From contig NZ_JANZKZ010000001.1 of NCBI RefSeq assembly GCF_025770725.1, positions 558,001 through 622,000 of the forward strand: a stretch of 64,000 nucleotides of DNA. The letters are read 5' to 3'. Below the pieces are notes generated by a model. That model saw only the letters and a program-made list of their open reading frames with translations. It did not search any database and was not told where the DNA came from. Below, one piece after another: positions 1 to 64,000 of the stretch; the first letter of the stretch is position 1, and each line of letters begins with the position of its first letter. The DNA comes from Sulfurospirillum oryzae (GTDB lineage Bacteria > Campylobacterota > Campylobacteria > Campylobacterales > Sulfurospirillaceae). The translations under genes and the position numbers were made by a program.

Positions 1-685
1 TCTTTGCTAAAAGTTTCTTATGTATTTGCGAAATGCGTGATTCGCTAATATCTAAAATTTCACTAATTTCTTTAAGATTCAGCTCTTCAAAATAGTAAAG
101 TTGAATAATCATCTGTTCACGTTCACCAAAGGTTGAAAGAATGCTCTGCACCATCTCTAAAAGTTCATCTTTTTCTACTTTTTGTGCCGTATCTTCGCCT
201 GAGAGAATAGTGACTTGCTCATTTAATGACATGACTGAGACGATCATGGCACTATTTCTAGCTTCTGCTATTTTTTCAATATCTTCGCCGAGTACTTTTG
301 CTAAATAAGCATCATCGGGCTCATTTCCATGCTCACCTAAATAGGCAGTAATTTCTTGATCGACCATTTTTATTAAACGGCGATTGGCTCTACTCATCGT
401 ATCTAATGAGCGTAAAAAATCCAGCATTGAACCATAGACACGCTTTTTACCATACCCCCAAAAGGAGTCATTTTGGTCTTTATCGTAACGCCTAGAGAGT
501 TTAATCATCTCTTCTGTTCCAATAGAGATAAGATCGTTTACATCCACAGAAGCAGGAAGTCTTTCACGAAGGCGATATGCCATAGCTCGCACTGCAGGGA
601 GATATTGCAAAACGAGTTCGTCTTGCTCTTTTTTGAGATTTTGGCTGTAAGGATTAGGCTGCTGCTTTTTTACTGTAGGATTCAT
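1..685 (-). CDS. fliA: Flagellar sigma factor sigma-28 (FliA), 3' end outside window
   Basis: Sigma-28 directs RNA polymerase to late flagellar promoters. I translated this gene by eye from an ATG at 685 (first residues MNPTVKKQQPNPYS). About 228 residues are visible before the left edge cuts the gene. Region 2 is recognisable (LPAVRAMAYRLRER, then DLISIGTEEM and FWGYGKKRVYGSMLDFLRS). A region 4 helix-turn-helix lies near the edge (LKEISEILDISESRISQIHK). The start lies 32 bases inside the end of the upstream small membrane-protein gene, so translation is probably coupled. The order flhF-flhG-small membrane protein-fliA is the conserved Campylobacterota arrangement. The remaining C-terminus is not in the window. 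Confidence 0.93.
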   Translation of the reverse strand, partial: MNPTVKKQQPNPYSQNLKKEQDELVLQYLPAVRAMAYRLRERLPASVDVNDLISIGTEEMIKLSRRYDKDQNDSFWGYGKKRVYGSMLDFLRSLDTMSRANRRLIKMVDQEITAYLGEHGNEPDDAYLAKVLGEDIEKIAEARNSAMIVSVMSLNEQVTILSGEDTAQKVEKDELLEMVQSILSTFGEREQMIIQLYYFEELNLKEISEILDISESRISQIHKKLLAK

Positions 686-1025
686 TACTCTCCGTTGAGC
701 CTTTCATTAACTTTTCATAATGTTGATTCATATTGTCAATGCTCGCCAAAAGACCATCCATCACTTTTTCCCTATTTTCAAGTTCTTGAATAAAGTAATC
801 GCCAATATTTTCATGGTCTTTTTTGTCAAAGATAAAGGTGCTTAAACGATCAAAATCAAAGAAATTCATGACAGCCACATGGATGATGAGATAGAATACC
901 AACGTTATTTCTAACGTGTAGAACAGTATCTCTTCTGGCTCTGAAAAATTGAGTATCGAAAACATCAATCCTATAAAAAAACCACAGATGGTGAAAAAAT
1001 AGATGAAATTTTCTGATTTGACCAT
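654..1025 (-). CDS. Small membrane protein between flhG and fliA
   Basis: A 123-residue protein with two predicted membrane helices (FIYFFTICGFFIGLMFSIL and ILFYTLEITLVFYLIIHVAVM) and a charged cytoplasmic C-terminal half that could be helical (ELENREKVMDGLLASIDNMN). A small integral membrane protein of unknown function occupies the same slot in Campylobacter genomes, between flhG and fliA. It overlaps fliA by 32 bases and follows flhG by 22. Its position suggests a link to flagellar gene control or flagellum placement, but nothing in the sequence shows a mechanism. Confidence 0.8.
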   Translation of the reverse strand: MVKSENFIYFFTICGFFIGLMFSILNFSEPEEILFYTLEITLVFYLIIHVAVMNFFDFDRLSTFIFDKKDHENIGDYFIQELENREKVMDGLLASIDNMNQHYEKLMKGSTESNESYSKKAAA

Positions 1026-1047
1026 ATAATGCCTTTACAAAATGTAT

Positions 1048-1920
1048 CTAAAATTGCTCAATAATACGCTTAAAGAAGCTACCAAAACTCTTATTCGTAT
1101 CCGTTTTAAGCACTTTTCGTTCCAATTTGTAGACTAAATTGTTGACGATGCGTTTCATGTCCAATGCTGCTAGAGAATTGGGAGCATCATTGGTAAATAA
1201 GGTACGTTGTTTAATACTCTTTGAAATCAATTTATCTTCGGGTAATTTACCAATCAAATTAAGTTTCAAACCATTACCGATGTTGGCCATAGCTACTTTA
1301 TTGATTTTATCAAAAATAAGTTGCGCCTCTTTTTCACTTTTGGTCATATTTAAAATGACATGAATATTGGACTGTGTTTTACTGGTAATTTTAATCGTTG
1401 CGTACGCATCGGTAATCGCCGCAGGATCAGGAACCGTGACCACAATCACCTCATCGGCTGCTTCTAGAAAAAGCTGTATATGCCCGCCAATGCCAGCCCC
1501 TGTGTCAATAATCATAAAATCAAGATCATTAAGCACCTTGGTCTCTTCTAAAAAACGCTCAAATAAAAACTGCTCAGAGTACTTTAAAATTTCATCGCCG
1601 CTTTCGCCGGGAATGAGCAACAGATTTTTTTTAATCGGGACAATGACGTCCTTGAGTGAACACTCACCTTTGAGTACATGTAAAATATTTTTATCAATAC
1701 GAACATTCAGAATGACATCAAGATTTGCCAAGCCAATATCTGCATCAAAGAGCCCAACTTTATAGCCATTGTTGGAGAGTACATTCGCCATATTGGCACT
1801 GACAGTACTTTTGCCAACACCACCTTTACCACTGGTAATAGCGATATACTTAGTATGACTATGCTCTTTTGCAGAAACTGCGCCGACTAGTTCTTGAAGT
1901 TTATTCGCCTGCGTTTCCAT
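1048..1920 (-). CDS. flhG: FlhG (FleN/YlxH) MinD-like ATPase, flagellar number regulator
   Basis: FlhG is a membrane-associated MinD/ParA ATPase that limits flagellar number, partly by stimulating the GTPase FlhF. In Campylobacter it also affects division placement. The 290-residue protein begins METQANKLQE, the short N-terminal helix typical of FlhG. The deviant Walker A motif (SGKGGVGKS) follows at about residues 30-38, then FDADIGLANLD and a switch II-like MIIDTGAGI. An upstream in-frame start at 1947 exists, but I prefer 1920, which has AGAGGTG a few bases before it. It overlaps the end of flhF by 20 bases, indicating coupled translation. Confidence 0.93.
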   Translation of the reverse strand: METQANKLQELVGAVSAKEHSHTKYIAITSGKGGVGKSTVSANMANVLSNNGYKVGLFDADIGLANLDVILNVRIDKNILHVLKGECSLKDVIVPIKKNLLLIPGESGDEILKYSEQFLFERFLEETKVLNDLDFMIIDTGAGIGGHIQLFLEAADEVIVVTVPDPAAITDAYATIKITSKTQSNIHVILNMTKSEKEAQLIFDKINKVAMANIGNGLKLNLIGKLPEDKLISKSIKQRTLFTNDAPNSLAALDMKRIVNNLVYKLERKVLKTDTNKSFGSFFKRIIEQF

Positions 1921-3190
1921 GTTCACCTCTTTTTTTCTCAAAGCCATCTAAAATGCATTCAACCAAAAAGTCACTCGATGCGGGGACAATGTCATCAGGA
2001 ACCTCTTGCCCGATCGAAAAATAACTGACAGGCTTATCTATATCGTAAATCAAAGAAAATATCGTTCCAAAAACTTTCGTTTCATCAAATTTGGTAAAAA
2101 TAAGGGTATCAATATCTAAAAAAGAGAAATTTTTATAGATCTCTTTGAGGTCCTCAAGTTTACTGCCCGCGGAGAGTACCAAATTGACATCGATTTGCAA
2201 TTGTGAACTTTGCAAGAATTTATTGAGTTTAATCAGTTTATCTTTATCGTACTGTGAGCTTCCTACGGTATCGATGAGAATGACATCGCAATGGCTCAGT
2301 GATGAAAGTGCATTGTTAAAATCGTTGGGATCAACCACATCTTCAATCGGTAAGCGCATCATCTTAGCATACTGAAAGAGTTGTTCTACCGCTCCAATCC
2401 TGTAGGTATCAAGAGTAATAATGCCTACTTTGGCACGTTTTTCTTGAATGTACGAGTAGCGTGCCGCTAACTTTGCAATGGTTGTTGTTTTTCCAACACC
2501 CGTTGGACCTACAAACATGATGACGCGTTTTGATCCTTTAGGAAGCTCTGCTTCGACACGTACAGGGATGAGTTTACGAAGAAGCACTTGAAAATAACGC
2601 TTGATTGTCTCACTGTTATTTTTCATACGTACAGGCATGTGCTCTAAAGTGAGGTTCATAATGTTCTCTAAATGATCTTCACCCATACCACTAATCTTTG
2701 CCAATTTATAAATCTCTGAAAATTCAGAAGGAATCGCTAAGTTATTGCGGTGAGGTGCGCGCTCTTCCCAAAACATCTCTTGAATGAGTTTGATTTTATC
2801 GGCAAGTTTATTGATCTCGCATTTAATTTCGCCTATGCCTTCATTGTTTTGCGCTTTTTCAGCTTGTCTAGAAGCATTTGAGCTACCAATATCACCTGTT
2901 GCTTGTGCAATTTGCGAAATCTGCTTTGCAGCTTCAGAGAGGCTAAAGAGGACATCTTCGCCACTTTTGTATTTGTGCTCACTTCTTGGTTCTGGTTTTC
3001 TAGGTGCCACGGGCGGAGGGGTGGGTTGATCATCTTCAACAGCCACCACAACTTCGTACAATGCTGAAGTACTAATGGTTTTTTTGCGAATCTGTTTGGT
3101 GCTTATGACTAAAGCATTTTCGCCACACTCGTGTTGAGCCTGCTTGAGTGCTTCTGCTGGTGTTTCACCACTAAACGTATGAAATTTCAC
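1901..3190 (-). CDS. flhF: FlhF, SRP-type GTPase for flagellar placement
   Basis: FlhF is a GTPase related to Ffh/FtsY that sets the polar site of flagellum assembly and, in Campylobacterota, is needed for expression of RpoN-dependent flagellar genes. The 429-residue protein has the three expected parts: a basic N-terminal B domain (KFHTFSGETPAEALKQA), a middle NG helical region, and a G domain with P-loop GPTGVGKTTT at about 228-237 and the DTYRIGAVEQL motif. The start is GTG at 3190 with AAAGGA about five bases upstream. It follows folK by two bases and overlaps flhG. Confidence 0.96.
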   Translation of the reverse strand: MKFHTFSGETPAEALKQAQHECGENALVISTKQIRKKTISTSALYEVVVAVEDDQPTPPPVAPRKPEPRSEHKYKSGEDVLFSLSEAAKQISQIAQATGDIGSSNASRQAEKAQNNEGIGEIKCEINKLADKIKLIQEMFWEERAPHRNNLAIPSEFSEIYKLAKISGMGEDHLENIMNLTLEHMPVRMKNNSETIKRYFQVLLRKLIPVRVEAELPKGSKRVIMFVGPTGVGKTTTIAKLAARYSYIQEKRAKVGIITLDTYRIGAVEQLFQYAKMMRLPIEDVVDPNDFNNALSSLSHCDVILIDTVGSSQYDKDKLIKLNKFLQSSQLQIDVNLVLSAGSKLEDLKEIYKNFSFLDIDTLIFTKFDETKVFGTIFSLIYDIDKPVSYFSIGQEVPDDIVPASSDFLVECILDGFEKKRGEHGNAGE

Positions 3191-3192
3191 CT

Positions 3193-3660
3193 CTATCCTT
3201 TAAAACTTTTTAGCGTAAAGAGTGGAACGATAACCGATGCGCGTTCCTGCCATCTGGGATGTGGAACGATTAAGTTAGGTTGTTTAATCTTTTGATTATC
3301 GAAAAATATTATATCCAAATCTAGCGTTCTTGGTCCATTTTTAAAGAGTCTGACACGCCCAAAAAAATGTTCTACATGTAAAAGTACTTTTAAAAGTGCT
3401 TTCGCACTCAAAGAGGTTTGCACCACCATGATGGCATTGTAAAAATCAGGCTGATCTAAGTAGCCAAAAGGTGGATTTTTAAACACAGATGATGTCTCTT
3501 GAACATCAAAACGTGGGTCATTTAAAAACAGACGGTAAAGCTTTACAAAACGCTTCTTGACATCGCCTTGATTGCCTCCAAGGCCAATGACGGCACGGTG
3601 CGAAAAATGTGGTTTGGCTTTTTTACATGTAGGGAAAAAACGAATGCGTTCTAACTTCAC
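3193..3660 (-). CDS. folK: 2-amino-4-hydroxy-6-hydroxymethyldihydropteridine pyrophosphokinase (HPPK)
   Basis: FolK transfers pyrophosphate from ATP to 6-hydroxymethyl-7,8-dihydropterin in folate synthesis. The 155-residue protein carries the HPPK signatures LGGNQGD near residue 27, the central GPRTLDLDIIFFD and VPHPRWQERASVIVPL near the C-terminus. A roughly 20-residue basic extension precedes the first strand. The start is GTG and overlaps the peptidase stop as GTGA. folK next to flhF is conserved in Campylobacter, so the housekeeping genes probably share a transcript with the flagellar regulators downstream. Confidence 0.93.
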   Translation of the reverse strand: MKLERIRFFPTCKKAKPHFSHRAVIGLGGNQGDVKKRFVKLYRLFLNDPRFDVQETSSVFKNPPFGYLDQPDFYNAIMVVQTSLSAKALLKVLLHVEHFFGRVRLFKNGPRTLDLDIIFFDNQKIKQPNLIVPHPRWQERASVIVPLFTLKSFKG

Positions 3661-4685
3661 CCCAAAACCTCAGCGCCGCTCTCACGCACGACAATCGTAT
3701 CTTCAATGCGTACACCAAATTGCTCTGGCAGATAAATCCCCGGCTCTATGGTAAAAACCATATTTTCTTCAATAACGGTTTCGGAACGTGACCCGATGAC
3801 GGGTAATTCATGAATGTCGAGCCCCACGCCATGCCCTGTGGAATGGACAAAGTAACTTCCAAACCCCGCTTTATCAATCACTTCACGTGCCGCTTTGTCA
3901 ATCTCTTTGGCTTTAACACCGACTTTAACCGCTTTGATCGCGGCTTCTTGGGCTAACAACACTGTATCATAAACTTTCTGTTTAAGAGCCTCTTTGAAAT
4001 GTTGCTCTTTTTCAAAATTAAAATGCTCATCGAAAAAACTAGTTCGTGTTCGATCTGAGCAGTAGCGCTGATACTTCACGCCTGCATCCAAAAGTACAAG
4101 CTCACCTTTTTGCAATGTTTTATGGGTTGGAAGGGCATGTGGTTTTGCCGCATTTTCACCTAGGGCTACAATGGGCGAGAAACTCAGCTCCAATGCGCCT
4201 CGGTATTTGAAAATAGACTCAGCCTCAAAATGCGCCATCATCTCATCTATGCCCAAACCATCATGTTTTAAAAATTCTCCAAAACGATGAAACGCATCCC
4301 TACCATAAAGTGCGGCTTTCTTGAGCAATTCAAGCTCTGCATCGCTTTTGATGATACGCTTTTGTTGTGAAAAATTAGGTTTTTTTTGAAAGTTAAGACT
4401 GAGCTTTTCACTCAGTCTTGCGTACGCTTCAACATTCCATTCTTCGGGATTATACATCAGTGATTTGATGCCGCTTTTACGGATTAAAAGACGCGCTGTT
4501 TTAAAAAGATCGCGTCTATCGCCCTCTAAAACAATTGCATTTTTAATAATTCCCGATGCCTCAGTCGTATAACGTGCATCGGTAATAAAAAATGCTTCAC
4601 TTCCCAGCTTTAAAAAAACCGCATGATCGCATGAAAAGCCACATTCATGAAAGAGGGCATTTTCATCTTGAAGAATGTAATTCAC
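3657..4685 (-). CDS. pepQ: M24 family Xaa-Pro-type aminopeptidase
   Basis: A 342-residue cytoplasmic metallopeptidase of the pita-bread (M24) fold, expected to remove residues in front of proline. The metal-binding pattern is visible: LLDAGVKYQRYCSDRTRT supplies the two aspartates, HSTGHGVGLDIHE the histidine, and FTIEPGIYLPE plus VRIEDT the glutamates. The N-terminal domain (first 120 residues) is the usual non-catalytic half. The start is GTG, one base after the aroQ stop, with no clear ribosome-binding site, so it probably depends on translational coupling. Prolidase versus aminopeptidase specificity cannot be settled here. Confidence 0.87.
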   Translation of the reverse strand: MNYILQDENALFHECGFSCDHAVFLKLGSEAFFITDARYTTEASGIIKNAIVLEGDRRDLFKTARLLIRKSGIKSLMYNPEEWNVEAYARLSEKLSLNFQKKPNFSQQKRIIKSDAELELLKKAALYGRDAFHRFGEFLKHDGLGIDEMMAHFEAESIFKYRGALELSFSPIVALGENAAKPHALPTHKTLQKGELVLLDAGVKYQRYCSDRTRTSFFDEHFNFEKEQHFKEALKQKVYDTVLLAQEAAIKAVKVGVKAKEIDKAAREVIDKAGFGSYFVHSTGHGVGLDIHELPVIGSRSETVIEENMVFTIEPGIYLPEQFGVRIEDTIVVRESGAEVLG

Positions 4686-4686
4686 G

Positions 4687-5175
4687 TTACGCTTGTGGTG
4701 CTTGTTGCTGTGCCGCTGCTTGAGCTTTACGAAGAGCGTCTAGCTCACCTAACATTTGCATCATTGAAATCATCGCAAGGTGGTAACCAAAAGGTCCAAA
4801 ACCACTGATTTGACCTGTACAAACAGGCGCTGTCATGCTTTTTTGGCGGAACTCTTCACGTCTGTAAATATTGCTGATATGAACTTCAATCGCTGGCAAA
4901 GAAACCGCGCTAATCGCATCACGAATCGCAATAGATGTGTGCGTATACGCCGCTGGATTGATGATGATACCATCCGCGTCGCCAAGACACTCTTGAATAC
5001 GATCAACAATTTCACCTTCTAAATTGGATTGAAAAAATTCGATTTCAAAACCATTTTGCTTTGCTACAGTCTCCATTTGAGAGTGAATCTCTTCAAGTTT
5101 CATACCGCCATAAATATTTTGCTCACGGTGACCGAGCATATTAAGATTTGGACCTTGGATTACGACAACTTTCAT
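4687..5175 (-). CDS. aroQ: 3-dehydroquinate dehydratase, type II
   Basis: AroQ converts 3-dehydroquinate to 3-dehydroshikimate in the shikimate pathway; the type II enzyme is a dodecamer. The 162-residue sequence has the family start [15 protein letters not shown], the flexible lid with the catalytic tyrosine (NIYGG), [17 protein letters not shown] around the active site and VEVHISNI-like [15 protein letters not shown]. The C-terminal tail is rich in Ala and Gln ([12 protein letters not shown]), slightly longer than usual. It is the first gene of the minus-strand operon that continues into the peptidase, folK and flhF. Confidence 0.96.
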
Positions 5176-5247
5176 TGGTTACCTTTTGTTTAAAATTTAC
5201 TCTTATTATATCAGGGGTAAGTTTAGGATACAATTACACGAATTTTT

Positions 5248-5273
5248 CGTTTGAAAAATGACTCTTTCAAACG
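5248..5273 (+). promoter_or_regulatory. Perfect 9-bp stem-loop in the mqnF leader
   Basis: CGTTTGAAA and TTTCAAACG are perfect complements separated by 8 bases. ACACG upstream and CGTGT overlapping the end could extend the pairing. The hairpin sits just before the Shine-Dalgarno AAAGG of mqnF. A possible -10 (GATACAAT) lies about 20 bases upstream, so the hairpin would be in the 5' leader. It may influence translation, but no known riboswitch is recognised. Confidence 0.45.
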
Positions 5274-5291
5274 TGTAAACAAAGGAAAAAA

Positions 5292-6518
5292 GTGACTCTT
5301 ATAACCGCCGATTTTGTGCTGACATGTAACGAGGCGTTTGAGATCATCGAAGAGGGTGCGGTTTTGTTTGACAGCCACATTCTCGAAGTGGGAAAAAGTG
5401 AGGAACTCAAAGCCAAGCACCCCAATGTTACAGTGATCGAAACACCCAAGAACAGTGTCATCATGCCAGGGCTCATTAACAGCCATGTGCATTTAGAATT
5501 TAGTGCCAACCAAAGCATGCTTCGCTATGGCGATTTTATTCCATGGCTTCGTTCGGTCATTCAACACCGAGAGGAACTGAGTGCGCTTGCAACCACGGAG
5601 CTTATTACATGTAAACTTCAAGAGATGCTTAAAAGCGGTACAACTACCTTGGGTGCTATCAGCAGCTTTGGAGCTGACCTTGAAGCATGCGTTCAAACTC
5701 CTCAGCGTGTGGTTTATTTCAACGAAGTCTTAGGCTCAGTCCCCAGTGCAGTGGACGCTATGTATGGGGATTTTAGAGGGCGACTTGAAAGCTCTAAGGA
5801 GTTTACATGTAAACGTTTCATCCCTGCCGTTTCGGTGCATTCACCCTACTCAACACATCCTATTTTGGCTAGGAAAGCACTTCAAATAGCAAAAGAAGAA
5901 GGGTGTGTGGTCTCTACCCATTTCATGGAAAGCCCAGCGGAACGTGCTTGGATTGATGAAGGAAGTGGCGATTTTCAAACCTTCTTTAGTGCATTCAATC
6001 CTCATGCAAAACCGATGTGTAGTGCAGAGGAGTACCTTGAGCTGTTTTCACAAAACCCTACTCTTTTTACCCATGGAGTTCAAGCAAACGAGCAAGAGTT
6101 ACATGTCATTGCGAATCAAAATGCAACGCTAACGCATTGTCCTGTTTCCAACCGACTTTTGGGTGTGGGAAAATTGGATATAAAAGCCGTGCAAAAACAG
6201 AATATCAACCTAACATTAGGAACCGATGGACTAAGCTCCAACATCTCTCTTAGCCTTTGGGATGAAATGAGAAGTAGCCTTATGATGCACCCTGAATTAG
6301 AACTTTCACACTTGGCTAAAACGCTTTTACAAAGCGTTACATGTAATGCGGCTCATGCCCTTAACGTTCCGTGTGGAAGGCTTGAAAAAGAGCTTTCGGC
6401 TGATCTTATCGTGGCAACCTTACCACAAGCGTGTGAAAGCGAAGATGTGGCTTTACAACTCATCTTGCATACGCACCAAACCCATTTAATTTTTATTGAC
6501 GGAGAAAAACAATGTTAG
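5292..6518 (+). CDS. mqnF: Aminodeoxyfutalosine deaminase (amidohydrolase family)
   Basis: The enzyme deaminates 6-amino-6-deoxyfutalosine in the futalosine route to menaquinone used by Campylobacterota. The 408-residue amidohydrolase shows the metal-binding SHVHLEF near residue 65, STHFMESPAE, LFTHGVQ and LGTDGLSSN. The start is GTG, supported by AAAGGAAAAA directly before it. It sits between aroQ and sppA, as the equivalent gene does in Campylobacter jejuni. General S-adenosylhomocysteine/thioadenosine deaminases belong to the same family, so the exact substrate rests on synteny and lineage. Confidence 0.82.
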   Translation: MTLITADFVLTCNEAFEIIEEGAVLFDSHILEVGKSEELKAKHPNVTVIETPKNSVIMPGLINSHVHLEFSANQSMLRYGDFIPWLRSVIQHREELSALATTELITCKLQEMLKSGTTTLGAISSFGADLEACVQTPQRVVYFNEVLGSVPSAVDAMYGDFRGRLESSKEFTCKRFIPAVSVHSPYSTHPILARKALQIAKEEGCVVSTHFMESPAERAWIDEGSGDFQTFFSAFNPHAKPMCSAEEYLELFSQNPTLFTHGVQANEQELHVIANQNATLTHCPVSNRLLGVGKLDIKAVQKQNINLTLGTDGLSSNISLSLWDEMRSSLMMHPELELSHLAKTLLQSVTCNAAHALNVPCGRLEKELSADLIVATLPQACESEDVALQLILHTHQTHLIFIDGEKQC

Positions 6519-7372
6519 ACCTACTTAAAAAACCTTTTATCTGGATAGGTGCCGTTTTAAGCTATATCCAAAACCATTTTAAAGCAATGCTTTTCTTACT
6601 GCTTTTGGTACTCATTTTTGGATCACAAGAAGAGCTTAAAAATCCCAATCTTGCGATCATAAAAATCGAAGGTGAAATCTTAAATGTTCAAGAGATTTTA
6701 GAGGACATTGACAAAGCGGATAAAGACGAACACATCAAAGGCGTACTTTTACATGTAGACTCTCCCGGTGGTGCACTTGCCCCTTCTATAGAGCTTTCTA
6801 TGGCAGTTAAACGCTTGGCACTGCACAAGCCTGTCGTGGCGTATGCAGCAGGAAGTATGACCAGTGGAAGTTACTACGCTTCCATTTGGGCAAATCACAT
6901 CATTGCCAATCCTGGGGCATTTGTAGGCTCTATTGGTGTTCTTTTTCAAGCGCCTAATGTGGCGGAACTCGCTAAAAAATTAGGCATCTCAGAGCAGATT
7001 ATTACCGCAGGTGAATACAAACAGATGGGAACGTTTACGCGTGAATGGACGCCTAAAGAAAAGGGTGCGCTTAAAGAGCTCATTGATGATGCGTATAGTT
7101 TATTTGTGAAAGATGTCGCTACGGCACGAGGACTTAATCTTGCAAAGCCTAATGAGTTTGCTAACGCACAAGTGTTTATTGCCAGTAAGGCACTTAACGT
7201 TCACTTGATTGATGAAATTGGCTCTGTCAAAGATGCCAAAGACAAAGTGGAAGAACTTGCTCAAGTCAAATCTGCCGTTTGGGAAAAACCTGACAAAATG
7301 GACAAATGGTTAAAAAAGTTAGAAAGTAGCTCAAAACTTCCTATTTTCAATTTGATGGGATACCTCAAATAA
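6512..7372 (+). CDS. sppA: Signal peptide peptidase SppA, short single-domain form
   Basis: A membrane-anchored serine protease that degrades cleaved signal peptides. The 286-residue protein has one N-terminal membrane helix (AMLFLLLLVLIFG), then a single peptidase S49 domain. The family core is visible in LLHVDSPGGALAPS and PVVAYAAGSMTSGSYYAS, which carries the nucleophile serine, and AGEYKQMGTF. The length matches the short SppA form, not the double-length E. coli protein. It overlaps the mqnF end by seven bases and has GGAGAAA in front, so the two genes form one operon. Confidence 0.93.
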   Translation: MLDLLKKPFIWIGAVLSYIQNHFKAMLFLLLLVLIFGSQEELKNPNLAIIKIEGEILNVQEILEDIDKADKDEHIKGVLLHVDSPGGALAPSIELSMAVKRLALHKPVVAYAAGSMTSGSYYASIWANHIIANPGAFVGSIGVLFQAPNVAELAKKLGISEQIITAGEYKQMGTFTREWTPKEKGALKELIDDAYSLFVKDVATARGLNLAKPNEFANAQVFIASKALNVHLIDEIGSVKDAKDKVEELAQVKSAVWEKPDKMDKWLKKLESSSKLPIFNLMGYLK

Positions 7373-7386
7373 GCGCGTAATCGATT

Positions 7387-7420
7387 AGCAATCTTTCTCC
7401 TTTTAGGTTCAAAGATTGCT
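7387..7420. terminator. Stem-loop between sppA and the convergent DUF1801-like gene
   Basis: AGCAATCTTT and AAAGATTGCT form a perfect 10-bp stem with a 14-base loop. It lies just after sppA and touches the stop codon of the convergent downstream gene, so it can serve both. The T-tract is poor on the plus strand (ATCTCTTT). Confidence 0.55.
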
Positions 7421-7796
7421 ATCTCTTTGCTATCTGTTTTCGCATTCTCTTTCGTTCTTCATACCCCAATAAAAAAAAGATGCTTTCTTGGACATAATAA
7501 GTTATGGCTTCTTTTTCTTTTTCATCAAGCAGCTTGAACTCATAAGAACGAATTGTTTTGCCACAACCGTATAATTTTCCAAAACGATCTTCAAAATAAG
7601 CACCTCGAAACCATCCAATGTGTACGCCATTTTTACCTGTTTTCACATAACATATACCACCCACATCGGAAAAATAGGAGGTAATATATGGAGAATATTT
7701 TACCTTCACATCTTTGCCAATAAGCAACGTTATAAGCTCTATTGTCTCCAGAAACCGTTCTGCGTATTGGGATGAAATATCTTTATCGTACTGCAC
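7419..7796 (-). CDS. DUF1801 (YdhG-like) domain protein
   Basis: A 125-residue soluble protein with no signal peptide or membrane helix. The middle (CYVKTGKNGVHIGWFRGAYFED, then GCGKTIRSYEFKLL) resembles the DUF1801/YdhG family, where a conserved Gly-rich strand and a GxGKxxRh motif recur. Function is unknown. It stands alone between two plus-strand genes and ends in the shared stem-loop. Family assignment is from memory of the motif pattern and is only moderately sure. Confidence 0.6.
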   Translation of the reverse strand: MQYDKDISSQYAERFLETIELITLLIGKDVKVKYSPYITSYFSDVGGICYVKTGKNGVHIGWFRGAYFEDRFGKLYGCGKTIRSYEFKLLDEKEKEAITYYVQESIFFLLGYEERKRMRKQIAKR

Positions 7797-7890
7797 ACCT
7801 AAACTCCCTAAAATAAATACAATTCATTATACTCCATAACTTTGCTATAATTTTTTGCTTTTGATATTTTTGTTAACGCAAGGAGAATCC

Positions 7891-8367
7891 ATGAGCATTT
7901 ATGATTTTGAAATTAAAACCATCAATGGTGACGTCATTTCAATGAGTGACTTCAAAAACAAAGTTTTACTCATCGTCAATGTTGCCAGTAAATGCGGTTT
8001 TACAAGCCAATATGAAGCACTTGAAGCCTTGTACCAAAAATATAAAGAGAGAGGTCTGGTTATTTTGGGCTTTCCCTGCAACCAGTTTTTAAACCAAGAA
8101 CCTCTTGGGGAAGATGAGATTAAGGAGTTTTGCTCACTTACTTATGGTGTTACCTTTCCTATGTTTGCCAAAATTGACGTCAACGGCAAAAATACGCACC
8201 CCCTTTATAAATACCTCAAAGAAGCACAAAAAGGACTTTGGGGAAGTGAAGCCATCAAGTGGAATTTCACCAAATTTTTAGTCGATAAAAACGGACATGT
8301 GATTAACCGTTTTGCACCCGCAACGAAGCCCGAAGCACTTGAAGTCGATATTCTTGTCTATTTATAG
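7891..8367 (+). CDS. Glutathione peroxidase-family thiol peroxidase
   Basis: A 158-residue thioredoxin-fold peroxidase that reduces hydroperoxides; bacterial cysteine versions usually take electrons from thioredoxin. The catalytic cysteine is in [12 protein letters not shown] at about residue 35, with the conserved glutamine in FPCNQF and tryptophan in WNFTKFLV. A normal cysteine codon replaces selenocysteine. The start at 7891 is preceded by AAGGAG at ideal spacing. An upstream in-frame start exists but would add unconserved residues. The 3' end overlaps the convergent yeiH-like gene by six bases. Confidence 0.93.
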
Positions 8368-9390
8368 CATTAAAGAAAATTTAACGATATAAAATCCTCC
8401 AAAAAGTAGCCATAAAAATAGAATTGCCGCTAAATAGATAGGTTTCATGCCCACATTTTTAAATTTATTGGCGCTGGTTTCCATACCTAAAGCGCTCATC
8501 GCCATCGTTAGAAGAAAGGTATCGATAGCATTGATGTCCGCCACTAAATTTAGAGGGACAAGGTTTAATGAGTTAAATCCTGCAACCCCAATAAATAAAA
8601 CCGCAAACCAAGGAATCACAATTTTTGTTTTTTGCTTTTGAGTGACACTCTGCGTTGCACGTACCAACCAAAATCCTAAAATGACTAAAAAGGGTGCTAG
8701 AAGCATGACCCGTATCATCTTCACGATGACTGCTGTTTTTGTAGCTTCTGCGCCGAGTGCATTTCCAGCAGCAACAACATGCGCTACCTCATGGATCGTA
8801 CCACCGATAAAAATACCCATCTGTTCAGGAAAGAGAGGGATGAACCCAGCTTTGTATAAAAAAGGGTATAAAAACATCGCTAATGTTCCAAACACCACAA
8901 CCGTAGAGACAGCAATAGCGCTTTTATAGGGCTCTGCGTTAATGACAGGCTCTGTTGCTAACACGGCGGCTGCTCCACAAATGGAACTTCCCGCACTCGT
9001 TAAAATTGTCGTCTCTTTATCCAGTTTCAACCATTTTGTTCCTACAAAATACCCGATGATAAATGTAGAGCTAACAACAATAACACTTGTAAGCATGCCT
9101 GCTATTCCCACATCTTCAATATTTTGAAACGTTATTCTAAATCCATACAGAACAATGCCCAGCCGTAAAATCGTTTTGGTTGAAAATAAAATGCCAGCGA
9201 TCCACTCTTTGGGAAGTTTGTTACGCAGTGTATTGGCGTAAATCATACCCAGAACAATACCAATAATCAAAGGGCTAATACCAAGGTGTTTGAAAAGTGC
9301 AAAATCTGAGAGATATATTGCACTCATAGAAAAAAGTGCTACAAATAAAATGCCACTCAAGGTATTAGTGCGATTTTCTTTTTGAAACAT
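8362..9390 (-). CDS. yeiH: YeiH/UPF0324 family putative sulfate or sulfite exporter
   Basis: A 342-residue polytopic membrane protein with about ten hydrophobic helices. Family motifs include [14 protein letters not shown] near the N-terminus and [14 protein letters not shown] in the middle. The start ATG at 9390 has AAGGA five bases upstream; a TTG start slightly upstream is less convincing. It is divergently arranged with a LysR regulator, the typical yeiE-yeiH layout. The family is annotated as a putative sulfate exporter without firm biochemical proof; in a sulfur-respiring organism sulfite or sulfate efflux is plausible. Confidence 0.86.
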
Positions 9391-9447
9391 AGGCATCCTT
9401 GAAATTTTGAGCAAATTATAAAATCATTATTTTAATAAGTAAAATAA

Positions 9448-9464
9448 ATTATATTCGTTATAAT
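9448..9464. promoter_or_regulatory. Candidate LysR operator between yeiH and its regulator
   Basis: ATTATA-TTCGT-TATAAT is a perfect 6-bp dyad containing the T-N11-A pattern of LysR-type binding sites. It lies midway in the 104-base divergent intergenic region, where it could control both promoters. Confidence 0.5.
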
Positions 9465-9494
9465 CATTAATATTTTTCATTAATAAGGCATCAA

Positions 9495-10358
9495 ATGACA
9501 CTTAAAGAACTGGCTATTTTTTACCATCTTTGCGAAGATTCCCATCTCTCAAACTTGGCGCAAAGGCTTGGCATCACCCAATCCGCCATCTCGCTAGCGA
9601 TCAAGTCATTAGAACAAAAAATTGGAGAGCAACTTTTTGATCGTATCGGCAAAAAATTGATTCTTAATGAGATAGGAAGACTCTTTAAAGAAAAAACACA
9701 CTCTCACTTTGTCGCCCTCAATGATGCGGAGGATTTTTTCAAAGACAGTAAAATTTCAGGTATCTTGAACATTGCATCCAGTAAAACCATAGGCGATTTT
9801 ATGACACCCCAAATTGTCTTTGACTTTTTGACATTGCACGAACATGTTACCATTCAAAAAGACATTAAGAACTCTTCACAGATCATCCAAATGGTGAAAG
9901 ATGCCGCTATTGATATAGGTTTTATCGAATCTTCTTGTGAAGATGCCGATATATGCAAAGAAGTCATTGGCGATGACCAACTCATTGTCGTCTCTGCAGA
10001 TCCTTGCTTAGGGGAAGGGACTTTTTTTATTGATGAATTGTTTTTCAAAAAATGGATTTTACGTGAAAAAGGCTCAGGCACTAGAGAGGTTTTTTTAGAT
10101 GCACTCGGTGTTATTGCCAAAGAGTTGAAAATCTTTATGGAATTTTCTGAATTTGAAGAAGCTAAAACTATATTGCTCAAAAATCCTCAAACCATTACAT
10201 GTCTCTCAAGAGTTGCCGTAGAAAAAGAACTTTTAAGAGGCGAGTTATTTGAAGTCAAGCTTTTCAATTTAACCATTGAGCGTAAATTTTATATGATCTA
10301 CAATAAAAATAAATATGCCAGTAAATTATTTACTGAGTTTAAACAGTTTGTCTGCTAA
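9495..10358 (+). CDS. LysR-family transcriptional regulator
   Basis: A 287-residue LysR-type regulator. The winged helix-turn-helix covers residues 1-60 (LSNLAQRLGITQSAISLAIKS, then LEQKIGEQLFDRIGKKL). The effector domain begins near residue 88 (ISGILNIASSKTIGDF) and includes the typical WILREKGSGTRE. It is divergent from the yeiH-like transporter with a LysR-type dyad between them, so it probably regulates that gene, as YeiE/CysB-like proteins do. The inducer is unknown; a sulfur oxyanion is a guess from context. Confidence 0.9.
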   Translation: MTLKELAIFYHLCEDSHLSNLAQRLGITQSAISLAIKSLEQKIGEQLFDRIGKKLILNEIGRLFKEKTHSHFVALNDAEDFFKDSKISGILNIASSKTIGDFMTPQIVFDFLTLHEHVTIQKDIKNSSQIIQMVKDAAIDIGFIESSCEDADICKEVIGDDQLIVVSADPCLGEGTFFIDELFFKKWILREKGSGTREVFLDALGVIAKELKIFMEFSEFEEAKTILLKNPQTITCLSRVAVEKELLRGELFEVKLFNLTIERKFYMIYNKNKYASKLFTEFKQFVC

Positions 10359-10368
10359 GTCAAAAACT

Positions 10369-11610
10369 CTAACCATTATAGAATTGAAAACTATTTTTTC
10401 CTTTTGACTTCGCAACGTACATAGCAGCATCAGCGGTACTCATAAGAGTACGTGTATCTTCTGCCCAAGAAGGGAAAAGACTAATCCCAATACTCGCACC
10501 AATTTTCACACAATGCCCATCAAGTGTGGTAGGCATCGAGAGGGCGTGAATGATTTTGGTAGCAAGTTCCTCTATAGGTTCATCTCCTGCCCTACTCTCT
10601 AAAATAATAGCGAACTCATCACCACCAATACGAAAAAAGCTATCGCTTTTTCTTAAACTATGGGCAAGCCGTTTGCCAACATCTTTTAAAAGCAAATCTC
10701 CCACGTGGTGCCCTAGCTTGTCATTGACGATTTTAAAATCATCTAAATCTATCATCATCAAGTAACAATACGAACCATATCTTGTTGCATTTTCGACGGC
10801 TTGAGTAATACGTTCTTCAAAAAAATGACGATTTGGCATACCTGTTACTCGATCATAATATGCCAATTGCTTCAAACTCAAATCGCGTTTGTTAATCTGT
10901 GACATCATCTCACCAAAAGCACGCGACAGACTCCCCACTTCATCTTTAGTCTCAATCGAAAATGTCGTTGAATCAGTTGAATAATCTTCATTTGTTGTAA
11001 TACGTTGTGTCGCCGCCAAAAGGTATGTTAAAGGCTCTGTTATGGTTTTGCTAATGCGTGTTGCCACCCATCTTGCTAAATAAAATGCGATAACAGTAGC
11101 AAAGAAAGTACAAACGACATACCAATAAAGACGGTTGTAAAAACCATTGAGACTACTTTCCAAAATAAGTGTACCAACAGGCTGTGAACGCAAGAGAACA
11201 GGTTTACTAATGGTAATGGTTGTAGATGTTATGATTTCTAATGTCTGTTCAAGATTGACTGGAAATTGCTCTAAATCTTTGTTTTCTTTTTCACTTTTAT
11301 GGTAATGTGCCAACATCGTTCCATCGGCTAAAATCAGATGTGCTTCCAGCATATCTTGCGCACCAACAAGTGCAGATAAAGTCTCTTCCGCTGCCTTTTT
11401 ATCTTGAAAGGCAACAGCGGCAGCGGAGCTATCGCGTATAATGTCTGCTTGCACACGAATTTCTTGGAGTGTTGCATTTTGGATAGCTTTATACTCATAC
11501 GCAAGCATAATGATAACAACAGGAACTAACGCTATCATAATGCCTATTACATTGGAGTAGATAAGTTTTTTTTGAATAGGTTGCTTACTTAACCACTTTT
11601 GAATAAACAT
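10369..11610 (-). CDS. Membrane diguanylate cyclase (YfiN-like: CHASE8-type, HAMP, GGDEF)
   Basis: A 413-residue inner-membrane enzyme making cyclic di-GMP. Order: membrane helix at about 17-37 (LIYSNVIGIMIALVPVVIIML), a periplasmic region to about 150 resembling CHASE8, a second helix, HAMP (TISKTITEPLTYLLAATQRI) and a GGDEF domain from about 245. The catalytic motif is intact (FFRIGGDEFAIIL), and RKSD five residues before it is a product-inhibition I-site. It follows the YfiR-like gene by two bases. By analogy with YfiBNR of Pseudomonas, the periplasmic YfiR-like protein should repress it. Confidence 0.88.
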   Translation of the reverse strand: MFIQKWLSKQPIQKKLIYSNVIGIMIALVPVVIIMLAYEYKAIQNATLQEIRVQADIIRDSSAAAVAFQDKKAAEETLSALVGAQDMLEAHLILADGTMLAHYHKSEKENKDLEQFPVNLEQTLEIITSTTITISKPVLLRSQPVGTLILESSLNGFYNRLYWYVVCTFFATVIAFYLARWVATRISKTITEPLTYLLAATQRITTNEDYSTDSTTFSIETKDEVGSLSRAFGEMMSQINKRDLSLKQLAYYDRVTGMPNRHFFEERITQAVENATRYGSYCYLMMIDLDDFKIVNDKLGHHVGDLLLKDVGKRLAHSLRKSDSFFRIGGDEFAIILESRAGDEPIEELATKIIHALSMPTTLDGHCVKIGASIGISLFPSWAEDTRTLMSTADAAMYVAKSKGKNSFQFYNG

Positions 11611-11612
11611 GA

Positions 11613-12122
11613 CTATTTCACTTTTTTTGCTAGGTTTAACAACCTAGAGCTTAAATTGAGATTTGCCTCTTTGAGTGCTTTAGTGTTTATGGTAAATGAC
11701 AACCTCTCATTATCTTGAAGAATGACAATATGATACCCTTTTACGTTTGCGTTATCGGTTACGATCAGTATAGGCAATCCTGCAATCTCTTCTATCATTT
11801 TTTGTTCTTTTTGATGTTCATTTTCACCAATAAAAACAATATGGCATTTTTTAGCTTCTTGGGGTGATGTTATAAAAATGGTTTTAATGGTTTGCTCACC
11901 TATTTTTTTATTTTCCAAGGCATCAAGTGCGGCACCAAAAGCATCTTGTCCATAAAGACAAAGGTTAAAATTACCTTTTTGTTTCTCTTCTGGCCAATCT
12001 GTCAGCAATGCAAAATTGTAAAGATACGCTGCTTTAATGGTATATTCTGGCAAAGCATCTGCTTTGAGGATTGATGAGCATACCCCCATGATAAGTATGA
12101 TAAAGGTTAGTATCTGTTTCAT
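11613..12122 (-). CDS. YfiR-like periplasmic regulator (DUF4154)
   Basis: A 169-residue exported protein (signal peptide MKQILTFIILIMGVCSSILKA) of the YfiR/HmsC-like DUF4154 family. The opening PEYTIKAAYLYNFALLTDWP is characteristic. Two cysteines (about C55 and C93) match the pair that forms a redox-sensitive disulfide in YfiR. It lies between a TonB receptor (ATGA overlap) and a YfiN-like cyclase. In the known system YfiR binds the cyclase's periplasmic part and blocks it. Here the outer-membrane partner would be the TonB receptor and not YfiB. Confidence 0.83.
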   Translation of the reverse strand: MKQILTFIILIMGVCSSILKADALPEYTIKAAYLYNFALLTDWPEEKQKGNFNLCLYGQDAFGAALDALENKKIGEQTIKTIFITSPQEAKKCHIVFIGENEHQKEQKMIEEIAGLPILIVTDNANVKGYHIVILQDNERLSFTINTKALKEANLNLSSRLLNLAKKVK

Positions 12123-14098
12123 TTGAAGGTGTACTCCAATTGAAGCCAGAAGGTACGGCCCGATTGTTTAAGAAGCATCTGATTATCAAACTGAGGAACA
12201 ATAACATCACCATAATTTTTATCAAAAACATTGTGTACCAAAAAATTCACATCAAGATTGGGAGCTATATGGTGAGCCAGTAAATTGATATTGGTTAAAA
12301 CATATCCTGGAGCATACTCATCTCTAGTGGCTGTATAAAGAGGACGAGAACCAAGATACTGCATCTCTAAGCCCATACGTACCTGTTCATTTAATACAGG
12401 AGTTGAAAGATTAAATTTCGCAATATGAGAAGGCGCATTAACAAGCGTTAGTCCTGTATCTTTTTCTTCGGCATTTTGCCATGTAAAACTTGTACGAACA
12501 CGCGTGCCATCATTCCAGTGTTTTTCAAGCTCTATCTCCGCTCCACGTGTTATGATATCTGGCAGTATGGTAGATCCGATACGATCACTAATGTGGTAAC
12601 GATACAACGAACCAAGTAATTTTGTCTCATATCCAAGTTTTTGCTCTAGCACAAACTCTAATGCTCTTGACTTTTCTGGATTTGTATAGACTTTATTTGT
12701 GTTGGCTCCGTCCTGAGGTGTTGCTTGACGATTTGATTTTCCAGCGGAGAGTTTTAAAACAGTCGTATTCAAAGGTTTCCAAATTACTGCAGCATGTGGA
12801 GAGAGCGCATGTGTATCATTGTCGCTATTTTCATAACGCGCTCCATAATTAAAGCTTAGGGTTCGCGTAAGTGAAAAATCATCATAGACATAAAGACTGT
12901 ATGTTTTTCGAGGATTAACTTCACCAGAAGAAGGGTATTCTATTTCATTAGTTGTTGTGTTGGTATAATAATCATACCAACTCCATTCATAATCATGACG
13001 GTACTCTGTACCCAAAGAGAGCACATGATTATCAAACCAAGTCCCAATAAGTTTTACATCACCACCATTCCAACGTGCATTTATTCCCCCATTATAAGTA
13101 TCGCCATAGCTAATCCAAGATGTCGGATCAAAAGTTTTATAAATATACGCTCCTGCCCAGATCGAAGATGAGAGCTTTGTATTTTTCGAAAGGTCTACAT
13201 CATACTTCAATCGAACAAACTGATTTTTATCGGTACCATGTAAAGGGTCGCCATCTATCGCTGTAGACGGATACGATGGAATATTAAGATTTCGTTTGAC
13301 ATAAGCAGCCATGAGGGAAAAATTTTCATAACTTGCTTTAAAAAGTAAACGTTTGTTGTCTTCAGCATTATCGCCTTTTTGCTCAATTGTACCTAAGATA
13401 CTATCGTTGTATGAGAAGTCACGACCATGAGTGCTAAACGTCGAGACAGAGAGTAAAAAATCCGCCCCATTTTCAAATCGCTCACCTACAGTAGCTCGTT
13501 GCTGATGACTTTTGTAACTCCCATAACCTAAGGCTACTTGCGTACCATCAAAATCACTCCCTTTTTTAGTGATGATGTTAATAGCACCAAGAAGAGCGCC
13601 ATTGCTATAACCTGAACTACCACCTCCTGGAATATACTCAACCCGTTCAATCAACGCAACATCTAAAATACCATCATTACCCAAATACGCCTGACCATAA
13701 AAACTATCATCTGCACGATACCCATCAATAAGCACAATAATACGCCCAGCGTATTCACCTGGGCTACTAAAGCCTCGTCCAGCAAGGAATGAGTATTCAT
13801 AATCGTGCGATACGCTTAACCCACGCATACTGGACAAAATATCACCTAATGTACGATACCCATAATCTTTAATATCTTGAGCAGTAACGATAGAAACAGC
13901 AGAAGTGGCATTACTAATTTGATTGGCAATATGGCTTGCGGGAATGTATTTTGTTTCTACAAGTTCTTCAAGAGGAATCGTCGTCGCATCCATAGACTTA
14001 TTGCTTTGGGCCATCAACGATGTTACTAACAGTGGTAATAACAGAGAAAAGCTACGTTTTTTAGCGTGCAAACGTACCTTTTTTTTGTATGACATCAC
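12119..14098 (-). CDS. TonB-dependent outer-membrane receptor linked to YfiR/GGDEF signalling
   Basis: A 659-residue receptor with an exported N-terminus. A plug domain (SAVSIVTAQDIKDYGYRTL, IIVLIDGYR, RVEYIPGGGSSGYSNGALLGAINIITKK) is followed by a beta-barrel ending in a C-terminal aromatic strand (LQLEYTF). The first ORF methionines (MMSYKKKVRLHAKKRS) give a basic leader, plausible for export. No TonB-box or FecA-like extension stands out. It overlaps the YfiR-like gene and has no exbB/exbD of its own. The ligand is unknown. Confidence 0.88.
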   Translation of the reverse strand: MMSYKKKVRLHAKKRSFSLLLPLLVTSLMAQSNKSMDATTIPLEELVETKYIPASHIANQISNATSAVSIVTAQDIKDYGYRTLGDILSSMRGLSVSHDYEYSFLAGRGFSSPGEYAGRIIVLIDGYRADDSFYGQAYLGNDGILDVALIERVEYIPGGGSSGYSNGALLGAINIITKKGSDFDGTQVALGYGSYKSHQQRATVGERFENGADFLLSVSTFSTHGRDFSYNDSILGTIEQKGDNAEDNKRLLFKASYENFSLMAAYVKRNLNIPSYPSTAIDGDPLHGTDKNQFVRLKYDVDLSKNTKLSSSIWAGAYIYKTFDPTSWISYGDTYNGGINARWNGGDVKLIGTWFDNHVLSLGTEYRHDYEWSWYDYYTNTTTNEIEYPSSGEVNPRKTYSLYVYDDFSLTRTLSFNYGARYENSDNDTHALSPHAAVIWKPLNTTVLKLSAGKSNRQATPQDGANTNKVYTNPEKSRALEFVLEQKLGYETKLLGSLYRYHISDRIGSTILPDIITRGAEIELEKHWNDGTRVRTSFTWQNAEEKDTGLTLVNAPSHIAKFNLSTPVLNEQVRMGLEMQYLGSRPLYTATRDEYAPGYVLTNINLLAHHIAPNLDVNFLVHNVFDKNYGDVIVPQFDNQMLLKQSGRTFWLQLEYTFK

Positions 14099-14228
14099 TC
14101 AACCTACTTGTATTTGTATTGTATTTGAAAAATTACAGAAATATCTTCTTGCAAATACTAATAATTCTAACAAAACAATGGTCACATAACAGTCACTTCC
14201 ATTGAAGCATCCCGTCACTATTGAGTGA

Positions 14229-15260
<1,032 letters not shown>

Positions 15261-15263
<3 letters not shown>

Positions 15264-15284
15264 AAGGGCAAAACTGCCCTTTTA
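15261..15284. terminator. Bidirectional intrinsic terminator
   Basis: TAAAAGGGCA and TGCCCTTTTA form a perfect 10-bp stem with loop AAAC. Flanking A and T runs make it a terminator in both directions. It begins at the adenine deaminase stop codon and touches the stop of the convergent cyclase gene. Confidence 0.85.
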
Positions 15285-17660
15285 GAGTTTTGATTCACAA
15301 AAAGATACAACGTTTTTCCCTGCTTCTTTAGCTTTGTACATTGCAGCATCTGCTTGTTTTAAAAGATCGTCAAGGCTTCCTTCTTCACTATTAAAAACCA
15401 ATACACCAATACTCGCAGTGCAACTATGTTCAACAAAATATTCTTCATTTCTATTATGCGATACATTAAGCATGTAAAGCGCTGACAAACTCTGGCGAAT
15501 TTTTTCTGCTACCTTTTGTGCTTGCCAAACTGATTCGTTTTTCTCTTCATGAAGTGCGTTGAGGATAACAACAAATTCATCCCCTCCAAAACGTGCTATG
15601 GTATCTATTTCACGGACACACAGTTTGAGTCTATCTGCTACCTGACACAACAGTAAATCACCAATGCTATGTCCATGCGTGTCGTTAAGTGATTTAAAAT
15701 TATCCAAATCAAGGAAAAGCAGTGCTGCGTATTTATGATTGCGTTTTATTTCAGCTAACGTATAATTTAAACGCTCACTTAATAAAAGACGGTTTGGCAA
15801 TTTCGTTAAAGGATCGTAAAATGCTAATTGCTGCACTTTTTCTTGCATTGTTTTTCGCTCAGTGACTTCTCTTGTAATGCCATGAAAGCCTATGATTTCA
15901 CCTTTATCGTTTCGTTCTGGTTTTGATATAATCTCACCCCAAATCAACCTACCATCTTTACATTGGTGCTGAATTTCATACGTCACAAAATCTGTATGAA
16001 TTCCTTTTTGTTCCGCTTCATATCGTTGCTTTAATTTTTCGGAGATTGTTGCAACTCCCTCGGCAGAAAACATTTCAAAAGCATGATGCCCTATCACTTC
16101 ATCGGCTCTATAACCTCTAAATTTCTCATCAGCTGGGCTAATATAGGTGATCACCAAATTACGATCTGTTTTCCAAATAACGTCGGTGACTTCTTCGGTA
16201 AGGCGTCTATAAAGCTCTTCACTCTCTCTTAGTTTTGTCGCAACCATGCTCTTTTCAATCGCAATACTCGCAAGATTGGCGGATTGCTCTATCAGGATTA
16301 TATCGACCTTGGTAGGAGATTTAGGGTTTGCATGATAGATCGCAAATGTTCCCAATACACTTCCATCAGATGATAAAATCGGTTCTGACCAACACGACTG
16401 TAGTCCTGCGCGTAATGCTATCTCTTTGTATGCTTTCCAATAAGGATGTGTTGCTATATCTTCAACAACCACGCGCTCTTTAAGATACGCGGCTGTTCCA
16501 CAAGAGCCTACTCCTCTACCGATCTGAACGCCTTTTATGGCTTCATTGTAAAAATCAGGTAAGCTTGGTGCGATCACTTGCGAAAACAGTTGAGCTTCTT
16601 TATCAAGCAAAAGAATGCTGCAAAACATGCTGGGGTTTTGTTCCTCAACTTCTTTTACAATAGTCCCTAAAACTGTAGACAAAGGTACCATCTTTGCAAT
16701 CATTTCTAAAATATTATTTTGGTAATGTTCACGCATCTCCGCTGCTTTACGATTTTTGATTTCACATCGTAATCTGTAATACCAATAACCAAAAAGCATG
16801 AATAAGCCTATAAGCCCTACGCTGTATTTGAAAATGGTCTCAGCACGAATACCTTGTTCTATCCTCATGCCAATCCAACGATTAAAAATAATATCTGATT
16901 CTTCAGCCGAAATAGAAGCCATAGCTTTAGTCATGATTGAAGCAAGTTCAGGATGGCTTTTTGAAAAGGCAAAACGATGCTGACTTAAAAATTCTGTTTG
17001 ACCCGAGATACGAAGTTTTGTAAGACCATTATTTTTAATCACATAGTTAATAGCACTCATATCACCGACATACGCATCTGCTTTTCCATCTATCACCAAG
17101 TTTAAAGCATCTAATATATTATTGGCTAAGACTAACTGTATTTTGGGGTATTTTGTTTCGATTAGCTCTTGCGTAAAGTAGCCTTTTTCAACAGCAACAC
17201 GCTTTCTTGCTAAGTGCGCTAAACTACCTATAAATTCACCTTCGCCATTGTCGACAATCATGCTCTGAGTATCGCGATAAGGCTCAGAAAAGATAAAATA
17301 TTTTAAACGCTCGGGTGTTTGAACGATGCTGGTCAAAACGTCTATTTCACCTTTTTTCGCTAGTTCAACAACCTCAGACCACGATTTTCCTTTAACAATT
17401 TCAAAGTGAATACCTAGTTTTTGTTCCAAAAGATGTAGGTAATCAACTGCCATACCAACATAATTTCCATTTTGATTGACCCATTCATAAGGAGCATACT
17501 CAGAATCCATTCCAACATGTATGGTTCGATGTGTTTGAAGCCATGCTTTTTCACTGTCACTGAGTTTGAGATTGTTGGTTGTTGATACAGAAGTAGGCTC
17601 CGCAAAAAGACTCAAAGGTATTAACAAAAAAATAAACAGATGAAAAAGAGAAAACTTCAT
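15282..17660 (-). CDS. Periplasmic-binding/GAF/PAS/GGDEF sensor diguanylate cyclase
   Basis: A 792-residue membrane sensor. Order: signal peptide (LFHLFIFLLIPLSLFA), a periplasmic solute-binding domain type 3 at about 35-260 (IHVGMDSEYAPYEW), a membrane helix near 278-296, GAF near 315-460, PAS near 470-590 and GGDEF to the end. The active-site motif is intact (ARFGGDEFVVIL), with an I-site REID five residues before it. The solute-binding domain suggests it reads an amino acid or similar small ligand and adjusts cyclic di-GMP. It stands alone, ending at the shared terminator. Confidence 0.9.
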   Translation of the reverse strand: MKFSLFHLFIFLLIPLSLFAEPTSVSTTNNLKLSDSEKAWLQTHRTIHVGMDSEYAPYEWVNQNGNYVGMAVDYLHLLEQKLGIHFEIVKGKSWSEVVELAKKGEIDVLTSIVQTPERLKYFIFSEPYRDTQSMIVDNGEGEFIGSLAHLARKRVAVEKGYFTQELIETKYPKIQLVLANNILDALNLVIDGKADAYVGDMSAINYVIKNNGLTKLRISGQTEFLSQHRFAFSKSHPELASIMTKAMASISAEESDIIFNRWIGMRIEQGIRAETIFKYSVGLIGLFMLFGYWYYRLRCEIKNRKAAEMREHYQNNILEMIAKMVPLSTVLGTIVKEVEEQNPSMFCSILLLDKEAQLFSQVIAPSLPDFYNEAIKGVQIGRGVGSCGTAAYLKERVVVEDIATHPYWKAYKEIALRAGLQSCWSEPILSSDGSVLGTFAIYHANPKSPTKVDIILIEQSANLASIAIEKSMVATKLRESEELYRRLTEEVTDVIWKTDRNLVITYISPADEKFRGYRADEVIGHHAFEMFSAEGVATISEKLKQRYEAEQKGIHTDFVTYEIQHQCKDGRLIWGEIISKPERNDKGEIIGFHGITREVTERKTMQEKVQQLAFYDPLTKLPNRLLLSERLNYTLAEIKRNHKYAALLFLDLDNFKSLNDTHGHSIGDLLLCQVADRLKLCVREIDTIARFGGDEFVVILNALHEEKNESVWQAQKVAEKIRQSLSALYMLNVSHNRNEEYFVEHSCTASIGVLVFNSEEGSLDDLLKQADAAMYKAKEAGKNVVSFCESKL

Positions 17661-17840
17661 GATTGTTCTCGTCTTTATGGTGTACTCCTCATTAAAAGTA
17701 ACTCCTTAATTTAACTCAGTCTAGTTTAATTGTACTTATCAAATGTTTTAAGAAACCTGAATCTTTAATGAATTATCACTCTTAATAGCATTGTCTATTT
17801 GAGGGTTTAATGGTTAAGCCTACATAACAATTTTTCAGAG

Positions 17841-17855
17841 GGAATACTCCTTGCA
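17841..17855 (+). promoter_or_regulatory. Candidate sigma-54 (-24/-12) promoter
   Basis: GGAA-TACTCC-TTGCA fits the Campylobacterota RpoN pattern GGAA-N6-TTGC, with the GG and GC doublets ten bases apart. Transcription would begin near 17866, giving a leader of about 25 bases before the Rop-like gene with its strong AAAGGAG. It is the only feature in the 230-base gap between the divergent genes that I can read with some confidence. Confidence 0.5.
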
Positions 17856-17890
17856 ACTGAACATCATTGTCACAACTAAAGGAGTACAAA

Positions 17891-18079
17891 ATGGATGAAA
17901 AAGAGCTCAAAAAAGAGTTAGCAAGACTCAAGCGTTTAGCGGTTGAAATAGCCGGTGAAATTCACGATATTGTCGAAGATACGCTTTGGGTAAAATATAA
18001 TGAACTTCCCATTCTTTCAGCAAAGATAGTCGAAGCCATCAAAGAGGCAGAAGCGTTTAAAGAAGCGCACCGTCTTTAA
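17891..18079 (+). CDS. Small Rop-like (CCE_0567-type) helical protein
   Basis: A 62-residue, highly charged protein that should form a helical hairpin: ELKKELARLKRLAVEIAGE, a turn near the LP of NELPILSAK, then a second helix. It resembles the CCE_0567/Rop-like family found beside nitrogen-fixation genes; IHDIVED is similar to the LHDLAE stretch of that family. The start ATG has AAAGGAG at good spacing; an upstream TTG is less likely. No nif gene is in the window. The possible sigma-54 promoter supports a nitrogen-related role, which remains an inference. Confidence 0.66.
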   Translation: MDEKELKKELARLKRLAVEIAGEIHDIVEDTLWVKYNELPILSAKIVEAIKEAEAFKEAHRL

Positions 18080-18843
18080 TGTGCGAGAATCCAATTGGAA
18101 ATTTTCGTAACCGCTTCTTGCTCAACACCATTAAATCCATGATACCCAAAGGCATTACAAGGATCGCCCTTTGTTTGCCCGCCTTCAATGGCTAAAAGCT
18201 CTTTGGTAGAGGTCGATGTCAATTTATTCATTAACGAAGGGGTAAGGTCAAACGAACAGAGAGAGCAACCATCGTTTCGATGATGCACCACCAAAACCGG
18301 CATTTGAAGTCTCTCTAGCTTCATTTCTGGCACCGCATTGCTTTTAGCATCGCTCAAAATGGAAGAAGTCAGCACGATACCATGAATATCGCTTGAATTT
18401 TCGGTTGCAATGTACGCAACCGATTGTGTGCCTCGACTTGTCCCCACAAGCCAAATGGGCGCCGTTGTTTGTGTTTTAACCCACGCAAGAACAGCGTTTA
18501 TATCTTGTACATGCTCTTTGGTTTGACGAAACCCACTCAAGTAAGGCTCATGTTGGCGATCGCTTGGTGCGTCCACGATGACCACCATCAACTCCTCTTT
18601 AGCAAAAAGCTCACGGCTGCGCGTTAAAAAATTACCCTCACCCCAGCCAAACTTTCCCTCACTTGAGAGTTGAAGACCACCATGCCCTCCTGCAAAGAGA
18701 ACCACAACAGCCTTAAAGGATTCAGGCGTTAAGACTAAAAGACGCTCACTGACACTGCTTCGGGTTGGAACATCAATAATACGCGATGTAACATCTGCAA
18801 ACAACGAAAGGACTGTTAAAACGAAGATGGCAAGAAAACGCAT
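18076..18843 (-). CDS. Exported alpha/beta hydrolase
   Basis: A 255-residue protein with a signal peptide (MRFLAIFVLTVLSLFA) and an alpha/beta-hydrolase fold. The nucleophile elbow is IWLVGTSRGTQS (Ser of GTSRG), the oxyanion region AVVLFAGGHGG, and later DAPSDRQHEPYLSGFR. Family members are secreted or periplasmic esterase-like proteins of unknown substrate. It follows xseA directly with its start adjacent to the xseA stop, and its end overlaps the convergent Rop-like gene by four bases. Confidence 0.78.
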   Translation of the reverse strand: MRFLAIFVLTVLSLFADVTSRIIDVPTRSSVSERLLVLTPESFKAVVVLFAGGHGGLQLSSEGKFGWGEGNFLTRSRELFAKEELMVVIVDAPSDRQHEPYLSGFRQTKEHVQDINAVLAWVKTQTTAPIWLVGTSRGTQSVAYIATENSSDIHGIVLTSSILSDAKSNAVPEMKLERLQMPVLVVHHRNDGCSLCSFDLTPSLMNKLTSTSTKELLAIEGGQTKGDPCNAFGYHGFNGVEQEAVTKISNWILAH

Positions 18844-20109
18844 CTATGACTCCTTGGTGAGGACTTTTTTCTCTAATGCTTTGGCTTTTAGAATGGTGTG
18901 GGGTGTTTGAAGCTCAAAAATTTCACCCTCAGCTATTTTTTCAAGGGCAATTTTTTTACCTTTTTGAACGACCTGTGCATAACACTCTTTTTGTTCGCGT
19001 GTCGGCTCTTTGGAATTTAGGGCAATCGTGTAGGAAGAGAGTAGTTGCTCTTTTTTAGCGAGATTTTGTCTGGTTTGAAAATGGATCTGTTCTTTGAGTA
19101 GATGGACGTGGCGTGACTTTTCGCGGTACAAAAGAGCGATTTTATCGTTGTATTGACTGCGTAAAATTGCTATCTCGTTTTTCCACAAAGAGAGTTTCTC
19201 ATCGATGGAGCGTTTGGCAAAAAGGCGAGTCAGATGCGTCAAACTCTCATCTTTAGAGCGTAAAATGCGACCAAAAACTAGAGTGTACCGCTCCATCATA
19301 CCATCAATGCGTTGCAACATTTCGGCACTATCAGGCAATATCATCTCCATAGCCGCAGAAGGTGTTGGCGCTCTTAAGTCGGCTACAAAATCGCTGATAA
19401 CATAGTCTATCTCATGCCCTACTGCGGAGACGATAGGTGTTTTACATGTAAACAAAGCGTCGGCTACAATTTCTTCATTAAATGCCCACAAATCTTCCAC
19501 ACTACCACCGCCTCGTCCGACGATAATAACATCAGCCCCAAGGGCGTCTGCACGTGCAATATTTTCAGCAATGGAAAATTTCGCACCCTCACCTTGAACG
19601 AGGGTATCGAGCAGAGTGATTTTCACCAATGGCCAACGCTTCGTTGCAACACGAAGCATATCTTGAAGTGCTGCTCCCGTACCTGAAGTCACAAGTGCTA
19701 TATGGTTAACGAAGCGAGGTAAAGACTTTTTACGCTCTGCTTCAAAGTAGCCTTTGGCTCCTAGTTTGACTTTAAGCTGCTCGTATGCCTTGGCTAATGC
19801 GCCACTGCCTGCTGGCTCCATCATCGTACAGTTGATTTGATAGGTTCCGCGCGGTGAGAAAACGGAAATGGAGCCATGAACAACCACCGCCATTCCCTCT
19901 TCCACTTGAAATTTTAAGGTTTTGGTATTACCTTTAAACATCACACAAGAGATGGAAGAGTCGGCATCTTTAAGGGTAAAATAGAGGTGCCCTGAGCTGT
20001 GATACGTAGGTCTGGAAACCTCACCTTCCACACTTACATGTAAAAAAGTGGTTTCCAATAATGACTTGATTTGGTTGTTTAAACTTGAGACACTAAGGGT
20101 TTGGCTCAT
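18844..20109 (-). CDS. xseA: Exodeoxyribonuclease VII large subunit
   Basis: XseA is the catalytic subunit of the single-strand exonuclease VII involved in DNA repair. The 421-residue protein has an N-terminal OB fold (VSVEGEVSRPTYHSSGHLYFTLKD, a family hallmark) and the conserved catalytic domain (ALVTSGTGAALQDML, VIIVGRGGGSVEDLWAFNEE, VSAVGHEIDYVISDFVADLRAPTPSAA). A long coiled-coil region follows, then a C-terminal segment. Its ATG overlaps the ubiE stop as TAATG. The small subunit xseB is not nearby. Confidence 0.96.
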   Translation of the reverse strand: MSQTLSVSSLNNQIKSLLETTFLHVSVEGEVSRPTYHSSGHLYFTLKDADSSISCVMFKGNTKTLKFQVEEGMAVVVHGSISVFSPRGTYQINCTMMEPAGSGALAKAYEQLKVKLGAKGYFEAERKKSLPRFVNHIALVTSGTGAALQDMLRVATKRWPLVKITLLDTLVQGEGAKFSIAENIARADALGADVIIVGRGGGSVEDLWAFNEEIVADALFTCKTPIVSAVGHEIDYVISDFVADLRAPTPSAAMEMILPDSAEMLQRIDGMMERYTLVFGRILRSKDESLTHLTRLFAKRSIDEKLSLWKNEIAILRSQYNDKIALLYREKSRHVHLLKEQIHFQTRQNLAKKEQLLSSYTIALNSKEPTREQKECYAQVVQKGKKIALEKIAEGEIFELQTPHTILKAKALEKKVLTKES

Positions 20110-20828
20110 TAGCGTTTTTTAGCAATGACCAACGTCGAAATATCCATCGAAAAGCTTTTGACAAATTCCGTTTCAAAACCAGCAATATCAAGCTCTTTTT
20201 GAAGCATGGAAGGGGTTAAAAAGCCTTCAATGGAGTTTGGAAGATACTCATAGGCTGCTTTGTTTTTAGAGATAATGCCACCCAAAATTGGTAAAACTTT
20301 ATTGAGGTAAAAATCTTTGATGGCAAAGAAAAAGCCTTTTTTCTCATCTTTGGTAAATTCTAAAATGACCACATAACCATCTTTTTTGACAACACGCGCA
20401 AACTCGCTAAAGGCTTCTTGGCGTCTAACAACATTACGAATGCCATAGCTGATGCTTAAGATGTCGGCACTTTCATTCGGAAGTGGAATTTCAGTCGCTT
20501 CAGAGATCACAAATTCAAACTCGGGAAATTTTTGTTTGCCCACATCGGTCATACCAACAGAAGGGTCAACGCCTAAAATTTTGCCGATCTCGCGCCCTGC
20601 TTTTTTGGCCTGCTTTGCCCAATAACCCATCATGTCGCCCGTACCACATGCCACATCAACGATAAGATTAATCGGTTTAGTGTAACGTGCAAAGGTCTCA
20701 TCGCAAGCCGTTTTGCGCCATTGAATATCAATGCCCATACTTAAAACACGGTTAGCAGTATCATAAGTGCCTGCAATCTCATCAAACATTTGAACAATTT
20801 TTTGTTGCTTGTTGTCGTTATTCTCCAA
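20109..20828 (-). CDS. ubiE: Demethylmenaquinone methyltransferase
   Basis: UbiE/MenG methylates demethylmenaquinone, the last step of menaquinone synthesis; with futalosine-pathway bacteria the MenG role applies. The 239-residue protein has the SAM-binding motif DVACGTGDMMGYW and the family motifs FDEIAGTYDTANRVLSMGID, ISYGIRNV and YEYLPNSI. It begins the xseA-hydrolase operon. The same quinone pathway is represented by mqnF elsewhere in the window. Confidence 0.94.
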   Translation of the reverse strand: MENNDNKQQKIVQMFDEIAGTYDTANRVLSMGIDIQWRKTACDETFARYTKPINLIVDVACGTGDMMGYWAKQAKKAGREIGKILGVDPSVGMTDVGKQKFPEFEFVISEATEIPLPNESADILSISYGIRNVVRRQEAFSEFARVVKKDGYVVILEFTKDEKKGFFFAIKDFYLNKVLPILGGIISKNKAAYEYLPNSIEGFLTPSMLQKELDIAGFETEFVKSFSMDISTLVIAKKR

Positions 20829-20897
20829 AACAATTCCTACATGTAAAATATATTGCCAAATGGATTGGCGAACTTGAGCATTTTATAGTACCAAACT

Positions 20898-20972
20898 GTT
20901 CTGCCTCGCAAGAGGCAAGCTTCAGTACCTAGTGTAACGTAGCTTCTCAAGCTTTGCTTGAAAAGCGTGTCA
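20898..20972 (+). repeat. Dispersed intergenic repeat, copy A
   Basis: This gap between the TraT-like gene and ubiE contains TTCTGCC, a GCAA-loop hairpin (TGCCTC/GAGGCA), then AGTGTAACGTAGC followed by an 11-bp stem with one mismatch (TCAAGC-TTT-GCTTGA at its core) and AAAAGCGTGT. The blocks AGTGT(T)AACGTAGCTT, AAGCTTT(T)GCTT and AAAAGCGTGT recur on the opposite strand near 47 kb. There is no clear T-tract, so it is not an ordinary terminator. Confidence 0.65.
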
Positions 20973-20976
20973 AATG

Positions 20977-21747
20977 TTAAAACAATCCTGCCACTTGTTG
21001 TGCGATTTTATCTTCCAAGATTGGGGTTGCTTCATACAAGGTGAGATTCATTTTAGTGGCTTCTGCAAACATCATTGTTTTATGCTCTATAAAATCACTC
21101 TCATACGATTGTGAATTTGAAGAGTAGGTATTGCTGTACATTTTACCACTTGCATCGGCATCACGAATTGGCCCACCAAAACTGTTCATTGTACCTGATT
21201 TTTGACCATCACGAATGCCAGCTTGTCCGCCTACAGTACCTGTATTTGCCATAACTTTGCCTTTGGCTTTTTCACGAATGACGATGTCCACTTGCATTTG
21301 GAAAATGGTGTCTTCGGTTGCTTTTCCTATCAATCCACCTACAACGGCACCACCCAATCCTGCAAGTGCCATGCTTTTACCGTTACTACCCGAATTTGCA
21401 ATAGCGCCCGCGGCGCCGCCCATCACAGCGCCACTAGCAACGTTATTTTCGCTCTTTTTGTTACAGAACAAGATGTTTGTCATGAGCACATACGTTGCCA
21501 TTTCAGGATCATCCACGATGGTGTATCCTTTAGCATACAATGCTTGAATAATGCGGTTCTCTAAGTTAATCGGAGCCCCACTGGTATTTTTAGTCGAAAT
21601 AAAAATCGTTCGCTTATCTTTTGCCACAGGGTTTATAAAAACACTCTGTGTCATACGAGCACTTGTCTGAAGTTCACTTGTGGCACAACCACTCATTAAA
21701 ATAAGCGCAGCACTGAGCGCAAGACCTACATGTAATGTTTTTTTCAT
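20977..21747 (-). CDS. TraT-like outer-membrane lipoprotein
   Basis: A 256-residue lipoprotein (lipobox LMSGC, Cys at 21) of the TraT complement-resistance family. TraT is known from F-like plasmids for surface exclusion and serum resistance, but chromosomal homologues occur widely in free-living bacteria. Typical traits are a two-strand opening (KRTIFISTKNTSGAPINLE), YTIVDDPEMATYVLMTNIL and a Gly/Ala-rich hydrophobic stretch (AMGGAAGAIA, LGGAVVGGLIG). No plasmid or conjugation genes are near. Its natural role here is unknown. Confidence 0.85.
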   Translation of the reverse strand: MKKTLHVGLALSAALILMSGCATSELQTSARMTQSVFINPVAKDKRTIFISTKNTSGAPINLENRIIQALYAKGYTIVDDPEMATYVLMTNILFCNKKSENNVASGAVMGGAAGAIANSGSNGKSMALAGLGGAVVGGLIGKATEDTIFQMQVDIVIREKAKGKVMANTGTVGGQAGIRDGQKSGTMNSFGGPIRDADASGKMYSNTYSSNSQSYESDFIEHKTMMFAEATKMNLTLYEATPILEDKIAQQVAGLF

Positions 21748-21838
21748 TGTTTATCCTTATTTAAAAAATAGGTGCGATATTGTATCGCATTATCCCAAAC
21801 TATTACTAAAATAGTACTCTATTAATTCAAACAAAATG

Positions 21839-22618
21839 TTAATAAAGCGCCTTTTTAAGCCTTTTAGCGATGCGAAATTCCTCTTTTTTGAGGTACTTCT
21901 TCACAAAGAAAAGCAGTGGCATTTCACTCTTTTTCAAAAGGTAAAAACCACTCTGTTCACGCAGGAAAAAAACCATATCTAACAGCAAAGTTGTATAGGC
22001 ATGACTTTGCACGAATTTGAGCAATACCGCTCTATCTTCACTCAGCAATGGCTCAAATGCTTTTGCCATTCGCTCTCGCATCACCTCATCAAAAACGCTA
22101 CTGCCAATACTTAAAATATAACGTATATTTTCAGCTATTTTGCAGAGATTTTTAGGCGCTTTGGCGTCATCGTCTAACAGCAATATCACTTCATGTTTTA
22201 AAAACTGCATTTCACGAAATAAAAGCACTTTGAGAACTTTTTGAGTACTCATGCCAGAAGAAAAAGCAAAATCAAAGGGATGTATCCCTAGTTTGTCGCA
22301 CTTTTTATAAACATCTAAAAGCGAAAAATCATAATTTTGAGGAAGTCCAAATAAAGAAAGATAGCGTTTTTTATAGCGTTTATCACCACTCACATCGGCA
22401 CATAAAAAATCTTCCAAATCTTTTTCAAAGTCATCAATCTCCCCCAGACTCTCAAAACGAACCCCTAAAACAGCTAGACGATCTGAGGCATGGGGATGAT
22501 TTTCGACAAAAAGCTGTTGAAGATTTTTTTTATAAGAAGGGAAAGTGGTGAGGATACACTTCACCACCTCCTTTGGGTTTTGAATAAGATAGCGTCTTTT
22601 AAAAGTGCATTTTTTCAC
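21839..22618 (-). CDS. Unrecognised conserved-looking protein
   Basis: A 259-residue soluble protein that I do not recognise. It has no signal peptide or convincing membrane helix. The N-terminus is basic (MKKCTFKRRYLIQNPKE), the centre acidic (DDFEKDLEDFLCADVSGDKR), and a hydrophobic helical stretch (AYTTLLLDMVFFLREQSGFYLL) precedes a lysine-rich tail. It follows ppaC by ten bases on the same strand, so it is probably co-transcribed. Codon usage looks like its neighbours. Confidence 0.65.
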   Translation of the reverse strand: MKKCTFKRRYLIQNPKEVVKCILTTFPSYKKNLQQLFVENHPHASDRLAVLGVRFESLGEIDDFEKDLEDFLCADVSGDKRYKKRYLSLFGLPQNYDFSLLDVYKKCDKLGIHPFDFAFSSGMSTQKVLKVLLFREMQFLKHEVILLLDDDAKAPKNLCKIAENIRYILSIGSSVFDEVMRERMAKAFEPLLSEDRAVLLKFVQSHAYTTLLLDMVFFLREQSGFYLLKKSEMPLLFFVKKYLKKEEFRIAKRLKKALY

Positions 22619-22628
22619 ATGTCAGCTT

Positions 22629-23546
22629 TTAGAACTGCTTTTCCATGACAGGAATGACCTGTTTTTTACGACTCAGCACACCATCTACCCACATTTCATG
22701 GTTGACAAGTTTTGTATTGAAGGCACTTTCGACTTTACTCTCATCATCGCTCACCACTAAAAATTGTGAGCCTTCAATCATAATGTCTGTGAGAAGAAGC
22801 ATCACAGTATGGCGACCACCCTCTTCTTTGTACGCTTTCATATCGGCAAACAGAGCCTCTTTCATGCCATCAAAGACTTTAAGATCAACCACTTCAAGTT
22901 GACCAATACCGATTTTGTTGCCACCCATTTCAAAGTCTTTGTAATCACGAAGGAGCAATGCTCTTGGCGTTGCACCAACCACCGCAGATTTGACCAAAAA
23001 CATCTCCATACCCAATGCTTTAAAGTCTTCGACACCCGCAATAACGGCGAGTTCTTTAACTGCTTTGGTATCGACTTTGGTGCAGGTTGGTGATTTGAAA
23101 AGGACTGTGTCACTTAAAATGGCCATCATCATTGCACCCGCAATATTTTTAGGAATTTCAATTTTATAGTGATCAAACATCTCTTTAACAATCGTATTTG
23201 TGCAACCCACAGGGCGAATCCAGCACTCAAGGGGTGTGGTTGTAGTGATGTCACCAAGTTTATGATGATCGACAATACCTAAAATGTTCGTCTCTTTGAG
23301 ATTGTGTGGTGCTTGCGCGAGATCAGAATAATCGGTAATGTAAAGATTATCGCCTGAAAAATCATTTTTAAGAAGCGGTTTTTCAAGCCCAAATGTCTTT
23401 AAAATAAACTCTGTCTCAGGGCTTAACTCGCCTTGACGTGCAGGAATACACGGCTCTCCTAATTGTGTTTTAAGATATGAAAGAGAGATTGCTGATACAA
23501 CAGAATCAGAATCGGGATTAATATGTCCACATGCATACGTTTTCAT
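22629..23546 (-). CDS. ppaC: Manganese-dependent inorganic pyrophosphatase (class II)
   Basis: A cytoplasmic DHH-superfamily phosphoesterase that hydrolyses pyrophosphate. The 305-residue protein has GHINPDSDSV near the N-terminus, GIVDHHKLGD (the DHH motif) near residue 92, and the C-terminal substrate-binding SRKKQVIPV. These are the diagnostic class II features; no CBS insert is present. It is divergent from the TonB receptor operon. Confidence 0.95.
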   Translation of the reverse strand: MKTYACGHINPDSDSVVSAISLSYLKTQLGEPCIPARQGELSPETEFILKTFGLEKPLLKNDFSGDNLYITDYSDLAQAPHNLKETNILGIVDHHKLGDITTTTPLECWIRPVGCTNTIVKEMFDHYKIEIPKNIAGAMMMAILSDTVLFKSPTCTKVDTKAVKELAVIAGVEDFKALGMEMFLVKSAVVGATPRALLLRDYKDFEMGGNKIGIGQLEVVDLKVFDGMKEALFADMKAYKEEGGRHTVMLLLTDIMIEGSQFLVVSDDESKVESAFNTKLVNHEMWVDGVLSRKKQVIPVMEKQF

Positions 23547-23658
23547 GGAAAATTCCTTTAGTATTTTTACATGTAATTATAGCCGATTGTCCCCATTTTT
23601 TGAAATAATCCCTCTTAAAACTTTGTTGTCATTTTTATTTAACACAAATTTTATACTT

Positions 23659-23692
23659 CCTTATAATAATTTAGTTTCAATTTGTTATAAGG
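23659..23692 (+). promoter_or_regulatory. Inverted repeat overlapping the receptor ribosome-binding site
   Basis: CCTTATAA and TTATAAGG are perfect complements 18 bases apart; with one mismatch the arms extend to CCTTATAATAA and TTGTTATAAGG. The right arm contains the Shine-Dalgarno AAGG of the TonB receptor gene starting at 23700. It could be a repressor operator or a translational hairpin; it is not a convincing canonical Fur box. Confidence 0.4.
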
Positions 23693-23699
23693 ATCATAT

Positions 23700-25781
23700 A
23701 TGATAGACAAGAAGCGCCTCTACCAGACCCTCACTCTTTTGCCTCTCTTCGCCAATGCCGAAACCCTTCAACTCGATTCCATCAGTGTTACAGCAACCAA
23801 AGTTGAAACGGGAACCAAAGAAGTTTCTCAATCCATTGCCGTTGTCAACGCGCAAAAAATCGAAGATAAAAATGTCCTTGATGTTAGCAGCGCGCTTGAA
23901 AATATCCCTGGCGTTAATGTCGAAAGTTCTAGTAATTCGCCAAGTCCAAGGCTTATTATTCGCGGTGCTGGATTAAAAGCTAGTTATGGTGTGAGAGAAA
24001 TTATGGTTATTAAAGATGGCGTTCCGATGACTGATCCTGATTCATTTACGCGTTTTGATTATATTGATATGCAAGATGTACAAAGCATTGAGGTGCAAAA
24101 AGGACCAGGTTCCATCAATGCGGGCAATACCACAGGCGGTGTTATTCAGCTCATCACAAAATCTGTTTTTGAAGAAGATAGCAACAGCATCAAAGTAGGT
24201 GTTGGCAATGATGGACAACGCAACCTCAACTTAAAACTAAGAGAAAAACTTGATGATAACGACTTTGTTTCCATGAACTACTCTCAACGTAAAATCGATA
24301 ATGGTTGGCGAGATAACAATGCGTTCGATTCTAAACAAATAAGCTTCAAATACGGTCACATTTTTGATGATGATGCAACGCTTGAAAGTGAACTTTCCTA
24401 TACCGAGTCCAATTTAGAGTTACCTGCATCTATGACAAGAGCAGAGTTTGAAGAATTTAAAAGAACAGGGGAACAGCATAACACCTCTAGCCCTTGGCAA
24501 TACACAGCGAGGGATTCTAAAATCCTCTCTTTAAACACCAAATACTCCAAAGAGATAGGAAACTGGACCTATAAGCCACGCTTTTACATTAATAAATGGG
24601 AGCATTTCCACCCCGTTACGGGCATTATCAACGATGCAGATGAAAACTATGTCTACGGAACCGATTTAGAGGCTGACTATGCGCATAAACTCTTTGATCG
24701 CAATGCCATGTTAGTTTTTGGTGTCACCGCCAAACAAGATAGAAGTGATGATTCAAAACAGTATAAGTATGCCGATGTTCTTGTAGGGGGTGGAGGTAGA
24801 ATTACCAAAACACTCTCAAATAGAGAAGGCGCATTAGCGAATGTCGAAGACTCTCTTGCTTCCTTATATGGCGTGTATGCGATGGAAACATTTTCGCCAT
24901 TTGATAAAACGACCATTGACATCAGTGCTCGTGCCGATAAGCTTGCTTTTGACGTGAGTGGCACAGAATACAGCTATTTTAATTACAGCACTGGTAAATA
25001 CGCCACTGGCGTGGGAGCTTATGCGATTGATAAGAGCTTTACACTTCTCTCAACAAAGCTTGGTATCACGTATGCACTCACAGATGCAACCAATATTTAC
25101 AGCTCGGTTGCTTTTGCCAATCAAGCACCAACAACCAGTGAACTCACAGACAATGAAGCACTCGATAAAACCAAAAGCATCAACTACGAAATTGGCCTTA
25201 AAACACGAACAGGCGATTTCTCTTATGATATGGCAATTTATCAAAATGATGTCACAGATGAGATCATTCAAATTAAAGATGCTGGCGGTAACACCATCTA
25301 CGATAATGCAGGTCAAACACAAAAACGTGGATTTGAGTTTTTAGGAACATACCATGTCACCCCAGCTTTAAATTTTGGACTCTCGTATGCATACAGTGAC
25401 TTTAAATACAAAAGTTTTCAGGAAAAAGTGGGTGCTACATTTATAAGCCGAGATGGAAACTATCTGCCTTATATTCCAAAACAGCAATACGGACTTGAAG
25501 CCAATTATCGAATGGATAATGGCTTTAAAACACGCATTCAAACCAAGACGTGGGGAAACTACTATCTTGATAATGCCAACTCCGATAAATACACCGGATA
25601 CGATTTTGTCACGGACTTGATGCTAGGGTACGAACACAAAGAGCATCTTATTCAACTCAACATCTACAATATTTTCGACAAACACTACGCAATGCAAGCG
25701 GATAAAAGCGTTTACGGTGTCGAGAGTTACAAAGCAGCAGCACCACGAAGTGGTATGGTTAGCTACCGCTACAAATTTTAA
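23700..25781 (+). CDS. TonB-dependent outer-membrane receptor of a self-contained uptake operon
   Basis: A 693-residue receptor with a short signal peptide (LYQTLTLLPLFANA). A likely TonB box follows (LDSISVTATKVE), then a plug (IPGVNVESSSNSPSPRLIIRGAG, VQSIEVQKGPGSINAGNTTGGVIQLIT) and a barrel ending in an aromatic strand (MVSYRYKF). It belongs to the siderophore/ferric-complex receptor type by general features, but the ligand is not evident. The next genes encode a membrane polyferredoxin and the ExbB, ExbD and TonB energisers, so transport is powered from the same operon. Confidence 0.9.
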   Translation: MIDKKRLYQTLTLLPLFANAETLQLDSISVTATKVETGTKEVSQSIAVVNAQKIEDKNVLDVSSALENIPGVNVESSSNSPSPRLIIRGAGLKASYGVREIMVIKDGVPMTDPDSFTRFDYIDMQDVQSIEVQKGPGSINAGNTTGGVIQLITKSVFEEDSNSIKVGVGNDGQRNLNLKLREKLDDNDFVSMNYSQRKIDNGWRDNNAFDSKQISFKYGHIFDDDATLESELSYTESNLELPASMTRAEFEEFKRTGEQHNTSSPWQYTARDSKILSLNTKYSKEIGNWTYKPRFYINKWEHFHPVTGIINDADENYVYGTDLEADYAHKLFDRNAMLVFGVTAKQDRSDDSKQYKYADVLVGGGGRITKTLSNREGALANVEDSLASLYGVYAMETFSPFDKTTIDISARADKLAFDVSGTEYSYFNYSTGKYATGVGAYAIDKSFTLLSTKLGITYALTDATNIYSSVAFANQAPTTSELTDNEALDKTKSINYEIGLKTRTGDFSYDMAIYQNDVTDEIIQIKDAGGNTIYDNAGQTQKRGFEFLGTYHVTPALNFGLSYAYSDFKYKSFQEKVGATFISRDGNYLPYIPKQQYGLEANYRMDNGFKTRIQTKTWGNYYLDNANSDKYTGYDFVTDLMLGYEHKEHLIQLNIYNIFDKHYAMQADKSVYGVESYKAAAPRSGMVSYRYKF

Positions 25782-25791
25782 AGGATGAAAA

Positions 25792-27240
25792 ATGGTTGAT
25801 CAACAAAAACGAGACGCAAACGACCTTTTTGCCAATCCATTAAGTGCATTTTTCTTTAAAAACAGAATGTTTTTAATGCTTTTAAGAGTGAGTATTTTAG
25901 CCCTATTTGTCTATGCCATCATCTTGGGTTTTATGGCTCCTACCAAAGAGCAAAACAGCTTTACAACCGTTCTTTTTTGGTCGCTCTTTTGGCCGCTTTT
26001 TATGGTTGTAACCCTTTCCACTTTTGGACGTCTGTTTTGCGGTATTTGCCCCCATGCTTTTGTGGGTAAATACCTGACACGATTTGGGCTTCAAAAAACA
26101 GTGCAAACATGGCTCAAACAACCACTTATCGGTGTTTTATTACTCTTTTTTGGCTGGTGGACGGTCTATTATATCTATCCTACTGCTTATAAATCACCTT
26201 TAAATAGTGCAATCTTTTTTAGCGTTATGAGCAGTGTTGCATTTGGTTTTTTCTTTATATTTAAAGAGATGAGCTACTGCAAATACATCTGCCCTATTGG
26301 CACACTTACACGCACTTTTTCAAAAGTTTCGTTTACATGGCTTGGAACGTACGCGCAAAGCTGCCAAGTCTGTAAAACGTTTGAATGCACTAAAGCCTGC
26401 TCATACAATCTCAAACCTTTTAGTTTTGACACCAAAGCTTCTATGGGAGATTGTACTTTATGTATGAGTTGTGCGCAAAGTTGTGAGTCCGTGAGCTTTA
26501 AACTGACCAAGCCCTCTTCTTCACTTTTTCAGAAGTTTCAAACTTCAACGGCTGAAGTCTGGGCAATTTTGCTTATTACGGCTGCTATTACCATCACGAT
26601 GAGTTTTCACCATGCCCTTAGTCGTGTCGCCATTAGTGACAGCTACTTTTGGGTTCAATTAGGTCAATGGCTTCAAACAAACATTGCCATTAAAGGGATT
26701 GATTATGTGGGTATAAGTGCGCTTTTTTTCGCGACTCTCATAACGATAGGCTTTGCAACGGGAGGCACGTTCATCGCTTCAAAACTTTTACATGTAAACT
26801 TCAAGTCGGCATTTTACACGCTCTCTTATGCCTTCATCCCCATTTTTATCATCGGTGGCTTGTCGCATACGTATGAATTTTTCTTTGTCCACCATTACAG
26901 CACCATCGTCAATGGTTTTATTGATGGACTGCATCTTCCATTTTCACCCGTTGAACCTTTGGCATCTAAAAAAGATGCGTGGCTTAAAATCTTTGGGGTT
27001 ATGAATTATATTGCGGTATTTTGGGCACTGTTGATTATGGCAAAACGCATAACATTCTTTCAAGCATCCACAACAAAAAGAGTCATAGCCTTTTTCTTTG
27101 CTTCCCTTTTAATTTTTCTTTATTTGGGACTCAACCTTTATCGAAGCTACGCTTTTGCAACTTATGGTATGAAACAAGAAGGGCACGCACACCATGGAAG
27201 CGCTAAAACTTTGCAAGAGACTCCCAAGGAGATGAAATGA
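25792..27240 (+). CDS. Membrane-bound 4Fe-4S protein (NapH/RdxA-like) in a TonB operon
   Basis: A 482-residue inner-membrane protein with about nine or ten helices and cysteine clusters. CGICPHAFVGK and CKYICPIGTL are the twin CxxCP motifs of NapH/NosR/CcoG-like proteins; CQVCKTFECTKAC and CTLCMSCAQSC are two ferredoxin-type sets. The tail is His-rich (EGHAHHGSA). It sits ten bases after the receptor and overlaps exbB as ATGA. I infer it passes electrons across the membrane, perhaps to reduce the imported metal or complex. Confidence 0.83.
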   Translation: MVDQQKRDANDLFANPLSAFFFKNRMFLMLLRVSILALFVYAIILGFMAPTKEQNSFTTVLFWSLFWPLFMVVTLSTFGRLFCGICPHAFVGKYLTRFGLQKTVQTWLKQPLIGVLLLFFGWWTVYYIYPTAYKSPLNSAIFFSVMSSVAFGFFFIFKEMSYCKYICPIGTLTRTFSKVSFTWLGTYAQSCQVCKTFECTKACSYNLKPFSFDTKASMGDCTLCMSCAQSCESVSFKLTKPSSSLFQKFQTSTAEVWAILLITAAITITMSFHHALSRVAISDSYFWVQLGQWLQTNIAIKGIDYVGISALFFATLITIGFATGGTFIASKLLHVNFKSAFYTLSYAFIPIFIIGGLSHTYEFFFVHHYSTIVNGFIDGLHLPFSPVEPLASKKDAWLKIFGVMNYIAVFWALLIMAKRITFFQASTTKRVIAFFFASLLIFLYLGLNLYRSYAFATYGMKQEGHAHHGSAKTLQETPKEMK

Positions 27241-27695
27241 TCTCCATTACGCTGTTGCAAGACATTGTGGACTATGGTGTCATTGGATTACTAGGTTTTA
27301 TGAGTTTTATCACGCTCTTTTTTTGGATTGAGCGACTTTTGTTTTACCGTGCCTTAAAAATCTCACACTATACCTATAAAGAAAAATTAGAGATGGATGT
27401 GACCAATCACGTCCATATTCTCTCAACTTTTGGCTCAAATGCCCCTTACATCGGGCTTTTAGGAACGGTGTGTGGCATTATTATCACATTTTACACCATG
27501 GGACAAAGCGGGCAAATTGATGTTAAAACGATCATGTCATCCTTAGCATTGGCGCTTAAAGCAACCGCTATGGGTCTTGTAGTCGCTATTCCTGCGATCT
27601 TTTTTTACAACCATCTGGTACGTAAAATTGAGAAAATTTTAATGTGCTGGGATATTGCAAAACAAAGTGGAACTGATGAAAATACGTCGCTTTGA
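27237..27695 (+). CDS. exbB: ExbB/TolQ-family proton channel subunit (short form)
   Basis: A 152-residue ExbB that uses proton motive force with ExbD to energise TonB. It has three membrane helices; the conserved central part is FGSNAPYIGLLGTVCGIIITF and the third helix is LKATAMGLVVAIPAIFFYN. The length matches the short ExbB variant common in Campylobacterota, lacking the long cytoplasmic loop of enteric forms. It overlaps the preceding gene by four bases and exbD by twenty. Confidence 0.93.
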   Translation: MISITLLQDIVDYGVIGLLGFMSFITLFFWIERLLFYRALKISHYTYKEKLEMDVTNHVHILSTFGSNAPYIGLLGTVCGIIITFYTMGQSGQIDVKTIMSSLALALKATAMGLVVAIPAIFFYNHLVRKIEKILMCWDIAKQSGTDENTSL

Positions 27696-28053
27696 AACAA
27701 TTAATGTCGTACCCTTTATCGACATTATGCTCGTACTCCTTGTTATTGTTCTAACCACGGCAACGTTTGTGGCGAAAGGCATTATACCTGTGGATTTAAC
27801 ACAAGCAAGTTCTGCCAAACCTTTGAGCGAGCAAAAAGAGCTTATCGTTACCATCACACAAGAAGAGAAATTTTTTTTCAATAACAAAGCCGTCGAGGAA
27901 GGCTCTCTTGAGAACGAGCTTTTACAGTTTGATGAGCAAACTCCCATTATGATTAATTGTGACAAGCACGCTTCTTTTGAGCCTTTTGTCAAACTCATGG
28001 ATCTTTTAAAGCAACATCATTACACGCAAATTGGAATTTTAACCAAACAATGA
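27676..28053 (+). CDS. exbD: ExbD/TolR-family energiser subunit
   Basis: A 125-residue protein with one N-terminal membrane helix (NVVPFIDIMLVLLVIVLTTATF); its aspartate (in PFIDIML) is the proton-carrying residue. The periplasmic domain has the IMINCDKHASFEPFVKLMDLL pattern. I choose ATG at 27676; an upstream TTG would only add seven residues inside exbB. It overlaps tonB by four bases. Confidence 0.93.
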   Translation: MKIRRFETINVVPFIDIMLVLLVIVLTTATFVAKGIIPVDLTQASSAKPLSEQKELIVTITQEEKFFFNNKAVEEGSLENELLQFDEQTPIMINCDKHASFEPFVKLMDLLKQHHYTQIGILTKQ

Positions 28054-28730
28054 AACGCTACATTCACGCTTTTACAATGAGCTTAATTGTGTACCTTATC
28101 GGTGGATTTGGATTGATGTACCACACTTCATTTATACACAAACCCTCTTCTTTGGCTGATTTATCTAAAGAAGTGATGGCAATTACTTTGTATGAACCCA
28201 AAAAGGAAGAACCTGAACTACATCCAACACCGCCTCCTCCCTCACCACCAACATTGACACACACACCTCAAAAAAATGTTGCTAAGAAAGAGTCTAAAAC
28301 CTTGCCAAACGCACCTGTAACAAAAGAGTCTATGGTGGTTTCACAAGAGAGGGAACACGTTGATTTGGAAGAGCAAATGGTAACGAAAGAGGTAAAAGCT
28401 GAAGCGATGAGTATGAGTTCAGAAGTGAGTAGTAAAGAGGCTTTACATGTAAAACAAAAAGAGTATCTAGAAAACCTAAAAAGGCGTATTAATGAGCATA
28501 AGACCTATCCAAAGATCGCTCAAAATAGTCGCATTGAGGGAAATGTAATGATAGAATTTACGATCTCTCCCAAAGGAGAATTACTTTCATTTGTCGTTTT
28601 AGGGGGTAAAAAAATCTTCCATAAAGCGACGGAAGATGCTGTCCAAAAAAGCTTTCCGTTTCCTTTAAACGAAGATCTCTTTACCTCTGTTATGACATTT
28701 CAAATCGAACTGAACTATTCATTGCTCTAA
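28050..28730 (+). CDS. tonB: TonB energy transducer
   Basis: A 226-residue TonB. It has an N-terminal membrane anchor (HAFTMSLIVYLIGGFGLMYH) carrying the helix histidine-type motif, a proline-rich stretch (HPTPPPPSPPTLTHTPQ), a Lys/Glu-rich linker and the C-terminal TonB domain (YPKIAQNSRIEGNVMIEFTISPKGELLS, ending in FQIELNYSLL). It is the last gene of the uptake operon. Confidence 0.93.
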   Translation: MKRYIHAFTMSLIVYLIGGFGLMYHTSFIHKPSSLADLSKEVMAITLYEPKKEEPELHPTPPPPSPPTLTHTPQKNVAKKESKTLPNAPVTKESMVVSQEREHVDLEEQMVTKEVKAEAMSMSSEVSSKEALHVKQKEYLENLKRRINEHKTYPKIAQNSRIEGNVMIEFTISPKGELLSFVVLGGKKIFHKATEDAVQKSFPFPLNEDLFTSVMTFQIELNYSLL

Positions 28731-28741
28731 TGAATTAAACG

Positions 28742-29212
28742 TTAATACCCTTTTTTCCCGTGCTCTTTGTTACCATTTCCATGGTCTTGGTCATGGTCAC
28801 CACGGTCACGATCATCACGTCTATCATCAAAATCACGCATATCATGACCGGCTTTAAGTGCTTTAAACTCACTTGAACCTGGTTTTATGCCAAGATCTTT
28901 TGCCATTGCACCCCAACCTTTATGCTTGTTAGCTTGATAGTATCTGAGTACATCTTCATGGCTTCTGCCTGATAATTCTGAAAGACGTAGTACCATATAT
29001 GCATCCGCAGGTGCGCCTACACTTTTTAAAACAACGCTGAGTTGTGATTCTGGTAACCCAAAACGTGAAGCAAGCCCTGATCTATAAGCGTGCGGATCAG
29101 AATCTGATCTTAGATTTAGATTGACCATCCAATCAAAATCAGCTGCTATAAGTGCGGATCCACTTAAAAGTACAAAACTTGCAGTTGCTAATAAAAAACT
29201 TTTTAATTTCAT
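28742..29212 (-). CDS. Secreted protein with Arg/Asp-rich tail, paralogue 1
   Basis: A 156-residue exported protein (signal peptide LLATASFVLLSGSALIA, then ADFDWMVNLNLRS). The mature part contains DPHAYRSGLASRFG, PADAYMVLRLSELSGR and GWGAMAKDLGIKPGS, then a low-complexity tail of alternating Asp, Arg, His and Asn. A closely similar protein is encoded 24 bases upstream, so they form a tandem duplicate pair. I do not recognise a named family. The tail may bind metal or nucleic acid or be unstructured, but nothing shows which. Confidence 0.75.
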   Translation of the reverse strand: MKLKSFLLATASFVLLSGSALIAADFDWMVNLNLRSDSDPHAYRSGLASRFGLPESQLSVVLKSVGAPADAYMVLRLSELSGRSHEDVLRYYQANKHKGWGAMAKDLGIKPGSSEFKALKAGHDMRDFDDRRDDRDRGDHDQDHGNGNKEHGKKGY

Positions 29213-29236
29213 AATGACTCCTTTAATTTGTTCATA

Positions 29237-29812
29237 TTAGCGTCTATCGCGTCCGTCATCTCTTCGATCATCGTCTCTGTCTCTGTCATGATGCGGATTG
29301 TGATCTCGTCTTTCATCTCTTTCATAATCTCTTCTCTCAGGTTGGTAGTGCTGCTCATAATGCCTTGGCTCAACGTAGATTTTACGAACAGGCATCTCAC
29401 GTCGATCTTCATAATGCTCTCTCGGATGATAGATATAACGTGTATCATATCTCTCGCGAAGCTCTACAAATTCATAAGCATCCGGTCTAATTCCAAGAGA
29501 AAACGCAATATCTCCCCAACCATGATGCCTTCGTTCACGATAAACCCTTAGAATATACTCTGGCGGGCGTCCTGATAACTCGGCAAGGCGAAAAACCATA
29601 TAGGCGTCTGCTGGCTCATAAACACTTGTTAAGATGACCATCACATCTGGCTCTCTATACCCAAAACGATCCACTAAACTATAGCGATAGCCATAAGGAT
29701 CTGAGTGGGAACGTACATTAAGATTGATCATCCAATCAAAATCAGCTGCTAAAAGCGAAGATGTGCTTATTAAGACACCTAAGCCTATTAAAAAAAGCTT
29801 TTTTAATTTCAT
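29237..29812 (-). CDS. Secreted protein with Arg/Asp-rich tail, paralogue 2
   Basis: A 191-residue exported paralogue of the preceding protein. It shares the opening LFLIGLGVLISTSSLLAADFDW in type, NLNVRSHSDPYGYR, PADAYMVFRLAELSGR and GWGDIAFSLGIRPDAYEF, then a longer Tyr/His/Arg/Asp-rich tail (YERDERRDHNPHHDRDRDDD, then more RD). The start ATG at 29812 has a GGAG before it; the upstream in-frame start is not needed. It precedes its sister gene by 24 bases on the same strand. Confidence 0.73.
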   Translation of the reverse strand: MKLKKLFLIGLGVLISTSSLLAADFDWMINLNVRSHSDPYGYRYSLVDRFGYREPDVMVILTSVYEPADAYMVFRLAELSGRPPEYILRVYRERRHHGWGDIAFSLGIRPDAYEFVELRERYDTRYIYHPREHYEDRREMPVRKIYVEPRHYEQHYQPERRDYERDERRDHNPHHDRDRDDDRRDDGRDRR

Positions 29813-30148
29813 TGTCCATCTCCATATAGAGTTAATAAAGCGTATTATAGTCAAAAAAGTGAACTTATCGTGAAAACGACAACGCCCCTTTCCCCTTTTT
29901 TCACCTTTTTTCTAGGTACTATCACATGTTTACATTAAAATTACTTTTCTCTTTTATAATGTAGGCAAAAGTTTCTTACAACAGTGAATGTTATGAGCGC
30001 GCATCGTACAAAAAAGTTTGCCTGTTTATTGAGTTATGTGATAATTTAAATGCAAAAAGAATCTATCTATTAATTTTGGATCATTCTAATATCACAGGCA
30101 ATCATTATAATTCACTCAAATAGTAAGAAAATCTTAATAAGGATTATT
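29813..30148 (+). promoter_or_regulatory. Gene-free divergent control region before the HemN-like gene
   Basis: This stretch of just over 300 bases separates the paralogue pair from the HemN-like gene. Two plus-strand TATAAT boxes are visible, at 29955 (after the T-rich run typical of Campylobacterota sigma-70 promoters) and 30106. From the first, the leader would be about 180 bases and contains AGGCAAA/TTTGCCT arms about 40 bases apart. From the second, it would be about 30 bases. An 18-codon ORF (29993-30049) lacks a ribosome-binding site and is not called. Confidence 0.5.
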
Positions 30149-31414
30149 ATGCAAGCTCGTCAGTCAAAAATGATTACTAGCGCTACTAGCTATTTTATGA
30201 GCCAATATACAAAACACTATTTACATGTAGAAAAACCTTCTTTGGGTTTACCCCCTCCGCCCGAGGCGAAAAAATATCTGCTGTATATTCATGTCCCTTT
30301 TTGTACGATGTTTTGCCCTTATTGCTCTTTTAATAAATTTACCTACACCAAAGAGACTGCCGCAAAATACTTCCAGCATCTACGTGAAGAGATTTTACAT
30401 GTAAAGGCATTGGGGTATGATTTTAACTATTTGGTCATAGGGGGCGGTACGCCTCTCATTGATGAAGAAGAGCTGATTAGAACTATTGAATTGGTCAAAA
30501 AACTCTTTAACGTTGAGCATGTTTCCTGCGAGAGCGATCCTAACCATATTCAAAAAGAGACGGTTACAAGGCTCAAAGGATTGGTTGACCGCCTTTCAGT
30601 AGGTGTTCAAACATTTGACGATGCTCTTTTGAAAAAACTGGGGCGTTACGAAAAGTTTGGTTCTGGAGAAGAAGTCTATGAAAAGATTGCTTCAATGCTT
30701 GGGATTTTACCCATCACCAGTGTTGATCTCATCTTCAATTTTCCAACCCAAACATCAGAAGGGCTTGTCAATGACCTTGAGCGACTCAAAAAACTCACTC
30801 CTGAACAGACCAGTGTTTATCCGCTAATGACCTCTTCTTTGGTGAAAAACAGTGTGAAAAAAACGCTAGGCAAATTTAGCCTTGAGAATGAATACAACTT
30901 TTTTAAAGTTATAAAAGAGTCCCTTAAAGAAACTTATCCTGCACGACATGGGTGGTCGTTTTCAAAAGAGAGTGATTTGATTATTGACGAATACATCATC
31001 GACAATGAAGAGTATGTTGGTGTAGGATCTGGTTCATTTAGCTTTTTAAAAAATACGCTCTACCTCAATGAATTTGCGCTTGATCCGTATGCTAGCCTCA
31101 TTCAAGAAAAACATAGCGCCATTACGAAAGAACGTACTTTTCCACTCAATTCTCAAATGTATTATCGTTTGATGGTTGACCTGTTCAATGGTACGCTTTC
31201 TAAGAAAAAATTTGCCACCATGTTTGGAGTATCGATTAATGATGCACTGGGTAAAGAGCTAATGCTTCTTAAATTTGCTAAAGCAATCAAAGAGACTAAA
31301 GAGAACATCATCACCACAGAATATGGTGACTATCTCTTTTTAGTCATGATGAAAGAGTTTTACATGGGCATGGATCGCATTCGCAATGATGCTCGCAAAA
31401 ATCTTATTATTTAA
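30149..31414 (+). CDS. HemN/HemW-like radical SAM protein
   Basis: A 421-residue radical SAM protein of the coproporphyrinogen oxidase/HemW family. The cluster motif FCTMFCPYCSFNKF (CxxxCxxC) lies near residues 51-58, followed by VIGGGTPLIDEEELI and CESDPNHI. The C-terminal helical domain includes EYVGVGSGSFSFL. The residue after the motif (S) differs from the extra cysteine usual in true HemN, so a heme chaperone, heme-degrading or methyltransferase role is as likely. AAGGATTATT precedes the ATG. It follows the uptake operon region but is not in it. Confidence 0.8.
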   Translation: MQARQSKMITSATSYFMSQYTKHYLHVEKPSLGLPPPPEAKKYLLYIHVPFCTMFCPYCSFNKFTYTKETAAKYFQHLREEILHVKALGYDFNYLVIGGGTPLIDEEELIRTIELVKKLFNVEHVSCESDPNHIQKETVTRLKGLVDRLSVGVQTFDDALLKKLGRYEKFGSGEEVYEKIASMLGILPITSVDLIFNFPTQTSEGLVNDLERLKKLTPEQTSVYPLMTSSLVKNSVKKTLGKFSLENEYNFFKVIKESLKETYPARHGWSFSKESDLIIDEYIIDNEEYVGVGSGSFSFLKNTLYLNEFALDPYASLIQEKHSAITKERTFPLNSQMYYRLMVDLFNGTLSKKKFATMFGVSINDALGKELMLLKFAKAIKETKENIITTEYGDYLFLVMMKEFYMGMDRIRNDARKNLII

Positions 31415-32252
31415 ATGAGGCGAGAGAGAGGCTCTCACTCCATGTTAGAACAAAAAAGCCAATATGTTCACCATTGATGTCTACAATAGGGGTGTAAAGA
31501 ACATAATTGTCCCCTCGTTTCAAAAACCCCGTTCCTTGAAAATTAACCTCTTTGATAAAATTGAGTCCATTAATCTCTTGATTGACAATCGTGTAGTTAT
31601 CTAGCATCAGTTTATCATTGTAAGCAACTGCATTAGCAATCGTTCGATACTCATTTTTCATGAGTACATAAAATTCAACACCATCCTTTTTAAAGTAGGT
31701 GTTCAAATCTTTAAAATCCACCACCGTTTCGATGGTTCCCACATATTCTCCTTTTTGAAACACCGGAGCAATAGCACGCATAAACATACCCGAACGACCA
31801 ATTTCAATCCCTTTGATCGGATGTTTTGTCTGTTTTATTTTATCAAGCGCATGACGGAAAGTGCTAAGATCATCATTGGTCTGATTGCTGTAATCCCACA
31901 AACGCATAAAGCTTTTAAAATCTTTAGTATGCAGATGCAGACGTGCATTTTCAAAGACATTGGCAAGCGCCATTGTGTTTCGGATATCTAATAAATAGTG
32001 CAAGCAGATATTACGATCTTGCCTACTTAAACAATCAATCACATAAGGGCTTTTCGCCAAAATAACCGAACTGGTTAAGGAGACTTTTGTTGTCTCTTCG
32101 ATTTTATTATGCAAGGTTAAAAGCAAGGCATCCATCTGTTTTTTACGTGTTTCATCTTCTTCGTAAGAGATCGATTTGTCATACAAAAAAAGTATGACAA
32201 GCCCAAAAAAGAGCATCAATGCAGCACTGAGAAAAAACCTTTTTTCTTTCAT
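31407..32252 (-). CDS. Membrane-anchored periplasmic Cache (dCache_3-type) sensor protein 1
   Basis: A 281-residue protein with one N-terminal membrane helix (FLSAALMLFFGLVILFLY) and a periplasmic double-Cache-like domain but no output domain. Family marks: ARLHLHTKDFKSFMRLWDYS, DDLSTFRHALDKIKQTKHPI and GIEIGRSGMFMRAIAPVF. It is the last gene of a six-gene operon and overlaps the histidine kinase by four bases. I infer it binds a ligand and signals to that kinase. A similar protein accompanies the second kinase near 48 kb. Confidence 0.82.
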   Translation of the reverse strand: MKEKRFFLSAALMLFFGLVILFLYDKSISYEEDETRKKQMDALLLTLHNKIEETTKVSLTSSVILAKSPYVIDCLSRQDRNICLHYLLDIRNTMALANVFENARLHLHTKDFKSFMRLWDYSNQTNDDLSTFRHALDKIKQTKHPIKGIEIGRSGMFMRAIAPVFQKGEYVGTIETVVDFKDLNTYFKKDGVEFYVLMKNEYRTIANAVAYNDKLMLDNYTIVNQEINGLNFIKEVNFQGTGFLKRGDNYVLYTPIVDINGEHIGFFVLTWSESLSLASFK

Positions 32253-33430
32253 ATTTCACCCTTTGTTGCTTCATTATCAACAGTATCCAGCAGCTTCTTT
32301 TTATCAAGTTTAAAAATATATGTAAAACGCGAGCCTTTGTTTTCATAAGACTCTATTTCTATATCAATGTCATTTTTATTGCAAATATTTTGCACGATAT
32401 TAAGCCCTAATCCAAAGCCACCTTGCACAGAGTCTTCCCGCTCAAAGCGTTGAAATACTTTGTAAAGATCTTTAATACCTTGTCCGTAATCATGAAAACA
32501 GAGCACACAATGTTCATCATCTTTTCTGGCAAGATTGATCTCTACTTTACCTTGGAAAAAAGAGTATTTGATAGCATTGGAAAGCGTATTGTCAATAATG
32601 CGTTGCAATTCTACTTTACTGATATAAATCATCATATCTGGCTCTATCTCGTATTCGAGTACGATAGATTTTGAGACAGCAATATCTTCAAAAAAAGCAA
32701 TCCTAAGCCCCAAATACTCAGAAAGATTGATCGGCTCTTTGGCATAAACAAGCTTTTTGTGCTTAATGTAATACTCCACATCTTCATACGTCATCTGCAT
32801 CTGTTTTGTTGCTGCTTTAATGCGCTGAAGATGCTTTGAAGAGGTTACATAACTTGAAAGTAATTCAACGTTGATATTAATAACCCCAAGAGGTGTTTTA
32901 AGCTCATGCATCGAATCATTGAAAAAATCATTCATATAGCGTTGCATCTTTTGATAAGGATAGATGCTGGAATTGACAAAAAGATTACTCATCAAATAGA
33001 CTAAAAAAAGCACAATAAAAAAGAGCATCGTCGTCACAAAAATAATTTTGGCGTAATTGAGTTGCATCTCCACGACAAGAAAAACAAGTTCAGTGTCTGT
33101 TTTAATCTCTTTTTGATAATACAAAAAAGGATAAATAACGCGTACTTTAAAGTTCAAGTCATCAAAATTTTGCTGAATTCCCTGATACATGAGCTTATGA
33201 GCGTCATCGTAAATATTGAGATGGAACCGCACACTGCGAGGAATATCAAAACTCTCTTTAGCAAAAATACTTTTTTCATGCGCTTCAACCCACTCAAGAA
33301 TTTCTTGGGTTGCTTTGTATTTTTCCTCCATGATGGTACTTTGAATGGCAAAGTAACTGGGCACACAAAAAAGTGTCATGATAAGAATGGTATAGACTAA
33401 AACCGAACGAAGTGGATTATACGATAACAT
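32249..33430 (-). CDS. Sensor histidine kinase linked to psr operon 1
   Basis: A 393-residue inner-membrane kinase. Two helices (about 9-28 and 128-150) frame a modest periplasmic region of about 100 residues. The phospho-acceptor is in [13 protein letters not shown] (H about 175), the N box in LQRIIDNTLSNAIKYS and the G box in DYGQGIKDLYKVF plus GGFGLGLNIV. There is no HAMP or cytoplasmic PAS. It overlaps its response regulator and the Cache gene, so the three likely form one pathway. Confidence 0.93.
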   Translation of the reverse strand: MLSYNPLRSVLVYTILIMTLFCVPSYFAIQSTIMEEKYKATQEILEWVEAHEKSIFAKESFDIPRSVRFHLNIYDDAHKLMYQGIQQNFDDLNFKVRVIYPFLYYQKEIKTDTELVFLVVEMQLNYAKIIFVTTMLFFIVLFLVYLMSNLFVNSSIYPYQKMQRYMNDFFNDSMHELKTPLGVININVELLSSYVTSSKHLQRIKAATKQMQMTYEDVEYYIKHKKLVYAKEPINLSEYLGLRIAFFEDIAVSKSIVLEYEIEPDMMIYISKVELQRIIDNTLSNAIKYSFFQGKVEINLARKDDEHCVLCFHDYGQGIKDLYKVFQRFEREDSVQGGFGLGLNIVQNICNKNDIDIEIESYENKGSRFTYIFKLDKKKLLDTVDNEATKGEI

Positions 33431-34085
33431 CGATCTTGTATCCTAAACCTCGAGAAGATTTTATAAACTCCTCTTCATCTACTTTAAGCCTGATTTTTCT
33501 TATATACATACGAATATCGGCATAACTGATCTCTTTGCCTTCCCAAACATTTTCACGAATAAGCTCGATGTCACAAAACGTATTTTTCCTGCGAATCAAA
33601 AAACGTACAAGATCTTGTTCCTTAGAGGTTAAAGAGACAATTTTATCGCCTTTTCTAAGATCACCTGTCTCAAAATTGAAGATAAATCCACATCCCAATT
33701 GAAACTCGCCCGCCGTACTGGTTTGATAATGTTTTTTAATGAGCTCTTTCACGCGAAGCTCAAGCTCTTTAAGCTCAAAAGGTTTTTTAAGGTAATCATT
33801 ACACCCAAGTTCATAACCAATAGCAATATTATCAATATCGACTAAAGAAGTAATGATAATAATCGGTGTGGTAATATTGGCTTCTTTAATGTATTGAATC
33901 AATTCGTGACCACTGATTTTTGGCACTTTAACATCAAGCAAAAAAAGATAGTAGCACTTTTGCATAATGGCATCAAGCGCACTCTCGCCATCAAAAAAGG
34001 CATCGACTTCATACCCTAAAAGCTCTAAGTACTCCTTAATGCTCTCATTGTAATTGTAGTCATCTTCTAACAATAAAATTTTCAT
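33417..34085 (-). CDS. OmpR-family response regulator linked to psr operon 1
   Basis: A 222-residue regulator with a receiver domain (ILLLEDDYNYNES, phosphorylated Asp about 51 in LFLLDVKVP, PIIIITS, YLKKPFEL) and a winged-helix DNA-binding domain (SLTSKEQDLVRFLIRRKNTF, SSRGLGYKIDV). I take ATG 34085, with AAGGAAAAAGG before it, over an earlier in-frame start. It is ten bases after psrC1. Such regulators bind 11-base direct repeats. Confidence 0.94.
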   Translation of the reverse strand: MKILLLEDDYNYNESIKEYLELLGYEVDAFFDGESALDAIMQKCYYLFLLDVKVPKISGHELIQYIKEANITTPIIIITSLVDIDNIAIGYELGCNDYLKKPFELKELELRVKELIKKHYQTSTAGEFQLGCGFIFNFETGDLRKGDKIVSLTSKEQDLVRFLIRRKNTFCDIELIRENVWEGKEISYADIRMYIRKIRLKVDEEEFIKSSRGLGYKIDVIV

Positions 34086-34095
34086 GCCTTTTTCC

Positions 34096-35064
34096 TTAAC
34101 CAAGATAAATTTGTCCTGCGTAAATAATGTAGTAACGAAGCATCAAAACGCCCAAAATAACGACCATTGAGTTAATGATAATATACCCTACACGGTAGAC
34201 GTGGCTGCGAAGAGCCACAATAACGGTTAATAGAGGTAAACCTAATCCAACACCTATGACCCCTAGCCAAAAAATGCCTGCCCAAAAACCCTCTGTTAGT
34301 GCCATTCTAGCAGCTTGAGGGGCATCTCCACCTGCGTAAAACATCCCAATAAAGAAAAGGGCTAAAAGAGGAAGCTCTGTTAATATAACCCTTGTATCCA
34401 GCACTAAAAGATATTTGATACTTTCGGTATTGATTGTACTTTTGAAAAACAGCAATCCGATTAAAATATTCACCGCAACACCCGAAGAGAGACTGGATGT
34501 TAAAAACAGAACAGGCAAAAGTGGGCTATTCCATAAAGGTATAGCATACAGTGCCGAGAGTAAAAAACCAGTATATGAGCCAACACACAGAGCTGCTACA
34601 AAGAGAAAATATTCGATGATTTTAGCATAAGAGTGGAAACTTTTCACGAGATTAATCAGCCCTTCTAAAGGTGCTAAAATGGGGTGTTTTATGACATTTC
34701 GCTCAAAAACAAGCAACATGAAAACCACAACTATCGGCGTATAGATGAGCAAGAAGAGCACGCCTAAACTCATCACCGATGTGATGTTATAACGTACTAA
34801 AAGCCAATAAAATGAAAAAGGACGCCCAAGATCAATGACTAATAGAAACAATCCTAAAAAGATCGCAGTAGGAGCAACCACCGCACCCGCTTTGATCATC
34901 GCATCCCAAATGGAAGAGTTACTGCGTTCATGGCGATTCCACTTTACCAATAGTGCCACAATAATTGAGCCCGAACTAAGACCGGCTAAAAAGAGATAAA
35001 TCGCAATCGCCCATGACCAATGAATCGTGCTGTATTGCTCCACACTTCCCCACATAGGACTCAT
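34096..35064 (-). CDS. psrC: NrfD/PsrC-family membrane quinol subunit 1
   Basis: A 322-residue polytopic protein that anchors the reductase and oxidises quinol. About eight to nine helices are visible (AIAIYLFLAGLSSGSIIVALLVKW; LLGLFLLVIDLGRPFSFYWLL; others). MSPMWGSVEQYSTIHWSW is the expected N-terminus, giving an ATG at 35064 that overlaps psrB1 by four bases; upstream residues in frame are not PsrC-like. The family is shared by polysulfide, thiosulfate and tetrathionate reductases. Confidence 0.92.
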   Translation of the reverse strand: MSPMWGSVEQYSTIHWSWAIAIYLFLAGLSSGSIIVALLVKWNRHERSNSSIWDAMIKAGAVVAPTAIFLGLFLLVIDLGRPFSFYWLLVRYNITSVMSLGVLFLLIYTPIVVVFMLLVFERNVIKHPILAPLEGLINLVKSFHSYAKIIEYFLFVAALCVGSYTGFLLSALYAIPLWNSPLLPVLFLTSSLSSGVAVNILIGLLFFKSTINTESIKYLLVLDTRVILTELPLLALFFIGMFYAGGDAPQAARMALTEGFWAGIFWLGVIGVGLGLPLLTVIVALRSHVYRVGYIIINSMVVILGVLMLRYYIIYAGQIYLG

Positions 35065-35627
35065 ACTTTTACTCCTTTGCGACTTGGAATAAAAGCCACT
35101 TTTGGCTTGGTTCCAAGATGTGCTTTTGGAAATACAAGTACCTCTTTTTGCGATTTTTGCTCTACTAAAGAGCCTTTTTGTCTCATATCTCCAAAACTGA
35201 GGGCTTCTGTGGGACAGGTGCTGACGCAAGCGGGTAAAAGCTCTTTGGATACACGTGTGTCATAACAAAAAGTACACTTCTCAACCACATTTTTAAGAGG
35301 ATTGACAAAACGTGCATGGTACGGGCATGCAAGAATGCAATATTTACATGTAATGCACGTTTTCTCATCAATGTGAACCAATCCATCTTTGCTCTGAAAG
35401 GAAGCATGTGTGGGGCAAACACTTACACAAGGAGGGTTTTCACACATCATGCAAGAAAGCCTCTCATAGCTCATCCCAAGATTAGGAAATACCCCTTTGG
35501 TCTGTACATGCACTTGTAGCCTAAAGAAATTATCGGGAACACTGTTTTCTACTCGACAGGCAACACTGCATGCTTGGCATCCGATGCAAAGGTTTTCATC
35601 ATAAAGAAGTCGATACTGTTTTGGCAT
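35061..35627 (-). CDS. psrB: PsrB-like electron-transfer subunit with four 4Fe-4S clusters 1
   Basis: A 188-residue ferredoxin-like subunit passing electrons between PsrC and PsrA. Four cysteine groups are visible: CIGCQACSVACR, CMMCENPPCVSVCP, CITCKYCILACP and CTFCYD with CVSTCP. There is no signal peptide; it would be exported with PsrA by the Tat system. Nine bases separate it from psrA1. Confidence 0.93.
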   Translation of the reverse strand: MPKQYRLLYDENLCIGCQACSVACRVENSVPDNFFRLQVHVQTKGVFPNLGMSYERLSCMMCENPPCVSVCPTHASFQSKDGLVHIDEKTCITCKYCILACPYHARFVNPLKNVVEKCTFCYDTRVSKELLPACVSTCPTEALSFGDMRQKGSLVEQKSQKEVLVFPKAHLGTKPKVAFIPSRKGVKV

Positions 35628-35636
35628 GCTTCTTCC

Positions 35637-37925
35637 TTATGCTTTTAGTATTTCGACACCAACATTGGTGATCATTGCCCCACACAATGTGGCACTTTGC
35701 AGTGATAAAAGCTTTGAAGGATTCATTCCTTTGCCATGTGTTCGCTTCATCATCGGTGCATCTCTGCCAAATCCCATATAAGCAAAGAGCGTATCAGGAC
35801 GAATACCTTCGGTGATAAAAACAGTTCCTTTCTCTTTTGAAATACCATTTTTGAGGTAAAAAGTATCGCCTTGTTTCAGTCCGTGCTCTTTAGCGGTTAG
35901 TGGGTTCATCCAGATCGGATTATCGGACATTAACATATTCAAATAAGGAATATTTTGAGTATGTCCATTTGTATGTACCGCACTCTTTCCGCTGGTTAAA
36001 ACATACGGATAGCCTTGTTTTACATCCATATCTACCGCACTTGGAACACCATAGCCTTTAAATGCCTTCTCCACCGTTTTACAAAAAATCTCGATCTTGC
36101 CAGAAGGTGTTTTGAGCTGTGTAAGCATAGAGCTTAAAAGACCATTGCTATCTAGCAAAGAATTACATTTGGGATGACGCTCGCAAAACCGTTCCACAAA
36201 AACGCTCTCTCTTGCAAACAATTCAGGAACATCAAACGAAGCAACGCCTCGCCTTAACAGTGTTTCCAATAGCACGCTATCGCCTTTGGCTTGAAAAGCG
36301 CGTAACTCTGCAACAGTTCGCCATACGAAGTGACTACCAAATCCCATTCGTTCCGCTAACTCTCTTACAATTTCAATAGCACTTCTATTCTGATGCAGTG
36401 GTTCTACAATGCGATTACGCATCGCATAACACGGTGTTTTAAATGCAATTTTGCTAATCCCCTCATCTCGCTCTAAATAAGTGGCTTCAGGCAAAACAAC
36501 ATCTGCCATCATTGCCGTATCTGAGAGATAAATGTCATTGACCACAATAAATTCAAGTTGCTCCATTGCCTCTTTCATCTTTTGTGGATGTGCGACAGTG
36601 ACCAAAGGGTTATGTCTGGTTAAAAACCATCCTTTAATTTCATAAGGCGTTTGGGCAAGAATAGCTTCAGGAATAGCCGTTAAAGAGCCATGTCTTTTAG
36701 AGACAAAGCGGTTTGCACTTCCTTCTTCTCCTGCGCCATCAAGGCGTTTTTCGTTGACCAAAGGTCTAGGATAGGGATCATTCAGTACGGGTACGATCAT
36801 CTCTTTGGCAAAAGCATTGATACGTTCAGCTGTTTTTGCAAAATAGATGCCACCTTCTCTTTCAACATTGCCCATCAAAATATTGGCGATCAAAATGGCC
36901 CTGCTTCGCTGATACTCCGCTTTGGTTGTCGTTGCTTTGTGCCCCCAGTCGATAATACATTTAGGCGAAGCTGCGTAAATCTCTTCGGCAATCCGTTCTA
37001 CAACCTTTGCATCAATGCCGGTGAGTGTTTGTTGCCACTGAGGTGTCGTTTCTTTAACCGATTGCGCTAATGCCTCAAAACCAATTGTATACTGCTCGAC
37101 AAATTTTTTGTCATATTTAGCATCCCTGATCCATACATGTAAAAGGGCTAGAACAAAGGCTAAATCGCTTCCAGGGTTGATCGGATGCCACTCGTTGGCT
37201 TTTGAAGCGATCACAGAAAAACGTGGGTCAAGTACCACTAATTTTTTGGAAGGATTGGCTGAAAAATGTGCCATCGCTTTGGTAAGAGGTATATCTAAGC
37301 CCTCAAAAAGATTATGTCCAAAGTTAAGAATGTAGTTTGCGTTTTCAAAATCACGGTGTAACTTTTCGCCAAAAGTGTGTTCAAAAGCACTTTCAATCGC
37401 AATGGGACAAGAGCTCCAATGCGAAAAAACATTGGGTGAGCCAAAGGCTGAAGCAAAAGAGCGCAAAAGGTCATATTGCTCGCCTGTTTTAGCCGAGAAA
37501 ATGACACTACGAGCACCATAACGCTCTCTTAGCGCACTGAGTCTTCCAGCTACAAGACTAAGCGCTTCCTCCCAACTTGCTTCTCTCCACTTATTTTCGC
37601 CTCTTTTTCCCAAACGGATCAGTGGTTTAACCAACCTTTGCGTATCATAGAGTTGAGATGCGCCCGCAACACCTTTAGCGCATAAGCTCGTTCCCATCTC
37701 TTTAGCAAAAGGGTTTCCTTGCAACAAGACGGTTTTACCATTCACCACACGTGCCTCCATAGGACAACGGCTACTACACATTTCACAGATGGAGCGAATA
37801 AATTTATCTTCACTTTTAAGAGCAACTTCTCCTAAGGCACCCAAGCTTCCAGGTATCACAACAGTGGTGGCTACACCCGTTGTTGCTATCTTTAAGAAGT
37901 CTCTTCGCGCTTGGAGATATGCCAT
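35637..37925 (-). CDS. psrA: Polysulfide/thiosulfate reductase catalytic subunit 1 (molybdopterin)
   Basis: A 762-residue bis-MGD molybdoenzyme. A Tat signal (ARRDFLK) leads to a 4Fe-4S site (C47, C50, C54, C82) and a molybdenum-ligand cysteine at about 173 (HWSSCPIA), as in PsrA/PhsA. Later motifs include LDPRFSVIA and HTQNIPYL. The order psrA-B-C with a two-component system downstream marks it as respiratory. Polysulfide, thiosulfate or another sulfur substrate cannot be separated by sequence alone. AGGTGAAG precedes its ATG. Confidence 0.9.
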   Translation of the reverse strand: MAYLQARRDFLKIATTGVATTVVIPGSLGALGEVALKSEDKFIRSICEMCSSRCPMEARVVNGKTVLLQGNPFAKEMGTSLCAKGVAGASQLYDTQRLVKPLIRLGKRGENKWREASWEEALSLVAGRLSALRERYGARSVIFSAKTGEQYDLLRSFASAFGSPNVFSHWSSCPIAIESAFEHTFGEKLHRDFENANYILNFGHNLFEGLDIPLTKAMAHFSANPSKKLVVLDPRFSVIASKANEWHPINPGSDLAFVLALLHVWIRDAKYDKKFVEQYTIGFEALAQSVKETTPQWQQTLTGIDAKVVERIAEEIYAASPKCIIDWGHKATTTKAEYQRSRAILIANILMGNVEREGGIYFAKTAERINAFAKEMIVPVLNDPYPRPLVNEKRLDGAGEEGSANRFVSKRHGSLTAIPEAILAQTPYEIKGWFLTRHNPLVTVAHPQKMKEAMEQLEFIVVNDIYLSDTAMMADVVLPEATYLERDEGISKIAFKTPCYAMRNRIVEPLHQNRSAIEIVRELAERMGFGSHFVWRTVAELRAFQAKGDSVLLETLLRRGVASFDVPELFARESVFVERFCERHPKCNSLLDSNGLLSSMLTQLKTPSGKIEIFCKTVEKAFKGYGVPSAVDMDVKQGYPYVLTSGKSAVHTNGHTQNIPYLNMLMSDNPIWMNPLTAKEHGLKQGDTFYLKNGISKEKGTVFITEGIRPDTLFAYMGFGRDAPMMKRTHGKGMNPSKLLSLQSATLCGAMITNVGVEILKA

Positions 37926-37970
37926 ACTTCACCTTTGTCTAATTTAATACTATTGTATGATAATTTGACT

Positions 37971-40772
37971 TCAAAGTGAAATGATTGGGTTCGGTTTACT
38001 AAAGAGGTAGCCTTGCGAAAAGTCTACATGTAAACTCTGAAGTTTTTGTTGAACACTCATTTTGTCCACAAATTCAGCAACCGTGATATATCCCATTTTT
38101 TGCGCAAAAGAGATAATCGTCTCTACGGTCATGGCACTTGTTTCGTTGGTATCAATATCTTTAATCAAAGAGCCATCAATCTTAATGATGTCAACCTTCA
38201 ATTTCACCAAGTAGGCAAAGTTAGAATAGCCTGTGCCAAAGTCATCAATCGCGATGCGACATCCAAGCTTTTTAACCTCATGAATGAAAGCTGTAATCTC
38301 ACCAAAATTTTCAATACCCTCTGATTCTACAATTTCTATAATGACCCGATGGGCACACTGATATTTTTTGAGATTGCTATACAAACACTCTTTCACGGAA
38401 GTTGAGAGGATATCTCCCTTGGTAAGATTGATCGAAAAATCCACCTTAAAGTCTTTGAGATAGTCAAATGATTTGTTGATCATAATCTTGGTCAATTTTT
38501 CATAAAGGCGTGTTTTTTTAGCTTGATCCAAAAAGTAATAAGGACTAAGATAACTTCCATCCTCTTCCTGCAGGCGCATTAAAACTTCGTATTTAGTAAT
38601 TTTATGCAGTTTATTGTCATAAATTCCTTGAAAGAATGGCACAATGCGGTCATTTTCTATCGCCGTGCGAATCTTTTGAATGATTTGCAAATTTTGTCTT
38701 GTTTTTGCTTTTAAAGCTTCATTGATGTCATAAAATGTAATGGCGTGATTATGTATTTTTGCCTCTTTAAGCGCTATATGTGATTGCATATAGATCTCAT
38801 CATTATCGCCTTGTGCTACGCCTACATTAAGCCTAACAACCACTTCATAACCCTTAATCGTAAAGACTTTTTTCTCTAAATTATGAACCATTTTTTTAAT
38901 TTTGTCATGCACATTAGCAAGCAGTCTTCCATCATTTTGACACAGTAGCACTGCAAATTCATCGCCATTGATACGAAAAACCACATCGGGGTGATTATCA
39001 AACGTATCCATTAAAAACAGAGCAATTTGCTTTAAAAGCTCATCGCCTACATCATAGCCTAAGTAGTCATTAATCTCAGAGAATCCTACAAGATTGAGCA
39101 AAATCAAAAGCTTTTCTTTGGCATCCAAACGAATGCGATGGAACAACGCTTCACGATTTCCAAAACCCGTTAATTCATCTTTAAAATGCTTTTCAATCAA
39201 CTGCTCTTTTAAAATCAGCTCAGTAATATTGATGCTACTGGTAATATACTCAACGATATTGCCTTTCTCATCTAAAAAAGGCATGAGTGTGCTTTTAATA
39301 TAAAATGTTTCTCCTATAGGATTGATACATTGAAGAACCCCACTCCAAATCTCCCTTTTTTGAAGAGCGCCCCAAAGATCTCTATATACAGATACATCTG
39401 AATTTGGATGCCGAAACCGGCTGTGTTGACTTCCTAAAATCTCTTCTTTACTTAAACCTGTCACCCTACAAAAAGCATCATTGACATAGGTAATATTACC
39501 GCTTGTATCCATTTTGGAGACAATTGCACTTTGGTCTAATATCATCTTATACTGATTCAAAGAGTTGAGATTGACATCAAGTTCATGTTGTGTTGTATTG
39601 ACAAGATGTGTTAAAGACTTGAGCATTGAGCAGTTGACTTCTGGTTTTTCACCTAACGTATGAGAGACGATATAGTCTGATTCACTCAGTGTTAATACCG
39701 TGGTTGTAACATTGAGCAGTTGATTTTTATGCTCTGAGTGAAAAAACTCTCCATAAGTGAAAAAACCCGCTGTTGGAGCAATTTGCTGTAAAAGTCCAAA
39801 CTCATAATTGAGTTGTTCTTGCAGAAAAAGCTTTCGCGCACTACAAGAGTAAATCAAAATGGCTTCGGTGGGTTTTTCATTGATTTGTGTTTGCATAAAG
39901 ATGGCTCGATCCATCATGTCTTCTACATTTCCCATCGAAAAACAGACTTTATCACCCTCATTTAAATGACCTGCAAAGACCAATGAACCATCATCATTGC
40001 AACCAATCAGTGAGCGGCACACATTTATGTCATCACTTACTTTGACAAAAGGAAACTCTATGGCGCTGTTAGGAAGATTTTGTAAAATATCTTTACCCAA
40101 ATAGTGTTGATACACCTCTTTCACGGGTTTATAATCAATCTCATAAACAGTATTGCCATCGGATTTTGTAATCGTTAGTTCTTTACCAATTTGTGTCCAT
40201 GGCAATGAATAAACATTGTTTACATGTAAGTTCTTGCCACTCAACGTTGCAATGACAATACCTTGGTCTAAAATCTGATCTTCACAAATAACAAAAGCGC
40301 TTTGAAATAAAAAATCATCAGCAGCATTGCCGCCAGAGAGAGGTATATCAGCTCTTATGCTATTAAATCCTTCGATAAAATCTTCACTATCGTCCTCGCC
40401 AAAAGGATGTGCTAACGCAATACAAACCTTTGTATCTTTCTCTAAAATAGAAGAGGCGGCCTTTTGACCACTTTCAAAGTTCACATCTGCAAAATAGTAA
40501 ACTTTCGCACTGCTTTTTTCAAGCTGAGTAAAACTAATTTGAATGGAGGCTGTTTTGATGCGACCTGATTTAATTTCACCAGCAGTACTTGCACCAATAA
40601 TAACGCAGTGAGGAAAATTTCGTTTAAGAAAATGAAGGATTTGTGTTATTTTTATTCTATCAACATCACCACAAAAAAGTTGCACCAGCAAATGATCATT
40701 AGGTCTAAAATAGGTTCTAATGAATTTTTCTAATGACTCTGGTGTTTCGTAGGTATAGTTAATTAACTTCAC
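37971..40772 (-). CDS. FIST-PAS-GGDEF-EAL sensor of c-di-GMP turnover
   Basis: A 933-residue cytoplasmic protein. FIST_N and FIST_C (about 20-375) are thought to bind small ligands such as amino acids. PAS follows at about 400-515 (GNITYVNDAFCRVTGL), then a GGDEF domain with a degenerate motif (FRINGDEFAVLL) and an EAL domain with the catalytic pattern intact (YEVLMRL, EIVESEGIE, DDFGTGYSNF, KIDGSLI). It should mainly degrade c-di-GMP. It sits between the two psr operons on the same strand. Confidence 0.9.
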   Translation of the reverse strand: MKLINYTYETPESLEKFIRTYFRPNDHLLVQLFCGDVDRIKITQILHFLKRNFPHCVIIGASTAGEIKSGRIKTASIQISFTQLEKSSAKVYYFADVNFESGQKAASSILEKDTKVCIALAHPFGEDDSEDFIEGFNSIRADIPLSGGNAADDFLFQSAFVICEDQILDQGIVIATLSGKNLHVNNVYSLPWTQIGKELTITKSDGNTVYEIDYKPVKEVYQHYLGKDILQNLPNSAIEFPFVKVSDDINVCRSLIGCNDDGSLVFAGHLNEGDKVCFSMGNVEDMMDRAIFMQTQINEKPTEAILIYSCSARKLFLQEQLNYEFGLLQQIAPTAGFFTYGEFFHSEHKNQLLNVTTTVLTLSESDYIVSHTLGEKPEVNCSMLKSLTHLVNTTQHELDVNLNSLNQYKMILDQSAIVSKMDTSGNITYVNDAFCRVTGLSKEEILGSQHSRFRHPNSDVSVYRDLWGALQKREIWSGVLQCINPIGETFYIKSTLMPFLDEKGNIVEYITSSINITELILKEQLIEKHFKDELTGFGNREALFHRIRLDAKEKLLILLNLVGFSEINDYLGYDVGDELLKQIALFLMDTFDNHPDVVFRINGDEFAVLLCQNDGRLLANVHDKIKKMVHNLEKKVFTIKGYEVVVRLNVGVAQGDNDEIYMQSHIALKEAKIHNHAITFYDINEALKAKTRQNLQIIQKIRTAIENDRIVPFFQGIYDNKLHKITKYEVLMRLQEEDGSYLSPYYFLDQAKKTRLYEKLTKIMINKSFDYLKDFKVDFSINLTKGDILSTSVKECLYSNLKKYQCAHRVIIEIVESEGIENFGEITAFIHEVKKLGCRIAIDDFGTGYSNFAYLVKLKVDIIKIDGSLIKDIDTNETSAMTVETIISFAQKMGYITVAEFVDKMSVQQKLQSLHVDFSQGYLFSKPNPIISL

Positions 40773-40899
40773 GTTAAAACCTTGTCTTAAAATATTACAT
40801 GTAAAGTTATCTTATATTTGCCTAACAGTACTAATTTTTGTCAAGGAGCTTATTTTATCACAAATATTCAAATTTTGCATACAGTAACATCAAAAGAGG

Positions 40900-40924
40900 A
40901 TGCCCCCTCAAATTGAGGGAGCAT
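40900..40924 (-). terminator. Intrinsic terminator of psr operon 2
   Basis: ATGC-C-CCCTCAA and TTGAGGG-A-GCAT form a strong stem of about 11 pairs with one mismatch. It lies eight bases after the psrC2 stop on the minus strand and is followed by CTCTTTTG, a weak T-tract. Confidence 0.7.
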
Positions 40925-40932
40925 AAGAAGGT

Positions 40933-41886
40933 TTATCCGACGAAGGTTTGACCTGCATAGAGAATATAATAACGAAGTGCCATAACACCTACAAGAACGA
41001 TGAGCGCATTGAAAATGACAAAGCCTTGAGAGTGTTTAACCCCATGAGGCAATGCAAAATTCAGTCCGATTGGTAAAATCAATCCTAGACCAATAACACC
41101 GAACCAAAGCAAGGTTGAAAGACCTCCTGTACTGAGTGCTGCTTTTGCGACATGTGCCGTAGCCCCTCCTTGATACATCATACCTACAAAGAGGATAAAG
41201 AGGAAGAAAAGTTCAGCAAAAATCACTTTGACATCTAAACCATGCAGATAACTCACATTACCCTCATTCGTAGAGCTATTAAAGAAAAGAAGCCCTACTA
41301 CCAAGTTTGCAGAAATACCAGCCGATACACCCGAAGCTAAGAAAAGCGCTGGAAGAATTGGTGTGTTAAGTAACGGGAAGCTGTTCATCGCTGAAAGCAA
41401 GAAACCTGTATACGCACCAACACCTACGGCTAAAACCAGTGTCACACTCTCAATCAACTTCGCTTGAGAAAGTGCTAGGTCTGCAATTGGAGCTAAGAAT
41501 TTAAACGGTCCATTTTCAACCAACTCTTTTTTAAAGACACCCAGTAAAAAGAGAAGAACGACAGGAAAATAAACAAACAGTGCTAAAACACCCAAAGTCA
41601 TGACTGAGCCAAAGTTATAGTGAATCAACAATTTCCAAAACATCAATGGGCGTGTAAGGTCAGTAATTAAAAGTAACAAACCTACCCCAATAGTTACAGG
41701 AGCTAGAATTGCGCCTGCTTTAATGATACCATCCCATGGAGAGACATCATTACCTTTCATCCACTTAATCACGATAGCAGAAATTATAGCTCCCGCAGAG
41801 AGACCTGCTAAAAAGAGATAAACCGCAATTGGCCAATGCCATACGACTGTGTTATATTGCTCCATTGAGCCCCAGATCTGATTCAT
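40933..41886 (-). CDS. psrC: NrfD/PsrC-family membrane quinol subunit 2
   Basis: A 317-residue integral membrane protein homologous to the first PsrC. It begins MNQIWGSMEQYNTVVWHW and shares the AVYLFLAGLSAGAIISAIVIKW helix, LLLITDLTRPLMFWKLL and GGATAHVAKAALSTGG patterns. It overlaps psrB2 by four bases and ends just before a strong hairpin. It would take electrons from menaquinol. Confidence 0.93.
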   Translation of the reverse strand: MNQIWGSMEQYNTVVWHWPIAVYLFLAGLSAGAIISAIVIKWMKGNDVSPWDGIIKAGAILAPVTIGVGLLLLITDLTRPLMFWKLLIHYNFGSVMTLGVLALFVYFPVVLLFLLGVFKKELVENGPFKFLAPIADLALSQAKLIESVTLVLAVGVGAYTGFLLSAMNSFPLLNTPILPALFLASGVSAGISANLVVGLLFFNSSTNEGNVSYLHGLDVKVIFAELFFLFILFVGMMYQGGATAHVAKAALSTGGLSTLLWFGVIGLGLILPIGLNFALPHGVKHSQGFVIFNALIVLVGVMALRYYILYAGQTFVG

Positions 41887-42458
41887 GAGTTGATCCCTCC
41901 TTTGTGATTAGGTACGATAAACATTTTTGGGCTTGTTCCCAATTTCTCTTTTTGACGATACGTTACACGCTCTGAGCGTACTTGGTTGATTTTACTTTTT
42001 GGATCGTTCAAATCACCAAAAACCAATGCGTCAGTTGGACAAACAGTGACACATGCTGGCTCTTCACCACGACTTAAGCGTGATTCATGGCAGAATGTAC
42101 ATTTATCAGGTGCTTTGGTCACAGGATGCACGTAGCGTGCTTGGTAAGGGCATGCTGCGATACAGTACAAACAGCCTACACACAAATCAACATCAACCAA
42201 CACGATGCCTTCTTCATTAACATGTGAAGCTTTTGTAGGACAAACGCTAACGCATGGTGTATTTTCACACTGAACACATGATTGACGGTGGTACTCATAA
42301 CCGAGCGTTCCATTTGGATATTCAGTAGGTCCATTGACCCATACTTGTAAGCGATAGACGGATTCTGGTATTTTATTTTCAGATCTGCACGCAACACTAC
42401 ACGCTTGACAACCGATGCAAAGATTATTATCGTGGATCATTCCATATTTTTTTGCCAT
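41883..42458 (-). CDS. psrB: PsrB-like electron-transfer subunit with four 4Fe-4S clusters 2
   Basis: A 191-residue ferredoxin-like protein with four cysteine groups: CIGCQACSVACR, CVQCENTPCVSVCP, CVGCLYCIAACP and CTFCHE with CVTVCP. It is 15 bases after psrA2 and overlaps psrC2. It is very similar to the first PsrB, so the operons are paralogous. Confidence 0.94.
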   Translation of the reverse strand: MAKKYGMIHDNNLCIGCQACSVACRSENKIPESVYRLQVWVNGPTEYPNGTLGYEYHRQSCVQCENTPCVSVCPTKASHVNEEGIVLVDVDLCVGCLYCIAACPYQARYVHPVTKAPDKCTFCHESRLSRGEEPACVTVCPTDALVFGDLNDPKSKINQVRSERVTYRQKEKLGTSPKMFIVPNHKGGINS

Positions 42459-42473
42459 TGTTTTTTCCTCCCC

Positions 42474-44765
42474 TTACGCTTTTCTTACTTTGACGCCAAC
42501 AACATGCAGGTTCATACCTGAGTTTGGCGATACAAAGGAAGCATAAAGCGCATTGCTGTTGACACCTTTACCATAAGCTCTCTTAAGCTCTTTACTGACG
42601 TGCCCAAATCCAAAGTAAGCAAAAATAGTATCTTCACGTACTCCTTTTGTCACGTTAGCTTTGCCTTTTTGGGTGCTGTATTTATTATAAACTTCAACTT
42701 TGTCACCCTGTTTGATGCCAAGACGTTCTGCTGTTTTTGGGTGAATCCACACACCTGCATCATCACAAAGGTTGTTCAACCAAAGGTTGTTACCATTGTG
42801 GCCATTGGTACGTACCGCTGACTTACCATTGACAAAGTAGAGTTCATCTGCCTCTTTGTATTTGTAAGGCTCATAGCTAAGAGCGCCTTTTTTAGAAACC
42901 TCTTCCAGTTTATGGCTAAAGAGTCGAATTTTTTCAGGGAAATTAATCGTGCCCTCTTCGTTGACTTTGCTTGCCGCACTTGGATATTTTTTTACAAACT
43001 CAGCCACACTTTTTTTATCTTGAAGTAACAATGGAACACCAAAGCTAGCACTACCTGTTGCTTTAAGTTTGGCAAGAAGCTCAACATTGTCACCCACTTG
43101 TTGTAAACGATAATCTTCAATGTCTTTGTATGGGAAATAATCCCCTAAGCCCATTTTTTCTCCAAGCTCTTTTGCCACTCTCCAACCTGGACGAGACTCA
43201 CCGACTGGCTCAACCACTTTTTGACGGCCTACACCATACCCTGGATTTTTACTGCCACTTGCGGTAAACTCTTCATCTCGCTCTAAATACGTGGTATCGG
43301 GAAGAACAATGTCGGCATACCAAGCGGTATCAGAGACTTGAATATCAAAAACCACCACCAAATCCATCGCTTTAATTGCTTTAATGACGGTTTCCATATT
43401 GGACTGTGTCATTACAGGATTGTTACGTGCGATGAACCAACCATGAAGTCTATAAGGTACCCCTGGAAGATCTTCTAAGGTTGCTTTAGGTATTAAAGTG
43501 ACAATACCAGCGCCTTTTCCCGCCAAGAAGAACTCATTGTCTTTTTCACCGATGCGATCAATTCTAGGAACCGCAATTTTTGGATAAGCAGGGATTTTTG
43601 GTTTTTTAAGACCTGGCGCTTTGGCATCGCCTTCACCAAGGAATTTATTGTAAAAACCAGCACCTTTATTAAGATAATAACCACCTTCTTGCTCCACTGC
43701 ACCTACAAGAACGTTACACATCATCATTGCACGACGAAGTTCAAGTTCTTGTGGTGTAAATCCACAACGGTGACCAAAATCAAAGATGGCTTTTGGCGCA
43801 GCTTTGGCAAATTCACGAGCTAAACGTTTAATGGTATCCGCTGGAATATCACACTCCGTTGCCATTTTCTCAGGAGTATACTCAGCCACTGAAGCTTTCA
43901 GTTCTTCAAAACCTTCACAGTATTTTTCAACGAATTTTTTATTGTATAGATTTTCATTAATAAGAACATTGATAAAGGCTAAAACAAATGCAATATCATG
44001 TCCTGGTTTAATCGCATGCCATTCAGTTGATTTTGCTGCCATTGCGGAGAATCTTGGCTCTAAAGTAACCACTTTACCACCGTGTGCGAGCATATCCATG
44101 TACTGACGTGCGTAAGAGATAACGATACCTTCAAAGACATTGTGACCCATATTGATGATATATTTGGCTTTACCAAAATCACGGCTAATGCCATTTTCAA
44201 AAATATCATCCATTGCCATATCGTATGCTAAAGGACAAGTAGCCTCATGCCCGAAAAGGTTGTGTGAGCCATACGCTTGAGCCAAATTATGGAACCATGT
44301 TTTGTTCCAACCGCTACGTGCTGTAAATGCCACCGTATGCGCACCATGTTTTTGTTTAATCTCTTCAAGTTTATTGGCAATAAAAGTGTAAGCTTCGTCC
44401 CAACTGACCACTTTCCACTTTCCTTCACCACGTTCACCCACGCGCATAATAGGCTTAACCAGACGCTGTGGATCATACAACTGATTAAATCCTGAAGAGC
44501 CACGAGCACAGATTTTTCCACCTCTGCTTTTGTCCGCTGGATTTCCTTTGATAAACACACCCTTGCCCTCTTCCACCTTTGCTTCGATAGTACAAGCGCT
44601 CGTACACATCTCACAAATACTTGGTGTATATTTGGCATTCCCTTTAAGTTGCTTTTGACTCTCTTCAAGTGCACCCAGTGTTCCTGGAATGCTTGAGAGA
44701 CTAGCAACTGCTGCGGCTGCAGAAGAGAGCTTTAAAAAGCTTCTTCGACTAAGCATTTGAGTCAT
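42474..44765 (-). CDS. psrA: Polysulfide/thiosulfate reductase catalytic subunit 2 (molybdopterin)
   Basis: A 763-residue Tat-exported molybdoenzyme ([15 protein letters not shown]). The 4Fe-4S cysteines are at C51, C54, C58 and C86, and the molybdenum cysteine at about C177 (HEATCPLA). It shares overall layout with PsrA1, but the two have diverged, including a different active-site neighbourhood ([11 protein letters not shown] versus HWSSCPIAIES), so they may prefer different sulfur substrates. Its promoter region carries 11-base direct repeats. Confidence 0.92.
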
Positions 44766-44810
44766 CTTTTATCCTTTTACTAAGATTAAGTACGGTCATC
44801 TTAATCATTG

Positions 44811-44831
44811 TATGTAAATTTTATGTAAATT
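44811..44831 (-). promoter_or_regulatory. Direct repeats of a probable OmpR-type regulator before psrA2
   Basis: On the plus strand TATGTAAATT occurs twice with an 11-base period (44811 and 44822). On the transcribed strand this reads AATTTACATA-A-AATTTACATA directly ahead of a TACAAT that can act as -10. This is the classic activator layout for an OmpR/PhoB-type response regulator, of which the window encodes two. A related TATGTAGAT at 44851 is not in phase. Confidence 0.55.
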
Positions 44832-44945
44832 ATAGGATTAACGTACTCTTTATGTAGATGAAGTGTTTCGATCTATCTCTTGATGCACTACGGTGCTGTC
44901 ACGAAAATGTTAAAAAAGCTCAAAAAAAGGTGACGAAGAAAGTCT

Positions 44946-46601
44946 TTAAAAAGATTTGGCTATCTCCTTATCGCTCCAAATACCGTAAATATCACGATAA
45001 GGAGAGCCGTCTATCTGTTCTTCGCCAATGCTATGCGTGGCAACCAACCCTTTGATATCGCTGGCTTCATCATTGCAGACTTGCACAGTAAACCCTGCTT
45101 GTTTTAACGCAATTTGCACAATCGTTAAAACGGTTGAACAGACCAAAACGCCCTCTTTTTTTAAAAGCTTTTTGAGTGTTTGAAACAATTCTAAGCTCAC
45201 CAACGAAGCGTTATTGCTCTCCAAAAACGGATCTAAGTAAATGACATCAAACGGCTCATCTAAAAGCGTTAACGCATAACGCGCTTCGGCATTGAGAAAC
45301 GCAACCGTTGCAAAATGATCTTCATAGTGTTTGCATGTAAAAAGAGCGTCTAATATCTTTACATGTAAAGATTCTGGAACGGTTTGCATACTCTGTTTTA
45401 AAAGCATGCGATCTTGGTCAATCGCTTTTACATGTAAAGTATGTTTGGCAACTTTTTGAGCCACTTTCACAGACTCTAACGTGTTGTAACCCATGCCAAA
45501 TCCAATGTCTAAGAGTTTTACATCACCTTTTAAAAGACGCTCTTCTAACCGTGACTGTTTAATAAAAAGCGCTTGTGCTTGAGTGTAAGCTCCCGCTTTG
45601 GGATGGTAGTAATCTTTATAAGTTTTATTCCAAAAAGTCGTACTTCCATCATTGGCTACAATTTTGTTTTGTATTACATCATTTTTTAAAACATTATTTT
45701 CCACCAAATCACCTTGCCTTATGCCTCGATAACGCATAGTTTTAACAAGATATTCGCCAAACTGACCTTTTTGCATGTGCCACAAAGGAGCTACTAAATC
45801 TTTATCGGGGGTGTCCGTGGCAATTCTCAAAATGGGTATATGAGAAGGAATCCGTCTTAGAATCTCCATGAGTTCTTCTGCGTACTCATATTCGCTGAAT
45901 GTTTTAAAAGGTTTTAGGGCATATTGATGCGCAAGTTCCGTGTTTTTGATGACATGTAAATGGTGAATTTTAATGCCATCCACACCTAATTTAACCAGCT
46001 CCTCTGTTGTGGAAAGCCAATGCGCTCTTGTTTCATTCGAAAATCCTACAATGATATGCGCATAGACTTTAATACCATGATGTTGAAGATGGAAAATCGC
46101 CTCTTTGCTCTTGGCAAAATCATGCCCACGATTGATAAGACGCAGCGTCTCATCGTGCGATGTTTGCACTCCTAGTTCGACACATACATCTATCATTTGA
46201 TTCAGTGATTGCAGATACTCAAGTGTCGCAGAATTTAGACAATCAGGGCGAGTACCGATATGAAGTGCATCAAAAGCGTGCATTTTCAAAAGCTTTTCAT
46301 ACTGCTCTTTTTGCGTTAAAACGGATGCAAATGTTCCCGTATACGCCTGAATATAAAGCGCAAAACGCTTCGCTTTATACCGTTTTTTCGCAAAGGCAAC
46401 TCCTTTTGCTATCTGCTCTTCCACACTTTTCGCATCAGCAATTTGAGCCGCACGCGCACCGTGTTCTGGGCAAAAAGAGCAACCACCACTGCCATCATGC
46501 TCGCGGTTGGGACAACCAAATTCTAAATTGACGGGAATACTAAAGAGTGCTTCACCATACCTGCTTTGCATGTAAGCTTTATGGCTAAGATACGGTAGCA
46601 T
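44946..46601 (-). CDS. Radical SAM protein (TIGR01212/YhcC) fused to an MnmC-like methyltransferase
   Basis: A 551-residue two-part protein. Residues 1 to about 300 are a YhcC-type radical SAM enzyme with the cysteine motif CPN...GGCSFC near 29-43 and CVELGVQTSHDETLRLINRGH. Residues about 320-551 are a Rossmann methyltransferase with DGSTTFWNKTYKDYYHPKAG, ALFIKQSRLEERL, KLLDIGFGMGYN and VIYLDPFLESNN, resembling the MnmC methyltransferase domain (DUF752) that acts on tRNA wobble uridine. Its start overlaps the YgbA stop as TAATG. The fused enzyme's substrate is not known to me. Confidence 0.83.
   Translation of the reverse strand: MLPYLSHKAYMQSRYGEALFSIPVNLEFGCPNREHDGSGGCSFCPEHGARAAQIADAKSVEEQIAKGVAFAKKRYKAKRFALYIQAYTGTFASVLTQKEQYEKLLKMHAFDALHIGTRPDCLNSATLEYLQSLNQMIDVCVELGVQTSHDETLRLINRGHDFAKSKEAIFHLQHHGIKVYAHIIVGFSNETRAHWLSTTEELVKLGVDGIKIHHLHVIKNTELAHQYALKPFKTFSEYEYAEELMEILRRIPSHIPILRIATDTPDKDLVAPLWHMQKGQFGEYLVKTMRYRGIRQGDLVENNVLKNDVIQNKIVANDGSTTFWNKTYKDYYHPKAGAYTQAQALFIKQSRLEERLLKGDVKLLDIGFGMGYNTLESVKVAQKVAKHTLHVKAIDQDRMLLKQSMQTVPESLHVKILDALFTCKHYEDHFATVAFLNAEARYALTLLDEPFDVIYLDPFLESNNASLVSLELFQTLKKLLKKEGVLVCSTVLTIVQIALKQAGFTVQVCNDEASDIKGLVATHSIGEEQIDGSPYRDIYGIWSDKEIAKSF
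45358..45438. repeat. Two copies of the iterated palindrome TTTACATGTAAA
   Basis: Two perfect 12-base copies lie 69 bases apart inside the radical SAM fusion gene. The other nine I counted start at 5802, 19441, 26787, 28442, 30394, 49207, 50275, 54325 and 55566. The core TACATGTA occurs at least 31 times in the window. Most copies are inside genes, read as LHV or TCK, so this looks like genome-wide sequence preference and not a local element. Confidence 0.8.
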
Positions 46602-46948
46602 TATTTAGAAAAGAGTTTGCGTATTTTTGTAAGGCCTAGTTGCATACCGCTAAACATCATCACGTTTGCCATCTTTTTCCACATCGGTTTCTCGTAGCAA
46701 GAATTTGGGCATTTACGACAACTTGGTTTATTTTCATGCGGGCAATTTTTCAGCTTCCCATACGCATAAAGCATCAGTGTTTCACACTCTTCACACACAT
46801 TGTACGGCAATTCTGCTAATGCCTCTTCTTTAAACGTTACCTCTAAAGTACCTCTTTTTTTAGGCACATCGTGATGTTTTTTATCGCAATGAAGTTGAAT
46901 GAAACGACGTAAGGTCTCTGTGTCAGAAAGTAGTTTTTCTTTAGTCAT
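46601..46948 (-). CDS. ygbA: YgbA-family nitrosative-stress protein
   Basis: A 115-residue cysteine-rich protein of the nitrous oxide-stimulated promoter (YgbA) family. The signature is CEECETLMLYAYGKLKNC then CRKCPNSCYEKPMWKKM, followed by a basic end. In enterics YgbA aids recovery from nitric oxide stress. It likely binds a metal or Fe-S cluster through these cysteines. It is co-transcribed with the radical SAM/methyltransferase fusion. Confidence 0.85.
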   Translation of the reverse strand: MTKEKLLSDTETLRRFIQLHCDKKHHDVPKKRGTLEVTFKEEALAELPYNVCEECETLMLYAYGKLKNCPHENKPSCRKCPNSCYEKPMWKKMANVMMFSGMQLGLTKIRKLFSK

Positions 46949-46972
46949 TTAGGCTCTTTTTTGATTTTTACT

Positions 46973-46991
46973 AGAGTTTTTACAAAACTCT
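46973..46991. repeat. Perfect 8-bp hairpin before ygbA
   Basis: AGAGTTTT-TAC-AAAACTCT lies in the ygbA upstream region and touches intergenic repeat copy B. It may be part of the same element or a separate regulatory hairpin in the ygbA leader. Confidence 0.4.
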
Positions 46992-47053
46992 TAACACGCT
47001 TTTAAAGCAAAAGCTTAAAAAGCTACGTTAACACTGAGTTTTCTTCGGCAGAA
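46991..47053 (-). repeat. Dispersed intergenic repeat, copy B
   Basis: On the minus strand this reads TTCTGCC, then CAGTGTTAACGTAGC, an 11-bp stem with one mismatch (core TTAAGC-TTTT-GCTTTA) and AAAAGCGTGTTAA. It matches copy A near 20.9 kb in order and sequence apart from a shorter left part. Both copies keep the hairpin although the mismatch position differs. It is in the 255-base gap between tsdA and ygbA. Confidence 0.65.
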
Positions 47054-47061
47054 TGCCCCAT

Positions 47062-47086
47062 GCACCCTTGGTGCTTTAATTTTTTG
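47062..47086 (+). terminator. Plus-strand terminator-like hairpin without a gene
   Basis: GCACC-CTT-GGTGC is followed by TTTAATTTTTT, a good intrinsic terminator reading to the right. All neighbouring genes run the other way, so it could end an unannotated small RNA; no clear promoter is seen. Confidence 0.4.
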
Positions 47087-47173
47087 CAAATTTAGCTTTG
47101 TAAAAGTATATTATAAAGAAATAGTCTAAACAAAAAGTTATTACCTGTAAGAAGTATTGAAAAATTGAAGCGC

Positions 47174-47191
47174 GGCAGACTTTGGTCTGCC
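47174..47191 (-). terminator. Intrinsic terminator of tsdA
   Basis: On the minus strand GGCAGAC and GTCTGCC form a 7-bp stem with loop CAAA, followed by GCGCTTCAATTTTTC. It lies about 13 bases after the tsdA stop. Confidence 0.7.
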
Positions 47192-47203
47192 ACTTTATTG
47201 AGA

Positions 47204-48199
47204 CTATTTTGCAGGAATAATGATACCTTGGTATGGTCCAAATTTATGTTGGTGACGTGTTTTATTGTCATCATAAGGTCCAATATCACTATCAGGAACT
47301 TTCATGCTAAGATCAGGAAAATCTTTTTCACGGTTTGCTTTAACATCGCGTGGCTTGTCATAGTTGTTGATATACGCCGCGACATTATAGGCTTGTTCAT
47401 CGGTTAAGATACGATTTTTATTGTCCGCACCAAAAGGCATATTTGCCACGATCCAGTCTGCCGCACGAATGACTCTAAACATACCAGCACCTGTGTTATA
47501 GCTGTCTTTGCCCCAAAGCGGTGGATATTCATAACCGTTGGCTTTGCCTTCACGTTTCACGCCTTGACCATTGTCACCATGGCATGAAGCACAAAACTCT
47601 TTATACACTTTTTCGCCTTTGATCGGATCGGCCGCTTGACTCATAATCATCTTGCGATTGACTTGAGGAAACTCAGCCCCTTCCACTTTTGCACCCAAAG
47701 GGATTCCTTGTCCTAGCCAATACATATACGTTACGATTGCTCGCATCTCTTTGCCATTTTCAGGAAGTGGTTTACCGTTCATACTACGCCCCATACAACC
47801 ATTCACGCGCTCTTCAATACTTCCAATGCTCTCATCGCGGTTACGATACTGCGGGAAGGAGGCAAAAGATGCCATAAACGGACCAGACCATTTTTTTGTA
47901 CCGGCTTCTTGATGGCATGATGAACAGGCAAGATTATTACCCGCATATCGCATTTTCGGATCGCTTACTTCTGGACCTATGTATTTATACGTTTCATTGA
48001 CGAGTGCTTTACCATAGCGCACTGTATCGCCAAAAAGAGTGTTAGGAATGGTACTCTCATCAGGTGCTTTCCAATCTTTCACCACCACAGGTTTAAACCC
48101 TTTGTCTGAACGTTTATTGAGTTCTGCTGTATCAAATGCAAAAAGCCCGCTTGCGCACGATACAATCAGTGCTAAACGTACGATTGAACCTACCTTCAT
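47204..48199 (-). CDS. tsdA: Diheme c-type cytochrome, TsdA thiosulfate dehydrogenase/tetrathionate reductase
   Basis: A 331-residue exported cytochrome (signal VRLALIVSCASGLFAF) with two heme sites, CSSCH at about 92 and CASCH at about 203. RVNGCMGRSMNGKPLP carries a Cys (about 135) placed as the unusual heme ligand of TsdA, and NRKM (K183, M184) matches its Lys/Met pair. TsdA interconverts thiosulfate and tetrathionate in the periplasm; the direction differs between species. It is divergent from a Cache-regulator-kinase set. Confidence 0.9.
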   Translation of the reverse strand: MKVGSIVRLALIVSCASGLFAFDTAELNKRSDKGFKPVVVKDWKAPDESTIPNTLFGDTVRYGKALVNETYKYIGPEVSDPKMRYAGNNLACSSCHQEAGTKKWSGPFMASFASFPQYRNRDESIGSIEERVNGCMGRSMNGKPLPENGKEMRAIVTYMYWLGQGIPLGAKVEGAEFPQVNRKMIMSQAADPIKGEKVYKEFCASCHGDNGQGVKREGKANGYEYPPLWGKDSYNTGAGMFRVIRAADWIVANMPFGADNKNRILTDEQAYNVAAYINNYDKPRDVKANREKDFPDLSMKVPDSDIGPYDDNKTRHQHKFGPYQGIIIPAK

Positions 48200-48244
48200 A
48201 ATGCCTCCTTAAAATAATTCATATCGTTATGATAGGCTTTTTTT

Positions 48245-48262
48245 GTCAATTTAACGTCAATT
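48245..48262. promoter_or_regulatory. Direct repeats between tsdA and sensor set 2
   Basis: GTCAATT occurs twice with an 11-base period (48245 and 48256), in the 90-base divergent gap between tsdA and the Cache gene. The spacing suits an OmpR-type response regulator. On the tsdA strand the pair reads AATTGAC-GTTA-AATTGAC, with a possible -10 TATCAT downstream. The sequence differs from the repeats before psrA2. Confidence 0.5.
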
Positions 48263-48289
48263 CCTCTTTGTCTCTTTTAAGGTATAATT

Positions 48290-49273
48290 TTGAAACGGTT
48301 TCCACGAAGAAAGAAAGGATATCCCATCAAAAATTTTCGCGCACTGGCTCTTTTGTTTGGACTCTTTTTTATCACAATACTTGTATTGGTTTTTCTCATC
48401 TATCGCGCTAACCATAACCTCTATATCGAAGATGCCAAAAACAGTGTGGAGAGTGTTTTAGGGCACACACAAGAGCTTATTTCGCACGAAAAACAGCTTG
48501 CCCTTAGCATTGCATTGATGCTTGCGCAAAATGAAACACTTAAGCAAGGCTATCTCAAAAATGATCGTCAACTCCTTTTTGAAACGTTACAAAGCGAAAT
48601 TCCAAAGATCAAACAATATCTTCAAATCGAAAACCTTGAAGTACAGCTTCACACCAAAGAAGGTAAATCGTGGGTGCGAAGTTGGGATTTTGAAAGTTAT
48701 GGGGATGACCTCTCCTCTTTTCGTAAAGGCATAGCACTCCTACACCAAACAAAAACACCTCTTGTTGCCATTGAGCTTGGAAAGCGTCTCAATATCAAAG
48801 CACTGTGTCCTATCTTCGATAAAGAAGAACTGATAGGCTCTTTAGAAATTATTATTGGATTTGATGAAGTGGCACAAAAACTCAGCGATAAAAAAATTCG
48901 CTTTGTTGTGCTCATGGAGAAAAAATTTCTAGAAATTGGTGAATGGATGAAAGAGTTAGAGCAAATCAATGACTATGTTATCATCAGTAACAGTTGTTCA
49001 AACCGTTGTGTAGAAACCCTTTCTTCTATTATCACGCCTGAAATTCTTAACAAAGGATTTGCACGCTCTAACGGGGCACTTTTCGGATTTACACCCCTTT
49101 TCGACATTGAAGCCAAACAAGTGGGCTACATTGGAATTTGGTTTGGCGAATCTCTTTTAAAAGAGTCTCTACTCCTTCGTGCAACACTAACACCCAACAC
49201 AAAACCTTTACATGTAAAAACGCTTCAACCCTCCAGCAATGCCTCAACACCAAGTGAGGTGATCATACGATGA
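48290..49273 (+). CDS. Membrane-anchored periplasmic Cache (dCache_3-type) sensor protein 2
   Basis: A 327-residue counterpart of Cache protein 1: one membrane helix (ALLFGLFFITILVLVFLIY) and a periplasmic domain with VQLHTKEGKSWVRSWDFES, DDLSSFRKGIALLHQTKTP and AIELGKRLNIKALCPIF, no output domain. The listed TTG start is uncertain. A TATAAT ends just before it, and AAAGGA six bases before an ATC at 48326 would give MKNFRALALLFGLFF, which aligns with protein 1. It overlaps its regulator by four bases. Confidence 0.8.
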   Translation: MKRFPRRKKGYPIKNFRALALLFGLFFITILVLVFLIYRANHNLYIEDAKNSVESVLGHTQELISHEKQLALSIALMLAQNETLKQGYLKNDRQLLFETLQSEIPKIKQYLQIENLEVQLHTKEGKSWVRSWDFESYGDDLSSFRKGIALLHQTKTPLVAIELGKRLNIKALCPIFDKEELIGSLEIIIGFDEVAQKLSDKKIRFVVLMEKKFLEIGEWMKELEQINDYVIISNSCSNRCVETLSSIITPEILNKGFARSNGALFGFTPLFDIEAKQVGYIGIWFGESLLKESLLLRATLTPNTKPLHVKTLQPSSNASTPSEVIIR

Positions 49274-49929
49274 AGATTTTATTGCTTGAAGATGACTATA
49301 CGTATAGTGAAAGCATCAAAGACTCTCTTGAGGAGATGGGCTATAGTGTCGATGCGTTTGATGATGGCTTAAAAGCACTCGATGCACTCTTTGAAAAACG
49401 TTACCATCTAGCACTTCTTGATATTCGTGTGCCCCATATAGATGGGTATGAAATCTTAAAAGAGATTCGTAAAGCTAAACTTGATCTACCCATTATTTTT
49501 ATCACATCACTCACAGATATTAACAATCTCTCTTTAGGGTATGAACTGGGCTGTAACGACTATTTGCGTAAACCATTTTCACTCAAAGAGCTTCAGTATC
49601 GCGTCTCGCAAACACTCAATAGTTATCATTTACACACGACCCTAGGAGTCATTGCCCTAAGTAACGGCTTTTCTTACAATGTGGATGATCATTCCCTATG
49701 GTATGATACCTTGCAAGTACCCCTCAGTAATTATGAAAAAAAACTTCTCTTCTTATTGGTTAAAAACAGAGGTAATTTTATCTCAACCGATCTCATTCAT
49801 GACTACGTATGGGAAGGTAAGGAAGTCGGTGACAATGATATTCGTATGCTGATTAAAAAGTTGCGTGACAAGACCGATAAAGACTTCATTATTACCGCAA
49901 AAGGAATAGGATATAAAATTGAAAAATGA
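49270..49929 (+). CDS. OmpR-family response regulator of sensor set 2
   Basis: A 219-residue regulator with receiver (ILLLEDDYTYSES, Asp about 51 in LALLDIRVPHIDG, IIFITSLTD, YLRKPFSL) and winged-helix domain ([29 protein letters not shown]). It closely resembles the regulator of the psr operon, so the two arose by duplication. It overlaps the Cache gene and the kinase. Confidence 0.94.
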   Translation: MKILLLEDDYTYSESIKDSLEEMGYSVDAFDDGLKALDALFEKRYHLALLDIRVPHIDGYEILKEIRKAKLDLPIIFITSLTDINNLSLGYELGCNDYLRKPFSLKELQYRVSQTLNSYHLHTTLGVIALSNGFSYNVDDHSLWYDTLQVPLSNYEKKLLFLLVKNRGNFISTDLIHDYVWEGKEVGDNDIRMLIKKLRDKTDKDFIITAKGIGYKIEK

Positions 49930-51094
49930 GACCAAAAACGCTTTTATTTTTGCAATCATTTTTACATTTTTAACGCTTCTTGTCGTTTTATTTCCCATTT
50001 TAAACTACTTAAGTGTCTCCATGCGCCTCAACCAAGTCAATCAAGAGGTACAATTAAAATCCTACGCAAAAGAGATCGAAAATACAATTTATAGTATTTC
50101 TCCTTTGCAAAAAACTTTTCTTTTCCCACGCTCTATCATTTATAAAACAGCCCTTTTAGATGCCAACAATCATATCGTTTTTTCTCTCATCGAAGAGCCT
50201 ATTCCTAGCTTTAGTGATGAATATATGCACAGTGAAAACTCTCTTTTTTACAAACATCAACTCTTGCCAAATCCTTTACATGTAAAGTTTCTCATCGTGC
50301 AAAAAGAGCTCTCTCACTCTCAAGTTATTTTTGATATTTTGGTCATTATCGCCGTTGTATTAGTAGGAATGTTTGTTATTTCTTACTTACTGCTTCAAAT
50401 TCTTTTGAAACCTTACATTGAAACGTCATCACGTATGAACAGTTTTTTTACAGATGTTATGCATGAACTCAAAACGCCACTTGGAATAATGCAACTTAAC
50501 ATCGAAGGGTTAGTTGAAAAGTATAAAGATAAACGCCTTAATCGTACACTTGCAGCACTCTCTACACTTTCAACGCTTTACGATGATTTAGAGTACCTCA
50601 TCAAAAATAAAACGATTACCTACACAACAGAAATCTTGAATTTTTCTACCTTTTTAGAAGATCGCATTAGCTACTTTGAAGCACTGAGCTCATCTAAAGA
50701 GATCATCATTACTTCACAGATTGAACCTGAGCTCTATCTTGCCATCAATCGCATTGAGTTACAGCGCGTCATTGATAACAATCTCACCAATGCGATCAAA
50801 TATTCTTCGCCTCAAACAACAATCAAAGTTACATTAAGTAATCAAAAAGAATTTATTTTCTTTAGTGTAAGAGATCAAGGGGTAGGGATAAAAGAGGTTG
50901 ATAAGATTTTTGAGCGTCACTACAGAGGTGATATTTATAAAGGTGGTTTTGGAATCGGACTTAGTATTGTCAAAAGTATTTGTGAAAAATATCACATTAC
51001 AATTGAAGTAAAATCGGAAGAAAATAAAGGAAGTGAGTTTGTCTATCGGTTTGTAAAGGAGGTGGAGGAGAAAATCTCCCCCGAAGAATTATAG
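49919..51094 (+). CDS. Sensor histidine kinase of sensor set 2
   Basis: A 391-residue membrane kinase with two helices (about 8-30 and 138-160), a small periplasmic segment, and kinase motifs: H about 182 in [14 protein letters not shown] box [17 protein letters not shown] boxes [13 protein letters not shown] and [10 protein letters not shown]. The start is TTG with AGGA seven bases upstream, inside the regulator's end. It is paralogous to the kinase of psr operon 1. The end overlaps the convergent cold shock gene by six bases. Confidence 0.92.
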
Positions 51095-51304
51095 TGCTGT
51101 TACGTTCTCAGCTTGTGGGCCTTTTGGACCTTCGCCTAGTTCGTAAGTTACTTTTTGGCCTTCTGCCAAAGATACACGACCATAACCTGATCTATTTACT
51201 TGACGAAAGTGTACGAATACATCTTTTCCGCCATCATTTGGTTGGATAAAACCAAAACCTTTTTCGTTGTTAAACCATTTAACGGTTCCCTCTAATAAAG
51301 CCAT
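51089..51304 (-). CDS. Cold shock protein
   Basis: A 71-residue CspA-type single-domain RNA/DNA-binding protein. [19 protein letters not shown] contains both RNP motifs. It acts as an RNA chaperone. The gene stands alone with a likely long leader upstream, as is common for this family. Confidence 0.96.
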
Positions 51305-51460
51305 CTAATGCTCCTGTGTAAAAATACTTCATTGCTGAAGTGGTCGAAAAGTAGAAAATTGAGTATTTTTGGAGTATTTTAGGATGCTAACTAAAGGTCA
51401 CGTATCAAAAAACTACCAAAGATGAACTCGAACCTCATCTTTCTAGGAAAATATAGTATC
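51305..51460 (-). promoter_or_regulatory. Probable long 5' leader of the cold shock gene
   Basis: On the minus strand a possible -10 within GATACTATATTTT lies near 51450, giving a leader of roughly 130-140 bases. A hairpin AAGATGA/TCATCTT (51419-51441) lies near its 5' end. Long structured leaders govern temperature response in csp genes of other bacteria; here this is inference. Confidence 0.4.
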
Positions 51461-51511
51461 TTATTTTTTAAAATAAAGCAAATTTAAATCGCTTTTAACT
51501 ATACTGAGTCC

Positions 51512-54034
51512 ATGAAAATAGCAAAAACATACGCACTTTACAGCGCACTCATCCTCTTCTGTGCCTTCATTTTAATGGCAAGTGTCTGGGTAAGTCAAAA
51601 AACACAAGAGCAGCACCAAATCAAACAAGAACAAATGAGTGTGTTTGAGCGATACAAAGCGGTCTTAAATCTTGAAAGTACCTCGATTAGACAGGTTACC
51701 TATGACTACTCTCGTTGGGATGAAATGGTGGCATTTGTCAACAAACAAAATTTGGTCTGGAGCCAAGGTAATTTAGACCCTATATTAGAGACTTTTAAAA
51801 TCTCTTATATTTTTGTTTTTGATGCTGCGCAAAACCAAGTTTATACCCATAAATCAGCTCATGCTGATGCCCTTAATTTTGATTTAACATCATTTGATCC
51901 AACTTCTTCCTTATTTAAAGAATTTTTTTACATTCATAATGGAAAATTTATTCAGTTTTTTTTAGCCCCCATTCATTATTCGGCTGACTTAGAACGAAGT
52001 GGTAAACCATTGGGATTTTTTCTTTTGGGACGGGTTATGGACGATGCTTTTTTTGCCAATATGGAACTCATTACGTTAGGGAAAGCTTCTCTTTCTACAA
52101 GTCTGAATCATCCTTCGTCAGAGGATCACTTTCACATTTCTCTCTCTTCTTTACAAAATGAGATTATTGGTTATATTGATTTTTACTATTCGCCTTCCGT
52201 TATTTTATTTATCTCAGAACTACAAAATTCTATTCTATTCGCAGGCATTGCCATTACGCTCTTTGCTATTTTTCTTTTCTATATACTAACGCGCGCCATA
52301 CTTTTCATACCTATAAAACATATCTCTATGGCACTTAAAACGCATCATCTTGGGTATATTTATTCTCTTTCCAAACAAGAAAATGAGCTTGGCGAAATAG
52401 CACATCTTATTGGAGAACATGAAAAGCAAACAAAACTTTTGGAGCATTATAAGGAAGCTATTGATGAAAACACCATTGTTTCTAAAACAGATACCAAAGG
52501 TATCATTACCTATGCTAACGACCAATTTATTGCAATTTCCGGCTATTCAAGAAACGAGCTTTTAGGTCAACCTCACAACATTGTCCGCCATCCCGATAAT
52601 CCCGCAAGCTTATTTAAAGAGATGTGGGAAATCCTTAAATCTGGCAAACCCTGGAAAGGTATCATTAAAAATAAACGTAAAGATGGCTCTTCCTATTATG
52701 TTAAGTCGGTTATTGTGCCTCTGCTTGATACAAATGGTGACATTCAAGAGTACATTGCCATTCGTTATGATGTCAGCGAACTTTTTGAGCAAGTCGAACA
52801 CTTTCGCAAAGAAAAACTCACAGAACTACCAAGCCGTAAGGTTTTATTTGAAAAAATTGAGCAATCAAAAGATCCACATCTGGCGATTTTAAATATTTGC
52901 GGCTTTCGCGATATCAATACATTGCATGGACAAGCCTTTGGTGATATTTACTTACGCCATTTAGTGGCAAAAATCAATTATCTTTTATCAAATACTTGGA
53001 TTTTATTTCACCTACAGGGTGATGAGTTTGCGCTCTTTTGTGATGATTTAATTTCACAAAAAGAATTTATCGAAGAGGCACAAAGACTTTTTGCTACCTT
53101 AAGCCATGAAGGCTTATTTATTGATCATCAGTACTATCCACTCTCTCTTCGTATGGGTATTGCAAATGGTTTGGAATACCTCTACAATCGTGCTGAAATC
53201 GCGATAAAAGAAGCTAGAGATTCTCATAAATCGGTTGTAATCTATGATGATAATGAAGGCTTTGAGCAACGCCTACAAAAAGATATTCAGTGGAATGAAA
53301 CCATCCGCCATGCTCTTAAGGAGAACCGTTTTACGATCTTTTTGCAAGAAATCATTCCTTTACATGTCAAAAATGGTGAGCGTAAAAAATATGAGGTACT
53401 CATTCGTCTTATTGACAACAATGGGCACATTATCTCACCTTTTCATTTTCTTGATCTTGCCAAACGTATGCACCTCTACGATCAACTTACTCGCTTTGTA
53501 CTTCAGGAGGGCTTTCGTGCTGCCCTTGAATTGCATTGTGATGTTTCAATCAATATTACCAAAGAAGATATTTTAAATCTAGAAACAACCACTTACTTAA
53601 TGAATTTATTAAAGCAATACCCTATGTTAAAAAAACGTATTATCCTAGAGCTTGTTGAATCTGAAGGCATTGAAGACTCTGTTGAAGTGCGAAACTTTTT
53701 GCAACAAGCAAGAACAAATGGCTGTTTACTTGCTATCGATGATTTTGGAGCAGGCTATTCTAACTTTGAGTACCTTTTACGTTTAAATGTTGATTTTATT
53801 AAAATTGATGGTTCACTTATCAAGCACCTTGACACAGATGCCAATGCCTATGCAACCGTCAAAACAATTACACATTTTGCAAAAAACCTTGATATTTTGG
53901 TTGTAGCAGAGTTTGTGCATAACAAAGAGATTTTAGATAAAGTACAAGAACTTGGCATCGACTATGCACAAGGCTTTTACTTACATGAGCCTTCTCCTAA
54001 ACCCAAAATAAAGAGTTTAAATGTTAGAAATTGA
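51512..54034 (+). CDS. CHASE4-PAS-GGDEF-EAL membrane protein
   Basis: An 840-residue inner-membrane protein. A helix at about 14-30 and another near 238-262 enclose a CHASE4-like periplasmic domain (YDYSRWDEMVAFV is typical). PAS at about 320-430 and a degenerate GGDEF (LQGDEFALF) follow. The EAL domain keeps its catalytic residues (YEVLIRL, ELVESEGIE, DDFGAGYSNF, KIDGSLI). It should act as a c-di-GMP phosphodiesterase, and its C-terminal half is related to the FIST protein's. It overlaps the next gene by 14 bases. Confidence 0.9.
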   Translation: MKIAKTYALYSALILFCAFILMASVWVSQKTQEQHQIKQEQMSVFERYKAVLNLESTSIRQVTYDYSRWDEMVAFVNKQNLVWSQGNLDPILETFKISYIFVFDAAQNQVYTHKSAHADALNFDLTSFDPTSSLFKEFFYIHNGKFIQFFLAPIHYSADLERSGKPLGFFLLGRVMDDAFFANMELITLGKASLSTSLNHPSSEDHFHISLSSLQNEIIGYIDFYYSPSVILFISELQNSILFAGIAITLFAIFLFYILTRAILFIPIKHISMALKTHHLGYIYSLSKQENELGEIAHLIGEHEKQTKLLEHYKEAIDENTIVSKTDTKGIITYANDQFIAISGYSRNELLGQPHNIVRHPDNPASLFKEMWEILKSGKPWKGIIKNKRKDGSSYYVKSVIVPLLDTNGDIQEYIAIRYDVSELFEQVEHFRKEKLTELPSRKVLFEKIEQSKDPHLAILNICGFRDINTLHGQAFGDIYLRHLVAKINYLLSNTWILFHLQGDEFALFCDDLISQKEFIEEAQRLFATLSHEGLFIDHQYYPLSLRMGIANGLEYLYNRAEIAIKEARDSHKSVVIYDDNEGFEQRLQKDIQWNETIRHALKENRFTIFLQEIIPLHVKNGERKKYEVLIRLIDNNGHIISPFHFLDLAKRMHLYDQLTRFVLQEGFRAALELHCDVSINITKEDILNLETTTYLMNLLKQYPMLKKRIILELVESEGIEDSVEVRNFLQQARTNGCLLAIDDFGAGYSNFEYLLRLNVDFIKIDGSLIKHLDTDANAYATVKTITHFAKNLDILVVAEFVHNKEILDKVQELGIDYAQGFYLHEPSPKPKIKSLNVRN

Positions 54035-54335
54035 ACACTTTTTAAAAGTTGTTGAAAACGATGCATTTGTTGAAGGTCATGAAGTTTTAGAAGAAGCATG
54101 GCATCGGCTCAAAAAACTTCCCGAATATGAAGAGGAAGCCAAAATTCTCAAAGGGCTTATTAACGCCTCTACGGCTTTAGCATTAGCGTGTAAGGGCAAA
54201 AAAGAGGGAGCTCTCAGAGTGTGGCAAACCTATGAAAAATACGCTCCACTTATCAACACGACACCATCATCTCATAAAAAATTATATAAAGAGGCTCAAA
54301 CGCTTCTTTTGCGTAAATATGCTCTTTACATGTAA
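54021..54335 (+). CDS. DUF309 family protein
   Basis: A 104-residue helical protein of the DUF309 family. EIEHFLKVVENDAFVEGHEVLEEAWHRLKK contains the conserved FxEGHExLExxW motif, and LKGLINASTALALACKGKKEGA the second helix pair. Function is unknown. It overlaps the EAL-domain gene and ends inside the convergent exporter gene, where TTTACATGTAAA forms its last codons. Confidence 0.87.
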   Translation: MLEIEHFLKVVENDAFVEGHEVLEEAWHRLKKLPEYEEEAKILKGLINASTALALACKGKKEGALRVWQTYEKYAPLINTTPSSHKKLYKEAQTLLLRKYALYM

Positions 54336-55072
54336 AATGTAGAAAAAATCAAATAAACCGAAATGACCCAAAGCATATAATTTAAAAGAGCGGTATAACG
54401 CTTTTCATTAATGCGTTCATGAATTTTATTGCCAATCCAAAAACCCACCAGCGAGATGACTACAAAAAGTGCAATAAGAGCACTAATTTCCAGAGTAAAA
54501 CTTCCATGGTAACCAAAAATCATAATTTGCAATGTCTTATTGGCAATAAAGCAAAAACTCATCACACCGATAGCATGTTTTTTATCAAGCTTGAGTTCTA
54601 AAATCAGCATAATTAAAACGGGCGACATAATGTTTGCCATCCCGCCAACCAAACCACTTAAAAGCCCCATTGCAACGGTAACACTTCCTTGTCGTTTTGA
54701 GACTGCACGCGTTAATGAAAAACGTAATCGCTCTTTATTGAGGTAAAAAAGCATCACTCCTGCTACAACCAGTTTATAATAGTGATTGTAATAAGCCACA
54801 AGTAGATGTGTCCCTATAATGCTCCCAACCATAACCGAGAGAATGAGCGGCCAAAACTCCTTCCAAATGTCGGTAAATGAGTTTGCTTTTTTAAGACTAA
54901 TGATGTTCGTAATCAGTGTAGGAAAAAGTGTGTATAAAACAGCAAGTTTTAGGTCTAAAAAGAGAACAAAAAGCGGTGTTGCGATCATGGGAAAGCCAAA
55001 ACCAACAATGCCATGGAAAAACCCTGCCAGCAGGACTATAAGAATTTCAAAAGCAAAAAACTCACCTTGCAT
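54326..55072 (-). CDS. TSUP (TauE/SafE) family membrane transporter
   Basis: A 248-residue protein with about seven to eight helices (ILIVLLAGFFHGIVGFGFPMIATPLFVLF and GLLSGLVGGMANIMSPVLIMLIL carry the two repeated TSUP motifs). The family exports sulfite, sulfoacetate and similar anions. It overlaps ribD by 11 bases at the end of the long operon. The substrate is uncertain, but an export role for sulfur anions suits the organism. Confidence 0.87.
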   Translation of the reverse strand: MQGEFFAFEILIVLLAGFFHGIVGFGFPMIATPLFVLFLDLKLAVLYTLFPTLITNIISLKKANSFTDIWKEFWPLILSVMVGSIIGTHLLVAYYNHYYKLVVAGVMLFYLNKERLRFSLTRAVSKRQGSVTVAMGLLSGLVGGMANIMSPVLIMLILELKLDKKHAIGVMSFCFIANKTLQIMIFGYHGSFTLEISALIALFVVISLVGFWIGNKIHERINEKRYTALLNYMLWVISVYLIFSTFYM

Positions 55073-56078
55073 GCTTATAATACCAGTTCATGGTATCTTC
55101 TCCCACTTTTTGAGAGAAAATCTTTTGCAATCCTTCTGGTAAACGAATTGCCTCGCCCTCTTTCTCATGGGGTGATTCAAAAATCAAGTACCATTCTATT
55201 TCGCAACTAAGAGTATCCAGTAAACCTTGCCCACCTTCAACCATGACCATTGAATAGTCATTGATCTTATCCAAAGTATCCGCAATCATTACAGAGCGAT
55301 TCGGAATATTAAAAAGAGGTATCGTTTGATCAAACGTTTTTTGTTTAGAGTAAATCAGCACATCGGGAGCCTTGCCCTTGCACAATCTTGCATCTAAAAT
55401 AGGTTTATCAATTCGCACGGTATTACCACCAATAACCAAAAGATCACAGTGATCGCGTAAATGATGAACCATTAAACGCGAATCCAAAGAGGTGATAATC
55501 CCTCCTGTTGCCACGCCGTTACTGCTGACAGCTAATTTGAAAAAAACAAAAGGACGTTTTTGCTCTTTACATGTAAAAGGGGTAAGCAGAAGATCACACT
55601 TCTTTTTCAGGCATCCAAAGAGCACATCAACGCCTTTGCTTTGAAGGTATGTGCCTCCTCCTTTGGCTCTTTCGCTCTCATCGTATGAGCCAATCACTAT
55701 GCGCTTAAGGCCTAGTTCTTCAATCAATGATGAACAAGGAGGTGTTTTGCCAAAATGATGACATGGTTCTAGGGTTACATGTAAAGAGAGTTTGTGAAAA
55801 AGATTGTTGTGGTGTTTTTTTAAAAAAGTATGTAATTGCGCTGCATCTTCTATATCATTGATGCGTGAATCGTGAGTTAAAGCTTCATAAGCCGCTTTAA
55901 GAGCAAGTACTTCAGCATGAGGAGTACCTGCTTTTTTGTGCGCACCAATGCCTAAGACATCCCCTTCGATATTGCTAACAACAGCGCCTACAGCAGGATT
56001 TGGGAACGTTAACACTTGACGCGTCCAAGCGGCATCAAGTGCTTTTTGCATTAAAATTGCGTCAAATGCGCTTACCAT
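55062..56078 (-). CDS. ribD: Bifunctional riboflavin deaminase-reductase
   Basis: RibD carries out the deaminase and reductase steps of riboflavin synthesis. The 338-residue protein has the zinc deaminase motif (PHAEVLAL and EPCHHFGKTPPC), with an insertion of about 35 residues between the two compared with short family members. The C-terminal reductase is recognisable (KLAVSSNGVATGG, LLVIGGNTVRIDKPILDARL, MVEGGQGLLDTL). It overlaps rimP by seven bases. Confidence 0.92.
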   Translation of the reverse strand: MVSAFDAILMQKALDAAWTRQVLTFPNPAVGAVVSNIEGDVLGIGAHKKAGTPHAEVLALKAAYEALTHDSRINDIEDAAQLHTFLKKHHNNLFHKLSLHVTLEPCHHFGKTPPCSSLIEELGLKRIVIGSYDESERAKGGGTYLQSKGVDVLFGCLKKKCDLLLTPFTCKEQKRPFVFFKLAVSSNGVATGGIITSLDSRLMVHHLRDHCDLLVIGGNTVRIDKPILDARLCKGKAPDVLIYSKQKTFDQTIPLFNIPNRSVMIADTLDKINDYSMVMVEGGQGLLDTLSCEIEWYLIFESPHEKEGEAIRLPEGLQKIFSQKVGEDTMNWYYKHAR

Positions 56079-56500
56079 TCAAAATAAGTTCGAGCACTTT
56101 CAATCTCATCCAGAGAAATCTGTTTGAGTTCATTTTCAACGCGCACAGAAGCAACGTTACCATCAAAGGCTTCAAGTAGACCAATAAATTTCTCTTTGGT
56201 ATTAAGCTTCACTTTAACTTTTTCACCTATGGAAGCTGAAAAATGTTCTGGTTTTGTAAGTTTTCGCTCAATTCCTGGAGAGCTGACTTCAAAAAGATAC
56301 TCACCCTCAAGTGGTGGTTCCAAGTCAAAAATAGGTGATAAAATGCGACTAATCTCAGCACATTTATCAAGGCTGATGCCTTCTTTTGAGGTAATGTAAA
56401 TGCGAAAAATTTTTTTATCAAATTCGTTTGCTACTTCTGTATCGTACAAAGCCACACCGCAGCTCTCTACAATTTTGACAATTTGTTCTTTATCAATCAT
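56072..56500 (-). CDS. rimP: Ribosome maturation factor RimP
   Basis: A 142-residue assembly factor of the 30S subunit. Family marks: VESCGVALYDTEV, RIYITSKEGISLDKCAEISRIL and YLFEVSSPGIERKL, then a small SH3-like barrel. It overlaps rbfA and ribD, within the translation operon. Confidence 0.95.
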   Translation of the reverse strand: MIDKEQIVKIVESCGVALYDTEVANEFDKKIFRIYITSKEGISLDKCAEISRILSPIFDLEPPLEGEYLFEVSSPGIERKLTKPEHFSASIGEKVKVKLNTKEKFIGLLEAFDGNVASVRVENELKQISLDEIESARTYFEW

Positions 56501-56870
56501 CGCTTTTTTTACCTTTTTTTAGCTCTTCTTCGACTTTCGCAAACAAGGCATCCATTTTATTCTGTCGCTCGAGGCTATCATCGAAGCGAAATTTGAAATG
56601 CGGGCAACGAAACCAGCCTTCTGCTTGCATACAGTGTGTTTGAATGTGACGCTGAACACGATCTAAATGAGAGACGATATAACGCTTCTCAGCTTCATCA
56701 TAGACCGAGCCATCCAAATAAACAATCGCATCATACTTACCGCGGCTACACTCAACGTCGATCACGCATACGCCGCGTAGCATCTCATCCTCTAAGGTTG
56801 AAAGCGCCTCAGGGATTAACTCCCTCAAAACGCTTTGCGTTCTTTGAATCTTGATACTTTTATCTATCAT
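56493..56870 (-). CDS. rbfA: Ribosome-binding factor A
   Basis: A 125-residue 16S rRNA maturation factor with a KH-like fold. It begins [21 protein letters not shown], followed by [19 protein letters not shown] and a C-terminal FKFRFDDSL. It overlaps infB by four bases. Confidence 0.93.
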
Positions 56871-59527
56871 AGTTTTGCTTTTTCTTCAACCTCTTTAAAG
56901 CTTTCGATATAATCGCCTACTTTAATATCAGTGTAGCCTTCAATGCCCACACCACATTCATAACCTTTACCCACTTCTCTTACATCATCTTTGAAGCGTT
57001 TGAGTGATGAAACACTGCCTTCATAGATGATAACGCCATCGCGAATAACCCTAATTTTAACACCTCTATTGATGGTACCATCGGTTACGATACAACCAGC
57101 AATATGCCCCAATTTTGGTACGGCAAAGACTTCTCTAACCATTGCTTGTCCAATGTTTTCTTCACGAATAACAGGAGCCATAAGACCTGTTACTATGTTT
57201 GTGACATCATCAATCAAATCATAAATAATGTTATACGTTTTAATTTCAACGCCAGCACTTCTAGCTTTTTCTTTAACGACACCTGTAGGACGTACATGGA
57301 ATCCTAAAATGATACAGTCTGAACTTGCACTCGCAAGCGCTACATCACTCTCTGTAATACCACCAATACCTGCACTAACGATATTAACTTTAGTTTCAGC
57401 ATTTCTGATCTTCTCAAGGCTACCTTTAATCGCTTCAAGACTGCCTTGAACATCCGCTTTAATAATAACTGGTAATGTTTTTAAAGCACCCTCAGCAATC
57501 ATCGCACTTAAATCATCTAAACTTACTTTAGTTGTTTTAGAAAGCTCTTTTTGGCGTAAATATTCAGCTTTTTTCTTCGCATATTCGCGTGCTATTTTAT
57601 CTGACTTAACGCTAATAAGCGTATCACCCGCAGCTGGTACTTCACTAAGCCCCAGAACAACAACAGGCTCACCAGGAAGCGCCTCTTTGACAGAATGTCC
57701 AAGATCATCAAGCAAGGCTTTCACTTTACCAAAAGCAACACCAGCAACAACAATATCGCCTACCCTCATCGTACCATCTTGTATAACAACGGTTGCGACA
57801 GGACCTCGTCCTTTTTCTAGTGAACTTTCAATAACGGTCGCTTTAACTTCGCGGCTTGGGTCAGCTTTAAGCTCTAAAAGATCCGCTTGTAATAGAATAG
57901 TTTCCAAAAGGTCTTCAATACCCATACCTGTTTTAGCAGATACCGGTACAAACTCATGCTCTCCACCCCAATCAACAGGCGTAATGCCAAGTTCTGCAAG
58001 CTGTGCTTTTACAAGATCTGGATTGGCTGATTCTTTATCCATTTTATTGACAGCAATAATAATAGGAACACCTGCTGCTTTTGCATGCTCAACTGCCTCT
58101 TTAGTTTGAGGTTTCACACCATCATCGGCTGCAACAACAACAATAACAATGTCAGTTACTTTCGCACCACGTGAACGCATTTCTGTAAAGGCTTCGTGAC
58201 CTGGAGTATCGATAAAAGTAATGTTTCTACCATTTTTTTCTACCATGTACGCACCCACGTGTTGGGTAATACCACCCGCCTCGCCAGCAGCAACTTTGGC
58301 ACTTCTAATATAATCAAGTAATGAAGTTTTACCATGATCTACGTGACCCATAATGGTAATAACAGGAGCGCGCTCTACGAGATTCTGCTCACTCGCTTCA
58401 CCCTCTTCATCATAAGCTTTTACGTAGTCAAAAGACTCTTGATCATTGACGGTTGTAACATTAATGCCAAAGGTCTCCGCTAAAATTTCAATAGAATCTT
58501 TATCTAAAAAGTCATTTTTAGTAAACATAACACCCAGTGAGAAAAGCTCTTTAATGACTTCACTTACAGGTTTATTGATCTTCTCTGCAAATTCATAAAC
58601 CCTAATCTCTTCAGGAATCTCAATCGCACTAACGGCTTCTGCTTCTTGAACTTGAGTAGGACGACGTCTACGTTTGCGCCCAACTCTTTGAATTCCCTGC
58701 ATCACAAAATTGGTTTTTTTAGTCGTTCTAATTTGACTTGGATCGATCTGTTTCTTCTTTTTGGCTTCTTCATTGACCGTAATGCCGACATTAAGATCTG
58801 GAAGAACGATCATGCCGTCTTCTTCAGTATCAATATTGGTATCTGCCATTTCAATATTTAAAGCAATATCCAATTTTTCAGTATTGGTTTTCTTCTCGGC
58901 AGGTACTTTTTTAAGTTTCTTTTTTTTCTTCTGAAGTTCACTGGCACTGTTTGAAGAAGAGAACATTGACTCAATGCTTCTTGAAGGAGTGTTCTCACGA
59001 GAGCCATAAAAAGATGATGGACTTTGTTTCTCTTCAACTTCGACCTCTTTAACATCAGGTCTTTTCTTTTTAACAATCACCAAGCCTCTGCGTTTACGTA
59101 CATTGGTTGGATCTAATTTATCTTCCATATCCTCTTCTTCATCTTCACCCAAAGTTTCTACAGATACTTTGTTAGCCGTTTCTTTTTGAGGAACAGCTTT
59201 TTCGATATGCCCAGTTTCGAGCTCTTTTTCTTTCAAGGTTTTGGTTTTAGGAACAACAACTTCGTGTACTTTTGGTTTTTCAACGACAGGCGGTGTCTCG
59301 ACGACTTCAACTTTTTTAATCTCTGGAGCTTTTGGTTGAGGAGACGGTTTGCTAACTTGTGCATTCTCTCCACTCAATACATAGTTCATGAGTTTTTCGG
59401 CATCTTCTGTACTGATTGAACTTGAATGCCCTTTGACATCAAGACCAAGATCTATCGCTTTGTCGACGATTTCTTTGTTCTTCATGCCCAGTTCTTTTGC
59501 TATTTCGGTTATACGAACTTTATCCAT
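56867..59527 (-). CDS. infB: Translation initiation factor IF-2
   Basis: An 886-residue GTPase that positions initiator tRNA. IF2_N starts at residue 1 ([20 protein letters not shown]), followed by a charged low-complexity linker. The G domain motifs [19 protein letters not shown] and NKMD lie near 390-500, then the EF-like and C-terminal domains. I use ATG at 59527, inside the end of ylxR; an upstream start adds ten unconserved residues. Confidence 0.97.
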
Positions 59528-59771
59528 TCGACCCTGTCTCCTTAAATATTTTACCAAATTCCATCATTGCTTTGTGATTTGTTTTGCATTTATTGTTGAG
59601 TATTTTTACAACTTTCTTTTCATTGTTTGTCATACATGCCTTGCAGATATAAAAGCTTCTTCCTACTTTGGAAAAGAGCACGAGCTCTCCATTTACAATC
59701 TGCAATCTTTGTAAACTTTCTTGCAAAGATCTTTCTCTACAAACAATGCACATTCGTATGGGTTGACTCAT
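59520..59771 (-). CDS. ylxR: YlxR (DUF448) RNA-binding protein
   Basis: An 83-residue protein with the family pattern RMCIVCRER near the start, then [11 protein letters not shown]. Members lie ahead of infB in many bacteria and may bind RNA or protein. It overlaps infB by eight bases. Confidence 0.88.
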
Positions 59772-59806
59772 TTTTGCGCCTGATTATATCAAATTTTAGC
59801 TGTCTT

Positions 59807-60691
59807 TCAGCTTTTTACGATTTCAAAACCGTTATTATCTAATTCAAAGATTTCTACTCTAAACATTCCAAACGCACTTTTAAGCGCATTTGCAACCCTT
59901 GGAGCATCTTCGGCCTTAACAAGATTGAAAAATGATGAGCCACTTCCTGAGAGCGTACTCATTAATGCGCCGTTTTTTAAAGCAATCTCACGCACTTCAA
60001 AAAGCTCTTTTAATTGCTTCATACGACGATGTTCATGCATGCAATCCCTCGATGCTACCCTTAAAAATTCCCAATTTTCACTGAAAAAAGCTGCTGTCAG
60101 CAACGATGCACGGGAGAGATTGTAAACCACATTTTTCATCATATAAGACCTTGGAAGGAGCGTCCTTGAATGTGCCGTGGACATGGGACGATCAGGAATG
60201 ACCATCACCACTTTGAGCTTTTCACTCAACTCTTTTTTTAGCGTTCTAACTTTTCCATTTTCAACCACTGAACTTGTAAACCCACCATGAACTGCTGGAG
60301 CAATATTATCAGGATGTGTCTCATAAAGGATTGCTTTATTGAGAATACTTTCTCTGCTTGCCTTTACACCTGCCATTTCATAAGCACTTGCTATGGCACC
60401 TACGATCACCGCAGAACTACTACCTAGCCCTCTTGAAAAGGGAATATTATTATAAAACTCAAAACGAAAAGGATCTTTTCTGCCCGTAAGTTCTTGATAT
60501 ATGTCATAAAAAATTGAGACGAAAATATTGTTTTTCTTAAGCTTTGCATTCTCTTCACCTTCTCCCTTAACAGAGATACTTTGGTAACTTGAAGGTTTAA
60601 TACAAACTTCGTTATACAGCGCAATGGCAAGACCTAAACAATCAAATCCGGGTCCTAAATTGGCACTGGTCGCTGGTATTTTTATCTTCAC
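59807..60691 (-). CDS. thrB: Homoserine kinase
   Basis: A 294-residue GHMP kinase that phosphorylates homoserine in threonine synthesis. It opens KIKIPATSANLGPGFDCLG, with the ATP loop SRGLGSSSAVIVGA near 90-105 and the third motif GALMSTLSGSGSSFF. It lies nine bases after tsaB and 36 before ylxR, in one operon. Confidence 0.95.
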   Translation of the reverse strand: MKIKIPATSANLGPGFDCLGLAIALYNEVCIKPSSYQSISVKGEGEENAKLKKNNIFVSIFYDIYQELTGRKDPFRFEFYNNIPFSRGLGSSSAVIVGAIASAYEMAGVKASRESILNKAILYETHPDNIAPAVHGGFTSSVVENGKVRTLKKELSEKLKVVMVIPDRPMSTAHSRTLLPRSYMMKNVVYNLSRASLLTAAFFSENWEFLRVASRDCMHEHRRMKQLKELFEVREIALKNGALMSTLSGSGSSFFNLVKAEDAPRVANALKSAFGMFRVEIFELDNNGFEIVKS

Positions 60692-60700
60692 GCATCGCTC

Positions 60701-61159
60701 CTAAACTGCTGGTAACATATAAAGTGGTTCAACATCATCGTTAAAAAGGGCCTCATCTAAAACTTCCGGAAGTGTAAAGGACTGTTCAATGGGATCATCC
60801 AAACGCTTCATTACAATCTCATGCGCCTCTTTTATAAAATAGAGATTGCGCATCGCGCGAATAGGTCTGCTCTGATTAAAGACAAACCCATCACATGCCA
60901 GAAGAGGAATTTTTAATGCAATACTCAGTGTTTTTAAAAAAATGTAAGTAATTTTAATTGCCATAAAGCTTCCAGGCCCTCTAGCAAAAAAGAGTCGTAC
61001 GGGTCGATACACTTTCAAAATTTCTTCGAACAGTAAGGGTAATGCCTCACTGGTTTGGTCTGTTGTTTCAAAAGTTTTAATCAATTGGTTATTTTCATAA
61101 ATGCCTACATGTAAAGGCGAAGTAAGTGTGATAACAACAATATCAACAGCCGTTTTTAT
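60701..61159 (-). CDS. tsaB: TsaB-like tRNA threonylcarbamoyladenosine protein, probable AUA start
   Basis: A short TsaB homologue (152 residues if begun at 61159). TsaB scaffolds TsaD in t6A synthesis. The family core is FFARGPGSFMAIKITYIFLKTL then IPLLACDGFVF. The first ATG/GTG/TTG-type codon (TTG 61084) would remove the first two strands of the fold. The open frame continues upstream as KTAVDIVVITLTSPLHVGIYE. That reaches ATA at 61159, which overlaps the lpxC TAA as ATAA and has AAAAGG seven bases before it. Confidence 0.75.
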   Translation of the reverse strand: MKTAVDIVVITLTSPLHVGIYENNQLIKTFETTDQTSEALPLLFEEILKVYRPVRLFFARGPGSFMAIKITYIFLKTLSIALKIPLLACDGFVFNQSRPIRAMRNLYFIKEAHEIVMKRLDDPIEQSFTLPEVLDEALFNDDVEPLYMLPAV

Positions 61160-62040
61160 GCGTAAACCTTTTCAAACTCTTGTGCTTTTTCCACACTGAG
61201 CGTTCTAATTTCATAATTGCTTGGATCTCTTAAAATGGCTTTTGTTAGTTCATGGTTGAGATTATGGCTACCTGCAAATGAGGTATAATCTCCTACAAAA
61301 GGAGCTCCTAATAATGAAAGATCCCCAATCGCATCGAGTATTTTATGCCTCACAAACTCATTAGAAAAACGTAATCCTTCAGGATTTAAAATTTTATTAT
61401 CATCCATAACGACAGCATTATCAAGCGATCCACCCAGAGCAAGTCCACGAGAACGCAACATCTGCACATCTTTTAGAAACCCAAAAGTACGAGCACGAGC
61501 TATCTCTTCAATAAAGTTCTTTTTACTAAATTCGAAACTATACTCTTGTCTACCAATGGAAGGATGGCTAAATTCAATCATAAAATTGTACGAAGGTTTT
61601 AAGCTAGGCGTTACACGTGCAAATTTTTTTCCATCTTGCACTTCAACTTCTTTTTTGATAATTAACACTTGCTTGGTTGCTTCAAGTTTTCGAATTCCCG
61701 CCTCATCCAGCATCATACAAAAACTCGCACTACTTCCATCCATGACAGGCACTTCTGCACCATCTAATACAACTCTAATATTATCAATCCCATACGCATA
61801 GACAGCTGAGAGAAGATGCTCAATCGTTGAGATATAAGCACTCGAATTACCAATAACCGTAGCCATTTGGGTGTTCACAACATTTTGAGGCAATGCTTGA
61901 ACCAATAATCCTACATCGCTTCGATAAAAAAGAATACCGCTATTTGCCTCAAGTGGTTCCAGACGTATTGAAATTGGCTCACCCTTATGAAGCCCAATTC
62001 CTACACCGCTGACCGCTTTAGCTAATGTGGTTTGTTTCAC
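61156..62040 (-). CDS. lpxC: UDP-3-O-acyl-N-acetylglucosamine deacetylase
   Basis: LpxC commits precursors to lipid A synthesis. The 294-residue zinc enzyme has TISTIEHLLSAVYAYGIDN (zinc His), HKILDAIGDLSLLG (zinc His and Asp) and GSHNLNHELTK. The start is GTG and overlaps minC as GTGA. Confidence 0.97.
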   Translation of the reverse strand: MKQTTLAKAVSGVGIGLHKGEPISIRLEPLEANSGILFYRSDVGLLVQALPQNVVNTQMATVIGNSSAYISTIEHLLSAVYAYGIDNIRVVLDGAEVPVMDGSSASFCMMLDEAGIRKLEATKQVLIIKKEVEVQDGKKFARVTPSLKPSYNFMIEFSHPSIGRQEYSFEFSKKNFIEEIARARTFGFLKDVQMLRSRGLALGGSLDNAVVMDDNKILNPEGLRFSNEFVRHKILDAIGDLSLLGAPFVGDYTSFAGSHNLNHELTKAILRDPSNYEIRTLSVEKAQEFEKVYA

Positions 62041-62633
62041 ACAACTTCCTTTATCTCAAGAACATTATCGCGCATAACGATTTTTTGAAGTACATTTTGT
62101 TTTAATCTCTCTCTATCCACAATCTCACCATTAAAAATGAGATGACCTCGTGGACTGATACCATTCAGTACGATATATTCACCATCGCACTGCACTAATC
62201 CGTCAATAATACCATAAATACTCATACTCTCTTCACAAAAAACTTTTGCACCACTGTTGACACGCCCAAAAATAACAATAGGCAAATTCTCAACGATCTC
62301 TTCGCCTGAGCGAATGGGGCGATCATAAAGTTTCAGTTTTACTAACGGTTTTGGCTCAGAGACTGTCTCGGAAATCACCTCTTTCTTAGGCTCTTCTTCA
62401 AGCAAAGGTGCTTCTTTTTTGATTCCACCAAAACGAATATTGCAGTTGTTAATTTCTTTATAACAAACTCCGCTTTGCTCTAAAACAAAAGCAATATTCT
62501 TCGTTATATTTCCTTCAACAAGCAAAAAGAATTCCTTCAAAAGAAGCGTATTCTTTCTAAAATAATCTAAAAAAGAGGCTTCATCATCAATTTCGATATG
62601 AAACACTCTCACATTTTTTTGCGTTACTTTCAT
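62037..62633 (-). CDS. minC: Septum site-determining protein MinC
   Basis: A 198-residue cell-division inhibitor. The C-terminal beta-helix domain is clear (GRVNSGAKVFCEESMSIYG, GEYIVLNGISPRGHLIFNGE). The N-terminal half (VFHIEIDDEASFLDYFRKN) fits MinC_N. minD and minE are not in the window. It overlaps lpxC and the M23 peptidase by four bases each. Confidence 0.88.
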   Translation of the reverse strand: MKVTQKNVRVFHIEIDDEASFLDYFRKNTLLLKEFFLLVEGNITKNIAFVLEQSGVCYKEINNCNIRFGGIKKEAPLLEEEPKKEVISETVSEPKPLVKLKLYDRPIRSGEEIVENLPIVIFGRVNSGAKVFCEESMSIYGIIDGLVQCDGEYIVLNGISPRGHLIFNGEIVDRERLKQNVLQKIVMRDNVLEIKEVV

Positions 62634-64000
62634 CTATCCATAATCTTCTTTGCTGATTCTATTACATTAAATACGCTCTCTTTAAGCCAGACCTCATCCA
62701 TCCACTCCTCAGGTCTAACATCAACACCTTGAACATACATTCCAAAGTGAAGGTGATCGCCTAGTGCTAAACCCGTAAGTCCTGTTTTGGCAATAGACTC
62801 TCCAGCTCTCACAACATCACCCTCTTTGACCATAAAACTAGAGCAGTGACCATAAAGTGAATAAACCCCTAAGCCATGCGAAATAATAATGTTATTACCA
62901 TAAATTCCATTTTCACGTGCAAAGACAACAACACCATCGTTTGAAGTTTGCATAGGAGCCTGAGCGTTACTCGCAAGATCTAACCCTAAATGGTAAGATT
63001 CACTGGCTGGTTGTTTCTCGTATTCATAAAAACGATGATCTCCAAAACTTGCAACCACTTTACCATTACGAAGTGGATAAAAAGGTTTAAGTGTAAATCC
63101 ACTCATAAGCTCTCTTGGCGCATCCAATGTTGCTTTCAAAATATTCGCCTCATTGCCTTTACGCATATCTTCATTGACAAATTTAAACTTTTCTAACTTA
63201 GAAAGAGAAGATCTCTCCGGCGCCATTTCTGACACAAGATCGGCAATTTTACCATCTAAGAATCGATCCTCAAGAGCGATCGTTGATGTTTTATATTTTT
63301 TATCTTGTAAAAAATAAGGGATATGTGCTTTGGTTAAGTTTCCTGCTCTATCAATAGCAACAATTGAAGCACTAAAATTATCAATATGTGTAGGCCACGC
63401 AACGAGCGTAATGTAGTAACCCTCTTTATAAAACGGTGTCGGATAGAATTTTTTGCCAAAATTCGTCTCAATGTAGAGCGATTTCATCGCTTCATCTTGT
63501 GCCTTGAAAATAACTGTAGCAACGCCACCTTTCATAATTTTATACGAACTTCCAATCACATTGACTTCAGGTCTTTTGGTATCAACTTTCACAATAGATT
63601 TTTCACTCATACTATTACCAGCAAAAAAGTTCCATTTACTGCCATCAACAGCTTCAATGGTTAATTCAAACACTTTCTTGTTTGCACCAAAACCTGTCTT
63701 AGGGAATGAGAGATTGAGATCAACCACTTTTTCAGGTTTTTTATATTCTTTGGTCTCTAAAACAACACTTTTTTCACCATCAAAAAGCGTTGCACGAACA
63801 AAACGAAGACCACTTTCATCGCCAATTTGAACTTTAATCGGATCTTTTAAATTCCAATCTATCTCTTTAGGAAGAACTATTTTAGGAGCTTCTCTTTCAA
63901 ATAAACTGGAGTTAAATATAAAGGCAACGCCACCTACCAATACTAAAAAAATAAGCCCTAGCACAACTGCTGCTACGGATGATTTTCTCTGTTTTCTCAT
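62630..64000 (-). CDS. M23 (LytM-type) peptidoglycan endopeptidase
   Basis: A 456-residue protein with one N-terminal membrane anchor (VAAVVLGLIFLVLVGGVAFIF). A beta-rich middle of about 270 residues leads to a C-terminal M23 domain with active zinc motifs (SYHLGLDLA and GDHLHFGMYVQG). It should cut peptide cross-links of the cell wall. The ATG falls on the last base triplet of the window, so a longer start cannot be ruled out. Confidence 0.92.
   Translation of the reverse strand: MRKQRKSSVAAVVLGLIFLVLVGGVAFIFNSSLFEREAPKIVLPKEIDWNLKDPIKVQIGDESGLRFVRATLFDGEKSVVLETKEYKKPEKVVDLNLSFPKTGFGANKKVFELTIEAVDGSKWNFFAGNSMSEKSIVKVDTKRPEVNVIGSSYKIMKGGVATVIFKAQDEAMKSLYIETNFGKKFYPTPFYKEGYYITLVAWPTHIDNFSASIVAIDRAGNLTKAHIPYFLQDKKYKTSTIALEDRFLDGKIADLVSEMAPERSSLSKLEKFKFVNEDMRKGNEANILKATLDAPRELMSGFTLKPFYPLRNGKVVASFGDHRFYEYEKQPASESYHLGLDLASNAQAPMQTSNDGVVVFARENGIYGNNIIISHGLGVYSLYGHCSSFMVKEGDVVRAGESIAKTGLTGLALGDHLHFGMYVQGVDVRPEEWMDEVWLKESVFNVIESAKKIMDR

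Follow-up and report, generated by a model that had tools for sequence, protein, structure and literature searches.

The sulfur reductase operon in the 64,000-nucleotide stretch of the Sulfurospirillum oryzae genome that was analysed (the window) is likely to carry its own three-component sensory system, in which a membrane-anchored Cache protein (Cache1) would sense a sulfur compound and signal through a histidine kinase (HK1) and a response regulator (RR1) to sulfur reductase genes, with paralogous trios acting likewise on tsdA and sox genes. The features of the window on which this reading is based are as follows, with coordinates counted from the first nucleotide of the window.

31407..32252, minus strand: Cache1, membrane-anchored dCache_3 protein (PF14827) of 281 aa, candidate periplasmic ligand sensor
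32249..33430, minus strand: HK1, HisKA kinase (HisKA and HATPase_c) of 393 aa, candidate transducer
33417..34085, minus strand: RR1, OmpR/PhoB-type response regulator (PF00072, Response_reg; PF00486, Trans_reg_C)
34096..35064, minus strand: psrC1/phsC1, NrfD-type membrane subunit (PF03916)
35061..35627, minus strand: psrB1/phsB1, 4x[4Fe-4S] ferredoxin subunit (Fer4 domain)
35637..37925, minus strand: psrA1/phsA1, molybdopterin catalytic subunit (Molybdopterin/Fe4S4; NCBIfam PhsA, 1046 bits)
37971..40772, minus strand: FIST-PAS-GGDEF-EAL gene (from its domains), 45 bases upstream of psrA1
40933..44765, minus strand: psrA2-psrB2-psrC2, second reductase (from its domains)
44812..44829, minus strand: TTTACAT-AAAA-TTTACAT tandem repeat, candidate RR1 box before psrA2
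47204..48199, minus strand: TsdA-type dihaem cytochrome c, thiosulfate dehydrogenase/tetrathionate reductase (PF21342; PDB 4wqc, E 5e-40)
48245..48261, minus strand: ATTGAC-N5-ATTGAC tandem repeat, candidate RR2 box before tsdA
48290..49273, plus strand: Cache2, paralogous stand-alone dCache_3 protein (PF14827, 54.6 bits)
49270..49929, plus strand: RR2, paralogous OmpR-type regulator, 49% identical to RR1
49919..51094, plus strand: HK2, paralogous kinase, 33% identical to HK1

Gene organization in the window

The genes psrA1-psrB1-psrC1-RR1-HK1-Cache1 all lie on the minus strand (31407-37925), with gaps of 9 bases (psrA1-psrB1) and 10 bases (psrC1-RR1) and overlaps of 4 bases (psrB1-psrC1), 14 bases (RR1-HK1) and 4 bases (HK1-Cache1, of the ATGA type); the likely starts of psrC1 (ATG at 35064) and RR1 (ATG at 34085) are slightly shifted from those of the longest open reading frames. 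Coordinates and domains thus bear out the six-gene layout on one strand, with gaps of at most 10 bases or overlaps, that a preliminary description of this DNA had given, but not its upstream limit, because the FIST-PAS-GGDEF-EAL gene precedes psrA1 by 45 bases and a second psrABC sits upstream of that gene on the same strand. The FIST-PAS-GGDEF-EAL gene is possibly co-transcribed with the psrA1 operon; its gap to psr is 1-12 bases at loci L050-L052, and no FIST-EAL gene was found at locus L055 or at psr loci outside the genus.

The first reductase has the three subunits of PsrABC/PhsABC enzymes: a Mo-pterin/Fe4S4 subunit, a four-cluster ferredoxin and an NrfD anchor. Its catalytic subunit, for which the Thermus enzyme 2vpw is the nearest relative of known structure, is about 40% identical to that of the second reductase, and both pass the NCBIfam model for thiosulfate reductase PhsA, an equivalog that does not discriminate polysulfide from thiosulfate as substrate, so that either name, psr or phs, may apply.

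Divergent from tsdA, the genes of Cache2, RR2 and HK2 overlap one another (48290-51094, plus strand). The psrABC-linked layout is thus one member of a family, of which the window holds a second trio. The preliminary description had left this second trio unconnected to the first.

Linkage of kinase and Cache genes in the Campylobacterota

A survey of 84,980 species genomes, seeded with an alignment of the kinase and without the Cache protein as a query, found the RR-HK-Cache trio recurring across the Campylobacterota beside psr/phsABC, tsdA or soxXYZAB. The psrABC-RR-HK-Cache synteny, for which the preliminary description had proposed a search, is retained in genomes of the same genus wherever the region is assembled, and is found also in two genomes of another genus of the family, in Arcobacter sp. 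CECT 8985 and in Campylobacter. Gene order at psr loci varies: the Cache gene is last, convergent (in another family) or, in C. concisus, preceded by four other genes.

A Cache gene is in the immediate neighbourhood of 62 of the 71 closest kinases, which excludes the case that had been held against the pairing, that of a Cache protein never linked to the kinase. The remaining nine comprise C. concisus L107, with its Cache gene five to six genes away, seven kinases whose loci break off at a contig end at the point where the Cache gene would be expected, and L148, the sole kinase of the 71 without a Cache gene, which has a different coupled sensor gene. Next to the 62 Cache-linked loci are 31 sox clusters, 14 tsdA-type genes and 7 psr operons; 10 are unlabelled, mostly ending at a contig edge, with L117 and L143 as clear exceptions that have full flanks. 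The identities of SoxY, SoxZ and the SoxA/TsdA-type cytochrome were confirmed with Pfam.

Within the class, 70 of 200 genomes encode a kinase of the clade (defined as E <= 1e-100) and all 70 of these encode a stand-alone Cache protein (a frame under 430 aa), which is present in 71 genomes altogether, both cut-offs having been picked after the tables were inspected; many of the 70 belong to one genus, so that a Fisher P value overstates the independent evidence. The distance between the two genes, for 79 kinases, is less than 2 kb in 56 cases, about 4-5 kb in 18, and 31-50 kb or across separate contigs in 5. Thus, co-occurrence persists beyond linkage. A few orphan genes for stand-alone Cache proteins exist (L067; L190).

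For 83 loci, one tree was built for the kinase and another for the Cache protein, and both resolve into the same clades: one for psr (18), three for tsd (7, 7 and 9) and one for sox (42), each with one enzyme type. Patristic distances in the two trees are correlated with r = 0.944, compared with a maximum of 0.14 in 2,000 permutations, although the co-divergence of linked kinase and Cache genes arises partly from shared history. Splits of three or more rows are common to both trees in 36 of 53 cases, and the enzyme type of labelled rows changes twice on each of the trees, as few changes as three types allow; the label 'none' on four rows of the psr clade is a labelling artefact of minus-strand loci. 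The Cache protein had been proposed as the partner of the kinase, and on genomic grounds (conserved linkage, co-occurrence in 70 of 70 genomes even where unlinked, and matching trees) this partnership is strongly supported. The sensor gene is both conserved with and coupled to the genes of kinase and regulator, as in three-component systems.

Proposed division of labour between Cache protein and kinase

Cache1 scores 79.3 bits against PF14827 (gathering cut-off, 25.7 bits), and its AF2 model (pLDDT 89.6) shows a double Cache fold preceded by a long N-terminal helix, in agreement with the earlier assignment of the dCache_3 domain to a separate anchored protein. The best Foldseek matches are the dCache ligand-binding domains of Mlp24, DctB, McpH, PctA and Tlp3; a search by sequence for solved dCache_3 relatives gave none that was convincing. 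Residues W119, R133, G172, E175 and G265 are invariant in the Cache proteins, but were rejected as a clue to the ligand because similar residues occur in dCache_3 chemoreceptors. A domain search found no signalling output domain in Cache1.

HK1 and RR1 have the make-up of an OmpR/PhoB-type pair: a HisKA histidine (His175, within MHELKTPLG) and HATPase_c domain in the kinase, and a receiver with a winged helix in the regulator. The loop between the two transmembrane helices of the kinase is about 92-117 residues long across the family. In HK1, the prediction is of a transmembrane helix, a beta-rich segment (69-123), and a helix (127-194) that is continuous with the phosphotransfer helices, with no HAMP domain. 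The kinase therefore has the small periplasmic part attributed to it previously, but this part is predicted to be a beta-rich domain that may itself sense. On these models it is plausible that the Cache domain is the external sensor and HK1 the internal transducer, and the HK1 loop could contribute to sensing or sense alone.

Near relatives of the kinase have other partners. At L148 and L185 the kinase gene overlaps a gene encoding an SBP_bac_3-PAS protein, and in the tree both kinases fall within the Cache-partnered kinases; in six genomes, one of them that of the window (L181), a coupled gene after the kinase encodes a protein of ~110 residues that begins like a signal peptide and has an invariant CxxCH motif. 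These cases suggest that kinases of one family work with sensors of several kinds, each a separate protein, although tree supports are moderate (80-90). Kinases of 455-531 residues with larger loops have no Cache gene, and one of them has a weak match to a built-in dCache_2 domain. Short kinases just outside the clade also occur without a Cache protein, so a short loop alone does not require one; for this reason a complementarity between loop size and presence of the Cache protein, which had looked clean, was not kept as a main argument.

The same short sister kinases, together with the prediction of the HK1 loop as a five-strand domain, fit an alternative that we consider unlikely, in which the small periplasmic domain of HK1 (or the state of the membrane or quinones) provides the signal to the kinase and the Cache protein only tunes or inhibits HK1, as accessory periplasmic modulators that are not the main sensor are known from QseG-QseE [PMC6075780, PMC12691602]. 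Against it, the Cache protein is a complete domain of the ligand-binding type that was kept in all 70 clade genomes, and sister kinases have other coupled extracytoplasmic partner genes, as expected if the partner carries specificity. The sensor role of the Cache protein could extend to a wider picture, for which we see about equal grounds for belief and doubt: a Campylobacterota kinase family with interchangeable separate sensors (dCache_3 for sulfur oxyanions, SBP_bac_3-TM-PAS, and a small CxxCH haem c protein), of which the dCache branch would act throughout the phylum as a thiosulfate-type switch controlling the reduction of sulfur, the conversion of tetrathionate and the oxidation of sulfur.

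Candidate regulator boxes, possible ligand and related systems

Regulators of the PhoB family bind and activate through tandem repeats of 7+4 bases close upstream of the -10 element. Promoters of psrA, tsdA and soxX contain tandem direct repeats with an 11-base period, candidate sites of an OmpR/PhoB-type regulator. The sequence TTTACATAAAATTTACAT upstream of psrA2 is invariant in the genus, and a perfect TTTACAT-N4-TTTACAT is present in 19 of 24 genomes of the genus, each with one copy before psrA2, with two stray copies overall. A second perfect TTTACAT repeat in the genome of the window, before a chemoreceptor gene, is not conserved in the genus and was not counted as part of the regulon. 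A near-identical repeat is found directly before the psrABC-RR-HK-Cache operon in the genomes of another genus of the family and in Arcobacter sp. CECT 8985. The repeat upstream of tsdA is AATTGAC-N4-AATTGAC, the perfect form of which occurs once in the whole genome of the window, and regions upstream of soxX have TTTACAC-type repeats. Exact 7-base repeats with a period of 11 were found in 14 of 23 psrA, 12 of 21 tsdA and 24 of 29 soxX upstream regions, compared with 21 of 381 controls, and at other periods were near background (at most 3 in any set). The repeat usually ends about 45 bases ahead of the start codon; the psrA, tsdA and soxX repeats are positioned like PhoB boxes.

No such box was found before psrA1, where there is instead a different conserved promoter-like element, AAAGTCAAATTATC-N-TACAAT; nor did the period-11 repeat test find one before psrA of C. 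concisus (L084/L107). The presence of a box at psrA2 and not at psrA1 indicates that the direct target of RR1 in Sulfurospirillum is probably psrA2. The genes from psrA1 through RR1 and HK1 to Cache1 would then lie downstream in the psrA2 transcript, or be expressed separately.

As to ligand binding, kinase-Cache contact, regulator binding and the direction of regulation, we infer the following. Cache1 would bind a periplasmic sulfur compound, most likely thiosulfate or a related oxyanion (tetrathionate, polysulfide), and pass its state across the membrane to HK1, the second transmembrane helix of which is predicted to run into the dimerisation and phosphotransfer helices without a HAMP domain. 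HK1 would phosphorylate RR1, which would bind the tandem repeat of 11-base period in place of a -35 element, in the manner of PhoB, and activate sulfur reductase genes, with the box in Sulfurospirillum before psrA2. The paralogous trios would act likewise on tsdA and, in other Campylobacterota, on soxXYZAB.

A sulfur oxyanion is favoured as the ligand because thiosulfate and related oxyanions are almost all that Psr/Phs, TsdA and Sox have in common; we regard this as fairly probable for sulfur oxyanions in general and as a tentative assignment for thiosulfate in particular, and ligands specific to each clade are possible. The dCache domains of known structure that come nearest have amino acids, C4-dicarboxylates or uric acid as ligands, as would suit a genuine system with a signal other than a sulfur compound (an organic acid, say, or an amino acid, as is usual for dCache domains) and with sulfur genes as the output only. 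We judge this improbable, given that three unrelated enzyme systems have sulfur oxyanions in common and that nearly every locus with readable flanks has Psr/Phs, TsdA or Sox. An independent sensor role for the Cache protein (acting, for example, with chemoreceptors or the neighbouring cyclic-di-GMP enzyme), with linkage to the kinase only through a common regulon, is very unlikely: dCache_3 homologues are chemoreceptor domains in the same genomes, the FIST-PAS-GGDEF-EAL gene is in the same gene run and a few Cache genes are unlinked, but every kinase clade has a single counterpart among the Cache clades, none of the 70 genomes with a clade kinase is without a Cache protein, Cache1 has no output domain of its own, and no FIST-EAL gene accompanies psr at L055 or outside the genus.

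The trio as a sensory system with a Cache sensor resembles several known systems. TorT-TorS-TorR and AioX-AioS-AioR are three-component systems with sensors of soluble or lipid-anchored binding-protein folds and kinases with large periplasmic domains. They likewise have a separate extracytoplasmic sensor, a kinase and a regulator encoded next to the operon of a molybdoenzyme used in respiring or oxidising inorganic or small compounds, whereas the sensor of the trio is a dCache_3 protein anchored in the membrane, not a periplasmic-binding-protein fold, and the kinase has a loop of ~100 residues and no HAMP domain. The two-component systems TtrS-TtrR (tetrathionate) and ThsS-ThsR (thiosulfate), in which kinase and sensing domain form one protein, also control respiration of sulfur oxyanions and likely have a similar ligand; they differ from the trio, where the sensing domain is a separate dCache protein. 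PsrR of Wolinella succinogenes, the only psr regulator named in a review [PMC6682613], is a known regulator of psrABC in the Campylobacterota, but is a single regulator of the AraC type and not a two- or three-component system. PceS-PceP, an OmpR-type two-component system for a respiratory gene region in Sulfurospirillum, resembles the trio in genus and type of control, but its kinase combines a periplasmic domain of its own with seven transmembrane helices, and no separate Cache partner is described [PMC7755780]. In QseG-QseE-QseF, an accessory periplasmic protein similarly controls a kinase, but QseG is an outer-membrane lipoprotein and not a ligand-binding Cache domain [PMC6075780, PMC12691602]. 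No description of a Cache-kinase three-component system or of a dCache thiosulfate sensor was found in the open-access literature, just as the preliminary description had known of no characterised example of the layout. Three-component systems and two-component systems for sulfur oxyanions being already known, what appears to be new here is the separate membrane-anchored dCache protein as partner of a kinase, which is well supported as a genomic system.

The trio probably constitutes a widespread split switch for sulfur metabolism that has so far gone undescribed. Much of the oxidation and reduction of sulfur at vents and in sediments, in aquifers and in guts is the work of Campylobacterota, and to our knowledge little has been described of how they switch their sox, psr/phs and tsd genes. 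For each of these groups of genes, candidates can now be named for the sensor, the kinase, the regulator and the DNA box, and the paired stand-alone sensors and kinases form a natural set for studying how an anchored sensor and a kinase talk across the membrane.

Other candidate partners of the kinases

At the sister regulator-kinase loci L181, L182, L183, L184, L186 and L187, which lie just outside the Cache-partnered kinase clade, a gene encoding an exported protein of about 110 residues overlaps the pair at its 3' side. A single CxxCH motif is invariant in these proteins, whose Pfam cytochrome matches are only weak, and they are possibly a separate haem-type sensor. At L148 and L185, an SBP_bac_3-PAS gene overlaps the family kinase in place of the Cache gene; the L148 regulator is degenerate (163 aa, without the receiver core).

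L181:3256-5430 (G000:C1, the window's own genome), sister regulator-kinase pair with CxxCH protein
L148:6528-9049, kinase with overlapping SBP_bac_3-PAS gene
L185:2470-4940, kinase with overlapping SBP_bac_3-PAS gene

Interrupted and solitary Cache genes

Cache2 of genome G013 contains an in-frame TGA (G013:C1:253773-254558), and Cache1 of draft genome G006 is broken across two frames (G006:C155:12830-13943), reflecting either decay or sequencing error. The sox-type stand-alone Cache gene at L067:8621-9736 is flanked by type II secretion genes on one side and ExbB-type genes on the other, with no kinase or regulator in that neighbourhood.

Promoter repeats and GGDEF-EAL neighbours

The candidate RR1 box, TTTACAT-N4-TTTACAT, also occurs in perfect form about 42 bases 5' of a chemoreceptor gene start in the window's genome, the only one in the genus with this copy. 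Between the psrA2 tandem repeat and the psrA2 start codon lies a TAAGAT...ATCTTA inverted repeat conserved in the genus.

L157:4911-4928 (G000:C2:719410-719427), perfect TTTACAT-N4-TTTACAT before the chemoreceptor gene
Window about 44775-44811, minus strand, inverted repeat of the psrA2 promoter
Window 37971-40772, GGDEF-EAL gene with FIST-PAS sensor
Window 51512-54034, GGDEF-EAL gene with CHASE4-PAS sensor

Large GGDEF-EAL genes flank both window trios (RR1-HK1-Cache1 and Cache2-RR2-HK2), hinting that sulfur metabolism is tied to c-di-GMP.
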